Shown here: piece after piece, positions 1 through 64,000 of the stretch
How positions within the stretch are numbered: the stretch's first letter is position 1
Layout: each line of letters opens with the position of its first letter
Origin: Oscillatoriophycideae cyanobacterium NC_groundwater_1537_Pr4_S-0.65um_50_18
GTDB taxonomy: Bacteria; Cyanobacteriota; Cyanobacteriia; Elainellales; Elainellaceae
Assembly: GCA_016208305.1 (NCBI GenBank)
Contig: JACQYI010000084.1
Span: 1-64,000, forward strand
Length of the DNA: 64,000 nucleotides
Direction of reading: 5' to 3'
Made by a program: the position numbers and the translations under genes
The notes under the pieces: generated by a model
What the model was told of the DNA's origin: nothing
The model's input: only the letters and a program-made list of their open reading frames with translations
Databases searched by the model: none

Positions 1-128
1 AAGCGGTAGAGTTGTTCATCAAATGTGCTGCGCTCAACCGCATGATTCAGATCGCCAAGCCCGATAGCTACGAAGTTGAAGCCTAACACCAAGACTACCT
101 CAAGACGGATCTGACCGCTTTTCTAATC

Positions 129-389
129 ATGCAACAAAGCCCATCGTTTCTATTATTTGCAGTGCGCGACGAAGGACGTGGAATTCCTGCGGATAAGCTA
201 GAGAGCATTTTCGATCGCTTTCACCAAGTCGATGCTTCAGATTCCCGTGAAAAAGGGGGAACTGGATTGGGGCTTGCCATCTGTCGCAGCATCGTGCAGC
301 AGCATGGAGGAGAAATTTGGGCAGAAAGTACAGTAGGGCAGGGCAGCACGTTTTACTTTACGATTCCGGTGGAGAATGGAGGGACTTAA
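129..389 (+). pseudogene. Histidine kinase C-terminal remnant (HATPase_c G-boxes only)
   Basis: This 86-residue frame is only the last part of a histidine kinase ATPase domain. It carries the G1 box DEGRGIP, the F box (IFDRFHQVDASDS), the G2 box GGTGLGLAIC and the terminal STFYF strand. The N box, the HisKA domain and all sensor domains are missing. The same frame continues upstream of the ATG but meets TAA at 84-86, and the residues encoded before that stop do not look like kinase sequence, so this is probably a recombination scar. The sequence is very close to the C-terminus of the large PAS/GAF kinase at 52742-56335. That kinase is also followed by two single receivers, as this remnant is (551 and 1014). 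A short ATP-binding protein made from the internal ATG cannot be excluded. Confidence 0.6.
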
Positions 390-500
390 GAGAGGGAGAG
401 TGAGGGAGGGTGTGAGAAGGAATGTAAGATGGTAAGCATTTCGTATCCACCCCCCTTTCATCCACCCATCCACCCACTCACCCTCCTTCACACCCTTCAA
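390..500. repeat. Purine-rich then pyrimidine-rich tract with inverted-repeat potential
   Basis: The 3' flank of the kinase remnant starts with a degenerate purine run of GGGAGAGTGAGG type (390-420) and ends with a pyrimidine-rich run (447-496). The 9-mer at 407-415 is the exact reverse complement of 488-496, so a long hairpin is possible. A related polypyrimidine run lies at 56523-56600 beside the OmpR-HPt-REC-REC gene. It could act as a terminator or simply be a low-complexity expansion. Confidence 0.4.
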
Positions 501-550
501 GGCACTCATAGAGATTTAACCAGTGCACAGGAATAGCTCAAGGAAACAGT

Positions 551-934
551 ATGTTCAAGCGTGTTCTCATCATTGATGATGATTTAGGTATTCGCAAAAT
601 CACCCAAATTTCTCTCAAGGCGATCGCAGGTTGGGAAGTGCTGGTTGCTGCGTCAGGGCAAGAGGGCATCGCGATCGCTCAAACAGAGGCAATTGATGCC
701 ATTCTCCTGGATGTGATGATGCCTGGAATGGATGGTATTACCACTTTGGAATATCTGCAAACAAATCCTAGCACTCAAATAATTCCCGTTATTTTGCTAA
801 CTGCTAAAGCTCAAGTGTTTGAGCAGCAGCAACTCACTGAGCTTCCAGTAACGGGTATCATTACAAAACCATTTAAAGCCCCAGAGTTAGTAAAACAAAT
901 GTGTTTGCTTCTTAAGTGGAACCCGTCAGCGTAA
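551..934 (+). CDS. Single-domain response regulator (CheY-like receiver)
   Basis: A 127-residue protein that is only a REC domain, with no output domain. The acidic pocket is D9/D10/D11, the phosphoacceptor is D54 (in LLDVMMPGMDG), the switch Thr is T84 and the conserved Lys is K106 in KPF. It is expected to accept phosphate from a kinase and act through protein contacts. It is followed by a second, similar receiver (1014-1382) and sits after a kinase remnant. This order matches the kinase, receiver, receiver order at 56.3-51.7 kb, and it resembles the receiver at 52314-52697 in the QxxPDAILLD and PGMDG regions. The start is the only in-frame ATG before the first beta strand, with a weak AAGGAA motif upstream. 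Confidence 0.9.
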   Translation: MFKRVLIIDDDLGIRKITQISLKAIAGWEVLVAASGQEGIAIAQTEAIDAILLDVMMPGMDGITTLEYLQTNPSTQIIPVILLTAKAQVFEQQQLTELPVTGIITKPFKAPELVKQMCLLLKWNPSA

Positions 935-954
935 TCTTGCTTCATACTCAGAGA

Positions 955-1021
955 TTATGCATAAATTTTCTCTAGATTTAGGTCATCGAATAACCTAAGC
1001 CTAGAGAAAATTTATGTATAA
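955..1021 (+). promoter_or_regulatory. Long hairpin enclosing the start codon of the next receiver gene
   Basis: The arms at 955-975 and 1001-1021 pair over 21 bp with one G-U. After a 2x2 internal loop, 978-983 pairs with 993-998 around a 9-base loop. The ATG at 1014-1016 and the whole ribosome-binding region of the receiver gene lie in the right arm. In RNA this would hide the start codon. It could be a translational gate, or an intrinsic terminator-like or mobile palindrome that landed here. Confidence 0.7.
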
Positions 1022-1382
1022 GATTTTGATTATTGACGACAATCCAAATATTTGCCTGATTACAAAAATTATCTTGAAAGACATTGCTGGCTGGGAGCCT
1101 GTGATTGCGGCTTCTGGGGAAGAAGGACTAGCCAGTGCCCAGGGTGAGCAACCGGACGCAATTCTTCTGGATGTAGAAATGCCAGGTATGGATGGAATGA
1201 TGGTTTTGAAGCAGCTTAGGGTAAATCCTGAAACTCAATTTATTCCTGTCATCCTATTTACGAGTAAAAAGATTGGCGCTGAGGCGGTTGCCCAACTTCC
1301 AATTACGGGTGTAATCTCTAAACCGTTTGATACAAATGAATTAATCAACCAAATACGCTTGCTTCTCAACTGGCATGAGTAA
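1014..1382 (+). CDS. Single-domain response regulator (CheY-like receiver)
   Basis: A 122-residue stand-alone REC domain. D8/D9 form the acidic pocket, D53 (LLDVEMPGMDG) is the phosphoacceptor, and SKPF carries the conserved Lys. The switch position is T in the segment PVILFTSKK. It is similar to the preceding receiver at 551-934, with an AASG(Q/E)EG helix 2 region and a (L/P)xTG(I/V)I segment before the Lys, so the two are tandem duplicates. The ATG used gives the usual receiver N-terminus (MYKILIIDD) and no alternative start is available. That ATG is buried in a strong 21-bp hairpin, so translation is probably conditional. The cognate kinase is not obvious; those at 1979 and 3017 are candidates. 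Confidence 0.88.
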   Translation: MYKILIIDDNPNICLITKIILKDIAGWEPVIAASGEEGLASAQGEQPDAILLDVEMPGMDGMMVLKQLRVNPETQFIPVILFTSKKIGAEAVAQLPITGVISKPFDTNELINQIRLLLNWHE

Positions 1383-1461
1383 GCCATATTTTTGACTATA
1401 TTCACAAATCGCTCATAAATTTTATCTATTTTTAAGCTAAGTTGATTCGGATCAAGCTCTG

Positions 1462-1929
1462 ATGCCTCTTTACCTACAGCAATCCTATAGCCCGCAATTT
1501 GTCTGTACTGCAATGAACCCTTCCCTTGACCGCGAAAAAGCGATCGCGATCGCTGTCAATTTACTCAAGCACAAAAGCCCTCGATTGGTTCAGGCGCTCA
1601 AAGATTTGCTGACCTTTATTCCAAACCCTGGCTATACCAAAGATGTTTTAGAAGCTGCAGTGGTTAAGCTAATTTACGCTTGTCCTGAATCTGCACTATG
1701 GTTGTTTCAGCATCCAGAAGTGTTAACCCCACACATTCAAGCAAGGGAAATCATTGCTCAGGAATTAACGCAAAGCCTGCTTTCTTGGGGATACACCTTA
1801 GAAAATTTTGGCTTTACGGCTGACTATGCTCTGGAAATGAGTGAGGACATGAAAAGGAGTCTGCTAGATTGCCAGCGAGAACCTGATAAAGCCGCGGTTG
1901 AACTAATTAGTAATTTGCTACTGCTTTAG
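1462..1929 (+). CDS. Conserved-looking small protein of unknown function
   Basis: A 155-residue frame, or 138 residues if the second Met at 1513 is the start. The second start is attractive because the protein then begins MNPSLDREKAIAIAV, straight into a predicted helical region. It is all-helical in appearance and rich in Leu and Ala, with no signal peptide, membrane segment or Cys motif. No family was recognised. It lies between two receivers and two kinases on the same strand, 80 bp after the receiver and 49 bp before the kinase, so it may be cotranscribed and could be an accessory protein of that signalling block. Codon use includes HIP1 sites like its neighbours, which favours a resident gene. 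Confidence 0.6.
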   Translation: MPLYLQQSYSPQFVCTAMNPSLDREKAIAIAVNLLKHKSPRLVQALKDLLTFIPNPGYTKDVLEAAVVKLIYACPESALWLFQHPEVLTPHIQAREIIAQELTQSLLSWGYTLENFGFTADYALEMSEDMKRSLLDCQREPDKAAVELISNLLLL

Positions 1930-1978
1930 AACAGCCATTTTCTTAACTAAGCGGTTGGAATTACCCGAATTGACGTAA

Positions 1979-3016
1979 ATGGAGATTAAAGTGAGCATAA
2001 CACAATCAAAGCAGGCATCCATTTTGCCTCTCTCTGTGAGTCAGCAATCAACTGAATCAAACATTTCTAGACTTGTACCTCAATCAGAACAATTGCAAAT
2101 AGCGTTAGAACAACTGCGATCGGCTCAGGAGGAATTACACCAAAAAAATCAGCTATTAGAGATTGCTCATCAAACAATCAAGCAGCAAAGAAAACAGATG
2201 CGAGCAGCACATCGAAAAATTCGTAAACAAGCTGCCGAGATGAATACAGGCATTAATGCTGCAAACTATGAGCAGCCTGCTCAACTGAATCGTGCCCAGC
2301 GATTAGAGAGCTTAGGTATCTTGGCGAGTCGAATTGTACATGATCTTAATAACATCTTCTCTCCTATTCTGGCAATTTCTCAATTGCTGTATTTATACCA
2401 CCCTGATTTAGGTGAGCAGTCACAAGAGATGCTGGAAATGTTAGAGAAGAGTGCTAGGCGTGGGGCAAATTTAACCAAGCAAATTTTAACGTATTCAAGA
2501 GAGTCGCATGGAGAGCATCAACCGATACAGATTGCTTCTCTATTACAGGAAGTGCTCTGTATTGCCCAGCTATCGTTTCAAAAATCGATTCATATTGATT
2601 GTCACCTCTCTGACCAACCCCTATGGTTAATTGCTGCGGACTCTACCCAGATCCATCAGATCTTGATGAACCTATGCGTGAATGCCCATGATGCTATGTC
2701 TGATGGTGGAGTTCTCACGATCTCTGCTGAAAATTGCTTTTTAGATCAGGCTTCTGCTTCCATTAAGGCGAATATTCAGGTAGGAAACTATGTGGTCATT
2801 ACGGTGACTGACACAGGTACTGGAATTCCACCCAACGTGCGCGATCGCATTTTTGAACCCTTTTTTACGACTAAACCTACGGGTCAAGGCACTGGCTTAG
2901 GGTTGTCAACTGTATTAGAAATTGTTAAAGCCCACGGAGGCTTTCTACACATTCTGAGCGAAGTGGATCAGGGAACTTCAGTAAAGGTGTACTTACCTGC
3001 CCAAGAGGAATTCTGA
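1979..3016 (+). CDS. Sensor histidine kinase, NtrB-like core with N-terminal coiled coil
   Basis: A 345-residue soluble kinase. Residues 30-100 form a long Gln/Lys-rich coiled coil. The dimerisation and phosphorylation domain follows with H121 in the H box VHDLNNIFSPIL. The HATPase_c domain has N box NLCVNAHDA, G1 DTGTGIPP, F box IFEPFFTTK and G2 GQGTGLGLS. The HDLNN form of the H box is typical of kinases related to NtrB. There is no membrane segment or recognisable sensor domain, so input probably comes through the coiled coil or a partner. The stop codon (3014-3016) directly abuts the ATG of the REC-GAF kinase at 3017, a strong sign of translational coupling. The start is ATG at 1979. Confidence 0.92.
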   Translation: MEIKVSITQSKQASILPLSVSQQSTESNISRLVPQSEQLQIALEQLRSAQEELHQKNQLLEIAHQTIKQQRKQMRAAHRKIRKQAAEMNTGINAANYEQPAQLNRAQRLESLGILASRIVHDLNNIFSPILAISQLLYLYHPDLGEQSQEMLEMLEKSARRGANLTKQILTYSRESHGEHQPIQIASLLQEVLCIAQLSFQKSIHIDCHLSDQPLWLIAADSTQIHQILMNLCVNAHDAMSDGGVLTISAENCFLDQASASIKANIQVGNYVVITVTDTGTGIPPNVRDRIFEPFFTTKPTGQGTGLGLSTVLEIVKAHGGFLHILSEVDQGTSVKVYLPAQEEF

Positions 3017-4741
3017 ATGCAGCTATTGGATATGACAGCACAACATGAGCAGTTAAGTGTTTTATCAACTTCGGCAGGACTAGTGTTGGTTGTAGATGAT
3101 GATCTAGGGATGCGGCGAATTCTGAAGCAGCTACTTGAGTCTGAAAATCTTCAAGTCATTACAGCCAGTAATGGACAAGAGGCGTTAGGACTCTACAATC
3201 ACTATTCCCCTGATTTAGTTCTGCTCGATGCCGTCATGCCAGTTATGGACGGGTTTGCTTGCTGCCATCAGTTGCGCCAATCTTGCCACCCCTTTCCAGC
3301 TTCTATTCTGATGATTACGACATTAGATGACGAAGATTCTGTGATTCGGGCATTTGAGGCGGGTGCGATCGACTATGTGACTAAACCTATTAACCGTCCG
3401 GTGTTACGTCAGCGAGTTCAGCGACTGATTCAACAATCTCGTTTGATGCAACAAATACAACGGATGAATGAAGAATTGGATCGCTACGCCCAATCATTAA
3501 GCGTGATGATTCAAGAACAAACCGCTGAACTGGAGCGATCGCTAGAATTTGAGACTATTTTAAAGCACATTACCGATCGCGTTCGTGAGTCTCTCAATGA
3601 AGAAACAATTTTACAAACGGTTGTCCAAGAATTAGGCTGTGCTTTAGGACTGGTTCGCTGTAATTTAGCTATCTATGATGCAGATGAACGGGTGTTTCAT
3701 GTTCGATATGAATATGCCAATTCTAATTCAACCTATTTGAATCGAACTATTCATTTAAACGACTACCCAGGAATTTATCATCAACTTCTTCAAGGTGATC
3801 TGGTACAGTTTTGCTCCCTGAGATCCCACTTCGGGGATAATCCGTTTGCTCTATTTGCCTTCCCTATAAGAGATGGAGAAGTCATTGGCAGCATCTGGCT
3901 TGTTAGCCCTGCCGATCGTATTTTGGATGATTTAGAAGCTCGATTAGTAAAGCAAGTGATCAACCAGTGTGCGATCGCATTGCGCCAAGCTAAGCTTTAC
4001 CGGACTGCTCAGGTTCAAGTGCAAGAACTGGAACGGCTCAATCAAGTAAAAGACGATTTCCTGAGTACCGTGTCTCATGAACTGCGAACACCGATGTCTA
4101 ACATTAAAATGGCAACCCATGTGTTAGAAATCAGCTTGAATCGCTTGGGCATTCTTGCTAATGAATCAAGTTCTATTCACCGCTACTTTAAGATACTTCA
4201 AGAAGAACAACAGCGAGAGATTAACTTAATTAATGATTTACTTGATCTCACTCGTCTGGATGCCGCAATTGAACCCTTTAATTTCACCAACGTCAATCTT
4301 AAAATTCATATTCCTCGCATTGCAGAAGCCTTTCTGGAACGGATGCAACAGCAACAGCAGCAATTTATTCTCCAAATTCCACAAAGCTTACCTTTTTTAA
4401 GGATTGATTTGTCTTCTCTAGAACGCATTCTGACTGAGCTTTTGCAAAATGCGTGTAAATATACCCCAAGCGGAGAAACGATTACTCTCTCTGCTCAGGC
4501 CATATCAGAAGCGATGGAGATTTGCATTAGCAATTCGGGTGTTGAGATTTCTCCTGTGGAATGCGATCGCATTTTCGATAAGTTTTACCGCATTTTTAGT
4601 CATGATCCTTGGAGACATAGCGGTACTGGATTAGGACTGGCACTTGTGAAAAAAAGGGTAGAGCATTTAGGCGGCAAAATCTCAGTCAAAAGTCAATCAG
4701 GACTGACGCAATTTATTATTCAACTGCCCCTCAGCCGCTAA
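3017..4741 (+). CDS. Hybrid sensor kinase: REC-coiled coil-GAF-HisKA-HATPase
   Basis: A 574-residue soluble protein. An N-terminal receiver (about 22-140) has phosphoacceptor D71 in LLDAVMPVMDG and a KPI Lys motif. A coiled coil (145-180), a GAF-like sensor domain (about 185-320) and a HisKA domain with H354 (TVSHELRTPMSN) follow. The HATPase_c domain has LLQNACKYTP, DKFYRI and HSGTGLGLALVKK. An input receiver on a kinase suggests it is controlled by phosphate from another kinase, most simply the NtrB-like one encoded immediately upstream with no intergenic base. The kinase core closely resembles that of the REC-PAS kinase at 43290-44921 (shared DPW(R/K)HxGTGLGLALVKK and SNIK segments), so these are paralogues. 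No Cys/His chromophore site was recognised in the GAF domain. Confidence 0.93.
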   Translation: MQLLDMTAQHEQLSVLSTSAGLVLVVDDDLGMRRILKQLLESENLQVITASNGQEALGLYNHYSPDLVLLDAVMPVMDGFACCHQLRQSCHPFPASILMITTLDDEDSVIRAFEAGAIDYVTKPINRPVLRQRVQRLIQQSRLMQQIQRMNEELDRYAQSLSVMIQEQTAELERSLEFETILKHITDRVRESLNEETILQTVVQELGCALGLVRCNLAIYDADERVFHVRYEYANSNSTYLNRTIHLNDYPGIYHQLLQGDLVQFCSLRSHFGDNPFALFAFPIRDGEVIGSIWLVSPADRILDDLEARLVKQVINQCAIALRQAKLYRTAQVQVQELERLNQVKDDFLSTVSHELRTPMSNIKMATHVLEISLNRLGILANESSSIHRYFKILQEEQQREINLINDLLDLTRLDAAIEPFNFTNVNLKIHIPRIAEAFLERMQQQQQQFILQIPQSLPFLRIDLSSLERILTELLQNACKYTPSGETITLSAQAISEAMEICISNSGVEISPVECDRIFDKFYRIFSHDPWRHSGTGLGLALVKKRVEHLGGKISVKSQSGLTQFIIQLPLSR

Positions 4742-4816
4742 TGCTAAAGACAAGATTTTGACTGTAGCGATCCTTTCCAAGCTGCTTGACGGACAAAACT
4801 TCTAAAACCCTTATTC

Positions 4817-4860
4817 TTGCGTGGGTTGGATTAGCATTAGCGTCACCCCACAAAATTTTG
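4817..4860. repeat. Remnant of a cyanobacterial short palindromic repeat
   Basis: A GTGGGTTGGATTAGC-type segment followed by a GCGTCACCCCAC-like return arm resembles the element at 12448-12475 (GGTTGGGGTAGCGT/AGCGTAACCC). Short hairpins of this composition are common between cyanobacterial genes. The rest of the 261-bp gap between 4741 and the CHAT gene shows no convincing gene. Confidence 0.4.
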
Positions 4861-5002
4861 CTATGGTTAGAGCTTTTCATCCCTGCCCAACTGTCTACGC
4901 CACAAAAGGCTGCCAGAATGGCGATCGTTTTTGTAAAAGCAATCCATAGTGAAAAACCGTATAAAATTCTCTCTGGGTTTGACATCACCTCATAAAGCTG
5001 AA

Positions 5003-7654
5003 ATGAGTAGCAAAAAATATTTTTTTAGAAAAATTAAAGAGTTAATCGTTTCTCTCTGTTGGCACCTTCTATTAGCGATCGCTTCCCTATTGTTATGCCT
5101 ATGGCTGACTCGTAGTCCAGCCATCTCCCAGCCTCAAAATATCATGCCTTTGCTTGGGTTGAGCGTCAGCGATCCTCAAAATCTAGTCCAGCAGGGTAAG
5201 GTGCTTTATGCCACAGGACGACTTACGGAAGCAGCGGAAATATTGCAGCAGGCAGCCCAAATCTATCAAAAACAAGGTGATACGCTGAGGCAGGCCATGA
5301 CTTTGAGCAATCTTGCCTTGGTTTATCAACAATCCGGGCTGTTTGCAGCCGCTACTCAAGCGATCAATGACAGCTTAACGCTACTGGAGGGCGGGCTACT
5401 TTCAGATCAGGAGACAGGCGATCGCTCACAGATCTTAGCGCAGACACTTGAGATTCAGGGTTCGCTGCAGCTAGAGCAGGGACAGGCAGAACTCGCCTTG
5501 GAAACCTGGCGGCAATCTGAAGCACTCCACCGTGAAATCAACGACAGCAGCGGCACCCTTCGGAGTCAAATTAACCAAGCCCAAGCTTTACAAGTTCTGG
5601 GGTTTTATCGTCGAGCGTTGACACTGCTGACTGAGTTAAGCCAGAGGCTGCACTCTCAGCCAGATTCCTTAGCTAAGGTCGTAGATTTGCGATCGCTCGG
5701 AGAGGCGCTCCAATTTACGGGAGATTTGGCGCAATCGCGTCAAGCGCTGCAAACCAGCTTGGATTTGGCTAAACGGCTGCATCTCCCTCAAGAGATTAGC
5801 GCAGCGCTGTTGAGTTTGGGGAATACCGCTAGGGTGCAACAGGATATCTCAGGAGCAACTTCTTTTTATCAGCAAGCTGCCGAGATAGCGCCTTCGCCGC
5901 TAATTAAAATTCAGGCTCAGATTAATCAAGTTAGCCTGCTTGTTTATGCCAATCAAGCGCCAGATAAGCCACTCCTATCCGTGATTACGGCTGAGTTGGC
6001 TGGCTTGCCTATGAGTCAAGCGACTGTCTATGCCGCGATTCATTTTGCTCAAGCGTTGATCAAGTTAGAGAGACAAGAATATCCGCAAGCTGCACCGGAT
6101 GTCATTGCTCACCTCTTGGCTCAGGCGGTGCAGCAATCTCGCAGCTTGGGCGACCAGCGGGCAGAAGCCTATGCGCTAGGAACGCTGGGAGGACTCTATG
6201 AGCGTACTGAACAATGGGCCGATGCCAAGAACCTGACAGAACAGGCGTTGTGGCTAGCAGATAGGGCAAATGCGTCCGATATTGCCTATCGCTGGCACTG
6301 GCAGATGGGTCGCCTGCTGAAACAGCAGGGAGATATTGCGGCAGCCATTGTTGCCTATGATGCGGCGATCGATGAATTACAGTTTCTTCGGAATGATTTG
6401 GTCGCAGTCAATCGAGAGGTGCAGTTTTCCTTTAGAGACAGTGTAGAACCTGTTTATCGGCAGTCGGTCGAATTGCTGCTGCGGCCTCAGATGACTACTG
6501 AGAGACAAGCGAGTCAACAAAATTTGGACAAAGCTCGGCAACGGATTGAGGCTTTGCAATTGGCGGAGTTGGATAACTTCTTTCGGGAGTCTTGCTTAAA
6601 TGCATCCACTGTTTTGTTAGACAAAGTTGTAGACCAGGATAATCCGACGACGGCGATTCTTTACCCCATCATCCTGCCTGATCAGCTTCAGGTGATTGCG
6701 AAAGTTCCGGGACAGCCTCTGCGCCACTATGCGGTGAATCAGCCTCAGGCCGAGATAGAGCGTGTTTTGAGCCAACTGCGGCAAAGTCTCACTGAACCTG
6801 ACACGATCGCAGAAGTGAAGGCACTCTCTCAGCAGCTCTATGGCTGGTTAATTCAACCGACCGAGTCAGTGCTGGAACAAAGCGGCATCAAAACTCTTGT
6901 TTTTGTCCTGGATGGCGCATTGCGGAGTGTGCCAATGGCGGCTTTATACGATAGCCAGCAGTATTTGGTAGAGAAATATGCCGTTGCCCTCAGTCCTGGG
7001 CTACAGTTGCTAAATCCGGAACCGATCGCCCAAGGGCAGTTACAGGTGCTGGCCGCAGGTCTGGTGCAGCCACCGTTAAATTTTCAACACTTTCCGCCAT
7101 TACCCGAAATTCAATCAGAGTTCAACTCGATCTCGGCGGCAGGGGTGCCGATTACGACCCTGCTCGATCAAGAGTTTACAAGCCAAACTTTAGAGAATCA
7201 GGTGAATCGGGCGGCGTTTAATATTCTGCATCTGGCCACGCATGGGCAGTTTAGCTCACGGGCAGAAGATACCTTCGTCTTAGCGGCAGATGGCCCGATT
7301 AACGTGACGCAATTTGACACATTTCTGCGTCGTCGAGATGAAACGCGATCGCCTGCGATCGAACTTTTGGTCTTGAGCGCTTGTCAAACGGCAGCAGGGG
7401 ACAACCGGGCAACGCTCGGTCTGGCGGGAGCGGCTGTCCGGGCAGGGGCGAGAAGTACCCTGGCTTCGTTGTGGAACATTGGCGATCGCTCTACTGCTAT
7501 TCTGATGGGGGAGTTTTACAAGGAGTTAGCTACCTCTAAGGTGACGAAAGCTGAAGCGCTGAGACGGGCGCAGGTCACGTTGCTCAAGCAGTATCCCAAT
7601 TACAGTCGTCCTGGCTATTGGGCTGCCTATGTTTTGATCGGCAACTGGCTGTAG
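5003..7654 (+). CDS. TPR-CHAT domain protein (caspase-like peptidase fold), secreted or membrane-anchored
   Basis: About 883 residues from the ATG at 5003; an upstream GTG at 4949 would add 18 and neither start has a clear ribosome site. The N-terminus is basic and followed by a hydrophobic segment (LLLAIASLLLCLWL) and ISQPQ, so a signal peptide or anchor is likely. The middle is a long series of TPR helices (from GKVLYATGRLTEAAEILQQA to about residue 480). The last 300 residues are a CHAT domain. Counted from 4949, its putative catalytic dyad is H765 in LHLATHGQFSS and C812 in LVLSACQTAAG, followed by GLAGAAVRAGA and the SLWNIGD strand. CHAT proteins are caspase-fold peptidases, and in cyanobacteria they often lie beside TPS-type adhesins, as here (7781). 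A role in processing that adhesin is inference. A strong hairpin follows at 7685-7737. Confidence 0.9.
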   Translation: MSSKKYFFRKIKELIVSLCWHLLLAIASLLLCLWLTRSPAISQPQNIMPLLGLSVSDPQNLVQQGKVLYATGRLTEAAEILQQAAQIYQKQGDTLRQAMTLSNLALVYQQSGLFAAATQAINDSLTLLEGGLLSDQETGDRSQILAQTLEIQGSLQLEQGQAELALETWRQSEALHREINDSSGTLRSQINQAQALQVLGFYRRALTLLTELSQRLHSQPDSLAKVVDLRSLGEALQFTGDLAQSRQALQTSLDLAKRLHLPQEISAALLSLGNTARVQQDISGATSFYQQAAEIAPSPLIKIQAQINQVSLLVYANQAPDKPLLSVITAELAGLPMSQATVYAAIHFAQALIKLERQEYPQAAPDVIAHLLAQAVQQSRSLGDQRAEAYALGTLGGLYERTEQWADAKNLTEQALWLADRANASDIAYRWHWQMGRLLKQQGDIAAAIVAYDAAIDELQFLRNDLVAVNREVQFSFRDSVEPVYRQSVELLLRPQMTTERQASQQNLDKARQRIEALQLAELDNFFRESCLNASTVLLDKVVDQDNPTTAILYPIILPDQLQVIAKVPGQPLRHYAVNQPQAEIERVLSQLRQSLTEPDTIAEVKALSQQLYGWLIQPTESVLEQSGIKTLVFVLDGALRSVPMAALYDSQQYLVEKYAVALSPGLQLLNPEPIAQGQLQVLAAGLVQPPLNFQHFPPLPEIQSEFNSISAAGVPITTLLDQEFTSQTLENQVNRAAFNILHLATHGQFSSRAEDTFVLAADGPINVTQFDTFLRRRDETRSPAIELLVLSACQTAAGDNRATLGLAGAAVRAGARSTLASLWNIGDRSTAILMGEFYKELATSKVTKAEALRRAQVTLLKQYPNYSRPGYWAAYVLIGNWL

Positions 7655-7684
7655 GTTAAGACATAAGGGCGTTGCTGGTTTTAA

Positions 7685-7737
7685 GGATGAATTGTGTGAG
7701 AGGGGCACTCTGCGCCCCTCTCACACAAATTTCATCC
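7685..7737. terminator. Strong 22-bp hairpin between CHAT and TPS genes (GGATGAA-ended palindrome)
   Basis: The 15-mer at 7692-7706 is the exact reverse complement of 7714-7728, around a 7-base loop. After a 2-base bulge, GGATGAA (7685-7691) pairs with TTCATCC (7731-7737). The GC-rich core could terminate or stabilise the CHAT transcript. The ends match the palindromes at 12317-12358 and 56384-56437, so it is probably one member of a dispersed family. Confidence 0.75.
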
Positions 7738-7780
7738 CCCGATTAATAAGAATGGCTGCATAAAAGGGAAAAGCAAAGGT

Positions 7781-10700
7781 ATGAGCCTATATCTAAACTT
7801 CAGAAAAACCATGAAAGTAGTCCCTGAGTACAGATGGATTCATACCCATGCGATCGCCCTGATTGCGGCTGCGATCAATGCAGTTGTGGTGGTGTCGGGG
7901 ACTGCTGTCATGGCTCAAGTCACGCCCGATCGCACCCTCGGATCAGAGCAGTCTACCGTAAACCGAAATGTCATGATTAACGGTAGAAATAGCGATCGGA
8001 TTGAGGGAGGAGCCAGACGAGGAACTAATTTATTCCATAGCTTTGAACAGTTTAATGTCGGTAACGGACAACGCCTTTACTTTGCCAATCCAACGGGTGT
8101 CCTCAATATTATCGGTCGAGTGACAGGTCGAGGTGCCTCAAATATTTCAGGTACGTTGGGCGTACAGGGAAACGCGAATCTGTTTCTGATGAATCCTAAC
8201 GGGATTATTTTTGGCAACAACGCCACGTTAGATCTGCGTGGTTCCTTTGTCGGAACTACTGCAAATCGCTTGCAATTTGGCACACAAGGTTTCTTCGGTA
8301 CTAACGATCCTCAAGCTCCGCCTCTACTCACAATCAATCCCTCAGCGCTGTTGTTCAGTCAAGCTAGACCTGGAAAGATTCAAACTCAGTCTGTTGCAGA
8401 TGCAGGAGCAAGCTTAGCCGGAAATCCGCTCTTGGGCTTAAGAGTGGCCGATGGTCAAAATCTGCTTTTGATCGGGGGAGAGGTGGCGATCGCAGGCGGT
8501 TTACATGCTCTGGGTGGGCAACTCGGAGTCATCGCCGCAGCAGCGCCAGCAACCGTCGAACTTACCGCAAATCAGCGCCCTACCCTCCAACGGTTCCCCT
8601 CTCCTACTGCCCGTGGCAATGTCTTGATTCGTCCCAACGCTTTTCTGAATGTGGCGGCGGCTAGTGATGGAAATATCCAAATTGCCGCTAAAAATATCGC
8701 CATTCAATCTGGAAGCCTCTTGCTGGCTGGCATTGATGAGAGCTTAGGCAATAGGGACAGCCAAGCTGGAGATATCACCTTAAATGCGACCCGAAACATC
8801 GAAATTTCAGGAGGTGCCGTCCAAAACTTACTCTCAGGTCGTGGCACAGGCGGAGATGTGGCGATTCGGGCGCGATCGCTCACGTTGAATGAGGGCGGGA
8901 GTCTCGCTGCTTCCACATTATCCCAGGGCAATGCAGGACGAGTCACGATTCAAGTTACAGATGCCGTTATCCTTACAGAGGGCGCCTTTATTTCTAATAC
9001 GATTGAACCTGATGCGGTCGGATCAACAGGAGGCATTTTCCTGGAGGCAGATTCGCTAGTCATGACGGGTGGCGCTCAACTGGCTGCCAACACTAGTGGT
9101 ATCGGCAATAGTGGCAATGTTGTTGTTCGAGTCCGGGGTGATGCAAGGTTGACGGGTGATAGTCCTGATAGTCAGAGCGGCATTTTCAATGTCGTTTCAT
9201 CTGGAGCAGTGGGCAACGCCGGAGAGATTCGTCTTAACGCTGGCTCCCTCTCACTGACGAATGGGGCAGGGTTACAAGCCTATACGTCCGCCCAGGGGAA
9301 TGGAGGGGCTGTTAAAATTCGAGTGCATAATCGCTTACGGCTTGATGGCACCTCAAGTGACGGTCTTGTAAGTTCCATTTCTACCATTGTTTTACCTGGA
9401 GCAGTGGGCAATGGCGGCAGTATCGATATTCAGGCTGGGTCACTGACTATCTCAGGTGGTGCTCAATTAATAGCTGATACCCTTGGACGCGGCAACGCGG
9501 GTAATATTACGGTTCAAGTGGACGATCGCTTATTTATCGATGGTAGTGTCACAGACTTCAACGATCCTTTGTCTGGCATTTTCACCACTGTTGACCCTGA
9601 GGGAGTAGGCAATAGCGGCAGCATTGATATTCAAGCTGGGTCGCTGACTCTCTTAAATGGCGCTCAATTGTTAGCCGCTACCTTCGGACGCGGTAATGCG
9701 GGGGATATTACAGTTCGGGTGCGCGATCGGGCAACTTTTGATGACTTCACTGACGCTCCAATTCCTAGCGGTGTTTTCAGTATCGTTGGAGGAAGCCGGT
9801 CTACGGTTGCAGCATTTGGCAATGGGGGTGACATTAACATTTCAGCGAACCAGATTGAGCTGCGAAATGGGGCTGCTTTGGGAGCCTCCGTGGAGTCTGA
9901 CGGTCAAGGCAATGCAGGTCGCATTACTATAAAAGCAATCGATTATATTTTCATTGAGGGTACGATAAGAAGTGGAGAGCCAATCGGCGGCGTTTTTACC
10001 AGAACGGCTCTGGGCGCAGTCGGGAACGCCAATGATATTCGCATCACAACAGATCGTCTGACTGTTAGTAATGATGCCGTAATACAAGCCAGCGTAGGCA
10101 GTAATGGCAAAGCAGGCGATATTCAAATTAATTCCCGAATTGTAGACCTGTTGAATGGCGGAGAATTGCAGACTACGACTGCGAGCCGCAGCAGGGCAGG
10201 AGATATTGATCTCCTCGTGGGCGATCGCATTACTCTATCAGGTCAAAATAGCGGACTATTCGCTAGCACAGAGAGAAACGCAACGGGACAAGGCGGCAGT
10301 ATTAATATTACAACGCGTCAACTCGCAGTATCCGATCGCGCTGAAGTTACGGTGAGTAGCCCTACCGGACGAGCCGGGAACTTAACGATCGCGGCAAATC
10401 AAATTAGTTTAGATCGAGGGAGCCTCACGGCTACAGCGGGCGCTGGCAGTGGTGCCAGAATCACCTTACAGGAAGTAGACAGCTTGCTTCTGCAAAACAA
10501 TAGCTTGATCTCAGCGCAAGCCTCTAATCGGGCAATAGGGGGGAACGTAACGGTGAATGCCCCTAACGGCTTTGTTGCTGCTGTGCCAGAACAAAACAAT
10601 GACATCATTGCGATCGCGGACGAGGGCAGAGGCGGCAATATTTCCATTACTGCTCAAGGGATTTTTAGCATCCAGCCACAGCGATCGACTCCTCAAAATC

Positions 10701-11173
10701 AAACGAACGACATTGATGCTCGCTCTCGGTTTAACCAGTCGGGTACGGTCACGATTAACCAGCCCGATGTTGATCCTAGCCGAGGCGTGATTGAACTTCC
10801 CACCGATGTTGTCGATCGCGCTACCCAAATCGCACGCGGCTGTACCCCTGGAAGTAACGAATCGAGCCGCTTTATATCCACTGGACGGGGAGGTTTGCCG
10901 CTCAGTCCCGATCAGCCCTTGCGCGATCGCGCGATCGTTTCTCCTGGTTGGCTTGCTCTAGATTCAGAGAGGGGCGATCGACAAACGACGCAACCGCAGA
11001 GCCAGGATGAGCGCAGGGTAGAACAAGCGGGTTCTTCTGAAAACGCCTTTATAGAAGCGAATGAATTGAGTAGAGATGCCAGCGGCAAAGTTGTTTTGGT
11101 TGCCCAGACACAGACAGAAGAGGCCGTTATCGGACGTAGGAGCGATCGCGTTTGTTTAGAGCAATTCCCATAG
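7781..11173 (+). CDS. Two-partner-secretion (TpsA-like) filamentous adhesin, beta-helix
   Basis: A 1130-residue exoprotein. A long signal region ends near AVMAQVTPD. The TPS secretion domain of the haemagglutinin N-terminal type follows: NGRNSDRIEGG, LFHSFEQFNVGNGQRLYFANP, the NPNGIIFG motif, and LDLRGSFVGTTANRLQFG. Residues 300-1000 are imperfect repeats rich in GNAG(N/D)I, GSI(D/N)I and LxNGAxL, typical of a right-handed beta-helix. The C-terminal region (RGCTPGSNESSRF, then PLSPDQPL and a Pro-Gly-Trp segment) resembles those of other cyanobacterial TPS proteins. Family knowledge says such proteins cross the outer membrane through a cognate TpsB pore; no TpsB gene is present in the window. 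The CHAT gene lies 126 bp upstream behind a hairpin. A small hairpin with a GCAA loop (11191-11204) follows the stop. The start is uncertain between 7781 and 7811. Confidence 0.93.
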   Translation: MSLYLNFRKTMKVVPEYRWIHTHAIALIAAAINAVVVVSGTAVMAQVTPDRTLGSEQSTVNRNVMINGRNSDRIEGGARRGTNLFHSFEQFNVGNGQRLYFANPTGVLNIIGRVTGRGASNISGTLGVQGNANLFLMNPNGIIFGNNATLDLRGSFVGTTANRLQFGTQGFFGTNDPQAPPLLTINPSALLFSQARPGKIQTQSVADAGASLAGNPLLGLRVADGQNLLLIGGEVAIAGGLHALGGQLGVIAAAAPATVELTANQRPTLQRFPSPTARGNVLIRPNAFLNVAAASDGNIQIAAKNIAIQSGSLLLAGIDESLGNRDSQAGDITLNATRNIEISGGAVQNLLSGRGTGGDVAIRARSLTLNEGGSLAASTLSQGNAGRVTIQVTDAVILTEGAFISNTIEPDAVGSTGGIFLEADSLVMTGGAQLAANTSGIGNSGNVVVRVRGDARLTGDSPDSQSGIFNVVSSGAVGNAGEIRLNAGSLSLTNGAGLQAYTSAQGNGGAVKIRVHNRLRLDGTSSDGLVSSISTIVLPGAVGNGGSIDIQAGSLTISGGAQLIADTLGRGNAGNITVQVDDRLFIDGSVTDFNDPLSGIFTTVDPEGVGNSGSIDIQAGSLTLLNGAQLLAATFGRGNAGDITVRVRDRATFDDFTDAPIPSGVFSIVGGSRSTVAAFGNGGDINISANQIELRNGAALGASVESDGQGNAGRITIKAIDYIFIEGTIRSGEPIGGVFTRTALGAVGNANDIRITTDRLTVSNDAVIQASVGSNGKAGDIQINSRIVDLLNGGELQTTTASRSRAGDIDLLVGDRITLSGQNSGLFASTERNATGQGGSINITTRQLAVSDRAEVTVSSPTGRAGNLTIAANQISLDRGSLTATAGAGSGARITLQEVDSLLLQNNSLISAQASNRAIGGNVTVNAPNGFVAAVPEQNNDIIAIADEGRGGNISITAQGIFSIQPQRSTPQNQTNDIDARSRFNQSGTVTINQPDVDPSRGVIELPTDVVDRATQIARGCTPGSNESSRFISTGRGGLPLSPDQPLRDRAIVSPGWLALDSERGDRQTTQPQSQDERRVEQAGSSENAFIEANELSRDASGKVVLVAQTQTEEAVIGRRSDRVCLEQFP

Positions 11174-11269
11174 AATTTCATCTCCCGGAAACACCGCAAG
11201 GTGTCTATGCGATCGGGCTAAACCCTTGATGCCATATTGAAATAATTTTTTACAAATAAACTTAAAACT

Positions 11270-11581
11270 TTAGCGATCGGAGAGCAGACTTTGCTGCCCG
11301 GTGGTTTGAGTGAAGCTGACGGCACTCTGGGTAAGATGGACAGCTCCCCAAGTCAACGCTGCAAAACTAATGGATAGCAACCCCGCAACTATGCCAACGG
11401 TAGTAGCGCTAAGAGTCGCAGGTTTGGCAGCCTCAAGGCTTGATTGTGCGGTGTCTAGAGCCTCTTTTTGCATCACTGAAGTCCATTCGGATGAGTTGGC
11501 TGTCCAGAGATGGCATGATCCGTAGGCATCGCTCAGTGAGGGGCTAGGCAGTGTATAAGTCTCGTGTGAAGTAGGTTGCAT
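11270..11581 (-). CDS. Small protein with one membrane segment, function unknown
   Basis: A 103-residue minus-strand frame. The ATG is preceded by CAGGAGA about six bases away, the best ribosome-binding site in this neighbourhood and the main reason to accept the gene. The N-terminal half is polar and Ser/Thr-rich. Residues about 60-87 form one hydrophobic segment (TVGIVAGLLSISFAALTWGAVHL), followed by a short polar tail. No family was recognised. It is convergent with the adhesin gene (96 bp gap) and divergent from the small secreted protein at 11912. It may be an inner-membrane or stress peptide, but nothing in the sequence fixes a role. Confidence 0.6.
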   Translation of the reverse strand: MQPTSHETYTLPSPSLSDAYGSCHLWTANSSEWTSVMQKEALDTAQSSLEAAKPATLSATTVGIVAGLLSISFAALTWGAVHLTQSAVSFTQTTGQQSLLSDR

Positions 11582-11911
11582 GGGGTCTCCTGTTTCAGGT
11601 GATGATTTAAGAATACTGGACTATGGGTTTTATGCTTATCAACTTAATATCACGATCGCATCATGACAACTGTCACGATCAAGGCGAAATTAACACAACT
11701 CAAAGAATCTAAAAAGTGCCCAGTCGATGAGCTGACAAATAACTGGTGGTCAGTTAAGTAAGCGTTGGCGGGTGGATGGGTAGAGAAGTGAATGTTTGCC
11801 ACACCCTGCATAAACACTTTTACTCAGTCGGATTAAAAAATAGTGCCCCACCATCCTTGATCTTGCCGAGGGCGCTGGAGCACGTAAACTTACTATTGAG
11901 AGGAAATCTCC
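11582..11911. other. Intergenic region between divergent small genes (330 bp)
   Basis: This holds the divergent promoters for the small membrane protein (minus) and the secreted protein (plus). A CTGAC/GTCAG pair near 11732-11756 could form a weak hairpin. No clear operator, small RNA or gene was seen, and the long plus-strand frame crossing 11776-12237 is judged a shadow of the secreted protein gene. Confidence 0.4.
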
Positions 11912-12292
11912 GTGAAAAAGCTTTTAATCGCCTGTGCCTTTTCTGTCAGCTCTCTGTTGAGTCTGTTTACGCTCCCTGCAAGCGCCCAAGTGGTCATCAA
12001 CGGGTATCTCTTCCAAGGAGAAGAATTAGCGCAGTTGGAATATTTTCTCGGCGCACCCGTTCCAGATGGGTCTTACTGGCTCAATACGAATACTGGGGAC
12101 TGGGGATATGCAGGAGATGCTACAGTTCAGGGAAATCTTTTAGCTGCGCCCCAAAGCCGATCCTCTTCGGGAGCAGGAAGCGGAACCCATTCGTACTACC
12201 AAGGCAACGCAAGCAGCTACAGTTCTTACGCGAGTGATGGGGAATGCGCTTACTTCTCTACGGAATATGGCTCTTTTAGCTCTTGTGATTAA
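11912..12292 (+). CDS. Small secreted protein, function unknown
   Basis: A 126-residue protein starting at GTG, with GAGAGG eight bases upstream. It has a textbook signal peptide (KK, hydrophobic core, then LPASA before QVVING). The mature part begins VVINGYLFQGEELAQLEYFLG, followed by PDGSYWLNTNTGDWGYAG. This arrangement resembles small secreted proteins with a GxYWxxxxTGxWG signature. The C-terminal third is Ser/Gly/Tyr-rich and has two Cys (in DGECAYF and at the end, SSCD) that could form a disulphide after export. No enzymatic motif is visible. It is monocistronic and is followed by palindromic elements and a probable terminator (12391-12427). Confidence 0.8.
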   Translation: MKKLLIACAFSVSSLLSLFTLPASAQVVINGYLFQGEELAQLEYFLGAPVPDGSYWLNTNTGDWGYAGDATVQGNLLAAPQSRSSSGAGSGTHSYYQGNASSYSSYASDGECAYFSTEYGSFSSCD

Positions 12293-12316
12293 CAAATCGG
12301 TGTGACTGATGGTAGT

Positions 12317-12358
12317 GATGAAGTTGAGAAGTGTGCGCTCCTCCAAATAAATTTCATC
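12317..12358. repeat. Degenerate GATGAAATTT-ended palindrome
   Basis: GATGAA (from 12317) and AAATAAATTTCATC (ending 12358) form decayed inverted ends around a GTGTGCGCTCC core. The right end is almost identical to that of the element at 56384-56437 (CCAAAATAAATTTCAT), and the ends match the one at 7685-7737. It is probably an older copy of the same palindrome family. Confidence 0.5.
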
Positions 12359-12390
12359 TTTATCCCGTTTTTCCCAAGACTCACACCCCA

Positions 12391-12427
12391 ATGGGAGTGC
12401 CGCTCACCTTTTGGATCGCACTCCCAT
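12391..12427 (+). terminator. Hairpin terminator-like structure after the small secreted protein
   Basis: ATGGGAGTGC (12391-12400) pairs perfectly with GCACTCCCAT (12418-12427) around a 17-base loop, followed by CTTTATTCTT. It lies between convergent genes (11912 plus and 12711 minus). Confidence 0.55.
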
Positions 12428-12710
12428 CTTTATTCTTGTCTATCCAGTAGGTTGGGGTAGCGTCAGCGTAACCCAAAAAATATGGCTACTGTTGAGTTTC
12501 ACGTTGTTCAACCCAATCGACAGAAAAGATTTTTCAGTTAACTGGGTGGACATGACTACAATGACATGATGGAGAAATAAAGTAGATTTTATTGGATATA
12601 AAATAAGTTTAGAATCAGAGATTGGGTAGAGCGAATTTTGAACATCGGAACAGCTATAAAATAATGATTAGAAGGGCTTCTAAAATTTGAGGATGCCGTA
12701 TTCTTGAAAG
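12428..12710. repeat. Convergent intergenic tail with GTTGGGGTAGCG palindromic repeat
   Basis: At 12448-12475, GGTTGGGGTAGCGT and AGCGTAACCC form an imperfect hairpin of a type scattered in cyanobacterial genomes; a diverged copy is at 4817. The remaining sequence up to the PadR stop is AT-rich and shows no gene. Confidence 0.45.
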
Positions 12711-13259
12711 CTAGGTGTCTGAAGGCTGAATTTGGATGATTTCTATGGCTTTCTGGAGCCAATTTAAGTAAGTCTGTTCGCGCTGCGTCACTAACTCCAG
12801 CACCAGTCGATGCATTTTCTGGTCACGAGATGCGATCGGATCATCCAAAGAGGGAACATCAACCGCCTCACACTCCGCCAGCTTTTCTCGTCGCGCTTCC
12901 AGCTCTTGCTCTAGTAGATGCACGATCGCTTCATTCGGCAACTGCGCGGCAAAGTGAAGCTGCGCCAGCAGAGGGTCGCGTAAAATCGGCAAGGGCTGAT
13001 GTGTTTGTAACCACCGAATGAATTCTGCTTTACCGGATTCTGTGATCTGAAAAACCTTGCGATTGGGGCGATCGTGCTGGATCTCAACAGTACAGACAAT
13101 CCAGCCCTGTGCCTCTAGCTTGTCCAGCGTGCGATAAATCTGTGCCTGATCTGCCTGCCACAGATGGGCAATGCATTGGTTGAAGCACTCAGTTTTGAGA
13201 TCGTAGCCTGTCCGCTCCTGCTGCTGGAGAAGACCGAGAATGACGTGGGCGAGAGACAT
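12711..13259 (-). CDS. PadR-family transcriptional regulator
   Basis: A 182-residue protein. The N-terminal PadR winged helix is recognisable from ILGLLQQQERTGYDLK, HLWQADQAQIYRTLDKLEAQGWI and the wing (NRKVFQITESGKAEFIRWL). Residues 95-180 form the helical C-terminal dimerisation domain (coiled, rich in Glu/Gln). Such proteins repress nearby genes in response to aromatic or stress signals. It is transcribed divergently from the pirin gene (13414), and a palindrome TCCTAT-N6-ATAGGA lies between them. It therefore probably controls itself and the pirin/14294 pair. Confidence 0.9.
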   Translation of the reverse strand: MSLAHVILGLLQQQERTGYDLKTECFNQCIAHLWQADQAQIYRTLDKLEAQGWIVCTVEIQHDRPNRKVFQITESGKAEFIRWLQTHQPLPILRDPLLAQLHFAAQLPNEAIVHLLEQELEARREKLAECEAVDVPSLDDPIASRDQKMHRLVLELVTQREQTYLNWLQKAIEIIQIQPSDT

Positions 13260-13311
13260 AGCGGGTTTACCGAACGAAAGCAGGGGGAAAGCCCTACTCC
13301 TGAAATTGATA

Positions 13312-13350
13312 TACTCCTATGCTACTATAGGACTAATCATATATAGGACA
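13312..13350. promoter_or_regulatory. Candidate PadR operator in the padR-pirin divergent promoter
   Basis: TACTCCTAT (13312-13320) and ATAGGACTA (13327-13335) form a 9-bp inverted repeat with one mismatch around a 6-base spacer. A further half site, ATATAGGAC, follows at 13341-13349. The position between divergent starts fits autoregulation by the PadR protein. Confidence 0.55.
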
Positions 13351-13413
13351 AAGCGACACAAAAAGATTTGTCCAACTCTCAAGATCTGTTCATCTCCAAG
13401 GAGAAGCCTGACC

Positions 13414-14301
13414 GTGCAAACTCAAACGCTTCGAACCATTGCCGGAATTGTCAATAGTGTTGAAACCCTAGAAGGGGCAGGATTTTTGGTGCGTCGCCCT
13501 TTCCCTAAAAGCAGCTTTTCAGCGTTTGATCCCTTCCTGCTGCTGGATGAACTGGGGCCGATTCAGCTCAAGCCCGGTCAAGCCAAAGGCGCACCCGATC
13601 ATCCCCATCGCGGCTTTGAGACAGTCAGCTATATCCTGGATGGACGTCTAGAACACAAAGATTCTGAGGGACATGCTGGATTGCTTAATCCAGGCGATGT
13701 ACAGTGGATGACCGCAGGGGCGGGCGTGGTTCATTCCGAAATGCCAGAGGCGGAATTTACTCGCACAGGTGGGAGGCTCCACGGCATTCAGCTCTGGGTC
13801 AACCTACCGCAGCAGGACAAAATGATTGCTCCTCGCTATCAGGAAATTCCGGCCGCTCAGATTCCTGTTGCTCAAACAGAAGATGGCTCTGTGCGGGTGC
13901 GGGTGATTGCAGGAGAGGCGCTAGGGGCAAAGGCCGTAATTGAAACGCGCACGCCGATTATCTACCTGCACTTCACGCTACAGCCCGGTGCAACGATCGC
14001 CCAACCTGTACCAAGAGCCTACAATGCCTTTGCTTACGTGCTGGATGGCTCAGGTCTATTTGGGGCTGAGCAAGAGCAGGGGGAGGATGGGCAAATGGTG
14101 ATCTTTACGCAAGATGGAGAAGAAGTGACGATCGCCAACTCTGCCGAGGCGCAACAGCCCCTTGATCTGTTGCTGATTGCAGGTGTGCCACTCAACGAAC
14201 CCGTGGTGCGCTATGGGCCGTTTGTCATGAATAGCGAAGCTGAAATTATCCAAGCGATCGACGATTACCAAAATGGAAGGATGGGACGTATCCATGTTTA
14301 A
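13414..14301 (+). CDS. Pirin family protein (bicupin, possible quercetinase or redox sensor)
   Basis: The frame is open further upstream, but the start is placed at GTG 13414 because AAGGAGA lies nine bases before it and the protein then begins VQTQTLRTIAGIV, the usual pirin N-terminus. The 295-residue length is normal for pirins. The N-terminal cupin carries the iron-binding set: His residues in DHPHRGFETV, and His and Glu in GAGVVHSEMP. The C-terminal cupin contains the less conserved YNAFAYVLDG region. Bacterial pirins include quercetin dioxygenases and metabolic regulators. The stop overlaps the next gene's start (14294), so the two are translationally coupled. Control by the divergent PadR protein is likely. 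Confidence 0.92.
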   Translation: MQTQTLRTIAGIVNSVETLEGAGFLVRRPFPKSSFSAFDPFLLLDELGPIQLKPGQAKGAPDHPHRGFETVSYILDGRLEHKDSEGHAGLLNPGDVQWMTAGAGVVHSEMPEAEFTRTGGRLHGIQLWVNLPQQDKMIAPRYQEIPAAQIPVAQTEDGSVRVRVIAGEALGAKAVIETRTPIIYLHFTLQPGATIAQPVPRAYNAFAYVLDGSGLFGAEQEQGEDGQMVIFTQDGEEVTIANSAEAQQPLDLLLIAGVPLNEPVVRYGPFVMNSEAEIIQAIDDYQNGRMGRIHV

Positions 14302-14707
14302 TACACTGCAATCTCGCATCAATCAACATCAGCGCTTGAGCACTCTCCGGTTGAAACTGCTGCGCCTGCATAAGCTGATGCTGGACACAGAACGAGTTAC
14401 CTATGAGCAGGTGCGGGGGCAAGTTTCTAGAGGTGAGCTGTTGCAGCTTGTGATTAGCCATGACCAGTTTGCCTGGTTACATCAGCTCTCAGCCTTAATC
14501 TTGCGCATCGATGAGTTACTTCATGCCGATGAACCTGTGACTCCAGAGGCGATCGCTGCTCTGATCACAGATGTCTCTACTCGGCTCACCCCGGATGAAC
14601 TGGGCGATGAGTTTGCGATGAAGTACGATGCAATGTTCCAACGCAACCCTGATGTGGTGCTGGCTCATGCTGATGTTGTAATGCAGCTAGCTGCTAAAGT
14701 CCAGTAA
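14294..14707 (+). CDS. Conserved hypothetical protein coupled to pirin
   Basis: About 137 residues from ATG 14294, which overlaps the pirin stop by eight bases and has GGAAGGA about twelve bases upstream. An ATG at 14273 is in frame but would put the ribosome site inside the coding sequence. The protein is helical (MFNTLQSRINQHQRLSTLRLKLLRLHKLMLD, then HDQFAWLHQLSALILRIDELL), ending in a segment around FAMKYDAMFQRNPDVVLAHADV. No catalytic motif or membrane segment is visible. I believe small helical proteins of this kind recur beside pirin genes but cannot name the family. The coupling suggests a shared stress-response function. Confidence 0.75.
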   Translation: MFNTLQSRINQHQRLSTLRLKLLRLHKLMLDTERVTYEQVRGQVSRGELLQLVISHDQFAWLHQLSALILRIDELLHADEPVTPEAIAALITDVSTRLTPDELGDEFAMKYDAMFQRNPDVVLAHADVVMQLAAKVQ

Positions 14708-15067
14708 ATAGCTGTATTCACAGCCGCTACTTTTATTACATTTTTGAGGGTGCGCGGAGCGCACCCTCAAAAATATGCTGACTGGGCGATCGCCCTCATG
14801 TGACTCTGCTTACGGTGGTGCGATTAAGCAGCGCAAGCCATCTTCACTGAAGTAGATCGATCTGAAGCTGAGAGTCAACGGGCTGACGCTGAACAGCAAA
14901 GAGGCGATCGCTTTACCGATCGCCTCTAAATTATGAGACTCAATCTCGACGTCACGATCGCTCTATGGCGATACTTTGACCTGATTTTGGGTTATTTGCG
15001 GTGTGTGCCTGCTTCATCGGCTCTTTGCTGCACCAAGCTAGCTCAGTCTGTAGTGATATCTCGTTCT
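14708..15067. other. Convergent intergenic region with two strong hairpins
   Basis: At 14740-14755 and 14759-14774 a 16-bp perfect stem (ATTTTTGAGGGTGCGC) encloses a 3-base loop; its A-rich and T-rich ends would serve as a terminator in either direction. At 14900-14927, AGAGGCGATCG and CGATCGCCTCT pair around a 6-base loop, a hairpin built from HIP1-like sequence. A full HIP1 palindrome (GGGCGATCGCCC) is at 14785. No gene was accepted here. Confidence 0.6.
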
Positions 15068-15586
15068 CTACTTCAAGTTGAGCTTTGCGTTTTCACCACT
15101 CTTGGCCGACTGACCCGTGGTAGCTGCTTTAATAAATCCGATCGTTTTTGCTACCCAGCTTGCTGGAGCATCCCAATATTCGGCTGTTTCAACAGTTACT
15201 TTGAGCAGCGCAATTTCAGGCTCATCCAATTCTTTCGGGAACCAAGCCTTGAGTTCTGGCTTCCACAGTTCCTGCATTTTCGCGCGATCCCTAATCGTGT
15301 GAGCCGTACCTGACATAGAGACATAGCGCTGCTTAGCTGGGTCGGAAAAGCTAACGTTAACTTGTTCCGCCCGATCGACTTCTGTCACTTTAGCAGTATC
15401 AGCATAGGTAAAAAACCAGAGATCGCCATTTGCCTCGATCTCTCCATTCAATGACATAGGGCGACTGTGCAGACTACCACTTTCAGCGATCGTCGTCAGC
15501 ATACAAAAGTCAATCTCTTTCACGAGTTCTCGTAGTTTCGTCACCTTATCATCGAGATTAGCTGTCGTTTGGTTTGCTGTCGTCAT
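15068..15586 (-). CDS. Pyridoxamine 5'-phosphate oxidase-fold protein (general stress protein 26-like)
   Basis: A 172-residue protein of the split-barrel flavin-binding superfamily. The order of features is that of general stress protein 26: a helical start (VTKLRELVKEIDFCMLTTI), then SGSLHSRPMSL, DLWFFTYADTAKVTEV and VNVSFSDPAKQRYVSMSGTA. A lower-conservation tail (LKAWFPKELDEPEIALLKV, YWDAPAS) and a charged C-terminus follow. These proteins bind FMN, FAD or F420-like cofactors and are induced by salt or oxidative stress; the substrate is unknown. It is a single gene, convergent with the pirin unit, and glutathione reductase lies upstream on the same strand. Confidence 0.9.
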   Translation of the reverse strand: MTTANQTTANLDDKVTKLRELVKEIDFCMLTTIAESGSLHSRPMSLNGEIEANGDLWFFTYADTAKVTEVDRAEQVNVSFSDPAKQRYVSMSGTAHTIRDRAKMQELWKPELKAWFPKELDEPEIALLKVTVETAEYWDAPASWVAKTIGFIKAATTGQSAKSGENAKLNLK

Positions 15587-15883
15587 GATTTGTGTTTCTC
15601 TCTAATTGCAGATGTGAGTAAAATCCATCCCAGGAATTACCAAGAGGTGTGAATCAGGCAGGTCGCCACTAAAGTTTTTTAAGCGATCGCCTCAAGCCTT
15701 TTACTGAAAGCAGGCGATCGTCTTGCGCTACCGTCATGCCTCTCTGGGAATAGACGAGCCTCAAAGTTTTGAGCCGCAGATCGTACTTCTCAAAGTAACC
15801 GATCATGCCTCAAATCTGGCTCCTTCAGGAGAGAGAGATTTCTCACGTCATTTCTGGGTCATGTTATCTACTGCACGATGAAT

Positions 15884-17218
15884 TCATAGTGCGATGAATT
15901 CTTCTGCGGACGTTGGATGAAGCGGCATGGTTGCATCGAGTTCTGCTTTCGTTAGCCCTGCGGTAACGGCAATCGCCATCATTTGCATAATCTCTGCTGC
16001 ATGGTCTCCAACCATATGCGCTCCCAATAAGCGATCGCTCTTTTTATCAACTACCAGTTTCATGCTGATTGCCTCATCTCTGCTCGTCAGGCTATAAAAC
16101 AGCGGTTGAAATGTAGTGCAGTAAGCCACAATATGCTCGACTCCAAACTGCTCTTGGGCTTCAGCTTCTGTGAGGCCGACAAAAGCCGCTGGGGGATTAC
16201 TAAAGACGGACGAGGGAATATTGGCGTAGTTCACCTGACGAGGCCGTTTGCCAAAAACCGTATCGGCAAAGGCTCTTCCTTCTGCGATCGCCACCGGAGT
16301 CAGTTGAACCCGATTTGTGCAATCGCCGACTGCGTAGATGTGGGGTTGGCTAGTTTGGCTCAGTTCATTGACTGCGATCGCTGTACGATCGAACTTGACC
16401 CCGGCATTTTCTAATCCTAAGCCCGTGAAATTAGGAGTTCGTCCTATGGCAAATAAAACAGCATCAACGGTTTCATGAGATCTGTCTGAAAGGGTTAACC
16501 GCAATCCTTCAGAGGTCTTCTCAATGCTTTTCACCTCGGTATTGGTCAAGAGGCGAATCTGATGCTGAGTCATCCCCTTCTGTACCTCCGTGCGGATCAT
16601 GTCGTCAAACTTCTTCAGAATCACATTCTCTCGGATGATTTGAGTCACCTGAGTTCCCAAGCCCTGCATAATGCCTGCAAACTCAACACCAATGTAGCCG
16701 CCACCCACGATCGCCAAGCAATTAGGCTGCTTGGGCAAATGAAACATCTGGTCTGAAATTAAGGCATATTCGCTGCCTAAAATATCGGGCGTGATCGCCT
16801 TCCCACCAACCGCAACAAGAATTTTGTCAGCGGTAATTTTTTGCCCGCTCACTTCTAACGTATGGGCATCTACAAAAGTTGCTTTGGCCCGAAACAGGGT
16901 GGCTCCAGCTTTCTCCAAAGCGTCAGCATGTCGATTGTCTAGGCGCTGCACTTCCTGATGGATGGCTTTTGTCATTTTCTGCCAGTCAAGCTGAGAATCC
17001 GGCTTACTCCAACCATATCCCACCGCGTCTTCAAACAGCTGAGAAAACCCTGATGCATAAACCATCAGCTTTTTAGGAATGCAGCCACGGGCAGTACAGG
17101 TGCCTCCCAAACAAGTGGATTCTGCGATCGCCACTCGTGCTCCGTAATCCGCTGCTCGCTTAGCTGCCGTCAGCCCTCCAGAACCTCCACCCACAACAAA
17201 CAGATCGTAATGAGACAT
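15884..17218 (-). CDS. gor: Glutathione reductase (class I pyridine nucleotide-disulphide oxidoreductase)
   Basis: The 444-residue length is normal. The N-terminal FAD site is VVGGGSGGLTAAKRAADYGA. The redox-active disulphide lies in GGTCTARGCIPKK, where the reductase consensus is usually GGTCVNxGCVPKK, so the TA pair is mildly unusual. The NAD(P) domain has IVGGGYIGVEFAGIMQGLG and the second FAD motif is YAVGDCTNRVQLTPVA. The C-terminal dimer and active-site motif HPTSAEEF supplies the catalytic His. It reduces GSSG with NADPH in the cytoplasm. The gene stands alone on the minus strand, with about 300 bp to the next gene downstream. Mercuric or other disulphide reductases are less likely given HPTSAEE and the overall motif order. 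Confidence 0.94.
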   Translation of the reverse strand: MSHYDLFVVGGGSGGLTAAKRAADYGARVAIAESTCLGGTCTARGCIPKKLMVYASGFSQLFEDAVGYGWSKPDSQLDWQKMTKAIHQEVQRLDNRHADALEKAGATLFRAKATFVDAHTLEVSGQKITADKILVAVGGKAITPDILGSEYALISDQMFHLPKQPNCLAIVGGGYIGVEFAGIMQGLGTQVTQIIRENVILKKFDDMIRTEVQKGMTQHQIRLLTNTEVKSIEKTSEGLRLTLSDRSHETVDAVLFAIGRTPNFTGLGLENAGVKFDRTAIAVNELSQTSQPHIYAVGDCTNRVQLTPVAIAEGRAFADTVFGKRPRQVNYANIPSSVFSNPPAAFVGLTEAEAQEQFGVEHIVAYCTTFQPLFYSLTSRDEAISMKLVVDKKSDRLLGAHMVGDHAAEIMQMMAIAVTAGLTKAELDATMPLHPTSAEEFIAL

Positions 17219-17399
17219 GGATAGCGCTTTTTCGGAATCTATCCCAACATGATAGCGCTATCATCTTTAACAACGTGATTGATCAGCCGCATGAATAATC
17301 AACGACATGTCAGGCAATCTGTAAGGACAAAAATTATACTCCGGTGAATTATACTCTCGCCATAGTAAACCCATTTATCAGCAATTCGAGGAACTCCAA

Positions 17400-17888
17400 A
17401 TGATAGGGATGGGGCGATCGCTGATCTTTAGCCTGCTCAAAGGATTTATCCGCATCAAATTCCCGCAGGTTCAAAAGATGACAACCGTGGAATTTGCCCA
17501 AAAATTAGAAAATTCTGCGGAATTTTGCCCTCTAATTTTAGATGCCAGGAGTGAAGAAGAATATGCTGTTAGCCATTTGGCAGCAGCGAGACGACTTGAG
17601 ATCCCCTCCCATTTGAGCGCAGAACCAGAAAGTACAGCACAAGCGCTTCAAGAAGTTTCAAAGCATATCCCCATTGTCGTTTACTGCTCAGTGGGTTATC
17701 GGAGTGCAAAAGTGGCTCAGCAGCTCGCGCAAGCTGGCTTTAGCGATGTTTTTAACCTGGAAGGAGGTGTCTTTCAATGGGTCAACGAAGATCGATCCTT
17801 AACGCATAACGGACAGCCTACACAGCTTGTTCATCCTTACAACGCAGCATGGGGAGCGCTCTTAAAGCATCCCCGGAGTAGAATTTAA
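17400..17888 (+). CDS. Rhodanese-like domain protein
   Basis: A 162-residue single rhodanese domain with a short hydrophobic N-terminus (MGRSLIFSLLKGFIRI) that could associate with the membrane. The family features are LILDARSEEEYAVSHL, the active-site loop YCSVGYRSA with catalytic C96, and FNLEGGVFQW near the end. Rhodanese domains move sulphane sulphur or bind sulphur donors. A GAGG ribosome motif lies about nine bases before ATG 17400. The next gene (17939) follows after 50 bp on the same strand and encodes a TIGR04283-like glycosyltransferase, so the two may be cotranscribed. Confidence 0.9.
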   Translation: MIGMGRSLIFSLLKGFIRIKFPQVQKMTTVEFAQKLENSAEFCPLILDARSEEEYAVSHLAAARRLEIPSHLSAEPESTAQALQEVSKHIPIVVYCSVGYRSAKVAQQLAQAGFSDVFNLEGGVFQWVNEDRSLTHNGQPTQLVHPYNAAWGALLKHPRSRI

Positions 17889-17938
17889 TCGACGGCATCA
17901 TGCCCAAGTCTCTCTTTCTTCACTTTTAGAAAAGCAAA

Positions 17939-18670
17939 ATGCTGCGTGTTTCGATCATCATTCCTACCTTAAATGAAGCCAAGAGCCTGGGAGAAACATT
18001 GCGGCTTCTAACCGTTCTCGATCCTCCGCCTGCGGAAGTGCTAGTTGTGGACGGCGGCAGTCAGGATAACACCGTCAGCATTGCACAGGTGGCTGGCGTG
18101 ACGGTGCTGAAGGGCGATCGCCCTGGACGCTCAGTGCAAATGAATCAGGGTGCAAAGTCAGCGACAGGCGATGTTCTTTGCTTTCTGCATGCAGATACTT
18201 GGGTTCCTTCTGATCTGGTTGCCGTGATCGAGCAGACTTTAGACGAAAAAACCGTTGCCTGTGGCGGTTTTATTTCTCTGATGAAAGGCGCAAAAACAAC
18301 GCGCTGGGGGATCTCGCTGCACAACTATCTAAAGACCTATTATGCGCCGCTGCTATTTAGACCCCATCTGTTTTTCCGGGGCTTACGTCTGTTGTTTGGC
18401 GATCAGGTGATGTTCTGTCGTCGGGCTGATTTTTGGGACTGCGACGGATTTGACGAGCGACTGCCGATTATGGAAGATGGTGATCTCTGCTTGCGCTTGC
18501 TGCAAAAGGGGCGAATTCGTCAGGTTAACCGTATTGTTCAGAGTTCAGATCGTCGGGTTGCCCACTGGGGCACCTGGAAAGCCGTAGCCATTTACCTGTA
18601 TATTGGCTGCCTCTGGGGTGTTGGAGTATCGGCCGATTATTTGAAGCAGTTCTATGAGGATATTCGCTGA
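17939..18670 (+). CDS. Family 2 glycosyltransferase, TIGR04283-like
   Basis: A 243-residue GT-A fold enzyme. The nucleotide-binding start is VSIIIPTLNEAKSLGETL, followed by EVLVVDGGSQDNT, GRSVQMNQGA and the metal-binding CFLHADTWVP. A helical block (WGISLHNYL, RPHLFFRGLR) precedes GDQVMFCRR and the MEDGDLCLRLL acidic motif. This layout matches the small TIGR04283 glycosyltransferases named after arsenosugar biosynthesis clusters. No arsenic gene is nearby, so the substrate is open. The last 19 bases overlap the 3' end of the convergent DUF547 gene. Confidence 0.88.
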   Translation: MLRVSIIIPTLNEAKSLGETLRLLTVLDPPPAEVLVVDGGSQDNTVSIAQVAGVTVLKGDRPGRSVQMNQGAKSATGDVLCFLHADTWVPSDLVAVIEQTLDEKTVACGGFISLMKGAKTTRWGISLHNYLKTYYAPLLFRPHLFFRGLRLLFGDQVMFCRRADFWDCDGFDERLPIMEDGDLCLRLLQKGRIRQVNRIVQSSDRRVAHWGTWKAVAIYLYIGCLWGVGVSADYLKQFYEDIR

Positions 18671-19353
18671 TTGAGGCTCCAGTCATAGTCAAGGTATGCG
18701 ATCGCGTTTGAGGCTGTTTCAGGAATATCTGGGCGGTAGAGGCGAATATAGCCTGCAATTGAGCCTGCCGCTTGAATAAAGTCCTGCTGATACCATTTGA
18801 AAATTTTGCTGCAATAGAGTTGCCCCGTCGGGGCATCATAACGAACTTTGTCAGGGTTATGGATGAAGCGATGGGTTTCCTCTTCAAGCTGCTGATTGAT
18901 CTGCTCCGGGACGTAAGCCTGATTGCGCAGGAGCGGACATCCTACAGAAGCACAGACGATCGCAAAATGAATGCGGGGTTCCTGCAAGCGACGGCGTAAT
19001 ATCTCGTTTTCAATCTGAGCCAAACTGTAGATTTGATTGGAAAATCGGTATATCCGTCGTTGGAAAAACCAGAGAAACGCGATCCAGTTAGGTATTCCCC
19101 CAATAACGGGACGAATTGAGGCGATCGGGTAACGTTCTAGAACTGTAGAAACTGTGAACGCATTGTAGAGATTGATCCAGAGCGCTAACTGCTGATCGCG
19201 AGTCAGATTCGGGTTCAAATCTAATGACTCTAAGCCCGCCAACCAATTCGCCAAGGCCAAAGGCTGCTGACTTTTCCAGGTGCGGTAGTCTACTTGCCCC
19301 TGCCGATCGACATACTGGTGCAGTAAATCATTCCATACGTCAAAATTAATCAT
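18652..19353 (-). CDS. DUF547 domain protein
   Basis: About 233 residues from the Met at 19353. A start at 19407 is possible, but the extra 18 residues are encoded by degenerate ACTATT/ACTCGTT-type repeats and look non-coding. The DUF547 features are WNDLLHQYVDRQGQVDYRTW, LALWINLYNAFTV, HFAIVCASVGCPLLRNQAY and YDWSLN. The family is common in cyanobacteria and plants, and its biochemical role is unknown. The invariant Cys/Ser region CASVGCP suggests a papain-like or structural site in the family, but this is inference. Its 3' end overlaps the glycosyltransferase gene by 19 bp, so antisense interference is possible. Confidence 0.87.
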   Translation of the reverse strand: MINFDVWNDLLHQYVDRQGQVDYRTWKSQQPLALANWLAGLESLDLNPNLTRDQQLALWINLYNAFTVSTVLERYPIASIRPVIGGIPNWIAFLWFFQRRIYRFSNQIYSLAQIENEILRRRLQEPRIHFAIVCASVGCPLLRNQAYVPEQINQQLEEETHRFIHNPDKVRYDAPTGQLYCSKIFKWYQQDFIQAAGSIAGYIRLYRPDIPETASNAIAYLDYDWSLNQRISS

Positions 19354-19579
19354 TGCTATACCGTTCGATATACTATTCAATCCACTCGTTAATCTACTAT
19401 TTGACACACTACTCGATAGAATAAGCTACCTTAGAAAAGTCAATCAATCAATCACTGGACTTAGCTTAAGTCTAGACTAATTCGATCCTATGTTTTTGAA
19501 CAGTTTTAAGGATAAAAGCCGGAAAAGAATTTTGCGCTACGGCTTCACATGAAAAAGAGGAGTTATCTTAAAAGACGGT

Positions 19580-20368
19580 ATGCAAGTCAATATTTATGAA
19601 ACTGCGATCGAGGCTGCTGCTGCTGCCGCAAGCTTGATGGCTAAGCGGCTTTGCCGATCGCCGAGTATGGTGCTTGGCCTCGCTACGGGTGGCACTATGG
19701 AGGCCGTATATGAGCACCTGATCCGGCACCTCAAAGCAGGACTCAGCTTGCGTTGCGCCACAACGTTCAACCTGGATGAATATGTCGGCCTTGCCTCAAC
19801 CCATCCTGCTTCTTATCGGGCAACGATGCAACGCCTCCTGTTTGAGCATACCGATATCAATCTCGATCGCACCCATTTGCCCGATGGTATGGCGCTCAAT
19901 CCTGAACAGGAAGCGGCTCGCTATGAAGCTGCAATTGCGGATGCTGGAGGCATCGATCTACAGCTTTTGGGTCTGGGTAGAAATGGCCACATCGCCTTCA
20001 ATGAACCCGGAACTCCCTTTGACACTCAAACCCATGCCGTTACGCTCGATCGCTCAACGCGAGCCGCAAATGCCCGATTTTTTCCAGCAGGTGAATCTGT
20101 TCCTGATCGCGCGATTACGATGGGCATTGCGACTATTCTGGCTGCGCAAGAAATTTTGTGGGTCGTTACGGGTTCAGAAAAACAGACGGCCTTTTCACAA
20201 GCCCTCTTAGGTAAAGTCGATCCCCAATGTCCAGCGTCAGTTCTCCAGATGCATCCTCACGTAATCATTTGTGCCGATCGCGCCGCCGCAGGGAGTGTCC
20301 TCTCTTCAGGTTCAGTCGATCGCAAACGGAATTTTAAGCTGCGCGTGCCTAAAACCCCAAAAAGTTGA
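19580..20368 (+). CDS. nagB: Glucosamine-6-phosphate deaminase
   Basis: A 262-residue NagB with the expected motifs: VLGLATGGTMEAVYEHL (phosphate site), TFNLDEYVGL (catalytic Asp region), HPASYRATM, and the core GLGRNGHIAFNEPG with the catalytic His. It converts glucosamine-6-phosphate to fructose-6-phosphate and ammonia in the cytoplasm, linking amino-sugar recycling to glycolysis. No nagA lies beside it. The stop codon falls inside an imperfect hairpin (20364-20407). An AGGAG sequence lies about seventeen bases before the ATG, a little far but plausible. Confidence 0.93.
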   Translation: MQVNIYETAIEAAAAAASLMAKRLCRSPSMVLGLATGGTMEAVYEHLIRHLKAGLSLRCATTFNLDEYVGLASTHPASYRATMQRLLFEHTDINLDRTHLPDGMALNPEQEAARYEAAIADAGGIDLQLLGLGRNGHIAFNEPGTPFDTQTHAVTLDRSTRAANARFFPAGESVPDRAITMGIATILAAQEILWVVTGSEKQTAFSQALLGKVDPQCPASVLQMHPHVIICADRAAAGSVLSSGSVDRKRNFKLRVPKTPKS

Positions 20369-20407
20369 TCTTTAAAGCTGCAAAGTGCCTTTGAAAATCA
20401 ACCTTTT
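20364..20407. repeat. Imperfect palindrome overlapping the nagB stop
   Basis: GTTGAT (20364-20369) pairs with ATCAAC (20397-20402), with AAAG/CTTT pairs inside. The inner AGTGCCTTTGAAA is shared with the element at 50454-50494, so it is a diverged member of the same family. It may terminate nagB. Confidence 0.45.
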
Positions 20408-20538
20408 AGAGGATGGGGGTGCCTTTGTAATCGACTGAGGGTAGGTGGAAGTTAGAATATTATGAATACACGAACTCTAAGATATTTGATTAACGCTGTG
20501 AGTCGTTTAATGCATCAACAACCTTCGCTCTCAACATC

Positions 20539-21255
20539 ATGTACGTCTTAATCGGTGGAGCCGGAATGCTAGGACTGGGTATTGCCCAGCAGCTATTGAA
20601 ACTGGGGCATACGGTTGCAATCATCGATTTAGACCCGCTGGCCTGTCGTTTTGCCCGTGAAAAAATTGGAGTCATGGCGTTTGAGGGTAGCGCAGTCAGC
20701 ACGACAGTTTTGCTGGAAGCGGGAATCAAACAAGCCAACGCAGTGGTCGCTGCCCTCAGAGATGATGCCCTGAACTTAGCATTGGTGACGCTATCTAGGA
20801 GCTATGGTATTTCCCATGTTGTGGTGCGAATGCGCGATCGCGAATTTTTAGAAGCCTATCGTCTTGCTGCCGCAAGCCACATCATCAGCACCATTGATTT
20901 GGCTGTTGCAACCATGTCTAATGCGATCGAATATCCCGAAGTTGAATCGATGATGCACTTTGAGCAAGGGCGAGTCGAAGTCCTAAAACTGCCTGTTCCG
21001 AGCGATTGCTATGTGGCAGGCCGCACTGTGGCTCAAATCGCTCAAGATCCCCGCTTTCCGACAGGTTCGCTCATTATTGGGTATCAATGCCATTCCTGCG
21101 CTAGTCTAGAGATTCCTAACGGCAATACCGTTCTTGAAGCTGGCTCAACCATCTTGGTGGTCACCCGCCTTGAGCTAGTGCATCCCATGATTGATTACCT
21201 GGGTATTCACGCTAGTCATCGTCCAACGATAGAAGTTTCTCATCCAAATCTTTGA
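20539..21255 (+). CDS. TrkA-like potassium channel/transporter regulator (RCK: TrkA-N and TrkA-C)
   Basis: A 238-residue soluble protein. The N-terminal Rossmann domain begins MYVLIGGAGMLGLGIA with the NAD-binding glycine pattern, followed by the adenosine-binding acid in AIIDLDP and EGSAVSTTVLLEAGI. Residues about 145-225 form a TrkA-C ligand-binding domain (VEVLKLPVPSDCYVAGRTV ... GSTILVVTRLE). Such subunits gate K+ channels or cation antiporters on NAD(H) or nucleotide binding. It converges on and overlaps by 44 bp the CPA1 antiporter gene (21212-22843), a plausible partner on the opposite strand. Confidence 0.88.
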   Translation: MYVLIGGAGMLGLGIAQQLLKLGHTVAIIDLDPLACRFAREKIGVMAFEGSAVSTTVLLEAGIKQANAVVAALRDDALNLALVTLSRSYGISHVVVRMRDREFLEAYRLAAASHIISTIDLAVATMSNAIEYPEVESMMHFEQGRVEVLKLPVPSDCYVAGRTVAQIAQDPRFPTGSLIIGYQCHSCASLEIPNGNTVLEAGSTILVVTRLELVHPMIDYLGIHASHRPTIEVSHPNL

Positions 21256-22843
21256 TGTAGTGCTGCACCAGATCATCTGGAACAATGCGTTTGCGGAGCG
21301 CATCGTTAACGGCGACCTTTTCGGCCAGAAGCAATCGCCGTCGAATGCTGTCTAGACCGCTGCGATCGCGCTTCAATTGTCCTGTCCGATATTGGTTATA
21401 AAACTCACGCAACACCCGTTCTGACTCTGCCACACGAGCCTGATAGGATGCCCAGAGTTCCTCATATACGGCTTTAGGTAAGACGCCCGATTTCAGCAGA
21501 CTGTCTAACTCGTCCTGAGCTGATTTAGCCGCAATGAGCTGAATCTGCAATTGCCCAGCTTCCTGCACAACCTCAGAAACACGGCTGATGTTCAGCCATT
21601 TAATCAGCGAGGGTAAGGCTAGCCCTTGGGCAACCAGGGAAAACAAAACGGAACCAAAGACCAACTCAATGATGAACTCTCGTCCTGTTAGCGTGAGCGG
21701 AATGGCAACGGCTAGCGCCATTGAGAGAGAACCTTTGATATTGCCTAAAACTAAAACATGCTGCCAGGGGAGTGGAATGGGGCGATCGAACCAACGCAAC
21801 CCTGCTAAGAGCAAATAGACCGAGAGAATCCGGCCTAATTGATACGCCAGAATCACAAACAAGATGGCTGGCAAAATTCTCCACAGCGTGACTGGGTTAA
21901 TCTCAATCCCAATCAGCAGAAAAATGAACGTATTGACGCTAAAACCCGCATATTCCCAGAAGCTCAGCAGAGTGATCCGATCTGAGGCAGATGCACTGCG
22001 AGACAACCCAAGATTGCCAAAAATAAGACCTGCAATCACAACCGCCACTGCGCCTGACACCCCCAAAAACTGGCCGATTTGAAAGGTGCCTAACGCGAGA
22101 GCCACGGTCAACAAAAGGCTGCTTAAGGGGTCACTTAACCGCACTAAGATCGGTAAGCTTAAGTAGCCCAAGACACCCCCGACGAGTCCACCTCCTAAAG
22201 CGACTACGAGAAGTTCTTTAATGCCTTGAACTGGGGTGAGAGAGCCTGTCGCATAGAGAACTAAAAGTAAGTTAAAGGAAATTAACGCTGCTGCATCGTT
22301 GAAAAGCGTTTCACCCTCAACAATGGTAGATAGTCGCGATGGCACCCGAATATCTTTAAAAACTGCGATCATCGAAACCGTATCTGTATTCGCCAAAATA
22401 ACGCCGATCAGCAGCGCCGGAATCCAATCTAACCCCAGCCCCAATTTAACTAAGACCGCAATAATGGCTGAAGAGACAATAGAACCCGGCCCTGCTAGTA
22501 GAGCGATCGGTTTAAACGTGCTGCGCAGGCGGCTGATATCGGTATTAATGGCGGCCTCAAAAATCAAAATCGGCAGGAAAAGATTTAAAACCAAAGAGGG
22601 GTCTAACCCAATGCGACGAGACAAGACCTCTGTAATGGGCAAGCCTGCCAGCACCAACCCTGTGACATAAGGAATTCGCAGTTGCTGCGTGATTAGAGCC
22701 ACAGCCGTTGCCAGCAGCAGCAAAATAATCAAAATGATGACCAGTTCAGGAATAGTTCCTACCGTTTGGCTCACTACAGCAGCATTGCTGTCGATCGGAG
22801 CCTGTTGCGCGACGATCCACTCCGTCACCGATCCTTGTCCCAT
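21212..22843 (-). CDS. CPA1-type Na+(K+)/H+ antiporter
   Basis: A 543-residue integral membrane protein with about 12-13 hydrophobic segments between residues 30 and 425. The CPA1/NhaP signature lies in IFEAAINTD and in NTDTVSMIAVFKD, followed by VEGETLFNDAAALISF, where the NDAA acidic motif marks the ion site. A cytoplasmic helical tail (about 430-543) is charged and ends in HYIKDLDEKLLSLDDD, suggesting regulation. It exchanges monovalent cations for protons at the plasma or thylakoid membrane. The 3' ends of this gene and the TrkA-like gene overlap by 44 bp on opposite strands, so their mRNAs can pair. Regulation of the antiporter by the RCK protein is inference. Confidence 0.92.
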   Translation of the reverse strand: MGQGSVTEWIVAQQAPIDSNAAVVSQTVGTIPELVIILIILLLLATAVALITQQLRIPYVTGLVLAGLPITEVLSRRIGLDPSLVLNLFLPILIFEAAINTDISRLRSTFKPIALLAGPGSIVSSAIIAVLVKLGLGLDWIPALLIGVILANTDTVSMIAVFKDIRVPSRLSTIVEGETLFNDAAALISFNLLLVLYATGSLTPVQGIKELLVVALGGGLVGGVLGYLSLPILVRLSDPLSSLLLTVALALGTFQIGQFLGVSGAVAVVIAGLIFGNLGLSRSASASDRITLLSFWEYAGFSVNTFIFLLIGIEINPVTLWRILPAILFVILAYQLGRILSVYLLLAGLRWFDRPIPLPWQHVLVLGNIKGSLSMALAVAIPLTLTGREFIIELVFGSVLFSLVAQGLALPSLIKWLNISRVSEVVQEAGQLQIQLIAAKSAQDELDSLLKSGVLPKAVYEELWASYQARVAESERVLREFYNQYRTGQLKRDRSGLDSIRRRLLLAEKVAVNDALRKRIVPDDLVQHYIKDLDEKLLSLDDD

Positions 22844-22957
22844 GAAATATTTTCCTTAAAGAATTGATTAAACGCCTGTTTGAGTTTAACTGTACCTTTC
22901 CTATCCACTTTCCAAAAGGTGAGGCTACGAAGATCCCTCTAAGAGATGAGTCTCCAT

Positions 22958-23001
22958 CTGTGGCGAAACTGTAGCGAAACTGTGGCGAAACTGTGGCGAA
23001 A
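22958..23001. repeat. 11-bp tandem repeat, four units
   Basis: CTGTGGCGAAA is repeated four times in direct order (22958, 22969, 22980, 22991) with a single base change in the second unit. It sits just after the TetR stop in the gap before the antiporter promoter, so it could vary in length and affect either gene. Confidence 0.85.
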
Positions 23002-23009
23002 AACTTGCT

Positions 23010-23678
23010 TCAGGTAGGGTGACGAAACCTGTCAAGGCCACTGAGAATTAGCTCTAACCCAAACTCGAAGTCATGTATCCCGTCATAGCGACCCTCTATA
23101 ACGTGATGCGTCAGCTGATTCAGGTAAGGATAATGTTCAACAGGGATGGATGAAAGGTAGTTCTCCGCCACTGCGGAATATTCTGTCGCCTCGAACGGAA
23201 AGTTTAGCTCTTGAAGCGTGAAGCCATAGATGTGATTGTCGATCGCATTCCAGGCATGATCCGCCATCTCCACCGAAAAGCCCGCTTCGCGCAGGCAGCC
23301 TAGTGTCGCATCCACATAGTGCAACATGGCTGAGCCAACATTCACCCGCGAGACGATCGCCATTGTCGCCCAAGGGTGACGCAACAGCACCGCATGAGCC
23401 GAGGTTGCCCGCTGCCGCATCGCCAGTTGCCAGTCTGTTGCAAGGCTAGGCACCTCAATCTCGCTGATGACCTTGTCAACAATGCCATCAAGTAGATCAT
23501 CTTTATTCGTCACATAGTTATACAGCGACATCGCCTTGACGCTCAACTTCTGAGCCAGCTTTCGCATCGAGAGCGACTCAATGCCGCCCTCGTCAGCGAG
23601 ATGGAGGGCAGCGTGCAGTATTCGTTCTCGACTCAACGGCACCGGAGGGGGGGTAGGGGGGTTACGTATCTTAGCCAT
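23010..23678 (-). CDS. TetR-family repressor with TetR_C_1-type ligand domain
   Basis: A 222-residue protein. The N-terminal helix-turn-helix is RERILHAALHLADEGGIESLSMRKLAQKL, with the recognition helix around SVKAMSLYNYVTNKDDLLDGI. The C-terminal domain (residues 75-215: LATDWQLAMRQRATSAH, HPWATMAIVSR, FGLELILSGLDRF) is of the tetracycline-repressor C-terminal kind. It is divergent from the MDR oxidoreductase gene at 23812, and two copies of CTTACRCTGTAAG lie in the shared promoter. It probably represses both itself and the oxidoreductase until a small hydrophobic inducer binds. No efflux pump is nearby. Confidence 0.92.
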   Translation of the reverse strand: MAKIRNPPTPPPVPLSRERILHAALHLADEGGIESLSMRKLAQKLSVKAMSLYNYVTNKDDLLDGIVDKVISEIEVPSLATDWQLAMRQRATSAHAVLLRHPWATMAIVSRVNVGSAMLHYVDATLGCLREAGFSVEMADHAWNAIDNHIYGFTLQELNFPFEATEYSAVAENYLSSIPVEHYPYLNQLTHHVIEGRYDGIHDFEFGLELILSGLDRFRHPT

Positions 23679-23712
23679 CTCGCCTTTTACCCATTACATT
23701 TCGCGCATTACA

Positions 23713-23751
23713 TTGACAAACTTACGCTGTAAGTTAAGCTTACACTGTAAG
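23713..23751. promoter_or_regulatory. Tandem TetR operators over a consensus -35 promoter
   Basis: Two 13-bp palindromes, CTTACGCTGTAAG (23721-23733) and CTTACACTGTAAG (23739-23751), lie 18 bp apart centre to centre. TTGACA (23713-23718) is a consensus -35 box, with a weak -10 (TAAGCT, 23735-23740) between the sites, oriented toward the oxidoreductase. A repressor bound here would block RNA polymerase. Confidence 0.8.
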
Positions 23752-23811
23752 TCTAGTCGATAAAGGCTGGCTTGCTTCTGAATGCGTGCCCCCCATGAAA
23801 GAGAAAGCCCT

Positions 23812-24846
23812 ATGACCGCCTCGAATGCCTTCCCCTCTGCCCAAGAGAATCATGCAAACCCCAAGATGAAAGCGATCGTCCAGTCTGAGTACGGTTCAGC
23901 GGAGGTATTGAGATTAGCAGAGGTAGATCGCCCTGTCGTGTCAGATCAGGGTGTGCGGGTGCGGATTCATGCGGCCTCCGTGAATGCAGGCGACTGGCAC
24001 CTGATGCGAGGAACGCCGTTCCTGAGCCGCCTCATATTTGGGGGACTCCTCAAGCCCAAAATTAAGATTCTCGGCTGTGATATGGCCGGACGGGTTGAAG
24101 CCGTTGGCAAAGACGTTACGCAGTTTCAGCCGGGTGATGCGGTGTATGGAGACTTGTCTGGGTGTGGCTTTGGGGCGTTTGCTGAGTATGTCTGTGTTCC
24201 CGAAACGGCGTTGACGCTCAAGCCTGCCAACACCTCCTTTGAAGCAGCGGCAACCGTTCCTGGTGCAACCCTTGCTGCCCTACAGGGATTGCGAGACTCT
24301 GGACAGATTCAGCCAGGACAAAGGGTGTTGATTAAGGGTGCATCGGGTGGCGTAGGCTCTTTTGCCGTGCAAATTGCAAAGGCATGGGGCGCTGAAGTGA
24401 CCGCCGTATGTAGCGCAAAAAAAATGGATGGGGTGCGATCGCTCGGTGCTGACCATGTCATGCATGACGCTGACGTAACCCAAACGAAGCAGCGCTACGA
24501 TTTGATCCTAGATGCTGCCGCCTACCGTTCCGTTTTTGACTATTTGCCAATCTTGACTCCTGGGGGCACCTACGTCATGGTCGGCGGCTCTAACGCTCGA
24601 TTGTTTCAGGTGCTGCTTTTCGGGTCTTTGATTTCAAAAATCAGCCGCCGAACCGTCAGGTGCTTGATGTCAAAACCCAATCAAGCGGATCTGGTGATTT
24701 TAAAAGAGCTCGTTGAAGCCGGAAAAATCGTTCCCTTAATCGATCGATGCTATCGCTTGAGTGAAGTCCCTGTGGCTATTCGCGCCCTCGAACAGCGGCA
24801 GGTGCAGGGGAAACTCGCCATCTGCGTTTTACCGGGAGAGGCTTAG
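23812..24846 (+). CDS. NAD(P)-dependent MDR oxidoreductase (quinone reductase-like)
   Basis: About 344 residues from ATG 23812, preceded by GAAAGAGA; an ATG at 23782 would add ten. The GroES-like N-terminal domain (VRVRIHAASVNAGDWHLMRG, ILGCDMAGRVEAVG) lacks the Cys/His set of zinc alcohol dehydrogenases, pointing to the zinc-free quinone oxidoreductase branch. The Rossmann domain has VLIKGASGGVGSFAVQIAKAWGA. It reduces quinones or enones with NADPH in the cytoplasm. It is controlled, by inference, by the divergent TetR protein through the two operators in front of it. The substrate may be related to the inducer. Confidence 0.9.
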   Translation: MTASNAFPSAQENHANPKMKAIVQSEYGSAEVLRLAEVDRPVVSDQGVRVRIHAASVNAGDWHLMRGTPFLSRLIFGGLLKPKIKILGCDMAGRVEAVGKDVTQFQPGDAVYGDLSGCGFGAFAEYVCVPETALTLKPANTSFEAAATVPGATLAALQGLRDSGQIQPGQRVLIKGASGGVGSFAVQIAKAWGAEVTAVCSAKKMDGVRSLGADHVMHDADVTQTKQRYDLILDAAAYRSVFDYLPILTPGGTYVMVGGSNARLFQVLLFGSLISKISRRTVRCLMSKPNQADLVILKELVEAGKIVPLIDRCYRLSEVPVAIRALEQRQVQGKLAICVLPGEA

Positions 24847-24862
24847 GCAAAGCCCATCAGGT

Positions 24863-25564
24863 TTAGCCCAAGGCTGCGGGAATGGGCATCCATCCTGCTT
24901 CAGTCCGTTGAAAGAGGGGAATATGCCCCACGGCTTGAACGGTATTTTGCCAGTCAACTTCGATCGCCTGTAGCCGCTGCTGCCAATCCTGTCCTTCTGT
25001 CAGAACCACCACCAGCCCCTCTACTTTTGCGCCAACTTGCCGCAGCAATTGAATGGCTGCCTCGGCTGTACCGCCTGTGTTGATCACATCATCCACAATC
25101 ACCGTGCGTTTACCCGCGACGCGATCGACCAGGCTAGGATCAAGATATAACCGCTTGGTCACATCCGGGCTGGTAATCGACACTACCGGAACCGAAAGGG
25201 CATCCTCGTACCAAAACTTGCGCGAGTTGCCTAGAGCCGTGTAACCGGGTAATTTCAACTGCTGCGCCACCAGACGGGCATAGTCTAATCCCAAGGTGGG
25301 AATGCCCACGATCGCTTCTGGGGCAAAAGCAGCGGCTAGCTCGCTCAGTAAGGGAGCCAGTCCTTGCTCTACCGTAAAGGGGGTTTGGTTCGACATCAAG
25401 AGGGCAATTGCCATTTGACCCTCTGGGAAAGGTTGCAGCGGTAACTCCAAACAGCTGCCATCTCGGAGCAAGACGGGATAGGCATCCCGGTAGGGAGGCT
25501 CTAAGGCGGGTCGTGGTTCGCCCTTAGGAATAAATCGAGCTTGATAGGGTCGTTGTGTTGCCAT
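24863..25564 (-). CDS. Phosphoribosyltransferase, last gene of the ECF transporter operon
   Basis: A 233-residue type I PRTase. The PRPP-binding motif is VIVDDVINTGGTAEA with the two acidic residues D158 and D159. The flanking substrate hood includes IVGIPTLGLDYARLVAQQL. A GGGG ribosome motif precedes ATG 25564. It lies 41 bp after the EcfT gene on the same strand, and transport plus phosphoribosylation is a common trapping strategy for purine or pyrimidine bases. The base cannot be read from the sequence. A pyrE-type or xanthine/hypoxanthine enzyme is possible; the FWYEDALSVPVVSITSP insert is not one I recognise from the standard families. Confidence 0.85.
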   Translation of the reverse strand: MATQRPYQARFIPKGEPRPALEPPYRDAYPVLLRDGSCLELPLQPFPEGQMAIALLMSNQTPFTVEQGLAPLLSELAAAFAPEAIVGIPTLGLDYARLVAQQLKLPGYTALGNSRKFWYEDALSVPVVSITSPDVTKRLYLDPSLVDRVAGKRTVIVDDVINTGGTAEAAIQLLRQVGAKVEGLVVVLTEGQDWQQRLQAIEVDWQNTVQAVGHIPLFQRTEAGWMPIPAALG

Positions 25565-25605
25565 TTTTATCCCCGTGTTTTACCCCAGGCTTTTATCCCA
25601 GACTT

Positions 25606-26379
25606 TTATCGCAGTGCCTCCTGCCAAACCACCAGCCCGACGGTCATCGCCAAGCACAGGGTCATAAAACTGTAGTCTCCCAGCCGAAATTTCAGCGAAT
25701 ATAGGCTAGTGCGGTGCGGACTGCTGCCAAAGCGATAGGTGAGCAGCGCAAAGGATAGATTTTGTCCGAGCCGTAGCGATCGCAACAGCAGGGGTACCGC
25801 GATCGCCAAGTATTTACGAATTCGCTCTACCAAATTACCGCGATCGAGTTCCTGTCCACGACTGCGCTGAGCGTCTAGGATATTTGAGAACTCCTGAATA
25901 ATCAAGGGCAGCAATTGCAGCGTCAACCCAACGCCAAATGCGATCGAATAGGGTACCCGCATTCGGCTTAACCCAGCAATCATAGAACCAAAATCGGTGG
26001 TGACCAGCAGCGCGTAGAAAGACCCAGACATTACCAAAATACGCGCCACTGCGGCGGTTGCCAAAGCCAAGTTAAAGTCGGTGAACTGGATTGCACCCAA
26101 GCGCCACAGCACTGTGCCACCGCGATCGCCAATGAGATTCCACATGACAAAAGACGCGATTAACAGCGGTGAAATAGTCAGGACAAAACGCAAGCCTTGC
26201 TCGGCAACCTGCCCCATTACCCAGTACAACACCACCCCCAGCAGCAAAACCAGCAGCGGCAACGGACTGCGAATATACCAGGCCAACAGGCTACACAGCA
26301 CGATCCAAAGCAGCTTGGTGCGCGGATCTAGTGCATGAACCAGAGAGGGGCGAGGCGTATAGCTGAGAAGACGCGGCAT
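25606..26379 (-). CDS. ecfT: ECF transporter transmembrane subunit EcfT
   Basis: 257 residues from ATG 26379, which begins one base after the ATPase stop (TGA-T-ATG); an ATG at 26412 would overlap that gene. The order is a SYTPRPSLVHALDPRTKLLWI start, five or so membrane helices, and then the two cytoplasmic coupling helices with SRG in ILDAQRSRGQELDRG and the YRFG motif. EcfT couples the ATPases to the substrate-binding S component. The second Ala-Arg-Gly-type motif is replaced by TYRFGSSPHR, a mild deviation from the usual ARG. Confidence 0.9.
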   Translation of the reverse strand: MPRLLSYTPRPSLVHALDPRTKLLWIVLCSLLAWYIRSPLPLLVLLLGVVLYWVMGQVAEQGLRFVLTISPLLIASFVMWNLIGDRGGTVLWRLGAIQFTDFNLALATAAVARILVMSGSFYALLVTTDFGSMIAGLSRMRVPYSIAFGVGLTLQLLPLIIQEFSNILDAQRSRGQELDRGNLVERIRKYLAIAVPLLLRSLRLGQNLSFALLTYRFGSSPHRTSLYSLKFRLGDYSFMTLCLAMTVGLVVWQEALR

Positions 26380-26380
26380 A

Positions 26381-28162
26381 TCAAACGGTGGCAGCCCTAA
26401 AGTGATCAGCAAACTCAGCAGGGGTCAGGCAGGGAAACCCAAGGAACTCAAGCGCTAACTGAATATCAAGCGGCAGGGGAATCCCCAGATGATCAAACAA
26501 TTCTACATCTGCGAACAGATCCCGCGTTGGACGAGTACAAACAACCCGTCCCGATTGAAACACCAGGATATCATCTGCAAACTCTGCCAGCAACGGCAAA
26601 TCGTGAGCAATACAAATCACAGCTTTGCCCTGCTGTTGCAGTTGTCGTAGCAATCGCCCTAGCTGCTGACGCCCCGATCGATCCATGCCAAAGGTCGGCT
26701 CATCTAAAACCAAAACAGCCGGGTTTAGCGCCATCGCACAGAGAATGGCCAGAAGCTGCTTTTCTCCGACTGAAAGCGCTAGTGGCGATCGCTGTAGGTG
26801 CTGCGAGAGATTAAATTGCTCTAGGAGAGCCAGCATTTGGGTTCTCTGCTGGGTTAGTTCTGCCTGATCCTGACTTTGATCTTTGCGTTGCTTATTTTTG
26901 GCCTGGTTTGCAGATAGGTTGAACGAGAAAAACACTTCCTGCTCTACCGTTTCATTAAACAGCATCAAATCAGGATTTTGAAAGGCAATGCCGACCAGCT
27001 TTGCCATCTGTGCCACCGTCGATCGCGCAACCGACTGTCCCGCTATGGCAACCGTTCCTCGTTGGGGTTTGAGAAGACCGTTGAGATGCCGAATTGCTGT
27101 TGATTTACCGGAGCCATTTTGTCCGATGATCCCTAAGATGCGTCCGGCATTAGCCGTAAAGCTGACCTCTGCGATCGCGGGGGTGTTAGCCCCTGGATAG
27201 GTGTAAGTTAAATCGGTGCAGTGAACAACGCTATCGGAGCTATTAAAGCTATCGGAGCTATCAGAGCCGTCAGCCCCAGAACGGACAGAGGTTAGCGATC
27301 GCTGGGCTGAAGTCTGTGAAATTTGCTGGCTGAGCCAGGGACGCGCCTCTGCCAACGTTACCCAAGGCTGGACTCGATGCCCTAGCCGTTGCAACTCATA
27401 GGCAACGGCAGTGAGCGGCGGAATAGGCACCCCTGACTGAAGCACCAAGTCTCGATCGCCCAAGAAATCGCTTAGGGCGCCGCTAAACATCAAGCTGCCG
27501 GAGCGATCGAGGACTAGAGTTTGATCAACGAGAGGGGCAAACCAATCCAAACTTTGATCACTAATCACCAAGGTTTTGCCCAACTGCTTAAGGCGATCGA
27601 TGATGCCACTGACGAGAGCTTTGCCCGCCGGATCAAGCGCCGCAGTCGGTTCATCCAAAACGATCACAGGGGTGTCAAGCGCCAACATCGCCGCCAACAC
27701 GCAAGCCTGCTTCTGTCCACCTGAGAGGGCTTCGGTGAGGCGGTGACGCAAAGGGGCAATCCCCAACTCTTCTAGTACCTGCTGAATCCGATCGCGAATC
27801 TGAACAGGCGGCATTCCCTGATTCTCTAGCCCAAAGGCGATCGTTTCCTCGACCCGGAAGCCCACGAGCTGTGTATCGGGCACTTGCAGCACGATCGCGA
27901 CCTGCTCAATCACCTCAGCAGACTGTGGCTCCTCGGCAGTCACGACAGCCTGATAGACCTGCAACCGACCTGACCAATCGCCACCATAAAACTCAGGAAT
28001 GATGCCCGCTAATGCCAGCAGCAGAGTAGATTTGCCCGAACCGCTACAGCCCAACAGCGCTGTGACTGTGCCAGGAGCGATCGAGAAGCAAAGATTTTGC
28101 AGAACTGGACGAGCCGCTTTGGGATAGGTATAGCAAAGGCGATCGGCTTCAATAATACCCAT
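26381..28162 (-). CDS. ECF transporter fused ATPase (EcfA-EcfA in one chain)
   Basis: A 593-residue protein with two complete ABC ATPase domains. Domain 1 (1-240) has Walker A GCSGSGKS, signature LSGGQKQ and Walker B VIVLDEPTAALD. Domain 2 (about 315-560) has GQNGSGKS, LSVGEKQ and VLVLDEPTFGMD. The linker (about 290-312) is a Ser/Asp-rich repeat (SGADGSDSSDSFNSSDS) encoded by near-duplicated GCTATCGGA units. Fusion of both EcfA subunits is known from YkoD-type systems. The S component gene ends 3 bp upstream and the T component starts 1 bp downstream, so these form a tight operon. Confidence 0.95.
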   Translation of the reverse strand: MGIIEADRLCYTYPKAARPVLQNLCFSIAPGTVTALLGCSGSGKSTLLLALAGIIPEFYGGDWSGRLQVYQAVVTAEEPQSAEVIEQVAIVLQVPDTQLVGFRVEETIAFGLENQGMPPVQIRDRIQQVLEELGIAPLRHRLTEALSGGQKQACVLAAMLALDTPVIVLDEPTAALDPAGKALVSGIIDRLKQLGKTLVISDQSLDWFAPLVDQTLVLDRSGSLMFSGALSDFLGDRDLVLQSGVPIPPLTAVAYELQRLGHRVQPWVTLAEARPWLSQQISQTSAQRSLTSVRSGADGSDSSDSFNSSDSVVHCTDLTYTYPGANTPAIAEVSFTANAGRILGIIGQNGSGKSTAIRHLNGLLKPQRGTVAIAGQSVARSTVAQMAKLVGIAFQNPDLMLFNETVEQEVFFSFNLSANQAKNKQRKDQSQDQAELTQQRTQMLALLEQFNLSQHLQRSPLALSVGEKQLLAILCAMALNPAVLVLDEPTFGMDRSGRQQLGRLLRQLQQQGKAVICIAHDLPLLAEFADDILVFQSGRVVCTRPTRDLFADVELFDHLGIPLPLDIQLALEFLGFPCLTPAEFADHFRAATV

Positions 28163-28165
28163 ACT

Positions 28166-28735
28166 CTAAATGCGCTGTGTGGGTAGCCAGGTTGCCGACT
28201 GAAGCACTCTGGCTCCGTATCGGGTTACTAAGGGCGTCCCAATTAAAACGGGAATGATGTCAGATAACCCAATCCACAGGACGGCCCACCAAAAGGGAAA
28301 GATCCCCAGGACGGCAAGACTGGCACAGACGGCAAACACCATAACCACGGTCGTAATCCCAGCAGTGACCGTCGCGTCAACCATTGCCCGTCCACTCGTT
28401 GCCATCTGCTCAAGCGTAAATTTACGTCCGGTTGTGAGTGCCGGAACCAGTCCCGTTACGCCCACCATAATGCCATCTACTAGCAAAGTATGGGCGGGAA
28501 TGAATGTGCCTGCCAGCAATCCCCAAACGACAGAGCCAAGGTAGCCAGAGATAAAGCCAGAGATGGGGCCGAACAGAATGCCAATGACAGGCGGCAGAAA
28601 GGCAAAGATGCGCCACTGGATGATGCCAGGAACGAGTTGAATGGGGTTGGCATATGCCCACAGCACGCCAGTGATTACACCCCAAATTACTGCAAACACA
28701 ATGCTAAAGACCTGATTCCCTTTTTTGCTTGCCAT
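28166..28735 (-). CDS. ECF transporter substrate-binding S component
   Basis: A 189-residue integral membrane protein with about five or six helices and the compact, small-residue composition of S components (IFAFLPPVIGILFGPISGFISGYLG, GLLAGTFIPAHTLLVDGIMVGVTGL). It leads the operon ahead of the fused ATPase, EcfT and the phosphoribosyltransferase. The specificity is not recognisable from motifs. The PRTase at the operon's end suggests a nucleobase, while the YkoEDC-like gene order would allow a thiamin-precursor role. No riboswitch was identified upstream. Confidence 0.87.
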   Translation of the reverse strand: MASKKGNQVFSIVFAVIWGVITGVLWAYANPIQLVPGIIQWRIFAFLPPVIGILFGPISGFISGYLGSVVWGLLAGTFIPAHTLLVDGIMVGVTGLVPALTTGRKFTLEQMATSGRAMVDATVTAGITTVVMVFAVCASLAVLGIFPFWWAVLWIGLSDIIPVLIGTPLVTRYGARVLQSATWLPTQRI

Positions 28736-29114
28736 TGCTGCTGCGCCCGTCGTTTCAGATGAACTGACTTCACCCTACTGAAACAGCGATCGCAGTTTTG
28801 TGGCTTGCAATACATACGACATGATAGGGCGATCCTTCATAAGTTATTTGGAAGACCGCTCCATCTATCGGTTTGATGAGGGGTGATCAGATCAGGCTCC
28901 CTGCTTTCAAGAGGTTTTCTACCGTTAGCTTTTAACGATCGCTATTTTCATTCAGCGAATCAGCGGATGGAGCCTGCGTTGGGTTAACAGGTGGCTTCAT
29001 GACTCCACAGGCAAAAGTACCCTAGCGGGTGACATAACTGGCTTGGAAAAGATAAAAACGCAGGTGATGTTCTTATTAGTTGAATTCACTTACCAACCTC
29101 AAGGACATCTACTC
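28736..29114. other. Divergent promoter region of the ECF operon and the peptidoglycan-binding protein
   Basis: On the minus strand, GTTTCAG and CTGAAAC (28755-28787) can form a hairpin in the leader of the S-component gene. Several CCTGATCTGATC-like letters recall part of a TPP riboswitch, but the conserved core is absent. One HIP1 site lies at 28787-28794. No gene is seen. Confidence 0.35.
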
Positions 29115-29582
29115 ATGACAGTCACAGCAATCAACAATCCTGTTCTCAAAATCGGCTCTACAGGCGCACTCGTCAAAGAGCTACAGCAGCTTCTCAATAT
29201 GTTTGACCACAATCTTCGGGTCGATGGCATCTTCGGCAAAGCCACTGAATTAGCCGTCAAAGACTTCCAAACCCAAGCTTGCTATCTTGGGGTAAAAGGC
29301 ATTGTCGAACATGAAACCTGGAAAGGATTGTACATGTCTGTGCTTCAGGCTGCGCCTCATGCGATGCCTATTTTGCGTCGAGGCAGCACAGGTGAGGCTG
29401 TTCAATGGCTACAAATGCGCTTAAGCGGACGGGCCATCTTGCGCGATCTGGCTGTAGATGGCGATTTTGGCCCTGCGACTGAGGCGTTTGTCAAAGCGCT
29501 GCAAAAGAGCAATCACCTAGTTGTTGACGGGATCGTAGGATCGAAGACCTGGTCAGTCTTGCCTGAAATGGGGGAGGAATAA
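29115..29582 (+). CDS. Double peptidoglycan-binding domain protein
   Basis: About 155 residues from ATG 29115, chosen for the AAGGA motif eleven bases upstream; the longer frame from 29043 adds 24 residues without such a site. Two PG_binding_1 repeats are clear: LKIGSTGALVKELQQLL ... VDGIFGKATELAVKDFQ, and ILRRGSTGEAVQWLQMRL ... VDGDFGPATEAFVKALQ. The ends are KTWSVL-like (ETWKGL, KTWSVL). There is no signal peptide or catalytic domain, so it may be a cytosolic or non-classically exported module, or a truncated cell wall hydrolase. It is monocistronic and is followed by palindromic repeats. Confidence 0.85.
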   Translation: MTVTAINNPVLKIGSTGALVKELQQLLNMFDHNLRVDGIFGKATELAVKDFQTQACYLGVKGIVEHETWKGLYMSVLQAAPHAMPILRRGSTGEAVQWLQMRLSGRAILRDLAVDGDFGPATEAFVKALQKSNHLVVDGIVGSKTWSVLPEMGEE

Positions 29583-29716
29583 GTATCCTGATATGAGCGA
29601 ATTTTTCTCCTGGCTGACTGATACTGTTGCATAAATCTGTGAGCTTTCCCTACGGGATTTCAAGGCTTCTAGAAGACTCGATACGCTATCAGCTCCGGTT
29701 GAAAACCCCCAATGTT

Positions 29717-29749
29717 ATTTCGGTGCGGCGCAAAGTGTCGCACCGAAAT
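29717..29749. terminator. 11-bp stem hairpin
   Basis: ATTTCGGTGCG (29717-29727) and CGCACCGAAAT (29739-29749) are exact inverted copies around an 11-base loop rich in GCGC. It is likely a bidirectional terminator between convergent genes. Confidence 0.6.
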
Positions 29750-29814
29750 GATGAGCTTTGCTTAGCCCAGCTATAAAATTAGCAGCACCATTATACCTGT
29801 TCAATAGATCGCAA

Positions 29815-29850
29815 ATTAGGGTTTTGTGGCGCGCGCCACAAAACCCTAAT
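29815..29850. repeat. Perfect 36-bp palindrome, TTAGGGTTTTGTGG family
   Basis: The whole 36 bases are self-complementary: ATTAGGGTTTTGTGGCGC and its inverse, meeting at GCGCGC. Related arms are at 50495-50530 and 52268-52299, and a shortened one at 31306-31343. A perfect palindrome can extrude as a cruciform or form a strong RNA hairpin. Confidence 0.9.
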
Positions 29851-29894
29851 AGCTGAATTTCAGAGGTGCAGAGCGCCTCGGAGAATCCAGCTTT
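29851..29894. repeat. Companion AGCTG-AATT palindrome
   Basis: AGCTGAATT and AATCCAGCT are the outer arms, with GAGGTGC/GCGCCTC inside. It abuts the 36-bp palindrome. Companion elements with the same outer arms lie at 50454-50494 and 52223-52269, always next to a TTAGGGTTTTGTGG palindrome, so the pair is a two-part repeat. Confidence 0.65.
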
Positions 29895-29993
29895 TAGAAA
29901 AAATAGAAGGCATGAATCGGTTGCTAAACCCTTCAAAAGATTGTTGGGCGTTTTGCAAAAAACATACCGCCCTTGCGCAATGCTGCGATAAGT

Positions 29994-31217
29994 CTACTCT
30001 GGCTTTAGAGCCTGAAACAATTTCTTGGGAATTACACCGTGAATACCCTTGACGATATCTACAACTTGAGACACTTCAAAGTCGATCGCAGCACTACCTA
30101 GCAATAGCGCATCCGGCTTGGTCATGCCATATTCTTCATTCGCAATTCGCAGATACTCCCGCACCGAATCTTTCATCGCTTCGTTGAGATCTGTGTTTAA
30201 GCCGATCGCAATCCATGATTCTTCAGTTTCACCCATTGGAGTTGCTAGCGGCATATCCTTATGAAGCACTAATTGGAACGTGGGCGTCAGAGAACACTCG
30301 ATCGCGGTCAGTGCCACTTCTCCGTTGGCTTGAGCACAGTGAGGATCGCCTGAGTAGAATAAAGCGCCAGGGACTTGAACTGGCAAATAAAGGCTGCTGC
30401 CCTCACCTAACCATTTAATGTCAATGTTGCCCCCATAAACACCGGGAGGGACTGAGTTAACCGCCTGCTCTACATCAGCCGGGACAACGCCCATAATACC
30501 CATAAACGGCTTAAGCGGAATATCAATCTCTGGCAAACCGTTGGTAGGTTTGAACACGCCGATCGCTTCTTCGGCTTTAATGGGAATTACTTTGGTATAG
30601 ATCGGCTCATTGTTTTCTGGATACTCCCCCGGTAGCGACCCTTTGCCATGTCGGTTAGAGATAACGCCATAAGGCACTCGGTAATCAATATTCAGGGTTT
30701 TAATTTCTAAGACATCTCCTGGTTCAGCGCCTTCGACATAGATCGGCCCAGTAATGACATGCGGCCCTGGCCCAGTCTTTTGAACCTGCGACTTAATCGT
30801 GAGCTGGTCTGCAAGAATGTCTTCCTGTTTGATGCCGCCACCCGTCAAAAATTGAACGGTATCTCCCTGATCAGCCAAAATCCCTTCATGGGACACCGTT
30901 TGCATGACAATGCGATCGCCCGACTGTACGGTGAGAATAGGTTGACTGTCCGGCTTAAACAACTCTCCCCAAATGACGTTTTCAGGGCTTGACTTGACTT
31001 CGTACAGTTGCCCAACCGTCGCAGGCGTTGACCAGGCAACTCCAACCCATCCTGCGATAACCAAAAGGATGGCTGTGTTGATACCCACCCAAATGGGCCA
31101 TTGGCGGCGGCGCGACTGATAAACTGGGTGCCAGTTTATTTGACTCAGGGGCCTCGTCCAGTCGGCCATGCTTGAGAGCAAGCTCTTTATCCGATGCTTC
31201 AACCAAAACCTGCTCAT
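29994..31217 (-). CDS. Membrane-anchored acetamidase/formamidase family protein
   Basis: A 407-residue protein. The N-terminus is basic and about residues 41-63 form a membrane segment (WVGINTAILLVIAGWVGVAW), so the enzyme is probably exported and anchored. The amidase fold begins around ATVGQLYEV, and the metal-site region GDPHCAQANGEVALTAIE is the hallmark of FmdA/AmdA enzymes, which hydrolyse formamide or acetamide to ammonia. Most family members are cytoplasmic, so the anchor is the unusual part. A nested palindrome lies 65 bp upstream of the start. Confidence 0.88.
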   Translation of the reverse strand: MSRFWLKHRIKSLLSSMADWTRPLSQINWHPVYQSRRRQWPIWVGINTAILLVIAGWVGVAWSTPATVGQLYEVKSSPENVIWGELFKPDSQPILTVQSGDRIVMQTVSHEGILADQGDTVQFLTGGGIKQEDILADQLTIKSQVQKTGPGPHVITGPIYVEGAEPGDVLEIKTLNIDYRVPYGVISNRHGKGSLPGEYPENNEPIYTKVIPIKAEEAIGVFKPTNGLPEIDIPLKPFMGIMGVVPADVEQAVNSVPPGVYGGNIDIKWLGEGSSLYLPVQVPGALFYSGDPHCAQANGEVALTAIECSLTPTFQLVLHKDMPLATPMGETEESWIAIGLNTDLNEAMKDSVREYLRIANEEYGMTKPDALLLGSAAIDFEVSQVVDIVKGIHGVIPKKLFQALKPE

Positions 31218-31281
31218 ATCTCTGCGCTTTGCTCCTAGGGGGTCTCACACCGATGTTGCATTGAAATGATTCAATGACCAG

Positions 31282-31354
31282 ACCTCTTGTAGATTAGAAT
31301 TTCAGATTAGGGTTAGGGGGGCAGCGCCTTCATCAACCCTAATTTGCAAGAGGT
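31282..31354. repeat. Nested palindrome upstream of the formamidase gene
   Basis: The outer arms ACCTCTTG/CAAGAGGT (31282-31289, 31347-31354) enclose inner arms ATTAGGGTT/AACCCTAAT (31306-31314, 31335-31343). The inner arms match the TTAGGGTTTTGTGG family. It lies in the leader of the minus-strand formamidase. Confidence 0.55.
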
Positions 31355-32458
31355 TCACTAATGAATCAGTGAACAACTTTTCAAAGTTTAGAACTGTAAC
31401 AAGTAGTACAGGAAATGGCTGGTAAAGGCTCAGGGGTAGTGCCTCTTGAAGAGGGAAAGGCTGTGTACGAGAGCGATCAAATTTAGGCTTCGGGCAATGT
31501 CATGGCCTTGCTGTCAGCCTCCTAAAGCTCACAGGTACCGCAAAATCATGAATTGCGAACGACTCAAGGCACCAGCTTGATAAAAATGCTGCCTAGCCCA
31601 TACCACTGGAAATGCGCAGGCGATTCTAAGCCGTCAAGGGATACAAAACACCACTTCTATATCTTCACAGTTTTTATAGGAAATGGGCTGAGGCGATCGA
31701 TTTCTCTTTGTAATTTACAATTCTATATATTTAGAGGCTGCAAATGAGTGACTGATCTTTCGCCGTTTTAAGACATCCGCTACCCAACTTATTTTTTTTG
31801 CGTATTTGACGAGAAATTTCTCTATCGACCCATCTATATCCCTGATATTTCTCTATCCATTCCCTATTATTCATACTTTATTTGATTAGAATAAGCTGTA
31901 GTATTCTCAACGACTCTAGATTTTGTGTATGAAGTTTCAACAAATCCTGGATAGAGGACTAGCTTTCAAAACAAAATAAAAGTAATCTAAATCTTATCTT
32001 CCACTATAAAGCATGTCGTAAAACAGCCAAAGTGCTTCATTAAAAAATCTTACCTTTGCTATCGGTAGCCGAAGTTATGGGGTTAAGTTTAGAGAGTTGA
32101 AGCGACTAGAAGTTGACTACGCCAATTACTTTATAGATACCAGGCTTTGAGTTTTTACTTGTGCCTGAGGTGCATTTTTACCACTGACGGTGCAATCCGG
32201 CTGATCTAAGTTTTCAAATAGTTTGCTAGCTCGGATGCGCGCCCATAAGCTAGTAAGTGAATTTGATTTCATCATTTGTAGTCTTTGTAGCCCTACAAAG
32301 TTAGCATTTTGTGCACATCTACCATCCCTAGTCGATTTGCAAAGGGAACAATATTCTTGTCTTAAACATAGATTTTCAAATCTTCTTTGATAATCTCAAA
32401 TACATCTTGAGATTGCAATAGGTTTTGTTATATCTATTCTTGCTAAATCACTGCGCGA
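31355..32458. other. 1.1-kb AT-rich non-coding stretch before the chemosensory operon
   Basis: No gene was accepted here. A 64-codon frame at 31553-31747 lacks a ribosome site and any recognisable feature. The region is AT-rich from about 31760 on. It presumably contains the promoter and a long leader for the operon starting at 32459, but no clear -35/-10 pair, riboswitch or small RNA was identified. Confidence 0.4.
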
Positions 32459-33694
32459 ATGAATAGATTTATGATCACCCCAGAATCCTGCCATCTCACT
32501 TTTCAGGCACAGGAGCTGTCTCAAGAACTGAGGAAAATATCTAAAAACATACCCACTAGCTACTGGCTGATTGAATTTCCTGATTTATCTAAAACAACCC
32601 ATAGGAACACATGGCATCTTGCTTTATCAAAAGCACAAATCGTATTTTCAGGAGATCAAAAAATTTCCTGGAAATGGCTGCTGGAATGTTTCCAGCGCTA
32701 TGTCCCTCGCTTTCGTAATGCACATGTTAAAGACCTTGCCCTGAAATTAGAGCGACTCACGCTAGAGTACAATTATGAACCCGCTTTTCTGTTTGAGCAG
32801 TTAAATCAATTCTATGATCTGAATCTTATTAGCCCCCATGAGGCGAGACAGGCTCTATGGCTCAGCCTGCTATCGGACTGTGATACTTACCTGTTCGACT
32901 ATGCGGGTCAAGCAAGTTGTTTACCCATACCTGAATCAGATATTCAACTATCGATCGCCGGATTTGACATTGAAGACTTGCTGACCAAAGCCAAAGAGCG
33001 ACAGGTCTGGTGGTATAAACTCCAAAGCTTAATTCCATCCATGGAGAGCTTTCCAGTGCTGAATGCCTCCGCAGTCAGTGCTGCAAATTTAACTGCTGTA
33101 CAGCAACAGAGATTGCAGGCGCTGGTATCTGAAGGTAAGACCCTCACTGATATTTCCGTAGAACTCGGACAAGACCCCCTGGAAACCGCCAAGGTTTTTT
33201 CTAGGTTAATTAGTGAACGATTGGTTACCTTAACGTCTTTAGAACCAAACGCTGCTCATGAGATTGTCGTCATTGATGATTCTCAGATATTGCTAAGACA
33301 GTTTGAAAATCTGGTTGCAAGCTGGGGATATTCGGTTCGTACCTTTGATAATCCAATAACAGCCCTGCAAATGCTACCCAGCTCAAATCCTGGCGTGATC
33401 TTCCTAGATATTAATATGCCAGAGGTGAACGGATTTGATCTGATTAAGCAAATTCGTCGTCAGCCCAAACTGTCAACGCTGCCATTGGTGATGTTGACTG
33501 CTGAAAAAACGCTTTCAAACAACTGGCGTTCTCGGTTAAGCGGTTGCCGATTTCTAAGTAAACCGCTAACTTCCAGTGAAATTCCCCAATTTCAAATGGA
33601 ACTCCGGATGTTGCTAGCAGAATTTATTCCTATCTGCCAACATTCCACCTCAAGAGATTACTCAGTACAGACACTAAAAAAAAAATTAGCTTGA
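32459..33694 (+). CDS. PatA-like response regulator (PATAN and C-terminal receiver)
   Basis: A 411-residue protein. The N-terminal 260 residues match the PATAN-type arrangement (LSQELRKISKNIPTSYWLIEF, KISWKWLLECFQRYVPRFRN, WWYKLQSLIPSM), and a helix-turn-helix-like region follows (LTAVQQQRLQALVSEGKTLTDIS). The C-terminal receiver spans about 270-390 with D317 in FLDINMPEVNG. PatA-class proteins (PixG, PilG) lead cyanobacterial phototaxis or type IV pilus chemosensory operons and couple CheA output to the pilus motor. The next genes are CheY, CheW, two MCPs and CheA, so this is that operon. A long AT-rich leader precedes it. Confidence 0.92.
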   Translation: MNRFMITPESCHLTFQAQELSQELRKISKNIPTSYWLIEFPDLSKTTHRNTWHLALSKAQIVFSGDQKISWKWLLECFQRYVPRFRNAHVKDLALKLERLTLEYNYEPAFLFEQLNQFYDLNLISPHEARQALWLSLLSDCDTYLFDYAGQASCLPIPESDIQLSIAGFDIEDLLTKAKERQVWWYKLQSLIPSMESFPVLNASAVSAANLTAVQQQRLQALVSEGKTLTDISVELGQDPLETAKVFSRLISERLVTLTSLEPNAAHEIVVIDDSQILLRQFENLVASWGYSVRTFDNPITALQMLPSSNPGVIFLDINMPEVNGFDLIKQIRRQPKLSTLPLVMLTAEKTLSNNWRSRLSGCRFLSKPLTSSEIPQFQMELRMLLAEFIPICQHSTSRDYSVQTLKKKLA

Positions 33695-33718
33695 AGATAG
33701 CTTAATCAAGGGAAACGT

Positions 33719-34075
33719 ATGAGATTTTTAGTCGTTGATGATAGTGCAGTCGATCGCCACTTTCTAACCTCTTTGCTGCAAGAAATGGGTCACCAAGTAG
33801 AAGCTTCTGACAGCACAGCAGGAATTCTAGAAAAGATAGCGAACGGGCACTATTCATCTGTGTTCTTAGATATTGTCATGCCTGAAAAAGATGGCTATAA
33901 GCTTTTACGAGAGTTGCGATTAAATGAGCAAACTACAAATCAGCATGTTATCTTCTGCTCTACCAAAGCGACAAATGTCGAAGTCAATTATGGTTTGAAG
34001 CGAGCTGGAGCGAATGACTATCTAGCCAAACCAGTTACACGGATTCGTTTGGAGCAAATCTTGCAAAAGATTTGA
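33719..34075 (+). CDS. CheY-like single receiver (PixH/PilH type)
   Basis: A 118-residue REC domain with acidic D7/D8, phosphoacceptor D51 (FLDIVMPEKDG) and Lys in the AKPV segment. AAGGGA lies seven bases before the ATG. It follows the PatA-like gene by 24 bp. In the tax/pix/pil operons this gene supplies the phosphate sink or motor signal beside the PatA protein. Confidence 0.93.
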   Translation: MRFLVVDDSAVDRHFLTSLLQEMGHQVEASDSTAGILEKIANGHYSSVFLDIVMPEKDGYKLLRELRLNEQTTNQHVIFCSTKATNVEVNYGLKRAGANDYLAKPVTRIRLEQILQKI

Positions 34076-34119
34076 GACTCAGGAGTAGGCGGTTCTTATC
34101 CCTTTAGCTTTTTGAACTT

Positions 34120-34584
34120 ATGGGAAATATGGAAGATAATTTCTCATCTACCTTACTGGATTTGCAAAGTCATTACCTTTTGACTCATGTTGGCAACCAA
34201 ACGATCGCTTTCCCATCTCAGTGGGTGGCTGAGATCGTTTTGGCAGAACGCTCTCGGATTTTGGCTCTGCCTTTCTATAGTCCTTTACTGCTAGGTGTTT
34301 TTCATCATCAAGGATTGATTCTACCTATTATTACAGGTCGCATTTTGTTACCTGAAGAACGCAATCAAGATATCTCTTTGGCTATGCCAAAGGAAACTCT
34401 TTCGGTCATTCGTTTGGGACAATCTGCCGAGCATCTAGCAGGCATTGGCATTGTTGTGGATCGAGTCATCGATCGAGTGGTTGACCGTGATCGAGGGGTT
34501 GACAGCACTCAGCCTAAGGAATTGCAGCAGACCATTCACTTTCAGCTTGCCGATATCCCCAACCCTATCTGGCAGCCGCTTTAG
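34120..34584 (+). CDS. CheW-like coupling protein (PixI/PilI type)
   Basis: A 154-residue CheW domain, seen from YLLTHVGNQTIAFPSQWVAEIVLAERS, the hydrophobic core ILALPFYSPLLLGVFHHQGLILPIITG, and the conserved domain end. It links the CheA hybrid to the MCPs at the cell pole or membrane. It is 44 bp after the CheY gene and 128 bp before the first MCP, the largest gap in the operon. The start at 34120 has no clear ribosome motif; a second in-frame ATG lies at 34129. Confidence 0.9.
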   Translation: MGNMEDNFSSTLLDLQSHYLLTHVGNQTIAFPSQWVAEIVLAERSRILALPFYSPLLLGVFHHQGLILPIITGRILLPEERNQDISLAMPKETLSVIRLGQSAEHLAGIGIVVDRVIDRVVDRDRGVDSTQPKELQQTIHFQLADIPNPIWQPL

Positions 34585-34712
34585 CAGCTTCGATCGCATT
34601 TTGCGACAGAGCACCTTTCCTTTAACTCCAGTTTGAATCCAGACAGACTTTGCAGATTGCAATGCGTTAGTTATGCCATGAAATTATTGCTGTAATAAGG
34701 TCAAAAAGCGCC

Positions 34713-37640
34713 ATGCCAGAACTGAGTAATTCCCTAACCGATCATTTGCCCATAATCGTAGTTAATCCCGACTTGAATACCCCCGACCTTAACACCCCTG
34801 CCAGCTCTCCTAAACTGGCCAGAATTTGGGGGCTGAGCTTACGCTTCAAAGCTACTCTTTTAGCGGCAGCAATCGGTACTTTACCTCTGCTGACCGTTGG
34901 AACAGCAGGATATCTTGCTTTTAGTCACCTAGATCGCGTCAAAACGGAGGAATCCGAGCAGCGCCTGGCTACCGAGATTCAGATTCAGCTAAATCAGTTG
35001 ATGGCCGAGCGAGCCAGTGATGTACAGATTATTGCTGACTTAGATATCTTCGCTGATTTTGATTTACGGAAGGCGACACCCCTTGAGCAGAAAAATGATG
35101 TCCTCGATCGCTTTGTCAAAAGCTATCCCATTTATGACAGCATTGCGGCTTTTGACCTAGAGGGGAATCCGATCGCTCAGTCTAAAGGAAAACTGTTAGA
35201 AAACCATCGCGATCGCCCTTATATTCAAGACGCTCTCCGTACTCAAGAACCTGTGCTCAGCCAGCCCATGAACTCGGTTAGCTCTGGTACCTTTAGCGTT
35301 TATGCTGCCGCTCCAATTAAAGATAGACTCACCGGAAAAGTGACAGGTACTGTGCGTCTTCGGATACCTGTTGCTCATTTGACGAAACTTTCTACGCTGC
35401 TAGAAGGTAAACGCGGCAGCGACTATTACTTGCTGAATAGTGAAGGCAAAGTCTTTTATAGTTCTGTAGAGCAGTTTCCCACAGCCCCTTCTGATGGTTC
35501 TCCCCAAGCAGGGAACAGTGCACAATCGAAGACAATCGAAACTATTTTCCCGGCCATCAGCTCGTTGAGAAGGAATCGGCAGATTGGCAGTTTGGTGACG
35601 ATGAATCAATTATCGAAGGTCAAGCAGCTTGTTAGCTACATTCCACCCAAAAAAGCAACGGGCTTGGCTGAGCTGAATTGGAAAGCGCCAGCGTTGAACT
35701 GGAGTATTGTCTTAGCAACTCGCACTTCTGTTGCCTTTGAGGCGCAAAGAAACCAGCTCATGATTCTCCTATTTGGAGCAGGGGGGAGTGTCATTCTCAT
35801 ATCGATTGCTGCAATTTATCTGGCTAAGCGAGCGATTCGCCCAATCCTCAATTCTGCTACAGCAGTCGAAAAAATTGGTCAAGGTGAGTTGACAACTCGC
35901 GTACAGATACAGGGAAGCGATGAAGTCGCAACGTTGGGCTTAAATATTAACCGGATGGCCGATCAGATTCAAGGTTTGCTGGCAACCTTAAAACAAAACG
36001 CTGACCAGATTCAGCATCAAAATCATGTCTTGGCTCAGCTAGCTCAAGGTGAAGCCGTCATTCAAGGCAATGCCAGTGCAGCAGCCCTGAGCTTTGCGGA
36101 AGCGATCGCCCAGACCCTCAAAGTCGAGCAAGCGGGAATCTGGCTCTACAACAGCGATCGAACGGCTTTGAGCTGTCTGGGTCAGTATCGTCTGCATGAG
36201 CAAACTCAAGGGGATGTTCTGCAAGCTGAAGATTTGCCGCAATATTTCCAAGCCCTGCAAGCTGACGCAATTTGGATGGCAGATATAGCGTCAGGAGATG
36301 CGGCAATGCAAGAATTGCTGGCAGCAAAGCAAGTGCCGCTCGATACGCAATCCACAGTGAGCCTGCCGATTCAACTGGGTTCTCGAACAATTGGTATTAT
36401 CCGCTGTGATCAGGTGCAATCACCCCGCATCTGGCAAGCTGACGAACAAATCTTTTTAGTCTCGATCGCCAATCTCCTTTCTATTGTTCTAGAAAGCGAT
36501 TATTTGCAGCAGGAAGTCAATCATATGCTGGACGTAGTTTCTGATGCGGAAGAGGGAAACCTGGCCGCTCAAGCTCACGTCAGCGATCGGACGATCGGGC
36601 TAGTTGCTGATACCTTTAACCGTTTGATTGAACGATTTGCTCAGATCCTCAACCAGGTCTTAGATGCCGCCCGTCAGGTATCGGCAGGGGCGACTCGGCA
36701 AAAGCAGCTGGTGGAAACAGTCACGGTTAATGCTCGTCAACAGGCTGAAGCGATCGCACAAGTCCTACAATTGACAGAACAAGTTGAGCAGACCGCTCAA
36801 GACTCTGCTCAAAATGTAAAAGCCTCCAGTGAATCTTTACGGGTAACCTGTACAACGGTGGCTGAAGGCCAAGCCGCTATTGATACGCTAACGCAAGAAA
36901 TTACAACTCTCCAAGAAGGCTCTGACCGGATTATGCAGCGAATGAAAACGCTGGGAGAGTTTGTAGGACTGGCTGACCAATTTGTTCAGGATCAAAGCCA
37001 AATTGCCTTTGTGACGCAAACGCTGGCGCTCAATGCTTCGTTGGTTGCAGCAAGGGCTTCTGAACAGAGAGACCCTCGCCAATTTGTTGTGGTAGCGCGT
37101 GAGTTTGGCTCTATTGCTGACCAGGTGAGTAAGCTAGCCCAACAGACCAATGATGGACTGACCACCATTGAACAGCGCAGTGCCCAAATTCATAAAGTGG
37201 TTGCGGCAGTTGATTCTGATGTGCAGGGGCTAGGCGAACTCGTGCGGCGATTCAACCAAGGGGTTGAGCAGTCGAATCAAGTGTTCAACCAAGTGCAGTC
37301 GGTGATGGCAACAGCAGTACAAGTTGGAGATACCGTCACTACCTCCAATCAAGAAATTGTGAATGCAACTCAATCTACGGCTGAAGCAATCCGCCATATT
37401 GCTGAATTGGCAGCCAAAAATACCAATCTGACACAGCAAGCGCAAATTCAATTTGAACAGATGGATGTCTTGTCAAGTCAACTGTTGCAGAGCATTCAGT
37501 TTTTCAAACTCCCAGCTTCTCCTCAACAACAGGGTAACGGAACAACCGCCGATCGCGAACACTCTTCAGAACCCTCAGAACTGACTCTGACCGTTTCAGC
37601 AGCTGACATGGCTGTCAATCCTGCGCTTCAGCTCAATTAA
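34713..37640 (+). CDS. Methyl-accepting chemotaxis protein with dCache-like, HAMP, GAF and MCP domains
   Basis: A 975-residue receptor. TM1 is near residues 48-70 (LLAAAIGTLPLLTVGTAGYLAF). A periplasmic dCache-like sensor (70-340, with DRPYIQDALRTQEP) follows, then TM2 (about 350-372), HAMP (372-425) and a GAF domain (about 440-590). Next comes a second HAMP-like unit (LDVVSDAEEGNLAAQAHVSD, then GLVADTFNRLIERF) and the long helical signalling domain. Its hairpin tip is unusual: LALNASLVAARASEQ and VVVAREFGSIADQV replace the classical LNAAIEAARAGE and VAxEVRxLAxRS. The tip Glu corresponding to Tsr E385 is Val, although the Arg and Glu that follow are kept. The operon places it with CheW and CheA; it probably senses light, redox or a ligand for type IV pilus motility. 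Confidence 0.92.
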   Translation: MPELSNSLTDHLPIIVVNPDLNTPDLNTPASSPKLARIWGLSLRFKATLLAAAIGTLPLLTVGTAGYLAFSHLDRVKTEESEQRLATEIQIQLNQLMAERASDVQIIADLDIFADFDLRKATPLEQKNDVLDRFVKSYPIYDSIAAFDLEGNPIAQSKGKLLENHRDRPYIQDALRTQEPVLSQPMNSVSSGTFSVYAAAPIKDRLTGKVTGTVRLRIPVAHLTKLSTLLEGKRGSDYYLLNSEGKVFYSSVEQFPTAPSDGSPQAGNSAQSKTIETIFPAISSLRRNRQIGSLVTMNQLSKVKQLVSYIPPKKATGLAELNWKAPALNWSIVLATRTSVAFEAQRNQLMILLFGAGGSVILISIAAIYLAKRAIRPILNSATAVEKIGQGELTTRVQIQGSDEVATLGLNINRMADQIQGLLATLKQNADQIQHQNHVLAQLAQGEAVIQGNASAAALSFAEAIAQTLKVEQAGIWLYNSDRTALSCLGQYRLHEQTQGDVLQAEDLPQYFQALQADAIWMADIASGDAAMQELLAAKQVPLDTQSTVSLPIQLGSRTIGIIRCDQVQSPRIWQADEQIFLVSIANLLSIVLESDYLQQEVNHMLDVVSDAEEGNLAAQAHVSDRTIGLVADTFNRLIERFAQILNQVLDAARQVSAGATRQKQLVETVTVNARQQAEAIAQVLQLTEQVEQTAQDSAQNVKASSESLRVTCTTVAEGQAAIDTLTQEITTLQEGSDRIMQRMKTLGEFVGLADQFVQDQSQIAFVTQTLALNASLVAARASEQRDPRQFVVVAREFGSIADQVSKLAQQTNDGLTTIEQRSAQIHKVVAAVDSDVQGLGELVRRFNQGVEQSNQVFNQVQSVMATAVQVGDTVTTSNQEIVNATQSTAEAIRHIAELAAKNTNLTQQAQIQFEQMDVLSSQLLQSIQFFKLPASPQQQGNGTTADREHSSEPSELTLTVSAADMAVNPALQLN

Positions 37641-37664
37641 GGCTTAAACTCATCCATACGATTT

Positions 37665-40172
37665 ATGACCTCTCTCCATACCGAACCTACTGCGATTTTG
37701 CAACCCTCAACCCCTCAGACTGGATCACCCCAGGCCGCTTTAGCTCATGCGCATCTGCCGCCTGTGGCCAACTCGCCGCAGCGATTTCAACAAAAGATTA
37801 GCTTGCGTGCCTTGGTCATGGGATTGTTTATGATTCCTCTGATGACCGCAGTTGGATTCACAACTTGGTTCTCGATTCGCAATAGTCAAGAGTCTGTAAA
37901 CAATTTATCCCAACAGTTGCAAACAGAGGTTGGTAACCGTGTTTCAGCCCACCTAGACTACTATTTGAATGTTCCCAAGCAGATCAATCAAATTAATGTG
38001 GACGCAGAAGAACTCGGCTTGCTAAACCTACAGGACTTCAACGCAGCAGGTAAATACTTTTGGCGACAAATGCAGGTTCTCGATATTGGCTATATCAGCT
38101 ATGCCAATCGGCAGGGAGAGTTTATTGGTGTAGAACGGCTGGATGATGGAAAACTGCTAATTAATGAAGTGTCTCAGGCGGCAACTCAAGGACAACTTTA
38201 TGTTTACCAGACGAATGATCGGGGCGATCGCAACAAACGCTTAGAGAAGAAAACCTATGATCCTAGAACTGAAGCCTGGTACTCAGATGCAGTACGGGCA
38301 AATCAGCCAGTCTGGAGCAAAGTGTATCAATGGGATGACAAGCCAGAGGTCTTATCAGTTTCATCGAGCTACCCTGTCTACGATGATGATAAGAAGCTAA
38401 TAGGTGTAATCGGTATTGATCTGATTCTTTCACAAATTAGTCAGTTTCTAAATCAGCTTCAAATTGGTGCCTCCTCGCGGGTGTTTATCGCTGAGCGGAA
38501 TGGTCTCCTAGTTGGGAATTCGGGGACTGCTCGTGCTTATACCGTCAACGAGGGTAAGCCCCAGCGTGTGAATATTGCCGATAGCTCTGATGCGCTGATT
38601 AAGGCAACGGGTCAACATGTGCAAAAGGATCTGGGTGGATTCGACAATATCCAAGCTACTCAGCTATCCACCTTTAACTTTGAGGGTCAGAAAAGATTCG
38701 TTCATATTCTGCCTTGGCAGGATGATGTAGGACTTGATTGGCGCATTGTTGTGGTAACTTCTGAGTCTGATTTTATGGCTCAAACCAATGCCAACACGCG
38801 CAACACGATCATGTTTAGTGGAGTTGCTCTATTGGTCGCAGTTGTGCTGGGTTTGTTGGCCTCGCGCTGGATTACCCATCCCGTCATTCGCTTGAGTCAA
38901 GCGTCTCAGGCGATCGCTCAAGGCGATTTAGATCAAACGGTAGAGACGGGCGGCATCGGGGAACTGGGTGTGTTAGCGCAGTCTTTTAACCAGATGGTGC
39001 AGCAATTACGTTCATCCTTTATTGAGTTAGAAGCGACCAATCGATCTCTAGAAGAGCGAGTGGCTGAACGGACGGCCACCCTGCAATCGGAAAGTCAGGC
39101 TTTGAGTCAAGAGGTCGATCACTTGCTGCAAGTTGTGTCAGCCGTTGAGGAAGGTGACTTAACGGCTGAAGCAGAAGTTAGCCCTAGAGTTACGGGACTT
39201 GTTGCGGATACGCTGAATCGGCTGATTGAGAGACTCAGCCAAATTATGACCGTCGTATTGAGTACAGCCGAACAGGTCACGCTAGGGGCTGAGCACTTAG
39301 AACAGCTATCCTTAACCGTTGCTTATGATGCTCAACAACAGACTCAAGCGGTTGTTCAAGTTCAGGGGCTGATGGAGAATGTCAACTTGCTTTCTGAGGA
39401 TGCTGTGATTCAGGCGGTTGCCACCAGTGAAGCGGTCGAGCTGACGCGATCGGCGATCGACCAAGGGCAGCAAGAAATCTCAGCCATGACCCAAGGCATT
39501 TACCTGCTCCAACAAGATACGCAGCAAATCGTCAAACGGACTCAAACCCTCAGCAACTATGTAGAACTTGCAGCTCAATTCACCAAAGATCAAAAACAGA
39601 TTGCTGCAATGACAAGAATCTTGGCGGTGAATGCCTCGATGCTGGCAAACCGGGCTTCTGCTCAGCAAGATCCAGAGCAAATGGCTGTGATAGCACGCGA
39701 GTTTGAAACGATCGCGGCTCAAGTCAACCAATTGGCTAGCCAAACCAACCAGAGTTTGGCGCTGCTGCAACAGCGAACCGATCAAATGCAAACGGTAGTA
39801 TCTGGACTCAATCACGATATTCAGGGAATTAGCCAGCAGGTGAGTTATTTCACGACAGGGGTTGAGCATTCTCAGCAGGCATTTAACACCATTCAGTCTG
39901 TGAGTGAGCGTGTGGCAAACATGGGTGCGCGTGTGACGCAATCGAGCCAGGTGATTGTAAATGCGTCACAGACGACGCTACAGTCTGTCCGGCAGATTTC
40001 CACGATCGCAGTTGAGGCATCTGAGCGAGCCAACATTACCCAAGAGCAGGCACAACACATGGAGCAAATTGCCCGTACCCTACTGCAAAAAGTTGCTTTC
40101 TTCCGACTGCAATCTGAAGCTGAGCAGTCCTTAACCCCGTCGCCTGCAATGGCTCCCACCGTGATGTCTTAA
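37665..40172 (+). CDS. Second methyl-accepting chemotaxis protein (dCache, HAMP, MCP)
   Basis: An 835-residue receptor, 24 bp after the first. TM1 is at about 48-68, then a dCache sensor with the TYDPRTEAWYSDAVRANQPVW signature, then TM2 (about 378-400), HAMP and a coiled coil (LEERVAERTATLQSESQALS). The second HAMP-like unit (VVSAVEEGDLTAEAEVSP, GLVADTLNRLIERL) is shared with the first MCP. The signalling tip is further diverged than in MCP1: LAVNASMLANRASAQ, then VIAREFETIAAQV. Both acidic tip residues corresponding to Tsr E385 and E391 are lost (Leu, Ala). It may be a modifier in mixed arrays rather than an autonomous activator, which is inference. Confidence 0.9.
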   Translation: MTSLHTEPTAILQPSTPQTGSPQAALAHAHLPPVANSPQRFQQKISLRALVMGLFMIPLMTAVGFTTWFSIRNSQESVNNLSQQLQTEVGNRVSAHLDYYLNVPKQINQINVDAEELGLLNLQDFNAAGKYFWRQMQVLDIGYISYANRQGEFIGVERLDDGKLLINEVSQAATQGQLYVYQTNDRGDRNKRLEKKTYDPRTEAWYSDAVRANQPVWSKVYQWDDKPEVLSVSSSYPVYDDDKKLIGVIGIDLILSQISQFLNQLQIGASSRVFIAERNGLLVGNSGTARAYTVNEGKPQRVNIADSSDALIKATGQHVQKDLGGFDNIQATQLSTFNFEGQKRFVHILPWQDDVGLDWRIVVVTSESDFMAQTNANTRNTIMFSGVALLVAVVLGLLASRWITHPVIRLSQASQAIAQGDLDQTVETGGIGELGVLAQSFNQMVQQLRSSFIELEATNRSLEERVAERTATLQSESQALSQEVDHLLQVVSAVEEGDLTAEAEVSPRVTGLVADTLNRLIERLSQIMTVVLSTAEQVTLGAEHLEQLSLTVAYDAQQQTQAVVQVQGLMENVNLLSEDAVIQAVATSEAVELTRSAIDQGQQEISAMTQGIYLLQQDTQQIVKRTQTLSNYVELAAQFTKDQKQIAAMTRILAVNASMLANRASAQQDPEQMAVIAREFETIAAQVNQLASQTNQSLALLQQRTDQMQTVVSGLNHDIQGISQQVSYFTTGVEHSQQAFNTIQSVSERVANMGARVTQSSQVIVNASQTTLQSVRQISTIAVEASERANITQEQAQHMEQIARTLLQKVAFFRLQSEAEQSLTPSPAMAPTVMS

Positions 40173-40194
40173 ATCTGAATCTCCTGTTGAAATT

Positions 40195-43100
40195 ATGTCG
40201 ATTCCAGAAATTGATTTTTCCCAAGCGATCGATGCAGATGCTCAACTCCAACAAGAGCTTAGCAGCATGTTCGCTGTTGATACACAAAGCTATTTGCAAC
40301 GTTATAGTCAAATTGCCGAAAATCTTCAGGTGTCGGCTTGGCGAGCCGATATTCAAGAACTTTATCGGTGTGTTCACACAATTAAAGGTGGAGCCGTAAC
40401 CGTTGGAGCTGAGGCCGCTCTGCAAGTTGCCTCAGCCTTAGAAGATGTGCTGTCTGATCTGCGTTATTTAGAACCTGCTCCTCAGTTCGCCGACACCCAT
40501 TTAAGTCGGTTGCTGCTGGAGTGTGGAGAGTTGCTGACAGTGGCTCTAGACTTTCAATCTCTCCAAGATATTGCCCCCCTCCTGAGCCGCATTCAAAAGC
40601 TGCATCAAGAAATTCGAGAACATTACCTACCGCAGTGGAATCAGGCTAAACACCTCCAGCAAGAGTTTGCTGAACAAGGCTTTGATCTGATTGTCTTGGA
40701 GTTAGAAATCGCGCTTGAGCAATTGCCCGATCAAGGGCAGGTTTCCGAACCCATACTCAAAATCGCCCAAAATACCCTAGAGCAGCTTCAGCAAATTGGG
40801 CAGGAGCTACAGTTTGATGCCACCTGGACAAATCTGCTGCATCAAGCCCAAGAACTGTTTGTTCATCCTATTAATGCGATTTGGCGATCGCAATGGCTGC
40901 GCTTATTTCAGGTTCTTAAAGCCTATGCTAAACAGGGAAATGAGCCGATCGCGTTTGAGTTTGAAAGTTTTGACGGTTTTGAGCTAGAGGCTGTTCATCT
41001 AGAAGCGATTTCCTCAGAAGCGATTTCTTTGGATACTCCCCATCTGGAGGCTGTTCCTTTAGATTCTGTTCCTTTAGAGGCTGCTCATCTGGAGGTTACT
41101 CATCTAGATTATCCTCTACTAGACCCGCAATTAGAGCAGCAAATTCATGCTGAAGCCTTCTTTGATGCACTTAGTGAAGCAGAGGAAAAATCAGTCCCTG
41201 GAATTGCAGACTGGTTAGATACCCTCGCGCCCCTCGAAGAATTATCGTTCTTTGATCTGGCAGCGCCTGTAGATTCGGCAGCACCTGTGGATCTGGCAGC
41301 ACCTGTGGATCTGGCAGCGCCCGTGGATCTGTCTATGCCTGTAACTCTGGCCGTACCCTCAGAGCTGACGACACCTGACTCAACCAACCCGCCCTTTCTT
41401 AGTTCGAGCAAACCTAACTCAGCTAAGCCAGCGAGTGAAACGCTAGAGCGGGTGCAGATTCCTGTAGCGCTAGAAAAGCTGGATCAATCTGCTCAATCGT
41501 TGGTGGAAACGCTACTTTCGCTACAAACTGCCCAAGGCTATTATCAAACCTTACAAGGTCAAATTACCCAACTCGTTGGCTTGGCTCAAGAAGGTGCCCA
41601 ATACATTACCCATCTGCGGCAAATTCAGGATGATTATGCGCTGCTCGATCAAATGAGAGATCCGACGCAGGTTCAAGGGCCTACGCCTGAGCGCTATCGT
41701 CAGGGCTACTCCATTATTAACCGCTTGCTAGAAACTAGCCTGCGTTTGTCTGAGATTGGAGCAGAATCAGGTAAAACGTCTCAGCAAGTCGCCGCATCTT
41801 TTCAGCAAATCGATCGCAATGCCGCCAAGCTACGGACGACGATCGAAGAAAGCCGATTGGTGTCATTCCAAAACTTGAGTTTTCGAGCCAAAGCGATTTT
41901 GCGAGAGCTAACGACGCGCTATGGGAAACCGGCTCAACTCTTGGTAGAAGGGGAGCATATAGAACTAGATGTGAGTATCGCCAGAGCTTTAGAGCCAGCC
42001 CTCCTTCACTTAATTCGGAATGCCTATGATCACGGGTTGGAATCCCCAGCCGATCGCGTTGCCCAAGGTAAACCTGCTCAGGGAACGCTCACGCTATCGC
42101 TGCGAAGACGGGGAAATTCCTTCCAGCTGCAAATTCGAGATGATGGTTATGGAATTGATGCCACAACAGTACAAGCGAGAGCGCAAGCCTTGGGGCTGCC
42201 CCTAACGCAAACCCAAACCGCTGCTGATTTACTAGCCGTCATTTGTCAACCTGGTTTTAGCTCTCAAACACAAGTCAGTGAAATCTCAGGGCGCGGCATT
42301 GGCATGGATGTTGTGGCGGCACAGGTGACTCATCTCAAGGGACAATTAGAGATTCAAACTGCCCTGGGTACGGGAACCACTTTTCAACTCAAGTTTCCAG
42401 TGCCGCGCTTGTTAGTTCCTTGCGTCTTACTGCAATCTGGCAACCAAGTTTTTGCTATTCCCAATGATGACATTAAAACCATCAGCCTGTTTAGCAGCTT
42501 GGAGCCGAGCCAGAATGCCGATCAGACCCGATGGCAGGTAGAGGGCGAAACGGAATCTACGCCAATTTTGGATACGCTGCAATATTGGCAGCCTCAGTCT
42601 CAGAACCGGGCGATCGCCAATACTGCCGTTTGCCTCTATATTTCGACAACCACCCAGGCCACGACAGCCTCTCCGCAAGGGCTATGGTTACTGGCTGACG
42701 AACTCTTAGAACAATCTGAGTTAATTATCAATCCTTTACCTACACCGCTGGTGGCTCCGCATGGCTTGATCGGAGTCAGCCTTCAGAAAGACGGCTGTTT
42801 GATTCCGGTGCTTGAGGCTCTCCCTGTGGTAGAGCATCTGTTGTCGCCGCCTTCTGTGCTGTCAAAGTCGGAAAATCTAGAAGCCATAACATCTCGTGAT
42901 ACTGCGCCAACGCTGCTCATTGTCGATGACGCAGCCTTAATGCGCCGCCGCCTAGAGGCCAGCCTCAATGCCCACGGCTATATTACCCATGCTTGTGTTG
43001 ATGGACAAGAAGCCTGGAATTGGTTGCAAACACATCCCCACCCTAACCTGATCATTACCGACATCGAAATGCCCAATATGGACGGTTTTACACTCATCGA

Positions 43101-43275
43101 TCGCTGTCGCAGTCAAGGCATTTCCGTTCCTATATTAGTGGTTTCTTCTCGTTTATCTGAGGAGTGGTCTGATGAAACGAGCCGATTAGGAGCCACAGAT
43201 TATTTGACAAAAGGCTTTTCAACGGTCGAGCTAATTAAGAAGGTGGATTCGTTGCTCAACTTATCAAAAGCATAG
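40195..43275 (+). CDS. CheA-REC hybrid histidine kinase (PixL/PilL type)
   Basis: A 1026-residue protein. The HPt domain has phosphoacceptor H61 in CVHTIKGGAV. Residues about 260-410 are a low-complexity linker with two coding repeats: degenerate LEA(V/I)xLE-type pentamers, then the PVDLAA hexamers encoded at 41258-41345. The dimerisation and ATPase domains follow (FRAKAILRELTTRYGKPAQ, HLIRNAYDHGLESP, DDGYGID, GRGIGMDVV), then a CheW-like domain and a C-terminal receiver with D956 (ITDIEMPNMDG). It phosphorylates the CheY and PatA-type regulators of this operon. It ends 14 bp from the convergent end of the kinase gene of the kai operon. Confidence 0.95.
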   Translation: MSIPEIDFSQAIDADAQLQQELSSMFAVDTQSYLQRYSQIAENLQVSAWRADIQELYRCVHTIKGGAVTVGAEAALQVASALEDVLSDLRYLEPAPQFADTHLSRLLLECGELLTVALDFQSLQDIAPLLSRIQKLHQEIREHYLPQWNQAKHLQQEFAEQGFDLIVLELEIALEQLPDQGQVSEPILKIAQNTLEQLQQIGQELQFDATWTNLLHQAQELFVHPINAIWRSQWLRLFQVLKAYAKQGNEPIAFEFESFDGFELEAVHLEAISSEAISLDTPHLEAVPLDSVPLEAAHLEVTHLDYPLLDPQLEQQIHAEAFFDALSEAEEKSVPGIADWLDTLAPLEELSFFDLAAPVDSAAPVDLAAPVDLAAPVDLSMPVTLAVPSELTTPDSTNPPFLSSSKPNSAKPASETLERVQIPVALEKLDQSAQSLVETLLSLQTAQGYYQTLQGQITQLVGLAQEGAQYITHLRQIQDDYALLDQMRDPTQVQGPTPERYRQGYSIINRLLETSLRLSEIGAESGKTSQQVAASFQQIDRNAAKLRTTIEESRLVSFQNLSFRAKAILRELTTRYGKPAQLLVEGEHIELDVSIARALEPALLHLIRNAYDHGLESPADRVAQGKPAQGTLTLSLRRRGNSFQLQIRDDGYGIDATTVQARAQALGLPLTQTQTAADLLAVICQPGFSSQTQVSEISGRGIGMDVVAAQVTHLKGQLEIQTALGTGTTFQLKFPVPRLLVPCVLLQSGNQVFAIPNDDIKTISLFSSLEPSQNADQTRWQVEGETESTPILDTLQYWQPQSQNRAIANTAVCLYISTTTQATTASPQGLWLLADELLEQSELIINPLPTPLVAPHGLIGVSLQKDGCLIPVLEALPVVEHLLSPPSVLSKSENLEAITSRDTAPTLLIVDDAALMRRRLEASLNAHGYITHACVDGQEAWNWLQTHPHPNLIITDIEMPNMDGFTLIDRCRSQGISVPILVVSSRLSEEWSDETSRLGATDYLTKGFSTVELIKKVDSLLNLSKA
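41258..41345 (+). repeat. 18-bp in-frame coding repeat in CheA linker (PVDLAA)
   Basis: The 18-mer CCTGTGGATCTGGCAGCA recurs about four times with small changes, giving APVDSA-APVDLA-APVDLA-APVDLS. It is a flexible linker whose length could change by slippage without a frameshift. Confidence 0.85.
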
Positions 43276-43289
43276 CTCTTTGCTTCTAG

Positions 43290-44921
43290 TCAGTCCGATA
43301 AGCTCAAGGGCAGTTGTAGAGTAAACGTTGTCCAGCCTTCGTGATGGGTCACTGCGATCGTGCCATGCATATGGCCTATCAACTTTTTAACTAATGCCAA
43401 CCCCAATCCTGTGCCACCATGCTTCCAGGGATCATTGGAAGGAATGCGGTAAAAAGGCTCAAAAAGGTGCGTGAGATGTTCTTCTGAAATTTGGGTTCCT
43501 GAGTTACGGACGATGATCTGAATCGGGAGCCTTGGGGCATCAGGCTCTGCTTGATTCTCTGAGGCAGGGTCTGCTGTCATGGGCTGTTCTTCAATCAGTT
43601 GCGCGATCAACTGGATTTGCTCATGGGCAGGCGTATACTTGCAGGCATTATTGAGCAGTTCTGACACAATGCGAGTCAGTCCAAAAGTATCTGAAATTAA
43701 GGGCGGCAATTCAGGTGAAACAGTGACTTGCAGCGTCTGTTGCTGAGAGACTGCCCGGTCTTGAAAACTCTCGGCTATGTGAGGCAGCCAGTCTTGTAGT
43801 TGAATAGCAGCGGGTTCTAAAGAATAAGCTCCTGCTTCAATCGATCGCATCTCTAATAAATCATTGACCAAGTTGAGTTCCTGATCGCATTCGTCACGCA
43901 AGATAGTGAGATAGCGAGCCACAGGTGGGGCATCAGAAAAACTTTCCATCCTCAAAATACCTTGCTGGTTTAGGACGGTTTCTAACATGCAAATGGCTAG
44001 TTTTATGTTAGACAAGGGCGTCCGTAATTCATGGGAAGTAGTGGCTAAAAAGTCATCCTTCAGGTCGTTAAGCTGCTGGAGTTTTTTGAGCTGAACTTCC
44101 ATCTGCTGGGCACGCTCAAGCGCCTGATTGTGGGCTTCGATCACCCGTCTTGGGGTATCGTCTCGAAAAACCATGACAGCCCCTGTGATGGCTCCTTGGC
44201 CATCTTTTAAGGGAGTCGCACTATCTGCAACAGGAAATGTTTGCCCATTTCTTGTCACTAAGAGCGTCTGCCCATTGAGATAAATTGTGGCGTTTTGTTG
44301 GAGGGCAGAGAGAATGGGATGCTCGACAGGAAGCTGAGTAGATTCGTCAATAAACTGGATGATCTCGGTGCTATTTTGCTCTCTCGCTTCGCTGAGCGGC
44401 CAGCCTGTGAGAGTTTCGGCAACCGGGTTGAGGTACTTAATCTGTAGCTGGGCGTCTACGACAACTACGCCATCGCCCATACCCTGGAGTATCGTGCTGA
44501 GAAAATGTTCTCGTTCATAGCGGCTGAGTGCCGTTTGAATGGCCACATACAGTTCGTTGTCTCGTATGGGTTTAAGGATATAGCCAAAGGGTGAGGTCAG
44601 GGTAGCGCGTTCGACTGTGCCCCGATCGGAATGTCCAGTTAAATAAATCACCGGAATCTCGAACTGATTCCAGATCTGCTCTGCTGCCTGAATGCCATCC
44701 ATCTTGCCCCGCAAGCGAATATCCATCAGAATCAGATTGGGGCGATGTTCGGCTGCTTTCTCGATCGCCAGTTCAGCAGTGTCAACAATCTCTGTAACGG
44801 TGTAACTAAGGGCTTCTAAACTTTCTCGCAAATTCATGGCTAGGATGTATTCATCCTCAACAATCATGATTCGTACAGATTGCAACTCCTGTACCATAGC
44901 TTGAGGTTTTGTGGTCATCAT
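43290..44921 (-). CDS. Hybrid kinase REC-PAS-HisKA-HATPase, last gene of the kai operon
   Basis: A 543-residue soluble protein. The N-terminal receiver has D67 in LMDIRLRGKMDG, a form that points to ANTAR- or RpfG-adjacent receivers. A PAS domain (about 130-255) follows, then HisKA with H297 (TTSHELRTPLSNIK) and HATPase_c (LLNNACKYTP, FEPFYRI, GGTGLGLALVKK). The core is closely related to the kinase at 3017-4741. The start codon overlaps the stop of the multi-PAS kinase by 4 bp (ATGA, 44918-44921), so the two are coupled. An N-terminal receiver on a kinase suggests that the upstream HisKA_2 kinase, or a Kai-linked signal, acts through it. Its 3' end nearly touches the chemosensory operon. Confidence 0.94.
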   Translation of the reverse strand: MMTTKPQAMVQELQSVRIMIVEDEYILAMNLRESLEALSYTVTEIVDTAELAIEKAAEHRPNLILMDIRLRGKMDGIQAAEQIWNQFEIPVIYLTGHSDRGTVERATLTSPFGYILKPIRDNELYVAIQTALSRYEREHFLSTILQGMGDGVVVVDAQLQIKYLNPVAETLTGWPLSEAREQNSTEIIQFIDESTQLPVEHPILSALQQNATIYLNGQTLLVTRNGQTFPVADSATPLKDGQGAITGAVMVFRDDTPRRVIEAHNQALERAQQMEVQLKKLQQLNDLKDDFLATTSHELRTPLSNIKLAICMLETVLNQQGILRMESFSDAPPVARYLTILRDECDQELNLVNDLLEMRSIEAGAYSLEPAAIQLQDWLPHIAESFQDRAVSQQQTLQVTVSPELPPLISDTFGLTRIVSELLNNACKYTPAHEQIQLIAQLIEEQPMTADPASENQAEPDAPRLPIQIIVRNSGTQISEEHLTHLFEPFYRIPSNDPWKHGGTGLGLALVKKLIGHMHGTIAVTHHEGWTTFTLQLPLSLSD

Positions 44922-47746
44922 AAATTGAGTTGGCTAAACGTGAGTGTGAATTCAGTCCCTTGCTGACTTTTGATCTCGATTGTGGCACCAATCTGCTTTG
45001 CTAAACCTTGTACCAACGTTAACCCCAGAGTTTTGGTTGTTTGAATGTCAAAGTTTTGGGGGAGTCCAATACCATTATCTTGAATCACTAAGGTCGATCG
45101 CTCCTGTCCTGGCGCTTCAGAAGTCTCGCTGGATTGAGAAAACCGGACTCGAATCTCACCCTTGCGATTACCCGGAAAAGCATGCTTTAGCGCATTAGAA
45201 ACGAGTTCGTTGATGATTAAACCACAGGGAATGACTGTTTCAATATCTAAATGCCCATTTTCAACCTCTACAATGAGCTTGATCTGGTTTGCACTCGTGT
45301 TGTAAGAGTCAAACAGGTAAATGGTTAAATCCTGAATGTATTGAGTGCAGTCAATCTGGGCAAGGTCTTTAGAGCGATAGAGCTTTTCATGGACTAGGGC
45401 GATCGAGGCAATCCGGTTTTGGCTATCCTGCAAAATAACGGTGGCTTGCGGGTCATGCGTCCGTCGAATTTGCATTTGGAGCAGGCTGCTGACAATCCCC
45501 AGATTGTTTTTGACCCGATGATGAATTTCTTTAAGGAGCACCTCTTTTTCTCTAAGGGAAGCGGCGATATGTTCTTCGGTTTGCTTGCGATCGCTCGCAT
45601 CTCTGTGGGTTCCGATCATCCGCAAAGGACGCCCCTGCTGATCTCTAGCCACAACCTTTCCATAGTCAGCCACCCATTTCCAGCTATCGTCTTTTGTGCG
45701 CAGACGATAATCAAACTCATAGCGTACTGAGCTATCTTTCAAATGGTTTGACAGCAGATGGCTGACCCAGATCATATCTTCTGGGTGAACCAACTGATAC
45801 CAGGTGCTGACGGATTGAGGTAATTCTTCGGCTGCATAGCCCAACATTTGAAAATACTGAGGACTGTAATAAATTTCATTGGTAGAAATGTCCCAGTCCC
45901 AGATCCCATCTCCTGAAGCCTCTAGCGCCAACTGCAAGCGTTCTTCACTGTTGCGTAAGGCTTGTTCTGCCTGTTTGAGTTCAGTAATGTCTCGTCCGAC
46001 GGCCTGATATTCCAGCATCTTTCCTTGTGGGTCAAACAGCATCCGGTTAACCCATTGCGTCCAGCGAACTCCACCTTGAGCATCAATCACCCGATTTTCA
46101 ATCATCAGTGTCGGGTTTTCTACATTCATCGTTCGCACCAGTTGTGCGACCCGTTCCCGATCGGCTTCATAGATGACGGGATTATAGCTCTTACCAAGAG
46201 CGTCATCTGGCTCAAAGCCAAAGTAACGACAGTAGGCATCGTTCACAAAGAGAACCGTGCTGTCAGGGGCGTAGCGGATTATTAATTCGGTTTGGTCTTG
46301 AATGATCGCCCGGTAGCGTTCTTCGCTAGTTTGCAAAGCTTCTTCAATCGATTTGCGATCGCTGACATCTAGAATCACCCCTAGCATCCGAATCGGCTCA
46401 CCCGCATTGTCATATATACCGTGTCCTTTGCCAACCAACCAACGCAACGTGCCGTCTGGATGGATCACACGATATTCTGCTTCATAGTTAGTATGCTGAG
46501 CTAATGCTCCTAACAGCGCTTGTTCAACCCACTCTACATCATCTGGATGAATGAGATTGCGCCAACATTGGTACAGATCTGTGGTGGTTTGTGGTTCCAG
46601 CCCCATTAGGTGGAAATGATTGTCATTCCAGCTCACATCATTGGTTTTAACATTCCAATCCCAGGTGCCAATGTGGGTAAAGTCTAAGGTAAGCCTTAGC
46701 TGCTCCTCACGGTGAGCTAAAGTTTCTTCGGCTTGCTTGCGATCGGTTACATCTTCAACAATGTAGGAGAACCTAGGATATCCACTATGATTCGTCGCAA
46801 TAGGACAAACGCTGCCTGATAGCCAAAATTGCTGAGTGCCCAAGGTATGAAGATATTCAAATCGGACAGGCATTTGGGTTTGCTCAGCCTGACGATAATA
46901 AGCGCTCCATTGCTGAATAATCTCTGGCGGTACGCCTAATAGGCTGGCATACTGCTGACGCATGGCTTCTTGCGTGGTGCCAAAAAACTGTGCCGCCGCC
47001 CAATTATCGGAAATGTGCAGAATATCATTGTCATGGAGTTCCACGATGCCCATCGGCATAGCTCCACTGTTGAAGAAGCTGCGGAGAATGGATTCACTTT
47101 GCTGCAACTCAGCATTGCGTAGGCTTAACTCAGAGGTTCTTTCTGCGACACGAGCCTCTAACTGCTCCTTAGTCTGCTCCAGCATTAAACGCTCCATCTT
47201 TTCTGAAGCCAAGGTGCTTTCATGCTGTTTCTGTTCGGTCAAGTCAGTAATGACGACACAATTGACTGAAACATCATTGAGATTAAGCGTGTTGATGGAT
47301 AGATACACAGGAACTTCAGTCGCATTAGAGGCGATGAGAAAGAGTTCCATGACATTGCGATCGCCCTTTGCTGCTGCCTGCATCCGCGCTTGAAACAGAG
47401 GCGTGTCGTTAAGTGAAAGAAACTGATGAAAATGGGAGCCGATGAGCTGCTCTAGCGGCTGTTTCACTAAGGTTGCAAGGCTGCGATTGCAGTATAAAAC
47501 TAACCCTTCGTCAGAAAGAATGACTGCACCTTGCTGCATCTCTTCTACCAACAGGCGATAAGACTGGTCAGCACTTTGGAGGGTAAAAATGCGTGGCCCG
47601 TTTGGGGTCGAAACGACGAGTGCATCCACTTCGCCTTGTTGGATCGATCGCAAGGTTTCTTCGCTAGTCGCTAGGCGATCGCGCAGGGTTTGAATTTCGG
47701 CTAACAGTTCAGCTACAGTTGGCTGGTTCGTTTTCATCTCTTCCAT
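44918..47746 (-). CDS. Multi-PAS sensor kinase of the HisKA_2 (HWE-like) class
   Basis: A 942-residue soluble protein with five PAS/PAC units (about 40-150, 215-330, 335-450, 460-580, 590-715) separated by coiled segments. The C-terminal HisKA_2 domain has H742/H743 in LLKEIHHRVKNNLGIVSSLLQMQ, and the ATPase part has NELVSNALKHAFPG, DNGIGLPQ and LGLTLVQGLAKQ. HisKA_2 kinases usually act on single-domain or hybrid receivers rather than OmpR proteins. It lies 59 bp after the second KaiB-like gene and overlaps the REC-PAS kinase by 4 bp. No haem or flavin ligand was identified in any PAS domain. Confidence 0.93.
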   Translation of the reverse strand: MEEMKTNQPTVAELLAEIQTLRDRLATSEETLRSIQQGEVDALVVSTPNGPRIFTLQSADQSYRLLVEEMQQGAVILSDEGLVLYCNRSLATLVKQPLEQLIGSHFHQFLSLNDTPLFQARMQAAAKGDRNVMELFLIASNATEVPVYLSINTLNLNDVSVNCVVITDLTEQKQHESTLASEKMERLMLEQTKEQLEARVAERTSELSLRNAELQQSESILRSFFNSGAMPMGIVELHDNDILHISDNWAAAQFFGTTQEAMRQQYASLLGVPPEIIQQWSAYYRQAEQTQMPVRFEYLHTLGTQQFWLSGSVCPIATNHSGYPRFSYIVEDVTDRKQAEETLAHREEQLRLTLDFTHIGTWDWNVKTNDVSWNDNHFHLMGLEPQTTTDLYQCWRNLIHPDDVEWVEQALLGALAQHTNYEAEYRVIHPDGTLRWLVGKGHGIYDNAGEPIRMLGVILDVSDRKSIEEALQTSEERYRAIIQDQTELIIRYAPDSTVLFVNDAYCRYFGFEPDDALGKSYNPVIYEADRERVAQLVRTMNVENPTLMIENRVIDAQGGVRWTQWVNRMLFDPQGKMLEYQAVGRDITELKQAEQALRNSEERLQLALEASGDGIWDWDISTNEIYYSPQYFQMLGYAAEELPQSVSTWYQLVHPEDMIWVSHLLSNHLKDSSVRYEFDYRLRTKDDSWKWVADYGKVVARDQQGRPLRMIGTHRDASDRKQTEEHIAASLREKEVLLKEIHHRVKNNLGIVSSLLQMQIRRTHDPQATVILQDSQNRIASIALVHEKLYRSKDLAQIDCTQYIQDLTIYLFDSYNTSANQIKLIVEVENGHLDIETVIPCGLIINELVSNALKHAFPGNRKGEIRVRFSQSSETSEAPGQERSTLVIQDNGIGLPQNFDIQTTKTLGLTLVQGLAKQIGATIEIKSQQGTEFTLTFSQLNL

Positions 47747-47805
47747 TTGTCACTCCTAGAAAAGGCGTTTTATTGGGAGTGAGCGTCTTCACAGCGCCCG
47801 AATCT

Positions 47806-48243
47806 TCATTGTTTAGGAATCAGATCTAAACCCAACAAGACTTTTTCAGTATTAGACAAATCTCCTACAATGCGCCGCAGCGGCAGGGGCAACTGCTTCA
47901 CCAAGGTCGGAATGGCAACCACATTGTCTACATCGAGCTGTGAGGGTGACTGGTAAACATCAATGACTTCTAACTCATACCGTCCCTGCAAATAAGTTTC
48001 ACATAGTGAATTGAGTCGTTCGAGTGCCCGCCGCGATCGTGGTGTTGTTCCAGCAATATATAACCGCAAGCAGTAGTGTTGCTGATCGTTAAGGGCGATC
48101 GCTTGCTCAAAGCTGGCCGTCATAGCATCGCTTTCATCCTGCGATAGGGTCTCTTCTTCGGGTAGGCTGTTTATCTCTTCTTGCGGCACATCATTCACCA
48201 TACGGATTAATTTCACAATTGCATCAATTCCTTTACTCCTCAT
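47806..48243 (-). CDS. KaiB-like protein with acidic N-terminal extension (second copy)
   Basis: A 145-residue protein. Residues about 55-145 are a KaiB domain ([67 protein letters not shown]). The first 50 residues are an acidic, Glu/Asp-rich tail not found in classical KaiB. An internal Met at 48201 would shorten it by 14 residues. The ATG at 48243 overlaps the last codons of the first KaiB gene. KaiB folds switch to a thioredoxin-like form to bind the KaiC CI ring; whether this copy binds KaiC or a kinase is open. The surface motifs are divergent enough from the first copy to suggest separate roles. Confidence 0.88.
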
Positions 48244-48550
48244 CTAGCGGTCTCAGATCAAGCCCCACCAGCACTTTCTCCCGATTAGATAAGTCCCCAA
48301 TAATTTGACGTAGCGGGGGAGGCAGTCGCCTGACCAGCGTAGGGATTGCCAGAATTTGGTCTTGCTTGGCCAACTCTGGGTGCTGCAATAAATCAACAAT
48401 TTCGATGTGGTATTGACCTTGCAAGTGTTCTTCACACAGCTTTTTCAGGTTGGCAAAGGCCGTCACCGATTTTGGGGTTTGTCCGGCAACGTACAGGCGC
48501 AGCTGCCATTTCTCATCTGTTGCTGAATTGGGTTGGTTCGGCTGATTCAT
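48233..48550 (-). CDS. kaiB: KaiB-like protein (first copy)
   Basis: About 105 residues if started at the Met at 48550 ([28 protein letters not shown]); longer starts at 48595 or 48703 run into or past the KaiC stop at 48609 and look non-conserved. The KaiB core is complete: [63 protein letters not shown]. It is close in length and sequence to authentic KaiB and likely binds the KaiC-like ring of this operon. It lies 58 bp downstream of the KaiC-like gene and overlaps the second KaiB-like gene by 11 bp. Confidence 0.9.
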
Positions 48551-48608
48551 GATAAGAGTTTCTGGTGTTCCAACAGAATAAGCTATGGGACTCATTAAAG
48601 TGGAGAGA

Positions 48609-50321
48609 TTAGGGTTGATCGGCCTGACGGAGCTGGGCGATCGTCTCTCTATCCTGAAGAACCCCTGCTTCATACAAACTTTCTTCCTGAAGTAGATGCT
48701 CAATTTCGACGTTTTCTGCCTCTATTTGGATCTGAAGGGCTGCAAGCTGAGCCTGTGTGATTTGCCGCTGTTGTTCAAGCTCTCGTCGTCGGGCTGCTGC
48801 CTGCTGCTGCCGCTGTAACCGTGCCTGCTCATCGGCTGCCTCCTGAATCGTTCGGGCTGTGCCAGTCAATACTTGATTTTGACCTAAATAGACATCGATC
48901 AGGTCAACGCCTTGGCTGGTCAGTCGAAATTCTCGCACTTGGTTAGAATGGCTCATGCCACGAGATTTGAGCAATTGCAGCAGACGGTTACGTTCGCCGT
49001 TGCCTTCAATAGTGCGTACCTCTAGCCAGGTATCCATCAGCGATGAGATGCCGATCTCGGTATGTTCTAGCGGCATTCCGGCTGCAATGAGATTGGTCAT
49101 GAGGACGGTAATCTGTTGTGCTTTGAGGGAGTCAATCAGGCGCGCAAAGAAAGATTTTGTTTGCAATAGGCTCCCCGATGAGGTTAGGTTGCTAATCGGA
49201 TCAATCACGACAGCCGTAGGTTGAAACGTGTTGAGCCAGCGATGAATCTGTACCAGATGCATTTCTAAGCTTTGAATCGTTGGCCGCAGGGCTTGAATAT
49301 GGAGCAAGTCTTGCTGGATGTAGGGGGCTAAGTCTAGCCCGACCGATCGCATATTTCGCAGAATCTGCTGGGGTGCTTCTTCAAAAGCGATATAGAGACA
49401 TCTTTCGCCTCGCTGACAGGTGGAAGCAGCAAAATGAGCAGCGATCGTGCTTTTGCCTGTGCCCGCCATCCCCGTTACCAAAATGCTGCTGCCGCGAAAG
49501 AACCCTTGCCCACCCAGCATGGTGTCTAGACGCGGAATGCCTGATGGGATGCGATCGATCGAAATCTCATGGTTCAGCCCGACTGAGGTAATGGGTAAAA
49601 CGGAAAGCCCGTCTTTGTCAATCAGGAAGGGATATTCGTTGCTGCCATGATGTGACCCGCGATATTTGACAATTTGCAGCCGTCGGGTCGAGAGTTCATC
49701 ATGAGTGCGTTGGTCTAAGCGAATTACACAATCGGAGACGTATTCTTCCAAGCCTTGGCGGGTCAGACTGCTCTCACCTCGCTCTCCAGTAATAATGGCT
49801 GTCACGCCTTTTGTTTTGAGCCAGCGAAACAGCCGCCGCAACTCTGCTCGGACAATGGCAACATTAGATAACCCATAAAACAGCACCTCGATCGTATCTA
49901 GGACAACGCGCTTGGCTCCAATGCTATCGATCGCATTTCCCAGTCGAATGAAGATGCCTTCTAGATCGTACTCACCGGTCTCTTGAATTTCTGTCGGGTC
50001 GATATAGAAACAGTCAATTTCGATCTTTTTTTCAGCGATGAGTTGATTGAGATCCCAACCCAGAGAGGCGACATTTTGGGTTAATTCTTCAACCGTTTCT
50101 TCAAACGAGATGAATACACCAGGTTCACCGTATTGGGTTGCGCCCCGCACTAAAAACTCCATTCCCAGCAGCGTTTTACCACAGCCAGCAGATCCACAAA
50201 TTAGGGTGGGTCGTCCTTGAGGCAGGCCGCCTTCGGTAATTTCATCAAGTCCTTGAATACCAGTGGGACACTTGATGAGTTGAGTGGGGTGAAATTGCAT
50301 TGAACTATCAAGTTGAATCAT
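48609..50321 (-). CDS. kaiC: KaiC-like double RecA/ATPase with C-terminal coiled coil
   Basis: A 570-residue protein with CI and CII RecA-like domains. CI has Walker A GSAGCGKT (residues 43-50) and catalytic Glu pair FEET. CII has Walker A GMAGTGKS (Lys 290) and FEEA. The CII phosphorylation loop reads GISSLMDTW, so the two residues matching Ser431-Thr432 of the standard clock KaiC are Ser426 and Ser427. The tail beyond about residue 495 is a long Gln/Arg/Glu-rich coiled coil ([19 protein letters not shown] and onward) where KaiC has a short A-loop tail. No kaiA is seen. Two KaiB-like genes follow, then two kinases. This fits the KaiC2-type signalling branch more than the core clock; that branch assignment is inference. 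Confidence 0.93.
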
Positions 50322-50494
50322 AAATAATACGAAGGGTAACTACCATAAAACTCTGCTTCTAAACAGTGTGGGATGAGGGGCGATGCCCGTCGAGCTGAGG
50401 TTTTGGTTGAAGTTTGTCAACTCAGGAGAACCTAAAATCTCTTAATTTTCTAAAAGCTGAATTTAACGGCGTACAGTGCCTTTGAAACCCAGCT

Positions 50495-50530
50495 ATTTAG
50501 GGTTTTGTGGCACCCCACAAAACCCTAAAT
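50495..50530. repeat. TTAGGGTTTTGTGG-family palindrome with 16-bp stem
   Basis: ATTTAGGGTTTTGTGG (50495-50510) is the exact inverse of 50515-50530 around the loop CACC. It abuts the companion AGCTG palindrome (50454-50494). It may form a terminator for the minus-strand gene at 50776 and insulate the kai promoter. Confidence 0.85.
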
Positions 50531-50702
50531 TTCAATCTATTGAATTAAATGATCCATGATTCAAGCTTAAGCAAAAGCCATAGAAGCCTGGCAAAGATGA
50601 CTTGAATGTTGAGAAATCATCTTAGATTGAAACATTTATTAAACTTCCTTTTCTAACCTATGAATGACGGCTCTCAGAACCCCTGTAAACTTCTAAGTTA
50701 AG

Positions 50703-50762
50703 TATTTCTATAGATATTTCTGTAGGTATTTCTACGGGTATTTCTATAGATATTTCTGTCGG
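50703..50762. repeat. 12-bp tandem array, five units, non-coding
   Basis: TATTTCTATAGA-type units (consensus TATTTCTRYNGR) repeat five times without gaps. It ends 14 bp before the stop codon of the 50776-51213 gene, the gene whose 5' end carries another 12-bp array. Confidence 0.9.
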
Positions 50763-50775
50763 TTTATTGTGTAAA

Positions 50776-51213
50776 TTATATGGCTCTGGGAATGAGCAAT
50801 TGCAAGTTTTCGCTGGTCAATGCCTGAGCAACTTCAGGATCAATAGAAATCCATTGGGGGTTCGCTGCTTTGCCGTTTTGCCATTCAAAAGCCACCTGGC
50901 TAAATGCAGCCTCTCTTGACTCTCGATTGGTTGGGGCATAGTGCTCAAGCCAGATCAATTGAGCAGGATTGAGATGAAACTCTTCTACAACCTGATCGAC
51001 CAGTTTCTCAATGATATAAGGATTAAACCAACCTAGCTCAAATCCCATATCAGCGATTAGCACAGTATGTACATTTGTACGTGCTCGAAAAATGCGGAGA
51101 TGACACTGCAACTTCCAGGTGGCAGACACCTGACCCGGCATTTGACCCGGCATTTGACCCGGCATTTGACCCGGCATTTGGCAGGAATAGAATTGATCGA
51201 TAATTTTCATCAT
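50776..51213 (-). CDS. Unknown protein with N-terminal QMPG repeat
   Basis: A 145-residue frame. Residues 12-28 are four QMPG repeats, encoded by four 12-bp units (51131-51178). The rest looks globular (WKLQCHLRIFRARTNVHTVLIADMGFELGWF, YIIEKLVDQVVEEFHLNPAQLIWLEHYAP, FSQVAFEWQNGKAANPQWISIDPEVA), with no signal peptide or catalytic motif. No family was recognised. The conserved-looking globular part supports a real gene. It lies between the kai operon and the small Cys-rich protein, all on the minus strand. Confidence 0.65.
   Translation of the reverse strand: MMKIIDQFYSCQMPGQMPGQMPGQMPGQVSATWKLQCHLRIFRARTNVHTVLIADMGFELGWFNPYIIEKLVDQVVEEFHLNPAQLIWLEHYAPTNRESREAAFSQVAFEWQNGKAANPQWISIDPEVAQALTSENLQLLIPRAI
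51131..51178 (-). repeat. 12-bp coding tandem repeat (QMPG)
   Basis: TGACCCGGCATT repeats four times exactly in the plus strand, giving MPGQ units on the minus strand. A unit of 12 keeps the frame, so copy number can change freely. It sits near the start codon (51213), where slippage would alter the N-terminus only. Confidence 0.92.
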
Positions 51214-51286
51214 ATTTGAAACTTTGAGTTCGGATAAAGGTGAGAGCGGTACGATCCAGCGGAATATTAAAGGAGGTTGAATTGCT

Positions 51287-51478
51287 TTAAGCAGTCATGA
51301 TCGATCGCGTCAAAGTAGTGGCTGCGACCCGACGCTTTAAAGAGGCTGAAAGCACACTAAGATCAACAGGGGACTCAAGTAATGGCATCTCTTGCCAGCA
51401 ACTCCGACAGAACCAGTACACCTCATGACGGCGAACATGGCGAAGCATTGAATTAGAGCAGCAAGGGCAGTCGTTCAT
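51287..51478 (-). CDS. Small zinc-ribbon-like protein
   Basis: A 63-residue protein beginning MNDCPCCSNSM and continuing HVRRHEVYWFCRSCWQEMP. Two Cys pairs (CPCC and CRSC) separated by about 20 residues form a likely zinc knuckle. A GAGG motif precedes the ATG. Small proteins of this pattern recur in cyanobacteria near regulators; the function is unknown, possibly a nucleic-acid or protein contact. It is divided from the QMPG gene (50776-51213) by 73 bp and from the receiver gene upstream by about 200 bp. Confidence 0.75.
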   Translation of the reverse strand: MNDCPCCSNSMLRHVRRHEVYWFCRSCWQEMPLLESPVDLSVLSASLKRRVAATTLTRSIMTA

Positions 51479-51676
51479 CGTAAGCGCCTCATTAAATAGA
51501 AAAATTCAGCAGAACATCGGCTAAGAAGAGAGTTAAATGCAGCTTTAATTGCTTCTGAGCTAAAAGTAGTAAAAGATTGTGGAGAAAGTTTGAAGATCAA
51601 TTGAAATTTGACTAAGTTTGATGGACTAAGTTTGATTACATGAGCGATCGCACTCTTTGCCCAACAGGTCGCTGCC

Positions 51677-52051
51677 TTAGCAGCCCATGACTTGACGCAT
51701 TTTCTGGACGAGATCAACAGGTTGGAACGGCTTCGGAATTACGAGCACAATGCCCAGCTTAGGAAAGAGCTGCAAGTCTGGAAGATAGCTGTTTGCGGTG
51801 AGCAACACGACCGGAATAGCCTGTACGCTTGGATCAACACGAAGCTGTTTTAGAAAGGTAAACCCATCCATCTCTGGCATCATCACATCCAGAATGATGG
51901 CATCGGGTGGCTCAGCTTTGATTTGGCGCAAGGCTTCCCATCCTGAAGCAGCGGTTAAAACCTTCCAGCCTCCTAGCCTTTGCAGGCAGAGCGACACGAC
52001 TTCCCGGATGTTGGCTTCATCATCCACAACTAGAATTCGCTTGACGGTCAT
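51677..52051 (-). CDS. Single-domain response regulator
   Basis: About 124 residues from the Met at 52051 (MTVKRILVVDDE); frames from 52102 or 52060 add a stretch without receiver features. D10/D11 form the acidic pocket, D55 is the phosphoacceptor (ILDVMMPEMDG), and IPKPF carries the Lys. The switch region reads VVLLTANSY. It lies 262 bp beyond the neighbouring receiver (52314) with palindromes in between, so it may be expressed less than the other two genes of this unit. The large kinase at 52742 is the likely phosphodonor. Confidence 0.9.
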   Translation of the reverse strand: MTVKRILVVDDEANIREVVSLCLQRLGGWKVLTAASGWEALRQIKAEPPDAIILDVMMPEMDGFTFLKQLRVDPSVQAIPVVLLTANSYLPDLQLFPKLGIVLVIPKPFQPVDLVQKMRQVMGC

Positions 52052-52222
52052 TGCAACCATCCCCGATTTGTTGTTTCGCAAAATCTGATTTGACCAGAGC
52101 ATTTTGGCCCACTTGACCCTTGCATGAAGAATTGAACTTGCTACGATTTCAGATTAAGCACAAAAGATGGAGAAATTCTGGAGAAGCTGTCTGAATCCTT
52201 AAATAGATCTTAAGAATTTAAT

Positions 52223-52269
52223 AAAAGCTGGAGATCCAAGACGCTCCGCGCCTCTGAAATCCAGCTTTT
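52223..52269. repeat. AAAAGCTGGA palindrome, companion of the TTAGGTTTT element
   Basis: AAAAGCTGGA (52223-52232) and TCCAGCTTTT (52260-52269) are exact inverse copies, with a GC-rich CGCTCCGCGCC core. It is immediately followed by a degenerate TTAGGTTTTATGG/CTACAAAACCTAA palindrome (52268-52299). The pair is the third full copy of the two-part element and sits between the two receiver genes, where it could attenuate the distal one. Confidence 0.75.
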
Positions 52270-52313
52270 AGGTTTTATGGCGCGCACTACAAAACCTAAT
52301 TTGCGTCCTGAGA

Positions 52314-52697
52314 CTAGAGCCACCCCAACAATTGACTGATTTCTTTGGCAAGCTGAACCGGATCAAAAGGCTTGATAATTAACCCTGCTGCGCCGAGTTG
52401 CCTGTATTCTGCCTGCTCTACAGGCTGCACTTTGGCAGTGAGAAAAATAACTGGAATGGCTTGTGTTTGCGGGTTTGCCTGAAGTTGTTGAAACGTTTCT
52501 ATCCCGTCCATTCCTGGCATAGAGATATCTAGCAGAATGGCATCTGGCTGTTCTGCTAGGGCAGTTTGGATAGCTTCTACTCCTGAGGCCGCAGTCATTG
52601 CATCCCATTTGGCAAGCTTCACCAGACACACCCGAACCACTTCGCGGATGCGATCTTCGTCATCTACGATCAAGATGCGTCTTGTTGTCATGCCCAT
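52314..52697 (-). CDS. Single-domain response regulator
   Basis: A 127-residue receiver (125 from the second Met). D12/D13 form the acidic pocket and D57 the phosphoacceptor in LLDISMPGMDG. IFLTAK is the switch Thr segment and IIKPF the Lys motif. It directly follows the large PAS/GAF kinase (stop at 52742) by 44 bp on the same strand, so it is probably its cognate receiver. It is similar to the receiver at 551-934 in the region PDAILLD through PGMDG and in QAIPVIFLTAK/IIPVILLTAK. Confidence 0.92.
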   Translation of the reverse strand: MGMTTRRILIVDDEDRIREVVRVCLVKLAKWDAMTAASGVEAIQTALAEQPDAILLDISMPGMDGIETFQQLQANPQTQAIPVIFLTAKVQPVEQAEYRQLGAAGLIIKPFDPVQLAKEISQLLGWL

Positions 52698-52741
52698 ATC
52701 CTGCTATCCACCTCTGATTGAGAGTACCCAAATCCCAGCAT

Positions 52742-55700
52742 TTACTTCGTTTGTAGGGGCAAAGAGAAGTAAAAAGTACTGCCCTGCCCCCAAGTGCTTT
52801 CGACCCAGATTTGACCATCGTGCTGCTGCACGATCGACTGACAGATAGCCAAGCCTAACCCCGTACCGCCCTGATCACGGGAGTCAGATGCATCGACCTG
52901 TTGAAAACGACCAAATATACTTTCCAGTTTATCGGTGGGGATGCCTCGCCCTTGATCTTGGATAGAGAAGAGGATGTGGGGTGCTAGAGAGAGGTTTGAG
53001 GAGCCAGTCGCGCTTCTAGAAGGTTTTGTCGAAGTTCGGTTTTCCTGAGTAGCAGTTTGAAGAACTGCTTCTGCCGTCCCTTGCCCCTGCTTTGTTTCAA
53101 CCTGGAGATAAACAGTACTTCCAGGCGGAGAGAACTTAATTGCGTTGCTAAGGAGATTGGTGAGCGTTTGGATAATGCGATCGGGATCAACCCAGATTTG
53201 TAAGGATAAAGGCTGTACGACCAACTGCACCTCTGCTTCTTGAGCGCTGCTTTGCATCACCTCGATCGATCGCTGCATCAGGTCAGCAGCATCGCACCAT
53301 TTGCGAACCAAGGAAACTTTGCCGCTTTCTAGCTTCTCTAGATCCAACACATCGTTCACCAGCCGCACCAATCTTTCGGTGTCGATCGCCGCAATATCAA
53401 TCATGCGCTTCATTGCATCGGGTTCATCGTTCATTACACCCGTTGCCAATAAACCCAATGATCCCCGAATAGAGGTTAGCGGCGTTCGCAGCTCGTGGCT
53501 AACGATCGAGATAAACTCATTCTTCATTTTCTCAACTTTTTGTCGCTCAGTAATATCCTCGCCAATGCTAACGATGCCCGTACCGCTACCGCTAGCATCT
53601 TGCAGCATCGTATTATTCCAGGCAATGAACCGTTCTTCACCCGCTTTGGTCAGAATGGTGTTTTCATAGTAGGGATGAGCATTTTGGGCTAAGACTTCTG
53701 TGAAAACAGCTCGGACAGAGGCTTGACTAGAGGCCGGCACAAATGTTTTAAACCAGCTCTTGCCCATCACTTCTGAGTCAGTGTACCCAGTCAGCTTTAA
53801 GAAGAAAGGATTGACGTAGTTGATATTGCCTCTCTGATCTAAACCTACGACGATGAGCTGCACGTTATCTAACAGCGATCGCCAACGTCGCTCGGCTTCT
53901 CGGATCACCGCTGTTGCCTGCTGACGGTCTTGTAACTCAACCTGCAGTTGACTGTAAAGTTCGGCTTGCTGAAGGGCGATCGAGAGTTGGCTGGCAATCT
54001 GTTGCAGCAACTCCACTTCCCAGTCTTGCCACTGGCGCGCTGTTGCATTTTGATAAATGGCCAGCAAACCCCATAGCGTAGTGCCAGAGAAAAGAGGGGC
54101 AACGGCATAGGCTTTGGCCTGAAACTGTTCTAGCAAATGAATGTGACAGGGATGTAGGCCAGCCGCATAGATATCTGAAATCACAAAAGTCTCGTGATTT
54201 TGGAAACGGCCGCCCTTCGTGTCTTGCAGATGCGTATCTTCATAGACTTTCTGGAGGTTGGTATCGACAAGCTGCACCCAACCCGAACTAACTGACTCCA
54301 CAATAAAATCGCCGCTCCAATCGGGCTGAAAACAGTAAACCGCAGCGCGATCGACCTCTAAGGTCTGTCGGACTTCTTCTACAGCGGTATTGAGAATGCC
54401 ATTCAGGTCTAGAGATTGCCGAATGGCCTGGGTCACGTTCCAACGCAATTGTTCCTGCATAGTCTGCTGTTGTAAGGCCGCTTCTGCGCGTTTGCGATCG
54501 CTAATGTCCAACCAAGTTCCTAGCACCCGCAACGGCTGTCCAGCTTCGTCATAGGTTCCTTGTGCCCGCACCATGAGCCAATGCACAGAGCCATCCGGAT
54601 GAATGACTCGATACTCGATCGCATATTCAGTTTGGGTGGCAATCGCCTGCTGAAATTGTTGTTCCACCCAAGCGATGTCATCAGGATGGACGTACTGACG
54701 CCATAGCCCGTAGCTAGCCTCGGCTGTACCCGGAGAAAGACCCAGAAGAGCGAAGGATGTGTCATCCCAGATCGCTTTGCCCGTTGCTACATGCAACTCC
54801 CAAGCGCCAATCTGGGTTAAGTCTAGGGCTAAGCGGCGGCGTTCTTCACTTTCGCGGAGAGCCGCTTCAGTTCTCGCTTGCTCTTTGAGCGCAATGAGCA
54901 GGCGATCGTTAATGGCGGTTAGCTCTGCTGTTCGTTCTACAACCCGCTGCTCTAACTCAGCATTGATTGACTGTAAGGCAAGCTCAGCCTGCTTGCGCTG
55001 AGTAATGTCCTTAAAAAGAATGCCTACATTTGGGTTTGTAGGTTGAAAGCGGAAGGCATAGACATCAAACCAACGGTTCAGTGGCTCAGCGCCATTTTCA
55101 ACTCGGATCGGTTCACCCGTTAGAGCAACGTTCCCAAAAACCTCAAACCAATGGTCTTCAAGATTGGGCATTAATTGACGGGCTGTTTGACCGACTGCCG
55201 CTCTAAGCCCTGATTGTTGCTCAAAAGCTGGGTTCGTTTCTAGAAAACGATAATCGAAAGCCACATTGTTTTCATCAAACAGCATTTCAACCCTACAAAA
55301 GCCTTCATCAATCGATTCAAAGAGCGTTCGGTAACGCTGTTCCGACTGGCGCAGGGCTTCTTCGACTTGTTTGCGCTCTAGCAATTCGGTCTGTACCTGT
55401 TCAAACAATGCTGCCTGCTGAAGCACCACGCTTACTTGAGCCGCAAGCTGCCGGAGTAGATCAATCTCTGAATCTTGCCATTGACGAGGAGCAGTGCAAT
55501 GATGAGCTACTAGCAAGCCCCACAAAGCGTCATTTTTCAGGATAGGAACAACTAGATTTGCCCTCACCTGAAATTGCGCGAGAAACTCCACATGACAGGG
55601 GCTAATGTCTGCACTGTAAATATCGGCTTTTGCTGTGACCAACCCCTGCTCAAACGGTTCCACATAGGTATTGCTAATACAGGGGTCATAAATATTGGCG

Positions 55701-56335
55701 GGTAAGATGGCCAGCGTCTCATTCACAACCGACTCAACCGTAACCTTTCCTCCCCACTCAGGCGAAAACTCAAAGAGAATCACGCGATCGACTTGCAGGA
55801 ACTGCCGTACCTCATCGACTGTGGTTTGCAGGATGTCCTCTAAATTGAGCGATCGGCGAATGCGCTGAGTCATTGCCATCACGAGGCGCTGTTGTTCAAG
55901 CTGCTGTTGAAGAAATAATTGCGTTTGCTTGCGATCGTCGATCGCCATAATCGTGCCGATCATCCGAAGGGGCTGTCCCGCTTCGTCATACAGAGCACTG
56001 CCTCGCCCTTCTACCCAATGAACACTCCCATCTGCCCTAATAATACGAAACTCATGGTGGTAGCTCGTATGGTTTTGAAGCGCCTGTTGAACAGCCTGAT
56101 TCAAGATAGAGCGATCGTCTGGATGAATGTGGCGATCAAAGGTTTCGTATCTCCCATCAAAACTGTGAGCAGGCAAACCAAATAGCTGTTCATGCTCTCG
56201 GTTCCAGCGAAGTTGCCCCGTTACCAAATCCCAATCCCAGATGCCCACCTGAACGGATGCCAACGCCAATTGAACCATTTCTCGGTCTTGAGCATAGTCG
56301 TCAATATTCAAAAGGGTGTGTGACTTCTCGACCAT
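52742..56335 (-). CDS. Large soluble multi-PAS/GAF histidine kinase
   Basis: About 1197 residues from the Met at 56335 (MVEKSHTLLNIDDYAQDREM). Although the frame is open to 56491, that part covers a palindrome (56384-56437) and looks non-coding. The order is PAS (15-140), GAF (160-320), PAS (325-440), coiled coil, PAS_3 (500-625), GAF (640-800), PAS (810-935), HisKA with H947 (IVSHELRTPLTSIRG) and HATPase_c. Two repeated PAS-GAF blocks suggest internal duplication (each GAF has a QVDRVILFEFSPEWGG/EVDRAAVYCFQPDWSG strand). The GAF domains keep a PCH motif (SPCHVEF, HPCHIHL), the Cys-His pair that binds bilin in phytochromes and CBCRs, so they may be chromophore-binding. The C-terminus is paralogous to the fragment at 129-389. 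Two receivers follow it. Confidence 0.92.
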   Translation of the reverse strand: MVEKSHTLLNIDDYAQDREMVQLALASVQVGIWDWDLVTGQLRWNREHEQLFGLPAHSFDGRYETFDRHIHPDDRSILNQAVQQALQNHTSYHHEFRIIRADGSVHWVEGRGSALYDEAGQPLRMIGTIMAIDDRKQTQLFLQQQLEQQRLVMAMTQRIRRSLNLEDILQTTVDEVRQFLQVDRVILFEFSPEWGGKVTVESVVNETLAILPANIYDPCISNTYVEPFEQGLVTAKADIYSADISPCHVEFLAQFQVRANLVVPILKNDALWGLLVAHHCTAPRQWQDSEIDLLRQLAAQVSVVLQQAALFEQVQTELLERKQVEEALRQSEQRYRTLFESIDEGFCRVEMLFDENNVAFDYRFLETNPAFEQQSGLRAAVGQTARQLMPNLEDHWFEVFGNVALTGEPIRVENGAEPLNRWFDVYAFRFQPTNPNVGILFKDITQRKQAELALQSINAELEQRVVERTAELTAINDRLLIALKEQARTEAALRESEERRRLALDLTQIGAWELHVATGKAIWDDTSFALLGLSPGTAEASYGLWRQYVHPDDIAWVEQQFQQAIATQTEYAIEYRVIHPDGSVHWLMVRAQGTYDEAGQPLRVLGTWLDISDRKRAEAALQQQTMQEQLRWNVTQAIRQSLDLNGILNTAVEEVRQTLEVDRAAVYCFQPDWSGDFIVESVSSGWVQLVDTNLQKVYEDTHLQDTKGGRFQNHETFVISDIYAAGLHPCHIHLLEQFQAKAYAVAPLFSGTTLWGLLAIYQNATARQWQDWEVELLQQIASQLSIALQQAELYSQLQVELQDRQQATAVIREAERRWRSLLDNVQLIVVGLDQRGNINYVNPFFLKLTGYTDSEVMGKSWFKTFVPASSQASVRAVFTEVLAQNAHPYYENTILTKAGEERFIAWNNTMLQDASGSGTGIVSIGEDITERQKVEKMKNEFISIVSHELRTPLTSIRGSLGLLATGVMNDEPDAMKRMIDIAAIDTERLVRLVNDVLDLEKLESGKVSLVRKWCDAADLMQRSIEVMQSSAQEAEVQLVVQPLSLQIWVDPDRIIQTLTNLLSNAIKFSPPGSTVYLQVETKQGQGTAEAVLQTATQENRTSTKPSRSATGSSNLSLAPHILFSIQDQGRGIPTDKLESIFGRFQQVDASDSRDQGGTGLGLAICQSIVQQHDGQIWVESTWGQGSTFYFSLPLQTK

Positions 56336-56383
56336 GATGATTGCCTTCTTCAGGAATTGATTCTTGGGGATGCCGATCTTAGC

Positions 56384-56437
56384 TATAAAATTTATTTTGG
56401 AAGATGTGCGGGGTGTACCTTCCAAAATAAATTTCAT
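56384..56437. repeat. GATGAAATTT-family palindrome with 16-bp perfect stem
   Basis: AAATTTATTTTGGAAG (56388-56403) is the exact inverse of 56419-56434 around a 15-base loop (ATGTGCGGGGTGTAC). The right end (AAATAAATTTCAT) matches 12317-12358 and the outer bases recall 7685-7737. It lies directly upstream of the large kinase start and could be part of its leader. Confidence 0.85.
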
Positions 56438-56522
56438 AACCAGATTCAGCAATGCCGATTTTTGATTAAGTTGTAAGTGTTTGCCCGCCATCTAAAGTCA
56501 GCAAGATAAAGCCGTAAAGCCG

Positions 56523-56600
56523 CTTCCCCTCTCCTACTCTCCCTTACTCCTACCCTCCCACTCTCTCACCTACTCTCCCACCCTCTCTCCCACCCTCCTA
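56523..56600. repeat. Polypyrimidine tract (CCCTCTCC/CTCCCACC-type units)
   Basis: A run of TCTCC, ACCCT and CCCAC units with almost no purines extends from the gap into the last codons of the minus-strand regulator, encoding RRRVGERVGE. A related tract lies at 390-500. It may form H-DNA or vary in length. Confidence 0.7.
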
Positions 56601-58465
56601 CGCTGCCGTCCTTCCAGGCGATTAAGAACACGGGCAACTAACTCCGGCTCCAAAATCGGCTTGCGAATATAGTCATCGCCTCCCGCAGCAAATGCCTGAA
56701 CAATCATGTCTACCTCCTGATGTGCCGTTAAAAATAGAATCGGTAAATTGCCCCATTGCAGGTCATTTCTAACGACCTCGCAAAGTTCAATTCCATTGAA
56801 ACCTGGCATTTCGATGTCTAAGAGCAATAGATCTGGAGCGGTATGGTTCAACACTTCCCAAAAACGACCCGGATCTAGCAAAGTTGTCACCTTCAATCCC
56901 CAGGGTGATAACACCACCGACAATCGATGCAAAATACTAGGATCATCATCTACCACCATCACCTTGGCTGTAGGTGGCTGTTGCCGCTGTAGCGCTTCCT
57001 GTATCGTCTGAAAAATTTTCTCCACTGACATCGGCTTCTGAAGCAAGGTCTGTGCCCCTGACCGGGCAACTGTGAGGCGATCGCTCAGATTATCTCGTCC
57101 TGTAAAGACCAGCCTAGGCATCTGGGGATACTGCTGCTTTAAGGTGGCTAGCCAATTGAGACCCTCGTCATAATGGTCTGCAAAGGTCAGATCCAGCAAA
57201 AGTACATCGGGGCGGTCGCGATCGAGAAGACATTGCGCCGCTTCTGGATTGGGCGCATGGGTGAGATGGAACGATTGTCTCGCTGCTTCTGCCTGCAACC
57301 GTTCAATGAAGGCCATATCACCATCTACGACTAGCACATGCGGTCTGGGGGCGATCGGCGTTGAGGAGGAAGTCACCCTCTGAGGTTTTTGGCTTGTCTC
57401 TTGTCGCAAAGCCGCTACCCACTCAGCCATCTGTTGAATTTTGGCTGCTTCCAAAGGATAAGAATGCAGTAAGTCCGAAATTTGTCTCGCCAGCACCGAT
57501 CCTTGCGGGAAGCCATATACGCCCAACGACCCCACTAATTTATGAATGGTTTGTTTGGCCTCCTGGTGCAAGGCTGGTGTCAAGCTGCCCTCCTGTAACG
57601 CGTTAACCACCTGATCCATGAGGTCAAGTTGGGTATTAAAAGACTCTTTAAACCGATCCCAAAGGTCAAGCATAACGGCATCAGCCGCTTCTTGCGAAAA
57701 GTCTGGTGCTGCATCTAGAAACACGGCCTCTGCGTTGCCCTCTGTGTTGCCCTCTGTGTTGCCCTCTGTGTTGCCCTCTGCGTTTTCCTCTGCTTTAAGG
57801 CGACGCAGACGATACCCAAAGCCATACATTGTCTCGATTAAGTCGTGGCTGGCTCCGGCGGCCTTGAGCTTCTGCCGAATTGATTTAATATGGCTACTAA
57901 TCGCACTTTCGGTCGGAGTTTCCTCTAATTCCCAGAGGCGATCGATTATCGCAGAACGACTGAAGATTTTGTGGGGGTTCAATAGCAGCAACTCTAAGAT
58001 GCCGTACTCCTTCGGCGTTAGGTGCAATCGCTGCTCTCCATAGCAAATCTCATGGGTCAAGTCATTAAGCTGCAACTTTTCCCAGGTCACAATCACAGCA
58101 GCCGTTGTGCTACCTCGCCGACACAGCGCTCGAATCCGGGCTAGAAGTTCTGGGATGTGGAAAGGCTTGACCATGTAATCGTCTGCCCCTGCATCCAATC
58201 CTAGAACGCGATCGCTCATCTGATCTCTAGCCGTCAACAGAAGAATGGGCGTTTGACACTCCTGAGCCCGCAGCCGCTTACAAACGCTGATGCCATCAAT
58301 CTCAGGAATGCCAATATCTAGCACCAAAAGATCGTAGTCAATCTGCTCAGCTAAGGCCAACGCCGATCGACCCTCTTCTGCAACCTCAACCGTATGATAA
58401 GGGCTAAGCGCTTTCTCAATGAGGAGGCGAATAGCTGGATCATCCTCTACCAGTAGAATTTTCAT
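56570..58465 (-). CDS. OmpR-type regulator fused to HPt and two receivers
   Basis: About 631 residues from the Met at 58465 (MKILLVEDD); 11 extra residues are possible. An N-terminal receiver with D50 (LVLDIGIPEIDG) and an OmpR-type winged helix (about 130-225; HLTPKEYGILELLLLN ... GFGYRLRR) are followed by an in-frame EGNT repeat. An HPt-like domain has H308 in TIHKLVGSLGVYG. Two further receivers follow, one with the site in LLLDLTF and one in LLLDIEMPGFNG. So one chain holds three receivers, a phosphotransfer His and a DNA-binding domain, able to work as a phosphorelay hub. It lies upstream of and on the same strand as the large kinase gene, which may supply phosphate. Confidence 0.92.
   Translation of the reverse strand: MKILLVEDDPAIRLLIEKALSPYHTVEVAEEGRSALALAEQIDYDLLVLDIGIPEIDGISVCKRLRAQECQTPILLLTARDQMSDRVLGLDAGADDYMVKPFHIPELLARIRALCRRGSTTAAVIVTWEKLQLNDLTHEICYGEQRLHLTPKEYGILELLLLNPHKIFSRSAIIDRLWELEETPTESAISSHIKSIRQKLKAAGASHDLIETMYGFGYRLRRLKAEENAEGNTEGNTEGNTEGNAEAVFLDAAPDFSQEAADAVMLDLWDRFKESFNTQLDLMDQVVNALQEGSLTPALHQEAKQTIHKLVGSLGVYGFPQGSVLARQISDLLHSYPLEAAKIQQMAEWVAALRQETSQKPQRVTSSSTPIAPRPHVLVVDGDMAFIERLQAEAARQSFHLTHAPNPEAAQCLLDRDRPDVLLLDLTFADHYDEGLNWLATLKQQYPQMPRLVFTGRDNLSDRLTVARSGAQTLLQKPMSVEKIFQTIQEALQRQQPPTAKVMVVDDDPSILHRLSVVLSPWGLKVTTLLDPGRFWEVLNHTAPDLLLLDIEMPGFNGIELCEVVRNDLQWGNLPILFLTAHQEVDMIVQAFAAGGDDYIRKPILEPELVARVLNRLEGRQRRRVGERVGE
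57734..57781 (-). repeat. 12-bp coding tandem repeat (EGNT) in the OmpR-HPt regulator
   Basis: GTTGCCCTCTGT repeats four times on the plus strand, flanked by decayed copies, giving EGNT and NAEG units in the linker between the DNA-binding domain and the HPt. The 12-bp length keeps frame. The linker length therefore may vary between strains. Confidence 0.9.
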
Positions 58466-58546
58466 GTGGACACCAGAGATCTTCAATAACGTTAGCAAGG
58501 TCTATGGTGTATCTCAATGTGAAAGGTTGTGCCTTGCCGGACCCCG

Positions 58547-59905
58547 CTAGATACCGGGATCTGCCCCTATTGAATCTGAACAAAAAATATTCTCAGGGCA
58601 TTCTCGGCGAACCCTGCGCAGCTTTTTGTCATAGGGTGTCTGGGTGGGATAATGGCTGAATTCGAGAGGCGGTATTTGGCAATTCGATCGCTGCAAAAGT
58701 TCTTGGAGTCTTGTCTCTAAGCTAGCAGTAACGGATGCCCATTGGTCTTCGGGCACTTTGAGAAAAATCTGAATCGCCTCAGATGTTTGCACAACGCTGT
58801 ATTCTTGAATCGCATCAGAGGTGAGGATGACAGCACGACGAATTAGATCGGGAAAGATGGGGATGAGGCGAGCGTGAATGCGATCGGGTAAATAAAAAAT
58901 ATCATCACAACGGCCTTCAATTTGAGCGATCGCCGTTGAAACAGAACCACAGGGACAGGGTGTTTTTTGCTCTGTTAAAATATCATCTAGCCGATAGCGA
59001 ATGATCGGCTGTGTGGTGCGCTGAAAGTCGGTAATGATGGGCATAAAACGACCCGATGCCCGATCGAGATAGTCTTTCTGAATCACCAAACTCTCTTCGT
59101 TGAGATGCAATGTGCCATGCTCACAGGTGGCAGCTAAAAAGCCTTCGGTACATTGATAAATCTGGTGCACAGGCTGGTTAAAGGCTTGGCAAATGACCTG
59201 TTCATCTAGGGGGTCTAAGACTTCTGCGACTGAGATAATCCGGCGAGGCAAAATCGACAGTTCTCCTCGCGATCGCGCTTCTGCTAAAAACCGCAGCATA
59301 GAGGCCGGAGCAACCAAAACAGTGGGGTGGTAGCCATTGAGGCGGGCAATGTGCTGCTCTAGGGGTTGAAATAAATCAAAATACTCGAATTGGATGCGCT
59401 GCTGCTGCACCGTTTCATAGAGGTTGCTATTGGCTCTGAGAAAAAAGGCGATGCGCTGGTGGGACAAAATCGATTGGGGCAGGGCTTTTGCCAGGATGGT
59501 TCCAGCCCAAGCCTGTTGCTCTGCTGGACTTACCAGAAACAAGCCTCGATTGCCGCTGGTTCCGGACGACAGCCCCACGGTGTAGCCTCGCAGGGTCGAG
59601 CGAAAATTACGGTCTTCCTCCGCTTTTCGCGCCACCTCCATCGCTTCTGCCTGCGAAATTCCGACTGTATTGAGGCGATCGAAGTTGGACATCATGATCG
59701 ACTTGTCAATCAGAGGAAACTGTCGCCAATCCTGAAGATTTAACCCGCGATAGTAGGCTTGATAGAAGGGCGATCGGGGCAAGATCTGGTGGAGGAATTG
59801 CTTGACCTGCTGATCTTGCCAAATGTGTAATGCGTCAGGACTGCGGAACTTCCGCCCATATCGGGTGCGCCCGTAATACCAGAGAATACGCAGCAAATCG
59901 TTCAT
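58547..59905 (-). CDS. Adenylate-forming enzyme of the F390 synthetase-related (TIGR02304-like) family
   Basis: About 452 residues from the Met at 59905 (MNDLLRILWYYGRTRYG), four bases past the MBL stop. The PaaK-like fold is seen from the ATP-binding loop SSGTSGNRG, the QIYQCTEGFLA motif, IITDFQRTTQPIIRYRLDDIL and CPCGSVSTAIAQIEGRCDD. The family resembles phenylacetate-CoA ligase and the coenzyme F390 synthetase group and is often found with fatty-acid or polyketide-type genes. It activates a carboxylate as an AMP ester; the substrate is unknown. The operon runs dehydrogenase, MBL hydrolase, then this enzyme. Confidence 0.88.
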   Translation of the reverse strand: MNDLLRILWYYGRTRYGRKFRSPDALHIWQDQQVKQFLHQILPRSPFYQAYYRGLNLQDWRQFPLIDKSIMMSNFDRLNTVGISQAEAMEVARKAEEDRNFRSTLRGYTVGLSSGTSGNRGLFLVSPAEQQAWAGTILAKALPQSILSHQRIAFFLRANSNLYETVQQQRIQFEYFDLFQPLEQHIARLNGYHPTVLVAPASMLRFLAEARSRGELSILPRRIISVAEVLDPLDEQVICQAFNQPVHQIYQCTEGFLAATCEHGTLHLNEESLVIQKDYLDRASGRFMPIITDFQRTTQPIIRYRLDDILTEQKTPCPCGSVSTAIAQIEGRCDDIFYLPDRIHARLIPIFPDLIRRAVILTSDAIQEYSVVQTSEAIQIFLKVPEDQWASVTASLETRLQELLQRSNCQIPPLEFSHYPTQTPYDKKLRRVRRECPENIFCSDSIGADPGI

Positions 59906-59909
59906 AGTG

Positions 59910-60779
59910 CTATTCCATCGGGTTTTGGGCGCGCCAAAAGTCAGCGCAGTGGGTGGGAACAATGCGAATCTCAGGATGTTTTTGGTGGAGGTGGTGCAGC
60001 TTTTCTAGGGTGGTGCGGTAGGCCGTTGCGTCCGAAAAAATTAGCTGAGCGATCGCATGAGGTGGCACTAGCTCTTGAAAGGCGCGACTCGACCAGCAAG
60101 CATCTGCCACTAAAAAGTAGGGCTGTTCCTGGGTGTCTACCAGCAGCAGTCCTAGCTGTCCGGTGGCATGACCGGGTAGTTCGATCGCCAGCAAACTGCG
60201 ATCGCCCAATATATCAAATCCTACGTCGAACCATCCTGGTAAAGCGGAAACCGTGGGTTGCTGCTCTACCCAGCGCACGCGCTGTTCAAAGTCTGGCGGC
60301 AGCAGTCCGGCGAGAAACCCCGCTTTGACTGCCCACAGTCCTTCCTGATGTTTGACAGCCTCGTAGGCCGATTGGCTACAGATAAATTCAGCATTGGGAA
60401 AATCCCTCAGCCCACCAATATGATCCGCATGAAAATGAGAAATCACAATATAGCGGATTGAGTCGGGTGAAATGCCCTGCTGCTGCAACTGCTGAATGGC
60501 GCTTTCTTCGGGTTGTAAAAAGACGGGTGTCACCAGGGCATAGAGGCGATGAGGCCAAGCGTGCGTTTCCTGAAAGAAGCGATCGGAGTAGCCCGTATCA
60601 AACAGGATATTACCGATCGTCGGATGCTGAATCAGGGCAAACAGCGCTGGAAACTGCATGGTTTTCCACCGACCTTGCCGTAAGACGATCGCTTCAGGAT
60701 GGGTACAGTATCCGGCCTTAAACCAAGTCACCTGCACCCGCGTCAGATCTGCGAGGCAATTTGAGAGAGGATCGATCAT
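59910..60779 (-). CDS. MBL-fold metallo-hydrolase
   Basis: About 289 residues from the Met at 60779, whose ATGA overlaps the stop of the dehydrogenase gene by 4 bp. The metal motif is HFHADHIGG (H115, H117, D119, H120), with further ligands in ELPGHATGQLGL and at the VPTHCADF end. Overall it resembles quorum-quenching lactonase/hydrolase members of the superfamily. It may hydrolyse an ester, lactone or thioester intermediate of the surrounding pathway. Coupling to the adenylate-forming enzyme is tight (5 bp). Confidence 0.9.
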   Translation of the reverse strand: MIDPLSNCLADLTRVQVTWFKAGYCTHPEAIVLRQGRWKTMQFPALFALIQHPTIGNILFDTGYSDRFFQETHAWPHRLYALVTPVFLQPEESAIQQLQQQGISPDSIRYIVISHFHADHIGGLRDFPNAEFICSQSAYEAVKHQEGLWAVKAGFLAGLLPPDFEQRVRWVEQQPTVSALPGWFDVGFDILGDRSLLAIELPGHATGQLGLLLVDTQEQPYFLVADACWSSRAFQELVPPHAIAQLIFSDATAYRTTLEKLHHLHQKHPEIRIVPTHCADFWRAQNPME

Positions 60780-61771
60780 GCGGCTTTCTCCTTTCCAGTT
60801 TCCTGCCACCAGTGAGCAAACTGGGTAAGCCCCTGCTCAAGCGTGATCGGGGGTCGATAGCCCAAATCTGTGATAGCAGCCTGGATTGCTAACGTCTGAC
60901 TAAAGGTTAATAAACCTACGGTATAGCGGGTCAGAATTGGCTCTGAGCGAGAGAATAGCGCTGCTCCTTCTAGCGCTGCGGCGAGTCCATAGGCCAGAGG
61001 AAAGGACATCGGTTTGAATTGCAGTGCAGCGCCAAGCCTCTGGGATAGCTGCTCCAGCAGCACCCTTAAAGAGCGAGGTTCACCATTCGTAATGTTATAA
61101 ACTCTACCTGAGAGCGAGTCGGGAGCCTGTTGGCAGCACTGAAGGGCGTGAACAACATTGTCGATATAGGTGATATCCAGGACGGCTTTGCCCTGACGAA
61201 TCAGCGGAATGCCTGTGCGATCGCTGGCTCGTAACAATCGCGGCAGTATGGTGGTGTCCCCTGGCCCAAAGATGCCCCTCGGACGCAGGGTGAGGACGGA
61301 TAACCCTTGCTGATAGGCCGTCTGGATTTCCTGTTCTGCTAGCTGCTTGGTTTTGGCATAGGGACTGATGGGTTTGGGCAACGGCAAGGATTCGGGAATC
61401 TGGAGTTGATCGGCATAGGTGAAATAGACGGCCGAAGTGGAAACATGAACGAGGCGAGGCACGCCATGCGCCAAACACCCCTGCGCCACATGGCGGGTAC
61501 CCAACACGTTGATGTCATAGAACTCGCGGCTGTCGCCCCAAGGCGCTGAGAGGGCACCACAGTGAAAGACACAATCTTGATCTCGACAGGCAGCGGCGAT
61601 CGCCGGAGCATCTCGCAAATCAGCCGCCACAAACCGTAACCCTGCGGCTTCGAGCTGTTGGCCGATAGACGGATTCCGCCCTAAAACGGTCACGGTGTCC
61701 CCCTGCGATCGCAATTTGAGCGCCAGCCGTTTGCCGAGAAACCCCGTTCCGCCTGTAATCAAAACTTGCAT
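60776..61771 (-). CDS. NAD-dependent epimerase/dehydratase, OleD/3beta-HSD-like
   Basis: About 331 residues from the Met at 61771. The Rossmann start is VLITGGTGFLGKRLALKL, the catalytic pair lies in YAKTK with the Ser in VSTSAVYF, and VFHCGALSAPWG and PRGIFGPGD follow. The YxxxK motif and the later STYIDN-like segment (LDITYIDNVVHALQ) match sterol dehydrogenase-like members, including OleD of the olefin pathway, which reduces 2-alkyl-3-ketoacids. It is the first gene of the minus-strand operon, divergent from the glycosyltransferase genes with 81 bp between. Confidence 0.87.
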   Translation of the reverse strand: MQVLITGGTGFLGKRLALKLRSQGDTVTVLGRNPSIGQQLEAAGLRFVAADLRDAPAIAAACRDQDCVFHCGALSAPWGDSREFYDINVLGTRHVAQGCLAHGVPRLVHVSTSAVYFTYADQLQIPESLPLPKPISPYAKTKQLAEQEIQTAYQQGLSVLTLRPRGIFGPGDTTILPRLLRASDRTGIPLIRQGKAVLDITYIDNVVHALQCCQQAPDSLSGRVYNITNGEPRSLRVLLEQLSQRLGAALQFKPMSFPLAYGLAAALEGAALFSRSEPILTRYTVGLLTFSQTLAIQAAITDLGYRPPITLEQGLTQFAHWWQETGKEKAA

Positions 61772-61852
61772 TGCATCCAATTACCCTACAATCTCTTTAT
61801 TATCTCGTTGAACTGTCACCTGGCGTTCTCTGGCAAAAACTTTAGAAATCCT

Positions 61853-63013
61853 ATGGTCGTTCCCTTGCTTGGCATCTTTTCTCTTGCCCTGTACCTCGGA
61901 TTGCTGGGGGTCAAAGCTTACCTGAGCCTGCGTATTGCGGGACAAGCGCCCCAGGGTTCGCGAGATGAGGAAACTACGATTCTGCAACCCATTCTGAGCG
62001 GCGATCCTTTGCTTGAGAAGGCGTTACAGCATAATCTGAGTGTGGTGCCAACCTGGGCGAGATTTCTCTGGCTGATTGATGAAGACGATACTGTGGCTCG
62101 TCAACTGGCTCAGGTCTTGATCCATGACGCTGATCAAGCTAGTAGAGGTAAGTCAGTGCGCGTCCTGCTTTGTCCGGCGGTGCCTCCGCAAGTCAACCCC
62201 AAGCTATTTAAACTAGAGTATGCCTTGTCTCAGATCGAGACACCTTATTTGGCAGTATTGGACGATGATACCCTGTTAGAGCCTGACACCCTCAGCATTG
62301 GTCTGTCTCAATTACAAAATGGCGATCTATTTACAGGATTGCCGTATTATCTTCAGGGTTCTACGGGTTGGTCTGAACTCACCGCCCATTTTGTCAATAA
62401 CAATAGTATCTTGACCTATCTCCCCTTGCTGAATTTTTTCAATCCGATCTCGTTAAACGGCATGTTCTACCTGATGGATACAGAAACACTCCGGCAAATG
62501 GGTGGTTTCACGCCTATTTTGCATGACCTGTGCGATGATTACGCCCTCGCTCGATTGCTCAAACAACAGGGAGGACGAATTATTCAGGGCACTACGCCGA
62601 TCGCCATTCAGACCAGTGTTCCAGACGCTCAATCTTACTTAAAACTGATGCATCGCTGGTTTGTGTTTGCCCAAACCCTAGTCTTCGATCAGCCTGCGCC
62701 AACCCAAGCCTTGTTGTTCTTGTTTCTAGGTGTACCCCCCCTCTTGTTGTGGATCAGCTTGCTCAGCTTAATCTTCTCTTCCCTGGGGCTGTTGTGCCTG
62801 CTTGCCGTTCTCATCATTCGGCATGTGACGATTCGCCATCTACATCGGCAAATCTTCGCCAAGCCAGTTGCTTTTTCTTTTGTGATGTCCATCACCTCTG
62901 AACTACTGCAACCGTTTCATCTGACGCATGCTCTGCTAGAGAAACGGATTCGCTGGAGAAATCGACTGATTCGGGTGGGGAAAAGCGGTAAATTTTCTTA
63001 TGAGCAGCCATGA
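61853..63013 (+). CDS. Membrane glycosyltransferase, GT21/GT2 (ceramide glucosyltransferase-like)
   Basis: About 386 residues from ATG 61853. An N-terminal membrane segment (VPLLGIFSLALYLGLLGVKAYL) is followed by the GT-A domain with YLAVLDDDTLLEPDTL, CDDYALARLL and a HRWFVFAQ motif like the Q/RxxRW block. Two or more C-terminal membrane helices (LLFLFLGVPPLLLWISLLSLIF) follow. This combination is that of sphingolipid glucosyltransferase-type enzymes, so it probably transfers a sugar to a lipid at the cytoplasmic face. The next gene overlaps by 4 bp at the stop (63010-63013). Confidence 0.87.
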   Translation: MVVPLLGIFSLALYLGLLGVKAYLSLRIAGQAPQGSRDEETTILQPILSGDPLLEKALQHNLSVVPTWARFLWLIDEDDTVARQLAQVLIHDADQASRGKSVRVLLCPAVPPQVNPKLFKLEYALSQIETPYLAVLDDDTLLEPDTLSIGLSQLQNGDLFTGLPYYLQGSTGWSELTAHFVNNNSILTYLPLLNFFNPISLNGMFYLMDTETLRQMGGFTPILHDLCDDYALARLLKQQGGRIIQGTTPIAIQTSVPDAQSYLKLMHRWFVFAQTLVFDQPAPTQALLFLFLGVPPLLLWISLLSLIFSSLGLLCLLAVLIIRHVTIRHLHRQIFAKPVAFSFVMSITSELLQPFHLTHALLEKRIRWRNRLIRVGKSGKFSYEQP

Positions 63014-63606
63014 TCATTGATCATCCTCCGGCGTCACTTCCTTATACTCCGGTAAAGGTCGCCTTCTTGACGGGATTAAGTAACCCAGAGTGCTGTAGTC
63101 TGAGTCGGACATATCAACAGTTCATGTCTGAATTGAGATGTCCTGAGAGCTGGAAGATTTATCTCAACTTTCCCTATATTCCGAGCGCTGAGGATGAAGA
63201 AAAGGTATCTCTCTTAAATGCCAGCATGTCCAACGTTCGTCAATTTCTAGGGGCAAACTCTCCACTCTACCGGGCGTCTGCTCAACGACATTTGACGAGT
63301 GTATTTGCCTCGGCTGATGTGCTCTTTTTGGTGGTGGGCAGTTGTGGACTGGAAATTTTGAATCAGGCTTGGACGGAGGCGATCGCGCCCGATCGAGTCA
63401 GTGTTGTGGCGTTGGGACCAGTGGCTCGCCAGCCTCCTGCTGCCTCTTGTCTGCTGATTCAGGGCACGCATGACTATATCTCTCGACTGTTTTTCAGAAC
63501 TGTGGATGTGAGGCTTCCTGATATGGGTCATATGGATTATGTGACCGATCGCAGGGTTTTTGATCTGGTCAGTCGATCGTTATGGCACAGGCTTTCAACG
63601 GTGTAG
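63010..63606 (+). CDS. Unknown protein coupled to the glycosyltransferase
   Basis: A 198-residue protein sharing an ATGA overlap with the glycosyltransferase. It has an alpha/beta look: KVAFLTGLSNPECCSLS, then an IYLNFPYIPSAEDEEKVSL region, VLFLVVGSCGLEILNQAW, and a C-terminal Asp-rich part. The segment VVGSCGLEIL resembles a nucleophile-elbow glycine context, and HDYISRLFFRT is charged. I do not recognise the family; esterase or glycosyl-lipid chaperone roles are only guesses. The stop codon lies in a 14-bp tandem repeat. Confidence 0.72.
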   Translation: MIIDHPPASLPYTPVKVAFLTGLSNPECCSLSRTYQQFMSELRCPESWKIYLNFPYIPSAEDEEKVSLLNASMSNVRQFLGANSPLYRASAQRHLTSVFASADVLFLVVGSCGLEILNQAWTEAIAPDRVSVVALGPVARQPPAASCLLIQGTHDYISRLFFRTVDVRLPDMGHMDYVTDRRVFDLVSRSLWHRLSTV

Positions 63607-63653
63607 ATTTCACTGTGTAGCTTTAACTGTGTAGCTTCAACTGTGTAGAAGCG
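63598..63653. repeat. 14-bp tandem repeat, about four units, carrying the stop codon of the previous gene
   Basis: ACTGTGTAGCTTTA-type units start at 63598, 63612, 63626 and 63640. The first contains the in-frame TAG stop at 63604-63606. Each unit repeats GTGTAG, so losing units would not cause readthrough. Confidence 0.82.
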
Positions 63654-63698
63654 CAAAAGCCGAACTTTGCTGTTCATGCGGCTCAAATCAAATTCGAT

Positions 63699-64000
63699 AT
63701 GATGTGGAAAAACCTAAAGATTGATTTCGTGGCACCGCCGTTTGCCGGGCATTTATATCCCCTGTTGGAGATTGCGGGTGGTTTGCGTCGGCAGGGGATG
63801 GAAAATCTTCGAGTGTTGAGCACCGATGATGCGGCACCTGCCCTATCGATATCCGGACTCGAAGGGGTGTACCTGTTGCAAGGTCAGGATGCTGCAATAT
63901 CTGCGATCGCCAATCCCCCCTATCGGGTTAAAAGCAATCCGCTGCGGCTCTTACAGCAATTTAGCGCCAACCTGTCCTTGATGCAGGATTTGAAGTCTCA
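63699..64000 (+). CDS. GT1-type glycosyltransferase (MGT-like), partial, truncated by the window end
   Basis: The frame starts at ATG 63699 or 63702 and runs without stop to the end of the window (about 100 residues). It begins MWKNLKIDFVAPPFAGHLYPLLEIAGGLRRQG, which is the N-terminal beta-strand and PPFAGHLYP loop of UDP-glycosyltransferases of the erythromycin/macroside type, where His is the catalytic base. It completes a plus-strand lipid or glycoside cluster with the GT21-like gene and the unknown protein. The acceptor and sugar cannot be stated. Confidence 0.82.
   Translation, partial: MMWKNLKIDFVAPPFAGHLYPLLEIAGGLRRQGMENLRVLSTDDAAPALSISGLEGVYLLQGQDAAISAIANPPYRVKSNPLRLLQQFSANLSLMQDLKS

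Follow-up and report, generated by a model that had tools for sequence, protein, structure and literature searches.

How does a Kai timer that works without KaiA address the signalling pathways of its cell? This question is raised by a run of five genes within the window (that is, the 64,000-nucleotide stretch of a cyanobacterial contig that was analysed here). On the minus strand, from position 50321 down to 43290, lie in succession kaiC, two kaiB genes, a gene for a five-PAS HisKA_2 kinase (HK1) and a gene for a REC-PAS-HisKA kinase (HK2); all features described below are on this strand. From kaiC to HK2 the intergenic gaps are 58, 31, 59 and -4 bp (the second becomes -11 bp if the second kaiB is taken to start at 48243), the start of HK2 overlapping the stop of HK1 by 4 bp. 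Each of the genes in this run, which a preliminary description had drawn as a single-strand series with gaps of at most 59 bp and a 4-bp overlap between the kinases, was confirmed. A site scan found no promoter-like or terminator-like site on the minus strand between the five genes; it placed one promoter-like site within HK1 and two terminator-like sites within HK2, and its overall yield of sites did not exceed that of shuffled sequence. The order of Kai and kinase genes goes beyond chance, because the same order is found again in distant phyla. By itself the operon is ordinary, since linkage of kaiC, kaiB and kinase genes was published earlier, in passages of PMC3164672 and PMC4794148. Beyond that linkage, two patterns appear: a pair of KaiB paralogues in fixed order, and a recurrent N-terminal module behind the last KaiB.

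The kaiC gene (48609-50321) encodes 570 residues with two PF06745 stretches, the P-loops of the two domains being GSAGCGKT at 43 and GMAGTGKS at 284. Its phosphosite is Ser426-Ser427, and it carries a C-terminal tail of about 75 residues, whose alignment to the Rhodobacter tail reaches residue 565; indeed, its top relative of solved structure is the Rhodobacter KaiC (8dba, 660 bits), aligned through the tail. KaiC proteins of KaiA-free systems are marked by a C-terminal extension of some 50 residues forming a coiled coil and, according to PMC5520375, by the lack of an R-linker in CI. The protein from the window scores 727 bits against NF006799, above the cut-off of 408, and 335 bits against TIGR02655, below the cut-off of 546 for a core circadian KaiC. 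In a FastTree tree of 112 rows, the KaiC2 loci and Rhodobacter KaiC form a group of 97 rows (support 0.968), within which all 16 cyanobacterial KaiC2 rows fall together (support 1.0); the tree leaves out KaiC3 rows and one locus with a split kaiC (L138), and its support figures concern the KaiC2 side rather than KaiC1. The phosphosite reads SS in 91 of the 97 KaiC2-side rows and ST in all 15 KaiC1 rows. As judged by sequence, this KaiC is thus of the tailed Ser-Ser KaiC2 type and not KaiC1; both the profile models and the tree bear out the earlier view that the system is a non-core KaiC2/KaiB one. The same description had stressed that KaiA is missing, which is true of the operon but not of the cell, because a separate, complete kaiA-kaiB-kaiC set lies on contig 47 (no other kaiA was found in the genome); a probable SasA is encoded on contig 73.

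The operon resembles the core KaiABC clock, with its SasA and CikA, insofar as KaiB and KaiC proteins would steer histidine kinases, but differs from it in lacking KaiA and in the absence of a KaiB-like domain from HK1 and HK2. Closer is the KaiA-free system of Rhodobacter sphaeroides (KaiC_RS; 8dba, 8fwj), which is described as an hourglass timer (PMC10076222) and which has in common with the window the KaiC tail, the Ser-Ser phosphosites and the match to the first KaiB. A histidine kinase is reported within that KaiB-KaiC operon too, in a passage of PMC5520375, whereas the window has two KaiBs followed by two kinases, one HisKA_2 and one REC-PAS-HisKA. The Rhodopseudomonas palustris cluster likewise comprises kaiC, kaiB and a kinase, with a single predicted promoter, but its account in PMC4794148 describes one KaiB and one PAS histidine kinase, and no shared front-end module in the passage concerned. 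For the kaiC-kaiB context labelled 'orange' in the paper on the Ramlibacter genome, a histidine kinase or a GGDEF/EAL protein is said to come directly after kaiC or kaiB in almost all clusters outside cyanobacteria; cyanobacteria are named there as the exception, and that passage neither separates two KaiB clades nor names a common N-terminal module (PMC3164672). Finally, the 'kaiCBB' of Thiodictyon syntrophicum Cad16 also joins kaiC to two kaiB genes, there beside a diguanylate cyclase, in a one-sentence mention that does not analyse the two KaiBs (PMC5944118).

The first kaiB (kaiB-a; 48233-48550, with a probable ATG at 48550) encodes 105 residues, and the second (kaiB-b; 47806-48201) 131 residues from the start at 48201 that comparison with the L123 locus makes probable, or 145 if counted from 48243, where the open frame begins. 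KaiB-b bears an N-terminal extension with a Phe-Glu motif, and has DVYQ where its clade mostly has D(I/L)YQQP. KaiBs were located with a model seeded from KaiB-b, to which KaiB-a also responds. The loci named here are the best 80 of at least 580 pattern-scan matches and cover close KaiC2 relatives only; among the loci listed, clade a comes first and clade b second in all 72 two-KaiB loci, so that both KaiB-like proteins of the preliminary description are present, though as distinct paralogues, to go by their sequences, rather than as repeats. The a+b pair occurs in 72 of the 93 KaiC2 loci sampled; most KaiC2 timers sampled thus have two non-equivalent KaiBs. The split between a and b has a support of 88/100 in a KaiB tree of 175 rows and 87 columns, whose bootstrap had not settled and from which L043 was dropped as too short. 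Two loci with three and four KaiBs (L014 and L019) stand outside the 72 pairs, the last KaiB being KaiB-b in both; two further proteins (L049, L050) are KaiB-b by the tree, though by HMM score they come out slightly nearer to a, the a and b models having been scored on their own training rows. KaiB-a lies on the Rhodobacter side of the tree and has the Rhodobacter protein as its best-scoring solved KaiB; of the solved KaiBs compared, the one that partners a KaiC2 and was included in the tree, that of Rhodobacter, thus sits on side a. An AF2 model gives KaiB-a the ground-state KaiB fold (TMt 0.76-0.90 to solved ground-state KaiB, 17 best rows), and the secondary structure of both KaiB models leans to the ground state, the fold prediction for KaiB-b, which was considered as a possible fold-switched KaiB, being poor (pLDDT 57).

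HK1 (44918-47746) has 942 residues comprising five PAS domains (as counted with a purpose-built PAS model), HisKA_2, with HHRVKNNL at 742, and HATPase_c; a PF07568 score of 97.9 bits against a gathering score of 22.3, together with HATPase_c, identifies it as a HisKA_2 histidine kinase. Its residues 1-200, a coil followed by a PAS domain (47147-47746), make up the N-module, which recurs behind KaiC2-KaiB genes and, among the loci listed, follows the last KaiB in 81 of 93. What follows the module varies: its carriers are kinases, GGDEF-EAL proteins, HD proteins or the module alone. Among 85 module genes (several of them truncated at a contig end or interrupted by a frame break), kinases are frequent, while GGDEF occurs in 12, EAL in 12 and HD in 4; L123, the closest relative in which the operon is retained, has a different output, namely a hybrid kinase and a REC-GGDEF protein, and one locus (L091) fuses KaiB-b, N-module and GGDEF-EAL in a single frame. 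Sequence conservation thus resides in the first 180-200 or so residues of HK1 and not in the kinase class. Accordingly, of the kaiC-kaiB-kaiB-kinase-kinase synteny expected earlier, the part up to the first kinase is conserved, as regards the front of that protein, while the second kinase is not generally so.

Might the module be a general PAS front end that merely happens to adjoin kaiC2? The genome does contain numerous other PAS kinases, and pairs like those of the upstream kinase HK0 (see below) have paralogues, but the N-module is single-copy in its own genome (at E 1e-10) and, in surveys that scored at most eight candidates per genome, was detected in just 16 of 386 genomes of the cyanobacterial phylum and 11 of 398 Pseudomonadota genomes, nearly always behind KaiB. 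Within the cyanobacterial phylum KaiC2 also occurs in 16 genomes, 13 of them having both (Fisher p 6e-19); three modules (G027, G157, G255) and a second one in G262 have no kaiC2 beside them and yet each lies directly behind KaiB-b. Unlinked copies, which would suit mere co-location, are few: the G376 module and a second copy in G392 do not adjoin Kai genes. Among the 11 Pseudomonadota genomes, KaiC2-KaiB stands in front of the module in 10 (three known beforehand, seven new) and fragments in one, and the 24 KaiB genomes of this phylum without the module showed no KaiC2-type KaiC in the one stretch inspected per genome (some have further KaiB places). Mere co-location is therefore very improbable.

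An absolute rule tying the module to KaiB-b was rejected: 4 of the 11 loci without KaiB-b still carry the module, and in G464 and G768 it lies behind an a-scored KaiB. Nor did co-evolution support KaiB-b as the module's specific partner. In a comparison of distances the partial correlation with the module was 0.23 for KaiB-a, 0.19 for KaiC and 0.06, the lowest, for KaiB-b, which beat KaiB-a in 1.3% of resamplings; KaiB-b is therefore not singled out.

HK2 (43290-44921; 543 residues) consists of REC (Asp67), PAS, HisKA (His297) and HATPase_c, and active-site motifs are present in both kinases. Apart from the window itself, a REC-PAS partner right behind a HisKA_2 kinase is found in three of 97 loci, those of Methanoperedens (L015, L017, L031), where the two genes overlap by 1-4 bp; in L033 and L068 a REC-PAS protein follows a HisKA kinase. 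A Pfam search detected no KaiB-like domain (PF07689) of the SasA type in HK1 or HK2, and the pair scores well below the models for PhyK and PhyR of the general stress response (the HK2 receiver 88.6 bits against 240 for NF006623, HK1 147.8 against 750 for PhyK). HK1 probably signals to the HK2 receiver, and the Kai proteins may be coupled to the kinases.

The reading favoured here, with moderate confidence, is that of a KaiC2-KaiB timer (an hourglass or a reader of energy state) with a dedicated signalling output, apart from the core clock. KaiC2 would form a KaiA-independent double ring and autophosphorylate Ser426/Ser427 when ATP is plentiful; KaiB-a would bind it and promote dephosphorylation, as Rhodobacter KaiB does; and a KaiB (at a guess KaiB-b) would relay the KaiC2 state to the N-module and thereby switch the HisKA_2 kinase. 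HK1 would then phosphorylate Asp67 and so set HK2, whose target may be an upstream receiver: RECa, RECb or the REC-wHTH-Hpt-REC-REC protein described below. This front end would drive other enzymes in related loci. In favour of the reading are the KaiC2 identity, the fixed order of the KaiBs, the position and distribution of the module, the L091 fusion and the overlapping kinase and REC-PAS genes of L015, L017 and L031; against it stand the distance comparison, the exceptions to a KaiB-b rule, the unlinked modules, the poor KaiB-b model, the paralogues of HK0 and RECa, and the different output of L123. A broader proposal, plausible but tentative, is that a single output interface is common to the KaiC2 timers of bacteria and archaea, namely a coil-PAS module touched by KaiB (chiefly KaiB-b) and fitted to histidine kinases, c-di-GMP enzymes, HD proteins or nothing else. 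The module bears on how KaiA-free timers address cell signalling: a short segment that tracks KaiC2-KaiB across distant genomes, whatever enzyme is attached, names a probable contact point. On the proposal of a shared interface, the output of KaiBC-only timers would be of a plug-in kind that differs from SasA and CikA, and the window's relay from HisKA_2 to REC-PAS-HisKA would be one version of it.

The direction of signalling might instead be reversed, the PAS kinases being inputs and HK1 sensing redox, oxygen or another small signal in order to reset the KaiC2 timer. The five PAS domains of HK1 suit such a role, and the R. sphaeroides kinase has been proposed, in passages of PMC5520375 and PMC10931921, to pass a redox signal to KaiBC. 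Against this, the module is also mounted on the GGDEF, EAL and HD proteins counted above, and no domain recognised as phosphorylating KaiC or KaiB occurs among these proteins; output appears to fit better than input, because some module carriers would turn over a second messenger, and the reverse direction is accordingly unlikely. Quite unlikely, too, is a switch that answers to stress or energy and plays no part in timing, in which KaiC2-KaiB would read ATP/ADP and gate the kinases, as suggested for the KaiC2/KaiB2 proteins of Legionella and Synechocystis. The stress role in Legionella is cited in a passage of PMC5520375, and many carriers appear to be archaea or members of lineages not known as phototrophs; yet the KaiC shares its protein type with the hourglass timer of Rhodobacter (as described in PMC10076222), and the sequence fits a switch and a timer alike.

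As for possible targets of an output in the window, the same strand continues upstream (50776-58498) with two single receivers, a large kinase with PAS and GAF domains and a protein of REC-wHTH-Hpt-REC-REC architecture, gene families that are found again beside KaiB/KaiC2 clusters in some other cyanobacteria. RECb (51677-52102) has 141 residues and RECa (52314-52697) 127; RECa is 49-56% identical to receivers, and the C-terminal part of the HisKA kinase HK0 (52742-56491; 1249 residues) 42-55% identical to kinases, of KaiC2, KaiB or module loci in other cyanobacteria. HK0 and RECa were rejected as unique orthologues of a KaiC2-operon kinase and receiver, the genome holding several similar kinase-receiver pairs: HK0 ranks third in its own genome with the L132 kinase as query (a rank that its being reported in pieces may lower) and RECa fourth with the L125 receiver. 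Their proximity to the Kai genes could be chance, given these paralogous pairs. The REC-wHTH (Trans_reg_C)-Hpt-REC-REC protein (56570-58498), a possible transcriptional output, has homologues near the KaiB/KaiC2 clusters of L125, L127, L130, L160, L161 and L162.

Five genes, kaiC, kaiB-a, kaiB-b and those of HK1 (a five-PAS HisKA_2 kinase) and HK2 (a REC-PAS-HisKA kinase), lie on the minus strand (50321-43290) in the order given by the preliminary description, as was confirmed in the sequence; comparison with L123, the nearest relative keeping the operon, makes 48550 and 48201 the most likely starts of kaiB-a and kaiB-b, respectively. No promoter- or terminator-like sites between these genes, and hence none separating the Kai genes from the kinases, were found on the minus strand in a site scan whose counts did not exceed those of its shuffles; on sequence grounds, one transcript for the whole operon is plausible. 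Only 14 bp separate HK2 from a converging CheA-like gene: this Hpt-HATPase-REC hybrid and two dCache-HAMP-MCP chemoreceptors occupy 34713-43275 on the plus strand.

The proposed placement of this KaiC outside the core clock, as a KaiC2-type protein, is borne out: it passes NF006799 (727 bits; cut-off, 408) but falls short of the cut-off of the core-clock model TIGR02655 (335 bits, below 546); its closest solved structure is the Rhodobacter KaiC (660 bits, with 1u9i and 1tf7 at about 318), to which it aligns through the C-terminal tail; and a FastTree of 112 KaiC rows (L138 omitted; no KaiC3 rows) unites the 16 cyanobacterial KaiC2 rows with support 1.0. Its phosphosite is Ser426-Ser427. Passages of PMC10076222 describe the tail as occurring mainly in the kaiC2 subgroup, and the Rhodobacter Kai pair as an ATP/ADP-regulated hourglass timer that operates without KaiA. 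The claim that KaiA is missing holds for the operon but not for the genome, which carries a kaiA-kaiB-kaiC set on contig 47 and, on contig 73, a 402-aa kinase with a KaiB domain that is probably SasA. The operon's membership among the KaiC2-KaiB systems is well supported; its kinase pair is unusual.

Linkage of this kind is already in print. A histidine kinase or GGDEF/EAL protein directly downstream of kaiC-kaiB is ascribed, in parts of PMC3164672, to almost all non-cyanobacterial clusters, with cyanobacteria named as the exception; excerpts of other papers describe such a downstream kinase in R. palustris (PMC4794148), a PAS or histidine kinase that adjoins the kaiBC genes of R. sphaeroides and R. 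rubrum (PMC5520375, PMC10931921), kinase genes among the kaiBC clusters of a Nitrospirota genome (PMC10278575) and, once, the name 'kaiCBB' (PMC5944118). Titles and abstract openings of the open-licence literature yielded no account of KaiC2 operons with KaiBs from two clades, nor of a common N-terminal module. As a gene order the operon is unremarkable; what deserves attention is the KaiB pair with its fixed order, together with the front-end module that the loci share.

The loci compared were 80 named loci (the best 80 of at least 580 matches), 16 cyanobacterial KaiC2 loci and the window. Of these 97 loci (best-80 set included), 93 extend 1.6 kb or more past kaiC: KaiB-a and KaiB-b are both present in 72 of them, b only in 10, a only in 10 and neither in one. 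Within the KaiB tree a single long-branch cluster (support 88/100) takes in the second KaiB of all 72 two-KaiB loci, along with 10 that occur singly and 2 more, but not one of the first KaiBs of those 72 loci; the Rhodobacter KaiB falls on the a side. At one of several marker positions, Tyr occurs in 68/72 b rows versus Leu in 56/72 a rows. Two KaiBs thus do accompany KaiC, as had been noted, but as members of separate clades rather than as repeats.

The N-module (HK1 residues 1-200) consists of a coil with a GEVDALVV-like motif followed by a PAS domain, and is present once in the window's own genome. Where 900 bp or more were available for it (93 loci, best-80 set included), it immediately follows the last KaiB in 81; of the remaining 12, some carry it farther downstream (L024, L030, L048) and some lack it. 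What is conserved of the suggested kaiC-kaiB-kaiB-kinase-kinase synteny is this N-terminal part of the first kinase, but not the kinase class: the genes with the best N-module match, found in 85 of the 97 loci (best-80 set included), carry HATPase_c (53), HisKA (46), HisKA_2 (5), GGDEF (12), EAL (12) or HD (4) domains, and in six Bacteroidota loci (L036, L053, L061, L071, L077, L088) an open frame of 235-245 aa holds the module nearly alone. At L091 (2591-5329; one MAG) KaiB-b is fused in frame to an N-module GGDEF-EAL protein within a 913-residue open frame; in L079, a close relative, two genes encode these parts. At L166 (genome G388; 3219-3897) the module comes right after a short KaiC-tail-like match with no KaiB between, a cluster perhaps decayed or rebuilt.

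Across 386 genomes of the phylum, the N-module occurs in 16 and KaiC2 (here, 60-79% identical to the window KaiC) in 16, the window's genome being included in both counts, and 13 have both. The module without KaiC2 lies behind KaiB-b in genomes G157 and G255 and away from Kai genes in G376; KaiC2 without the module occurs in G076, G093 and G193. In G027 (loci L160 and L124), the stretch read at kaiC2 contains no KaiB; KaiB-a, KaiB-b and an N-module kinase are clustered at a distance of about 200 kb. At L138 (genome G346) kaiC2 is apparently split, other ORFs separating its two parts, and a KaiB pair and an N-module kinase follow downstream. Among whole genomes behind the named loci, 47/50 have the module; the three without it (L029, L073, L075) represent KaiB-a-only loci, and L044, also a-only, has a weaker pair of matches. 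Six copies lie outside the fetched loci, as judged by contig and coordinates: three in further kaiC2-KaiB-a-KaiB-b-module clusters, one at a contig edge, one after a KaiC tail and one unlinked. Of 398 Pseudomonadota genomes drawn around G424, 11 have the module: three known beforehand (G406, G407, G424), seven new cases in which a KaiC2-type KaiC (718-981 bits) and a KaiB precede it (G464, G509, G576, G578, G682, G704, G768), and G541, where the module is partial and KaiB and KaiC are fragmentary. A KaiB match occurs in 34 of these genomes; the 24 without the module have, in the one stretch fetched from each, other KaiC types (442-536 bits where whole) or a cut or split KaiC, and none of KaiC2 type.

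The module is found in 80/82 loci with KaiB-b versus 4/11 without it (best-80 set included). A distance-matrix comparison over 69 loci showed no special tie to KaiB-b: partial correlations with the module are 0.23 for KaiB-a, 0.19 for KaiC and 0.06 for KaiB-b, and KaiB-b outranked KaiB-a in only 1.3% of the 300 resamplings. Moreover, the module stands behind a single KaiB scoring as a in G464 and G768 (the single KaiB of G509 is nearly tied). Therefore, what is sure is limited to the N-module tracking KaiC2-KaiB systems.

HK1 retains the HHRVKNNL, N-box and G-box motifs, and HK2 retains Asp67, the Lys in GYILKP, His297 and ATPase motifs, which we take to be kinase and receiver active-site residues. 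A putative phosphotransfer from HK1 to the HK2 receiver is supported because HK2's best matches among fetched loci, 239-240-aa REC-PAS proteins (35-37% identity), directly follow HisKA_2 kinases in the Methanoperedens loci L015, L017 and L031. L123 has a hybrid HisKA kinase and a REC-GGDEF protein in place of HK1 and HK2.

On the same strand upstream of kaiC, a gap of 454 bp is followed by a 145-aa ORF (50776-51213), two single receivers (RECa, RECb), the 1249-aa PAS/GAF kinase HK0 and a 642-aa REC-wHTH-Hpt-REC-REC protein. The C-terminal part of HK0 is 42-55% identical to kinases at ten further cyanobacterial loci with KaiC2, KaiB or the module, and RECa 49-56% identical to receivers there; the 642-aa protein has long matches (35-45% over at least 359 aa) in 6 of 21 such loci compared (L125, L127, L130, L160, L161, L162), and none among the best matches listed falls in L139-L142, the genome's other KaiB-domain places. 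These likenesses are suggestive of a tie between island and KaiC2 cluster, and only suggestive because HK0-RECa pairs have paralogues in the genome. At the window's left end (141-1376), a kinase piece that shares 72% identity with the L132 kinase across 76 aa precedes two RECa-type receivers. No Pfam or NCBIfam family matches the 145-aa ORF, which separates kaiC from the receivers, and it has no relative among fetched loci. Two 12-bp tandem repeats occur here, one in the 454-bp gap (50703-50757; 4.6 copies) and one inside this ORF (51131-51180; 4.2 copies), where MPGQ is repeated.
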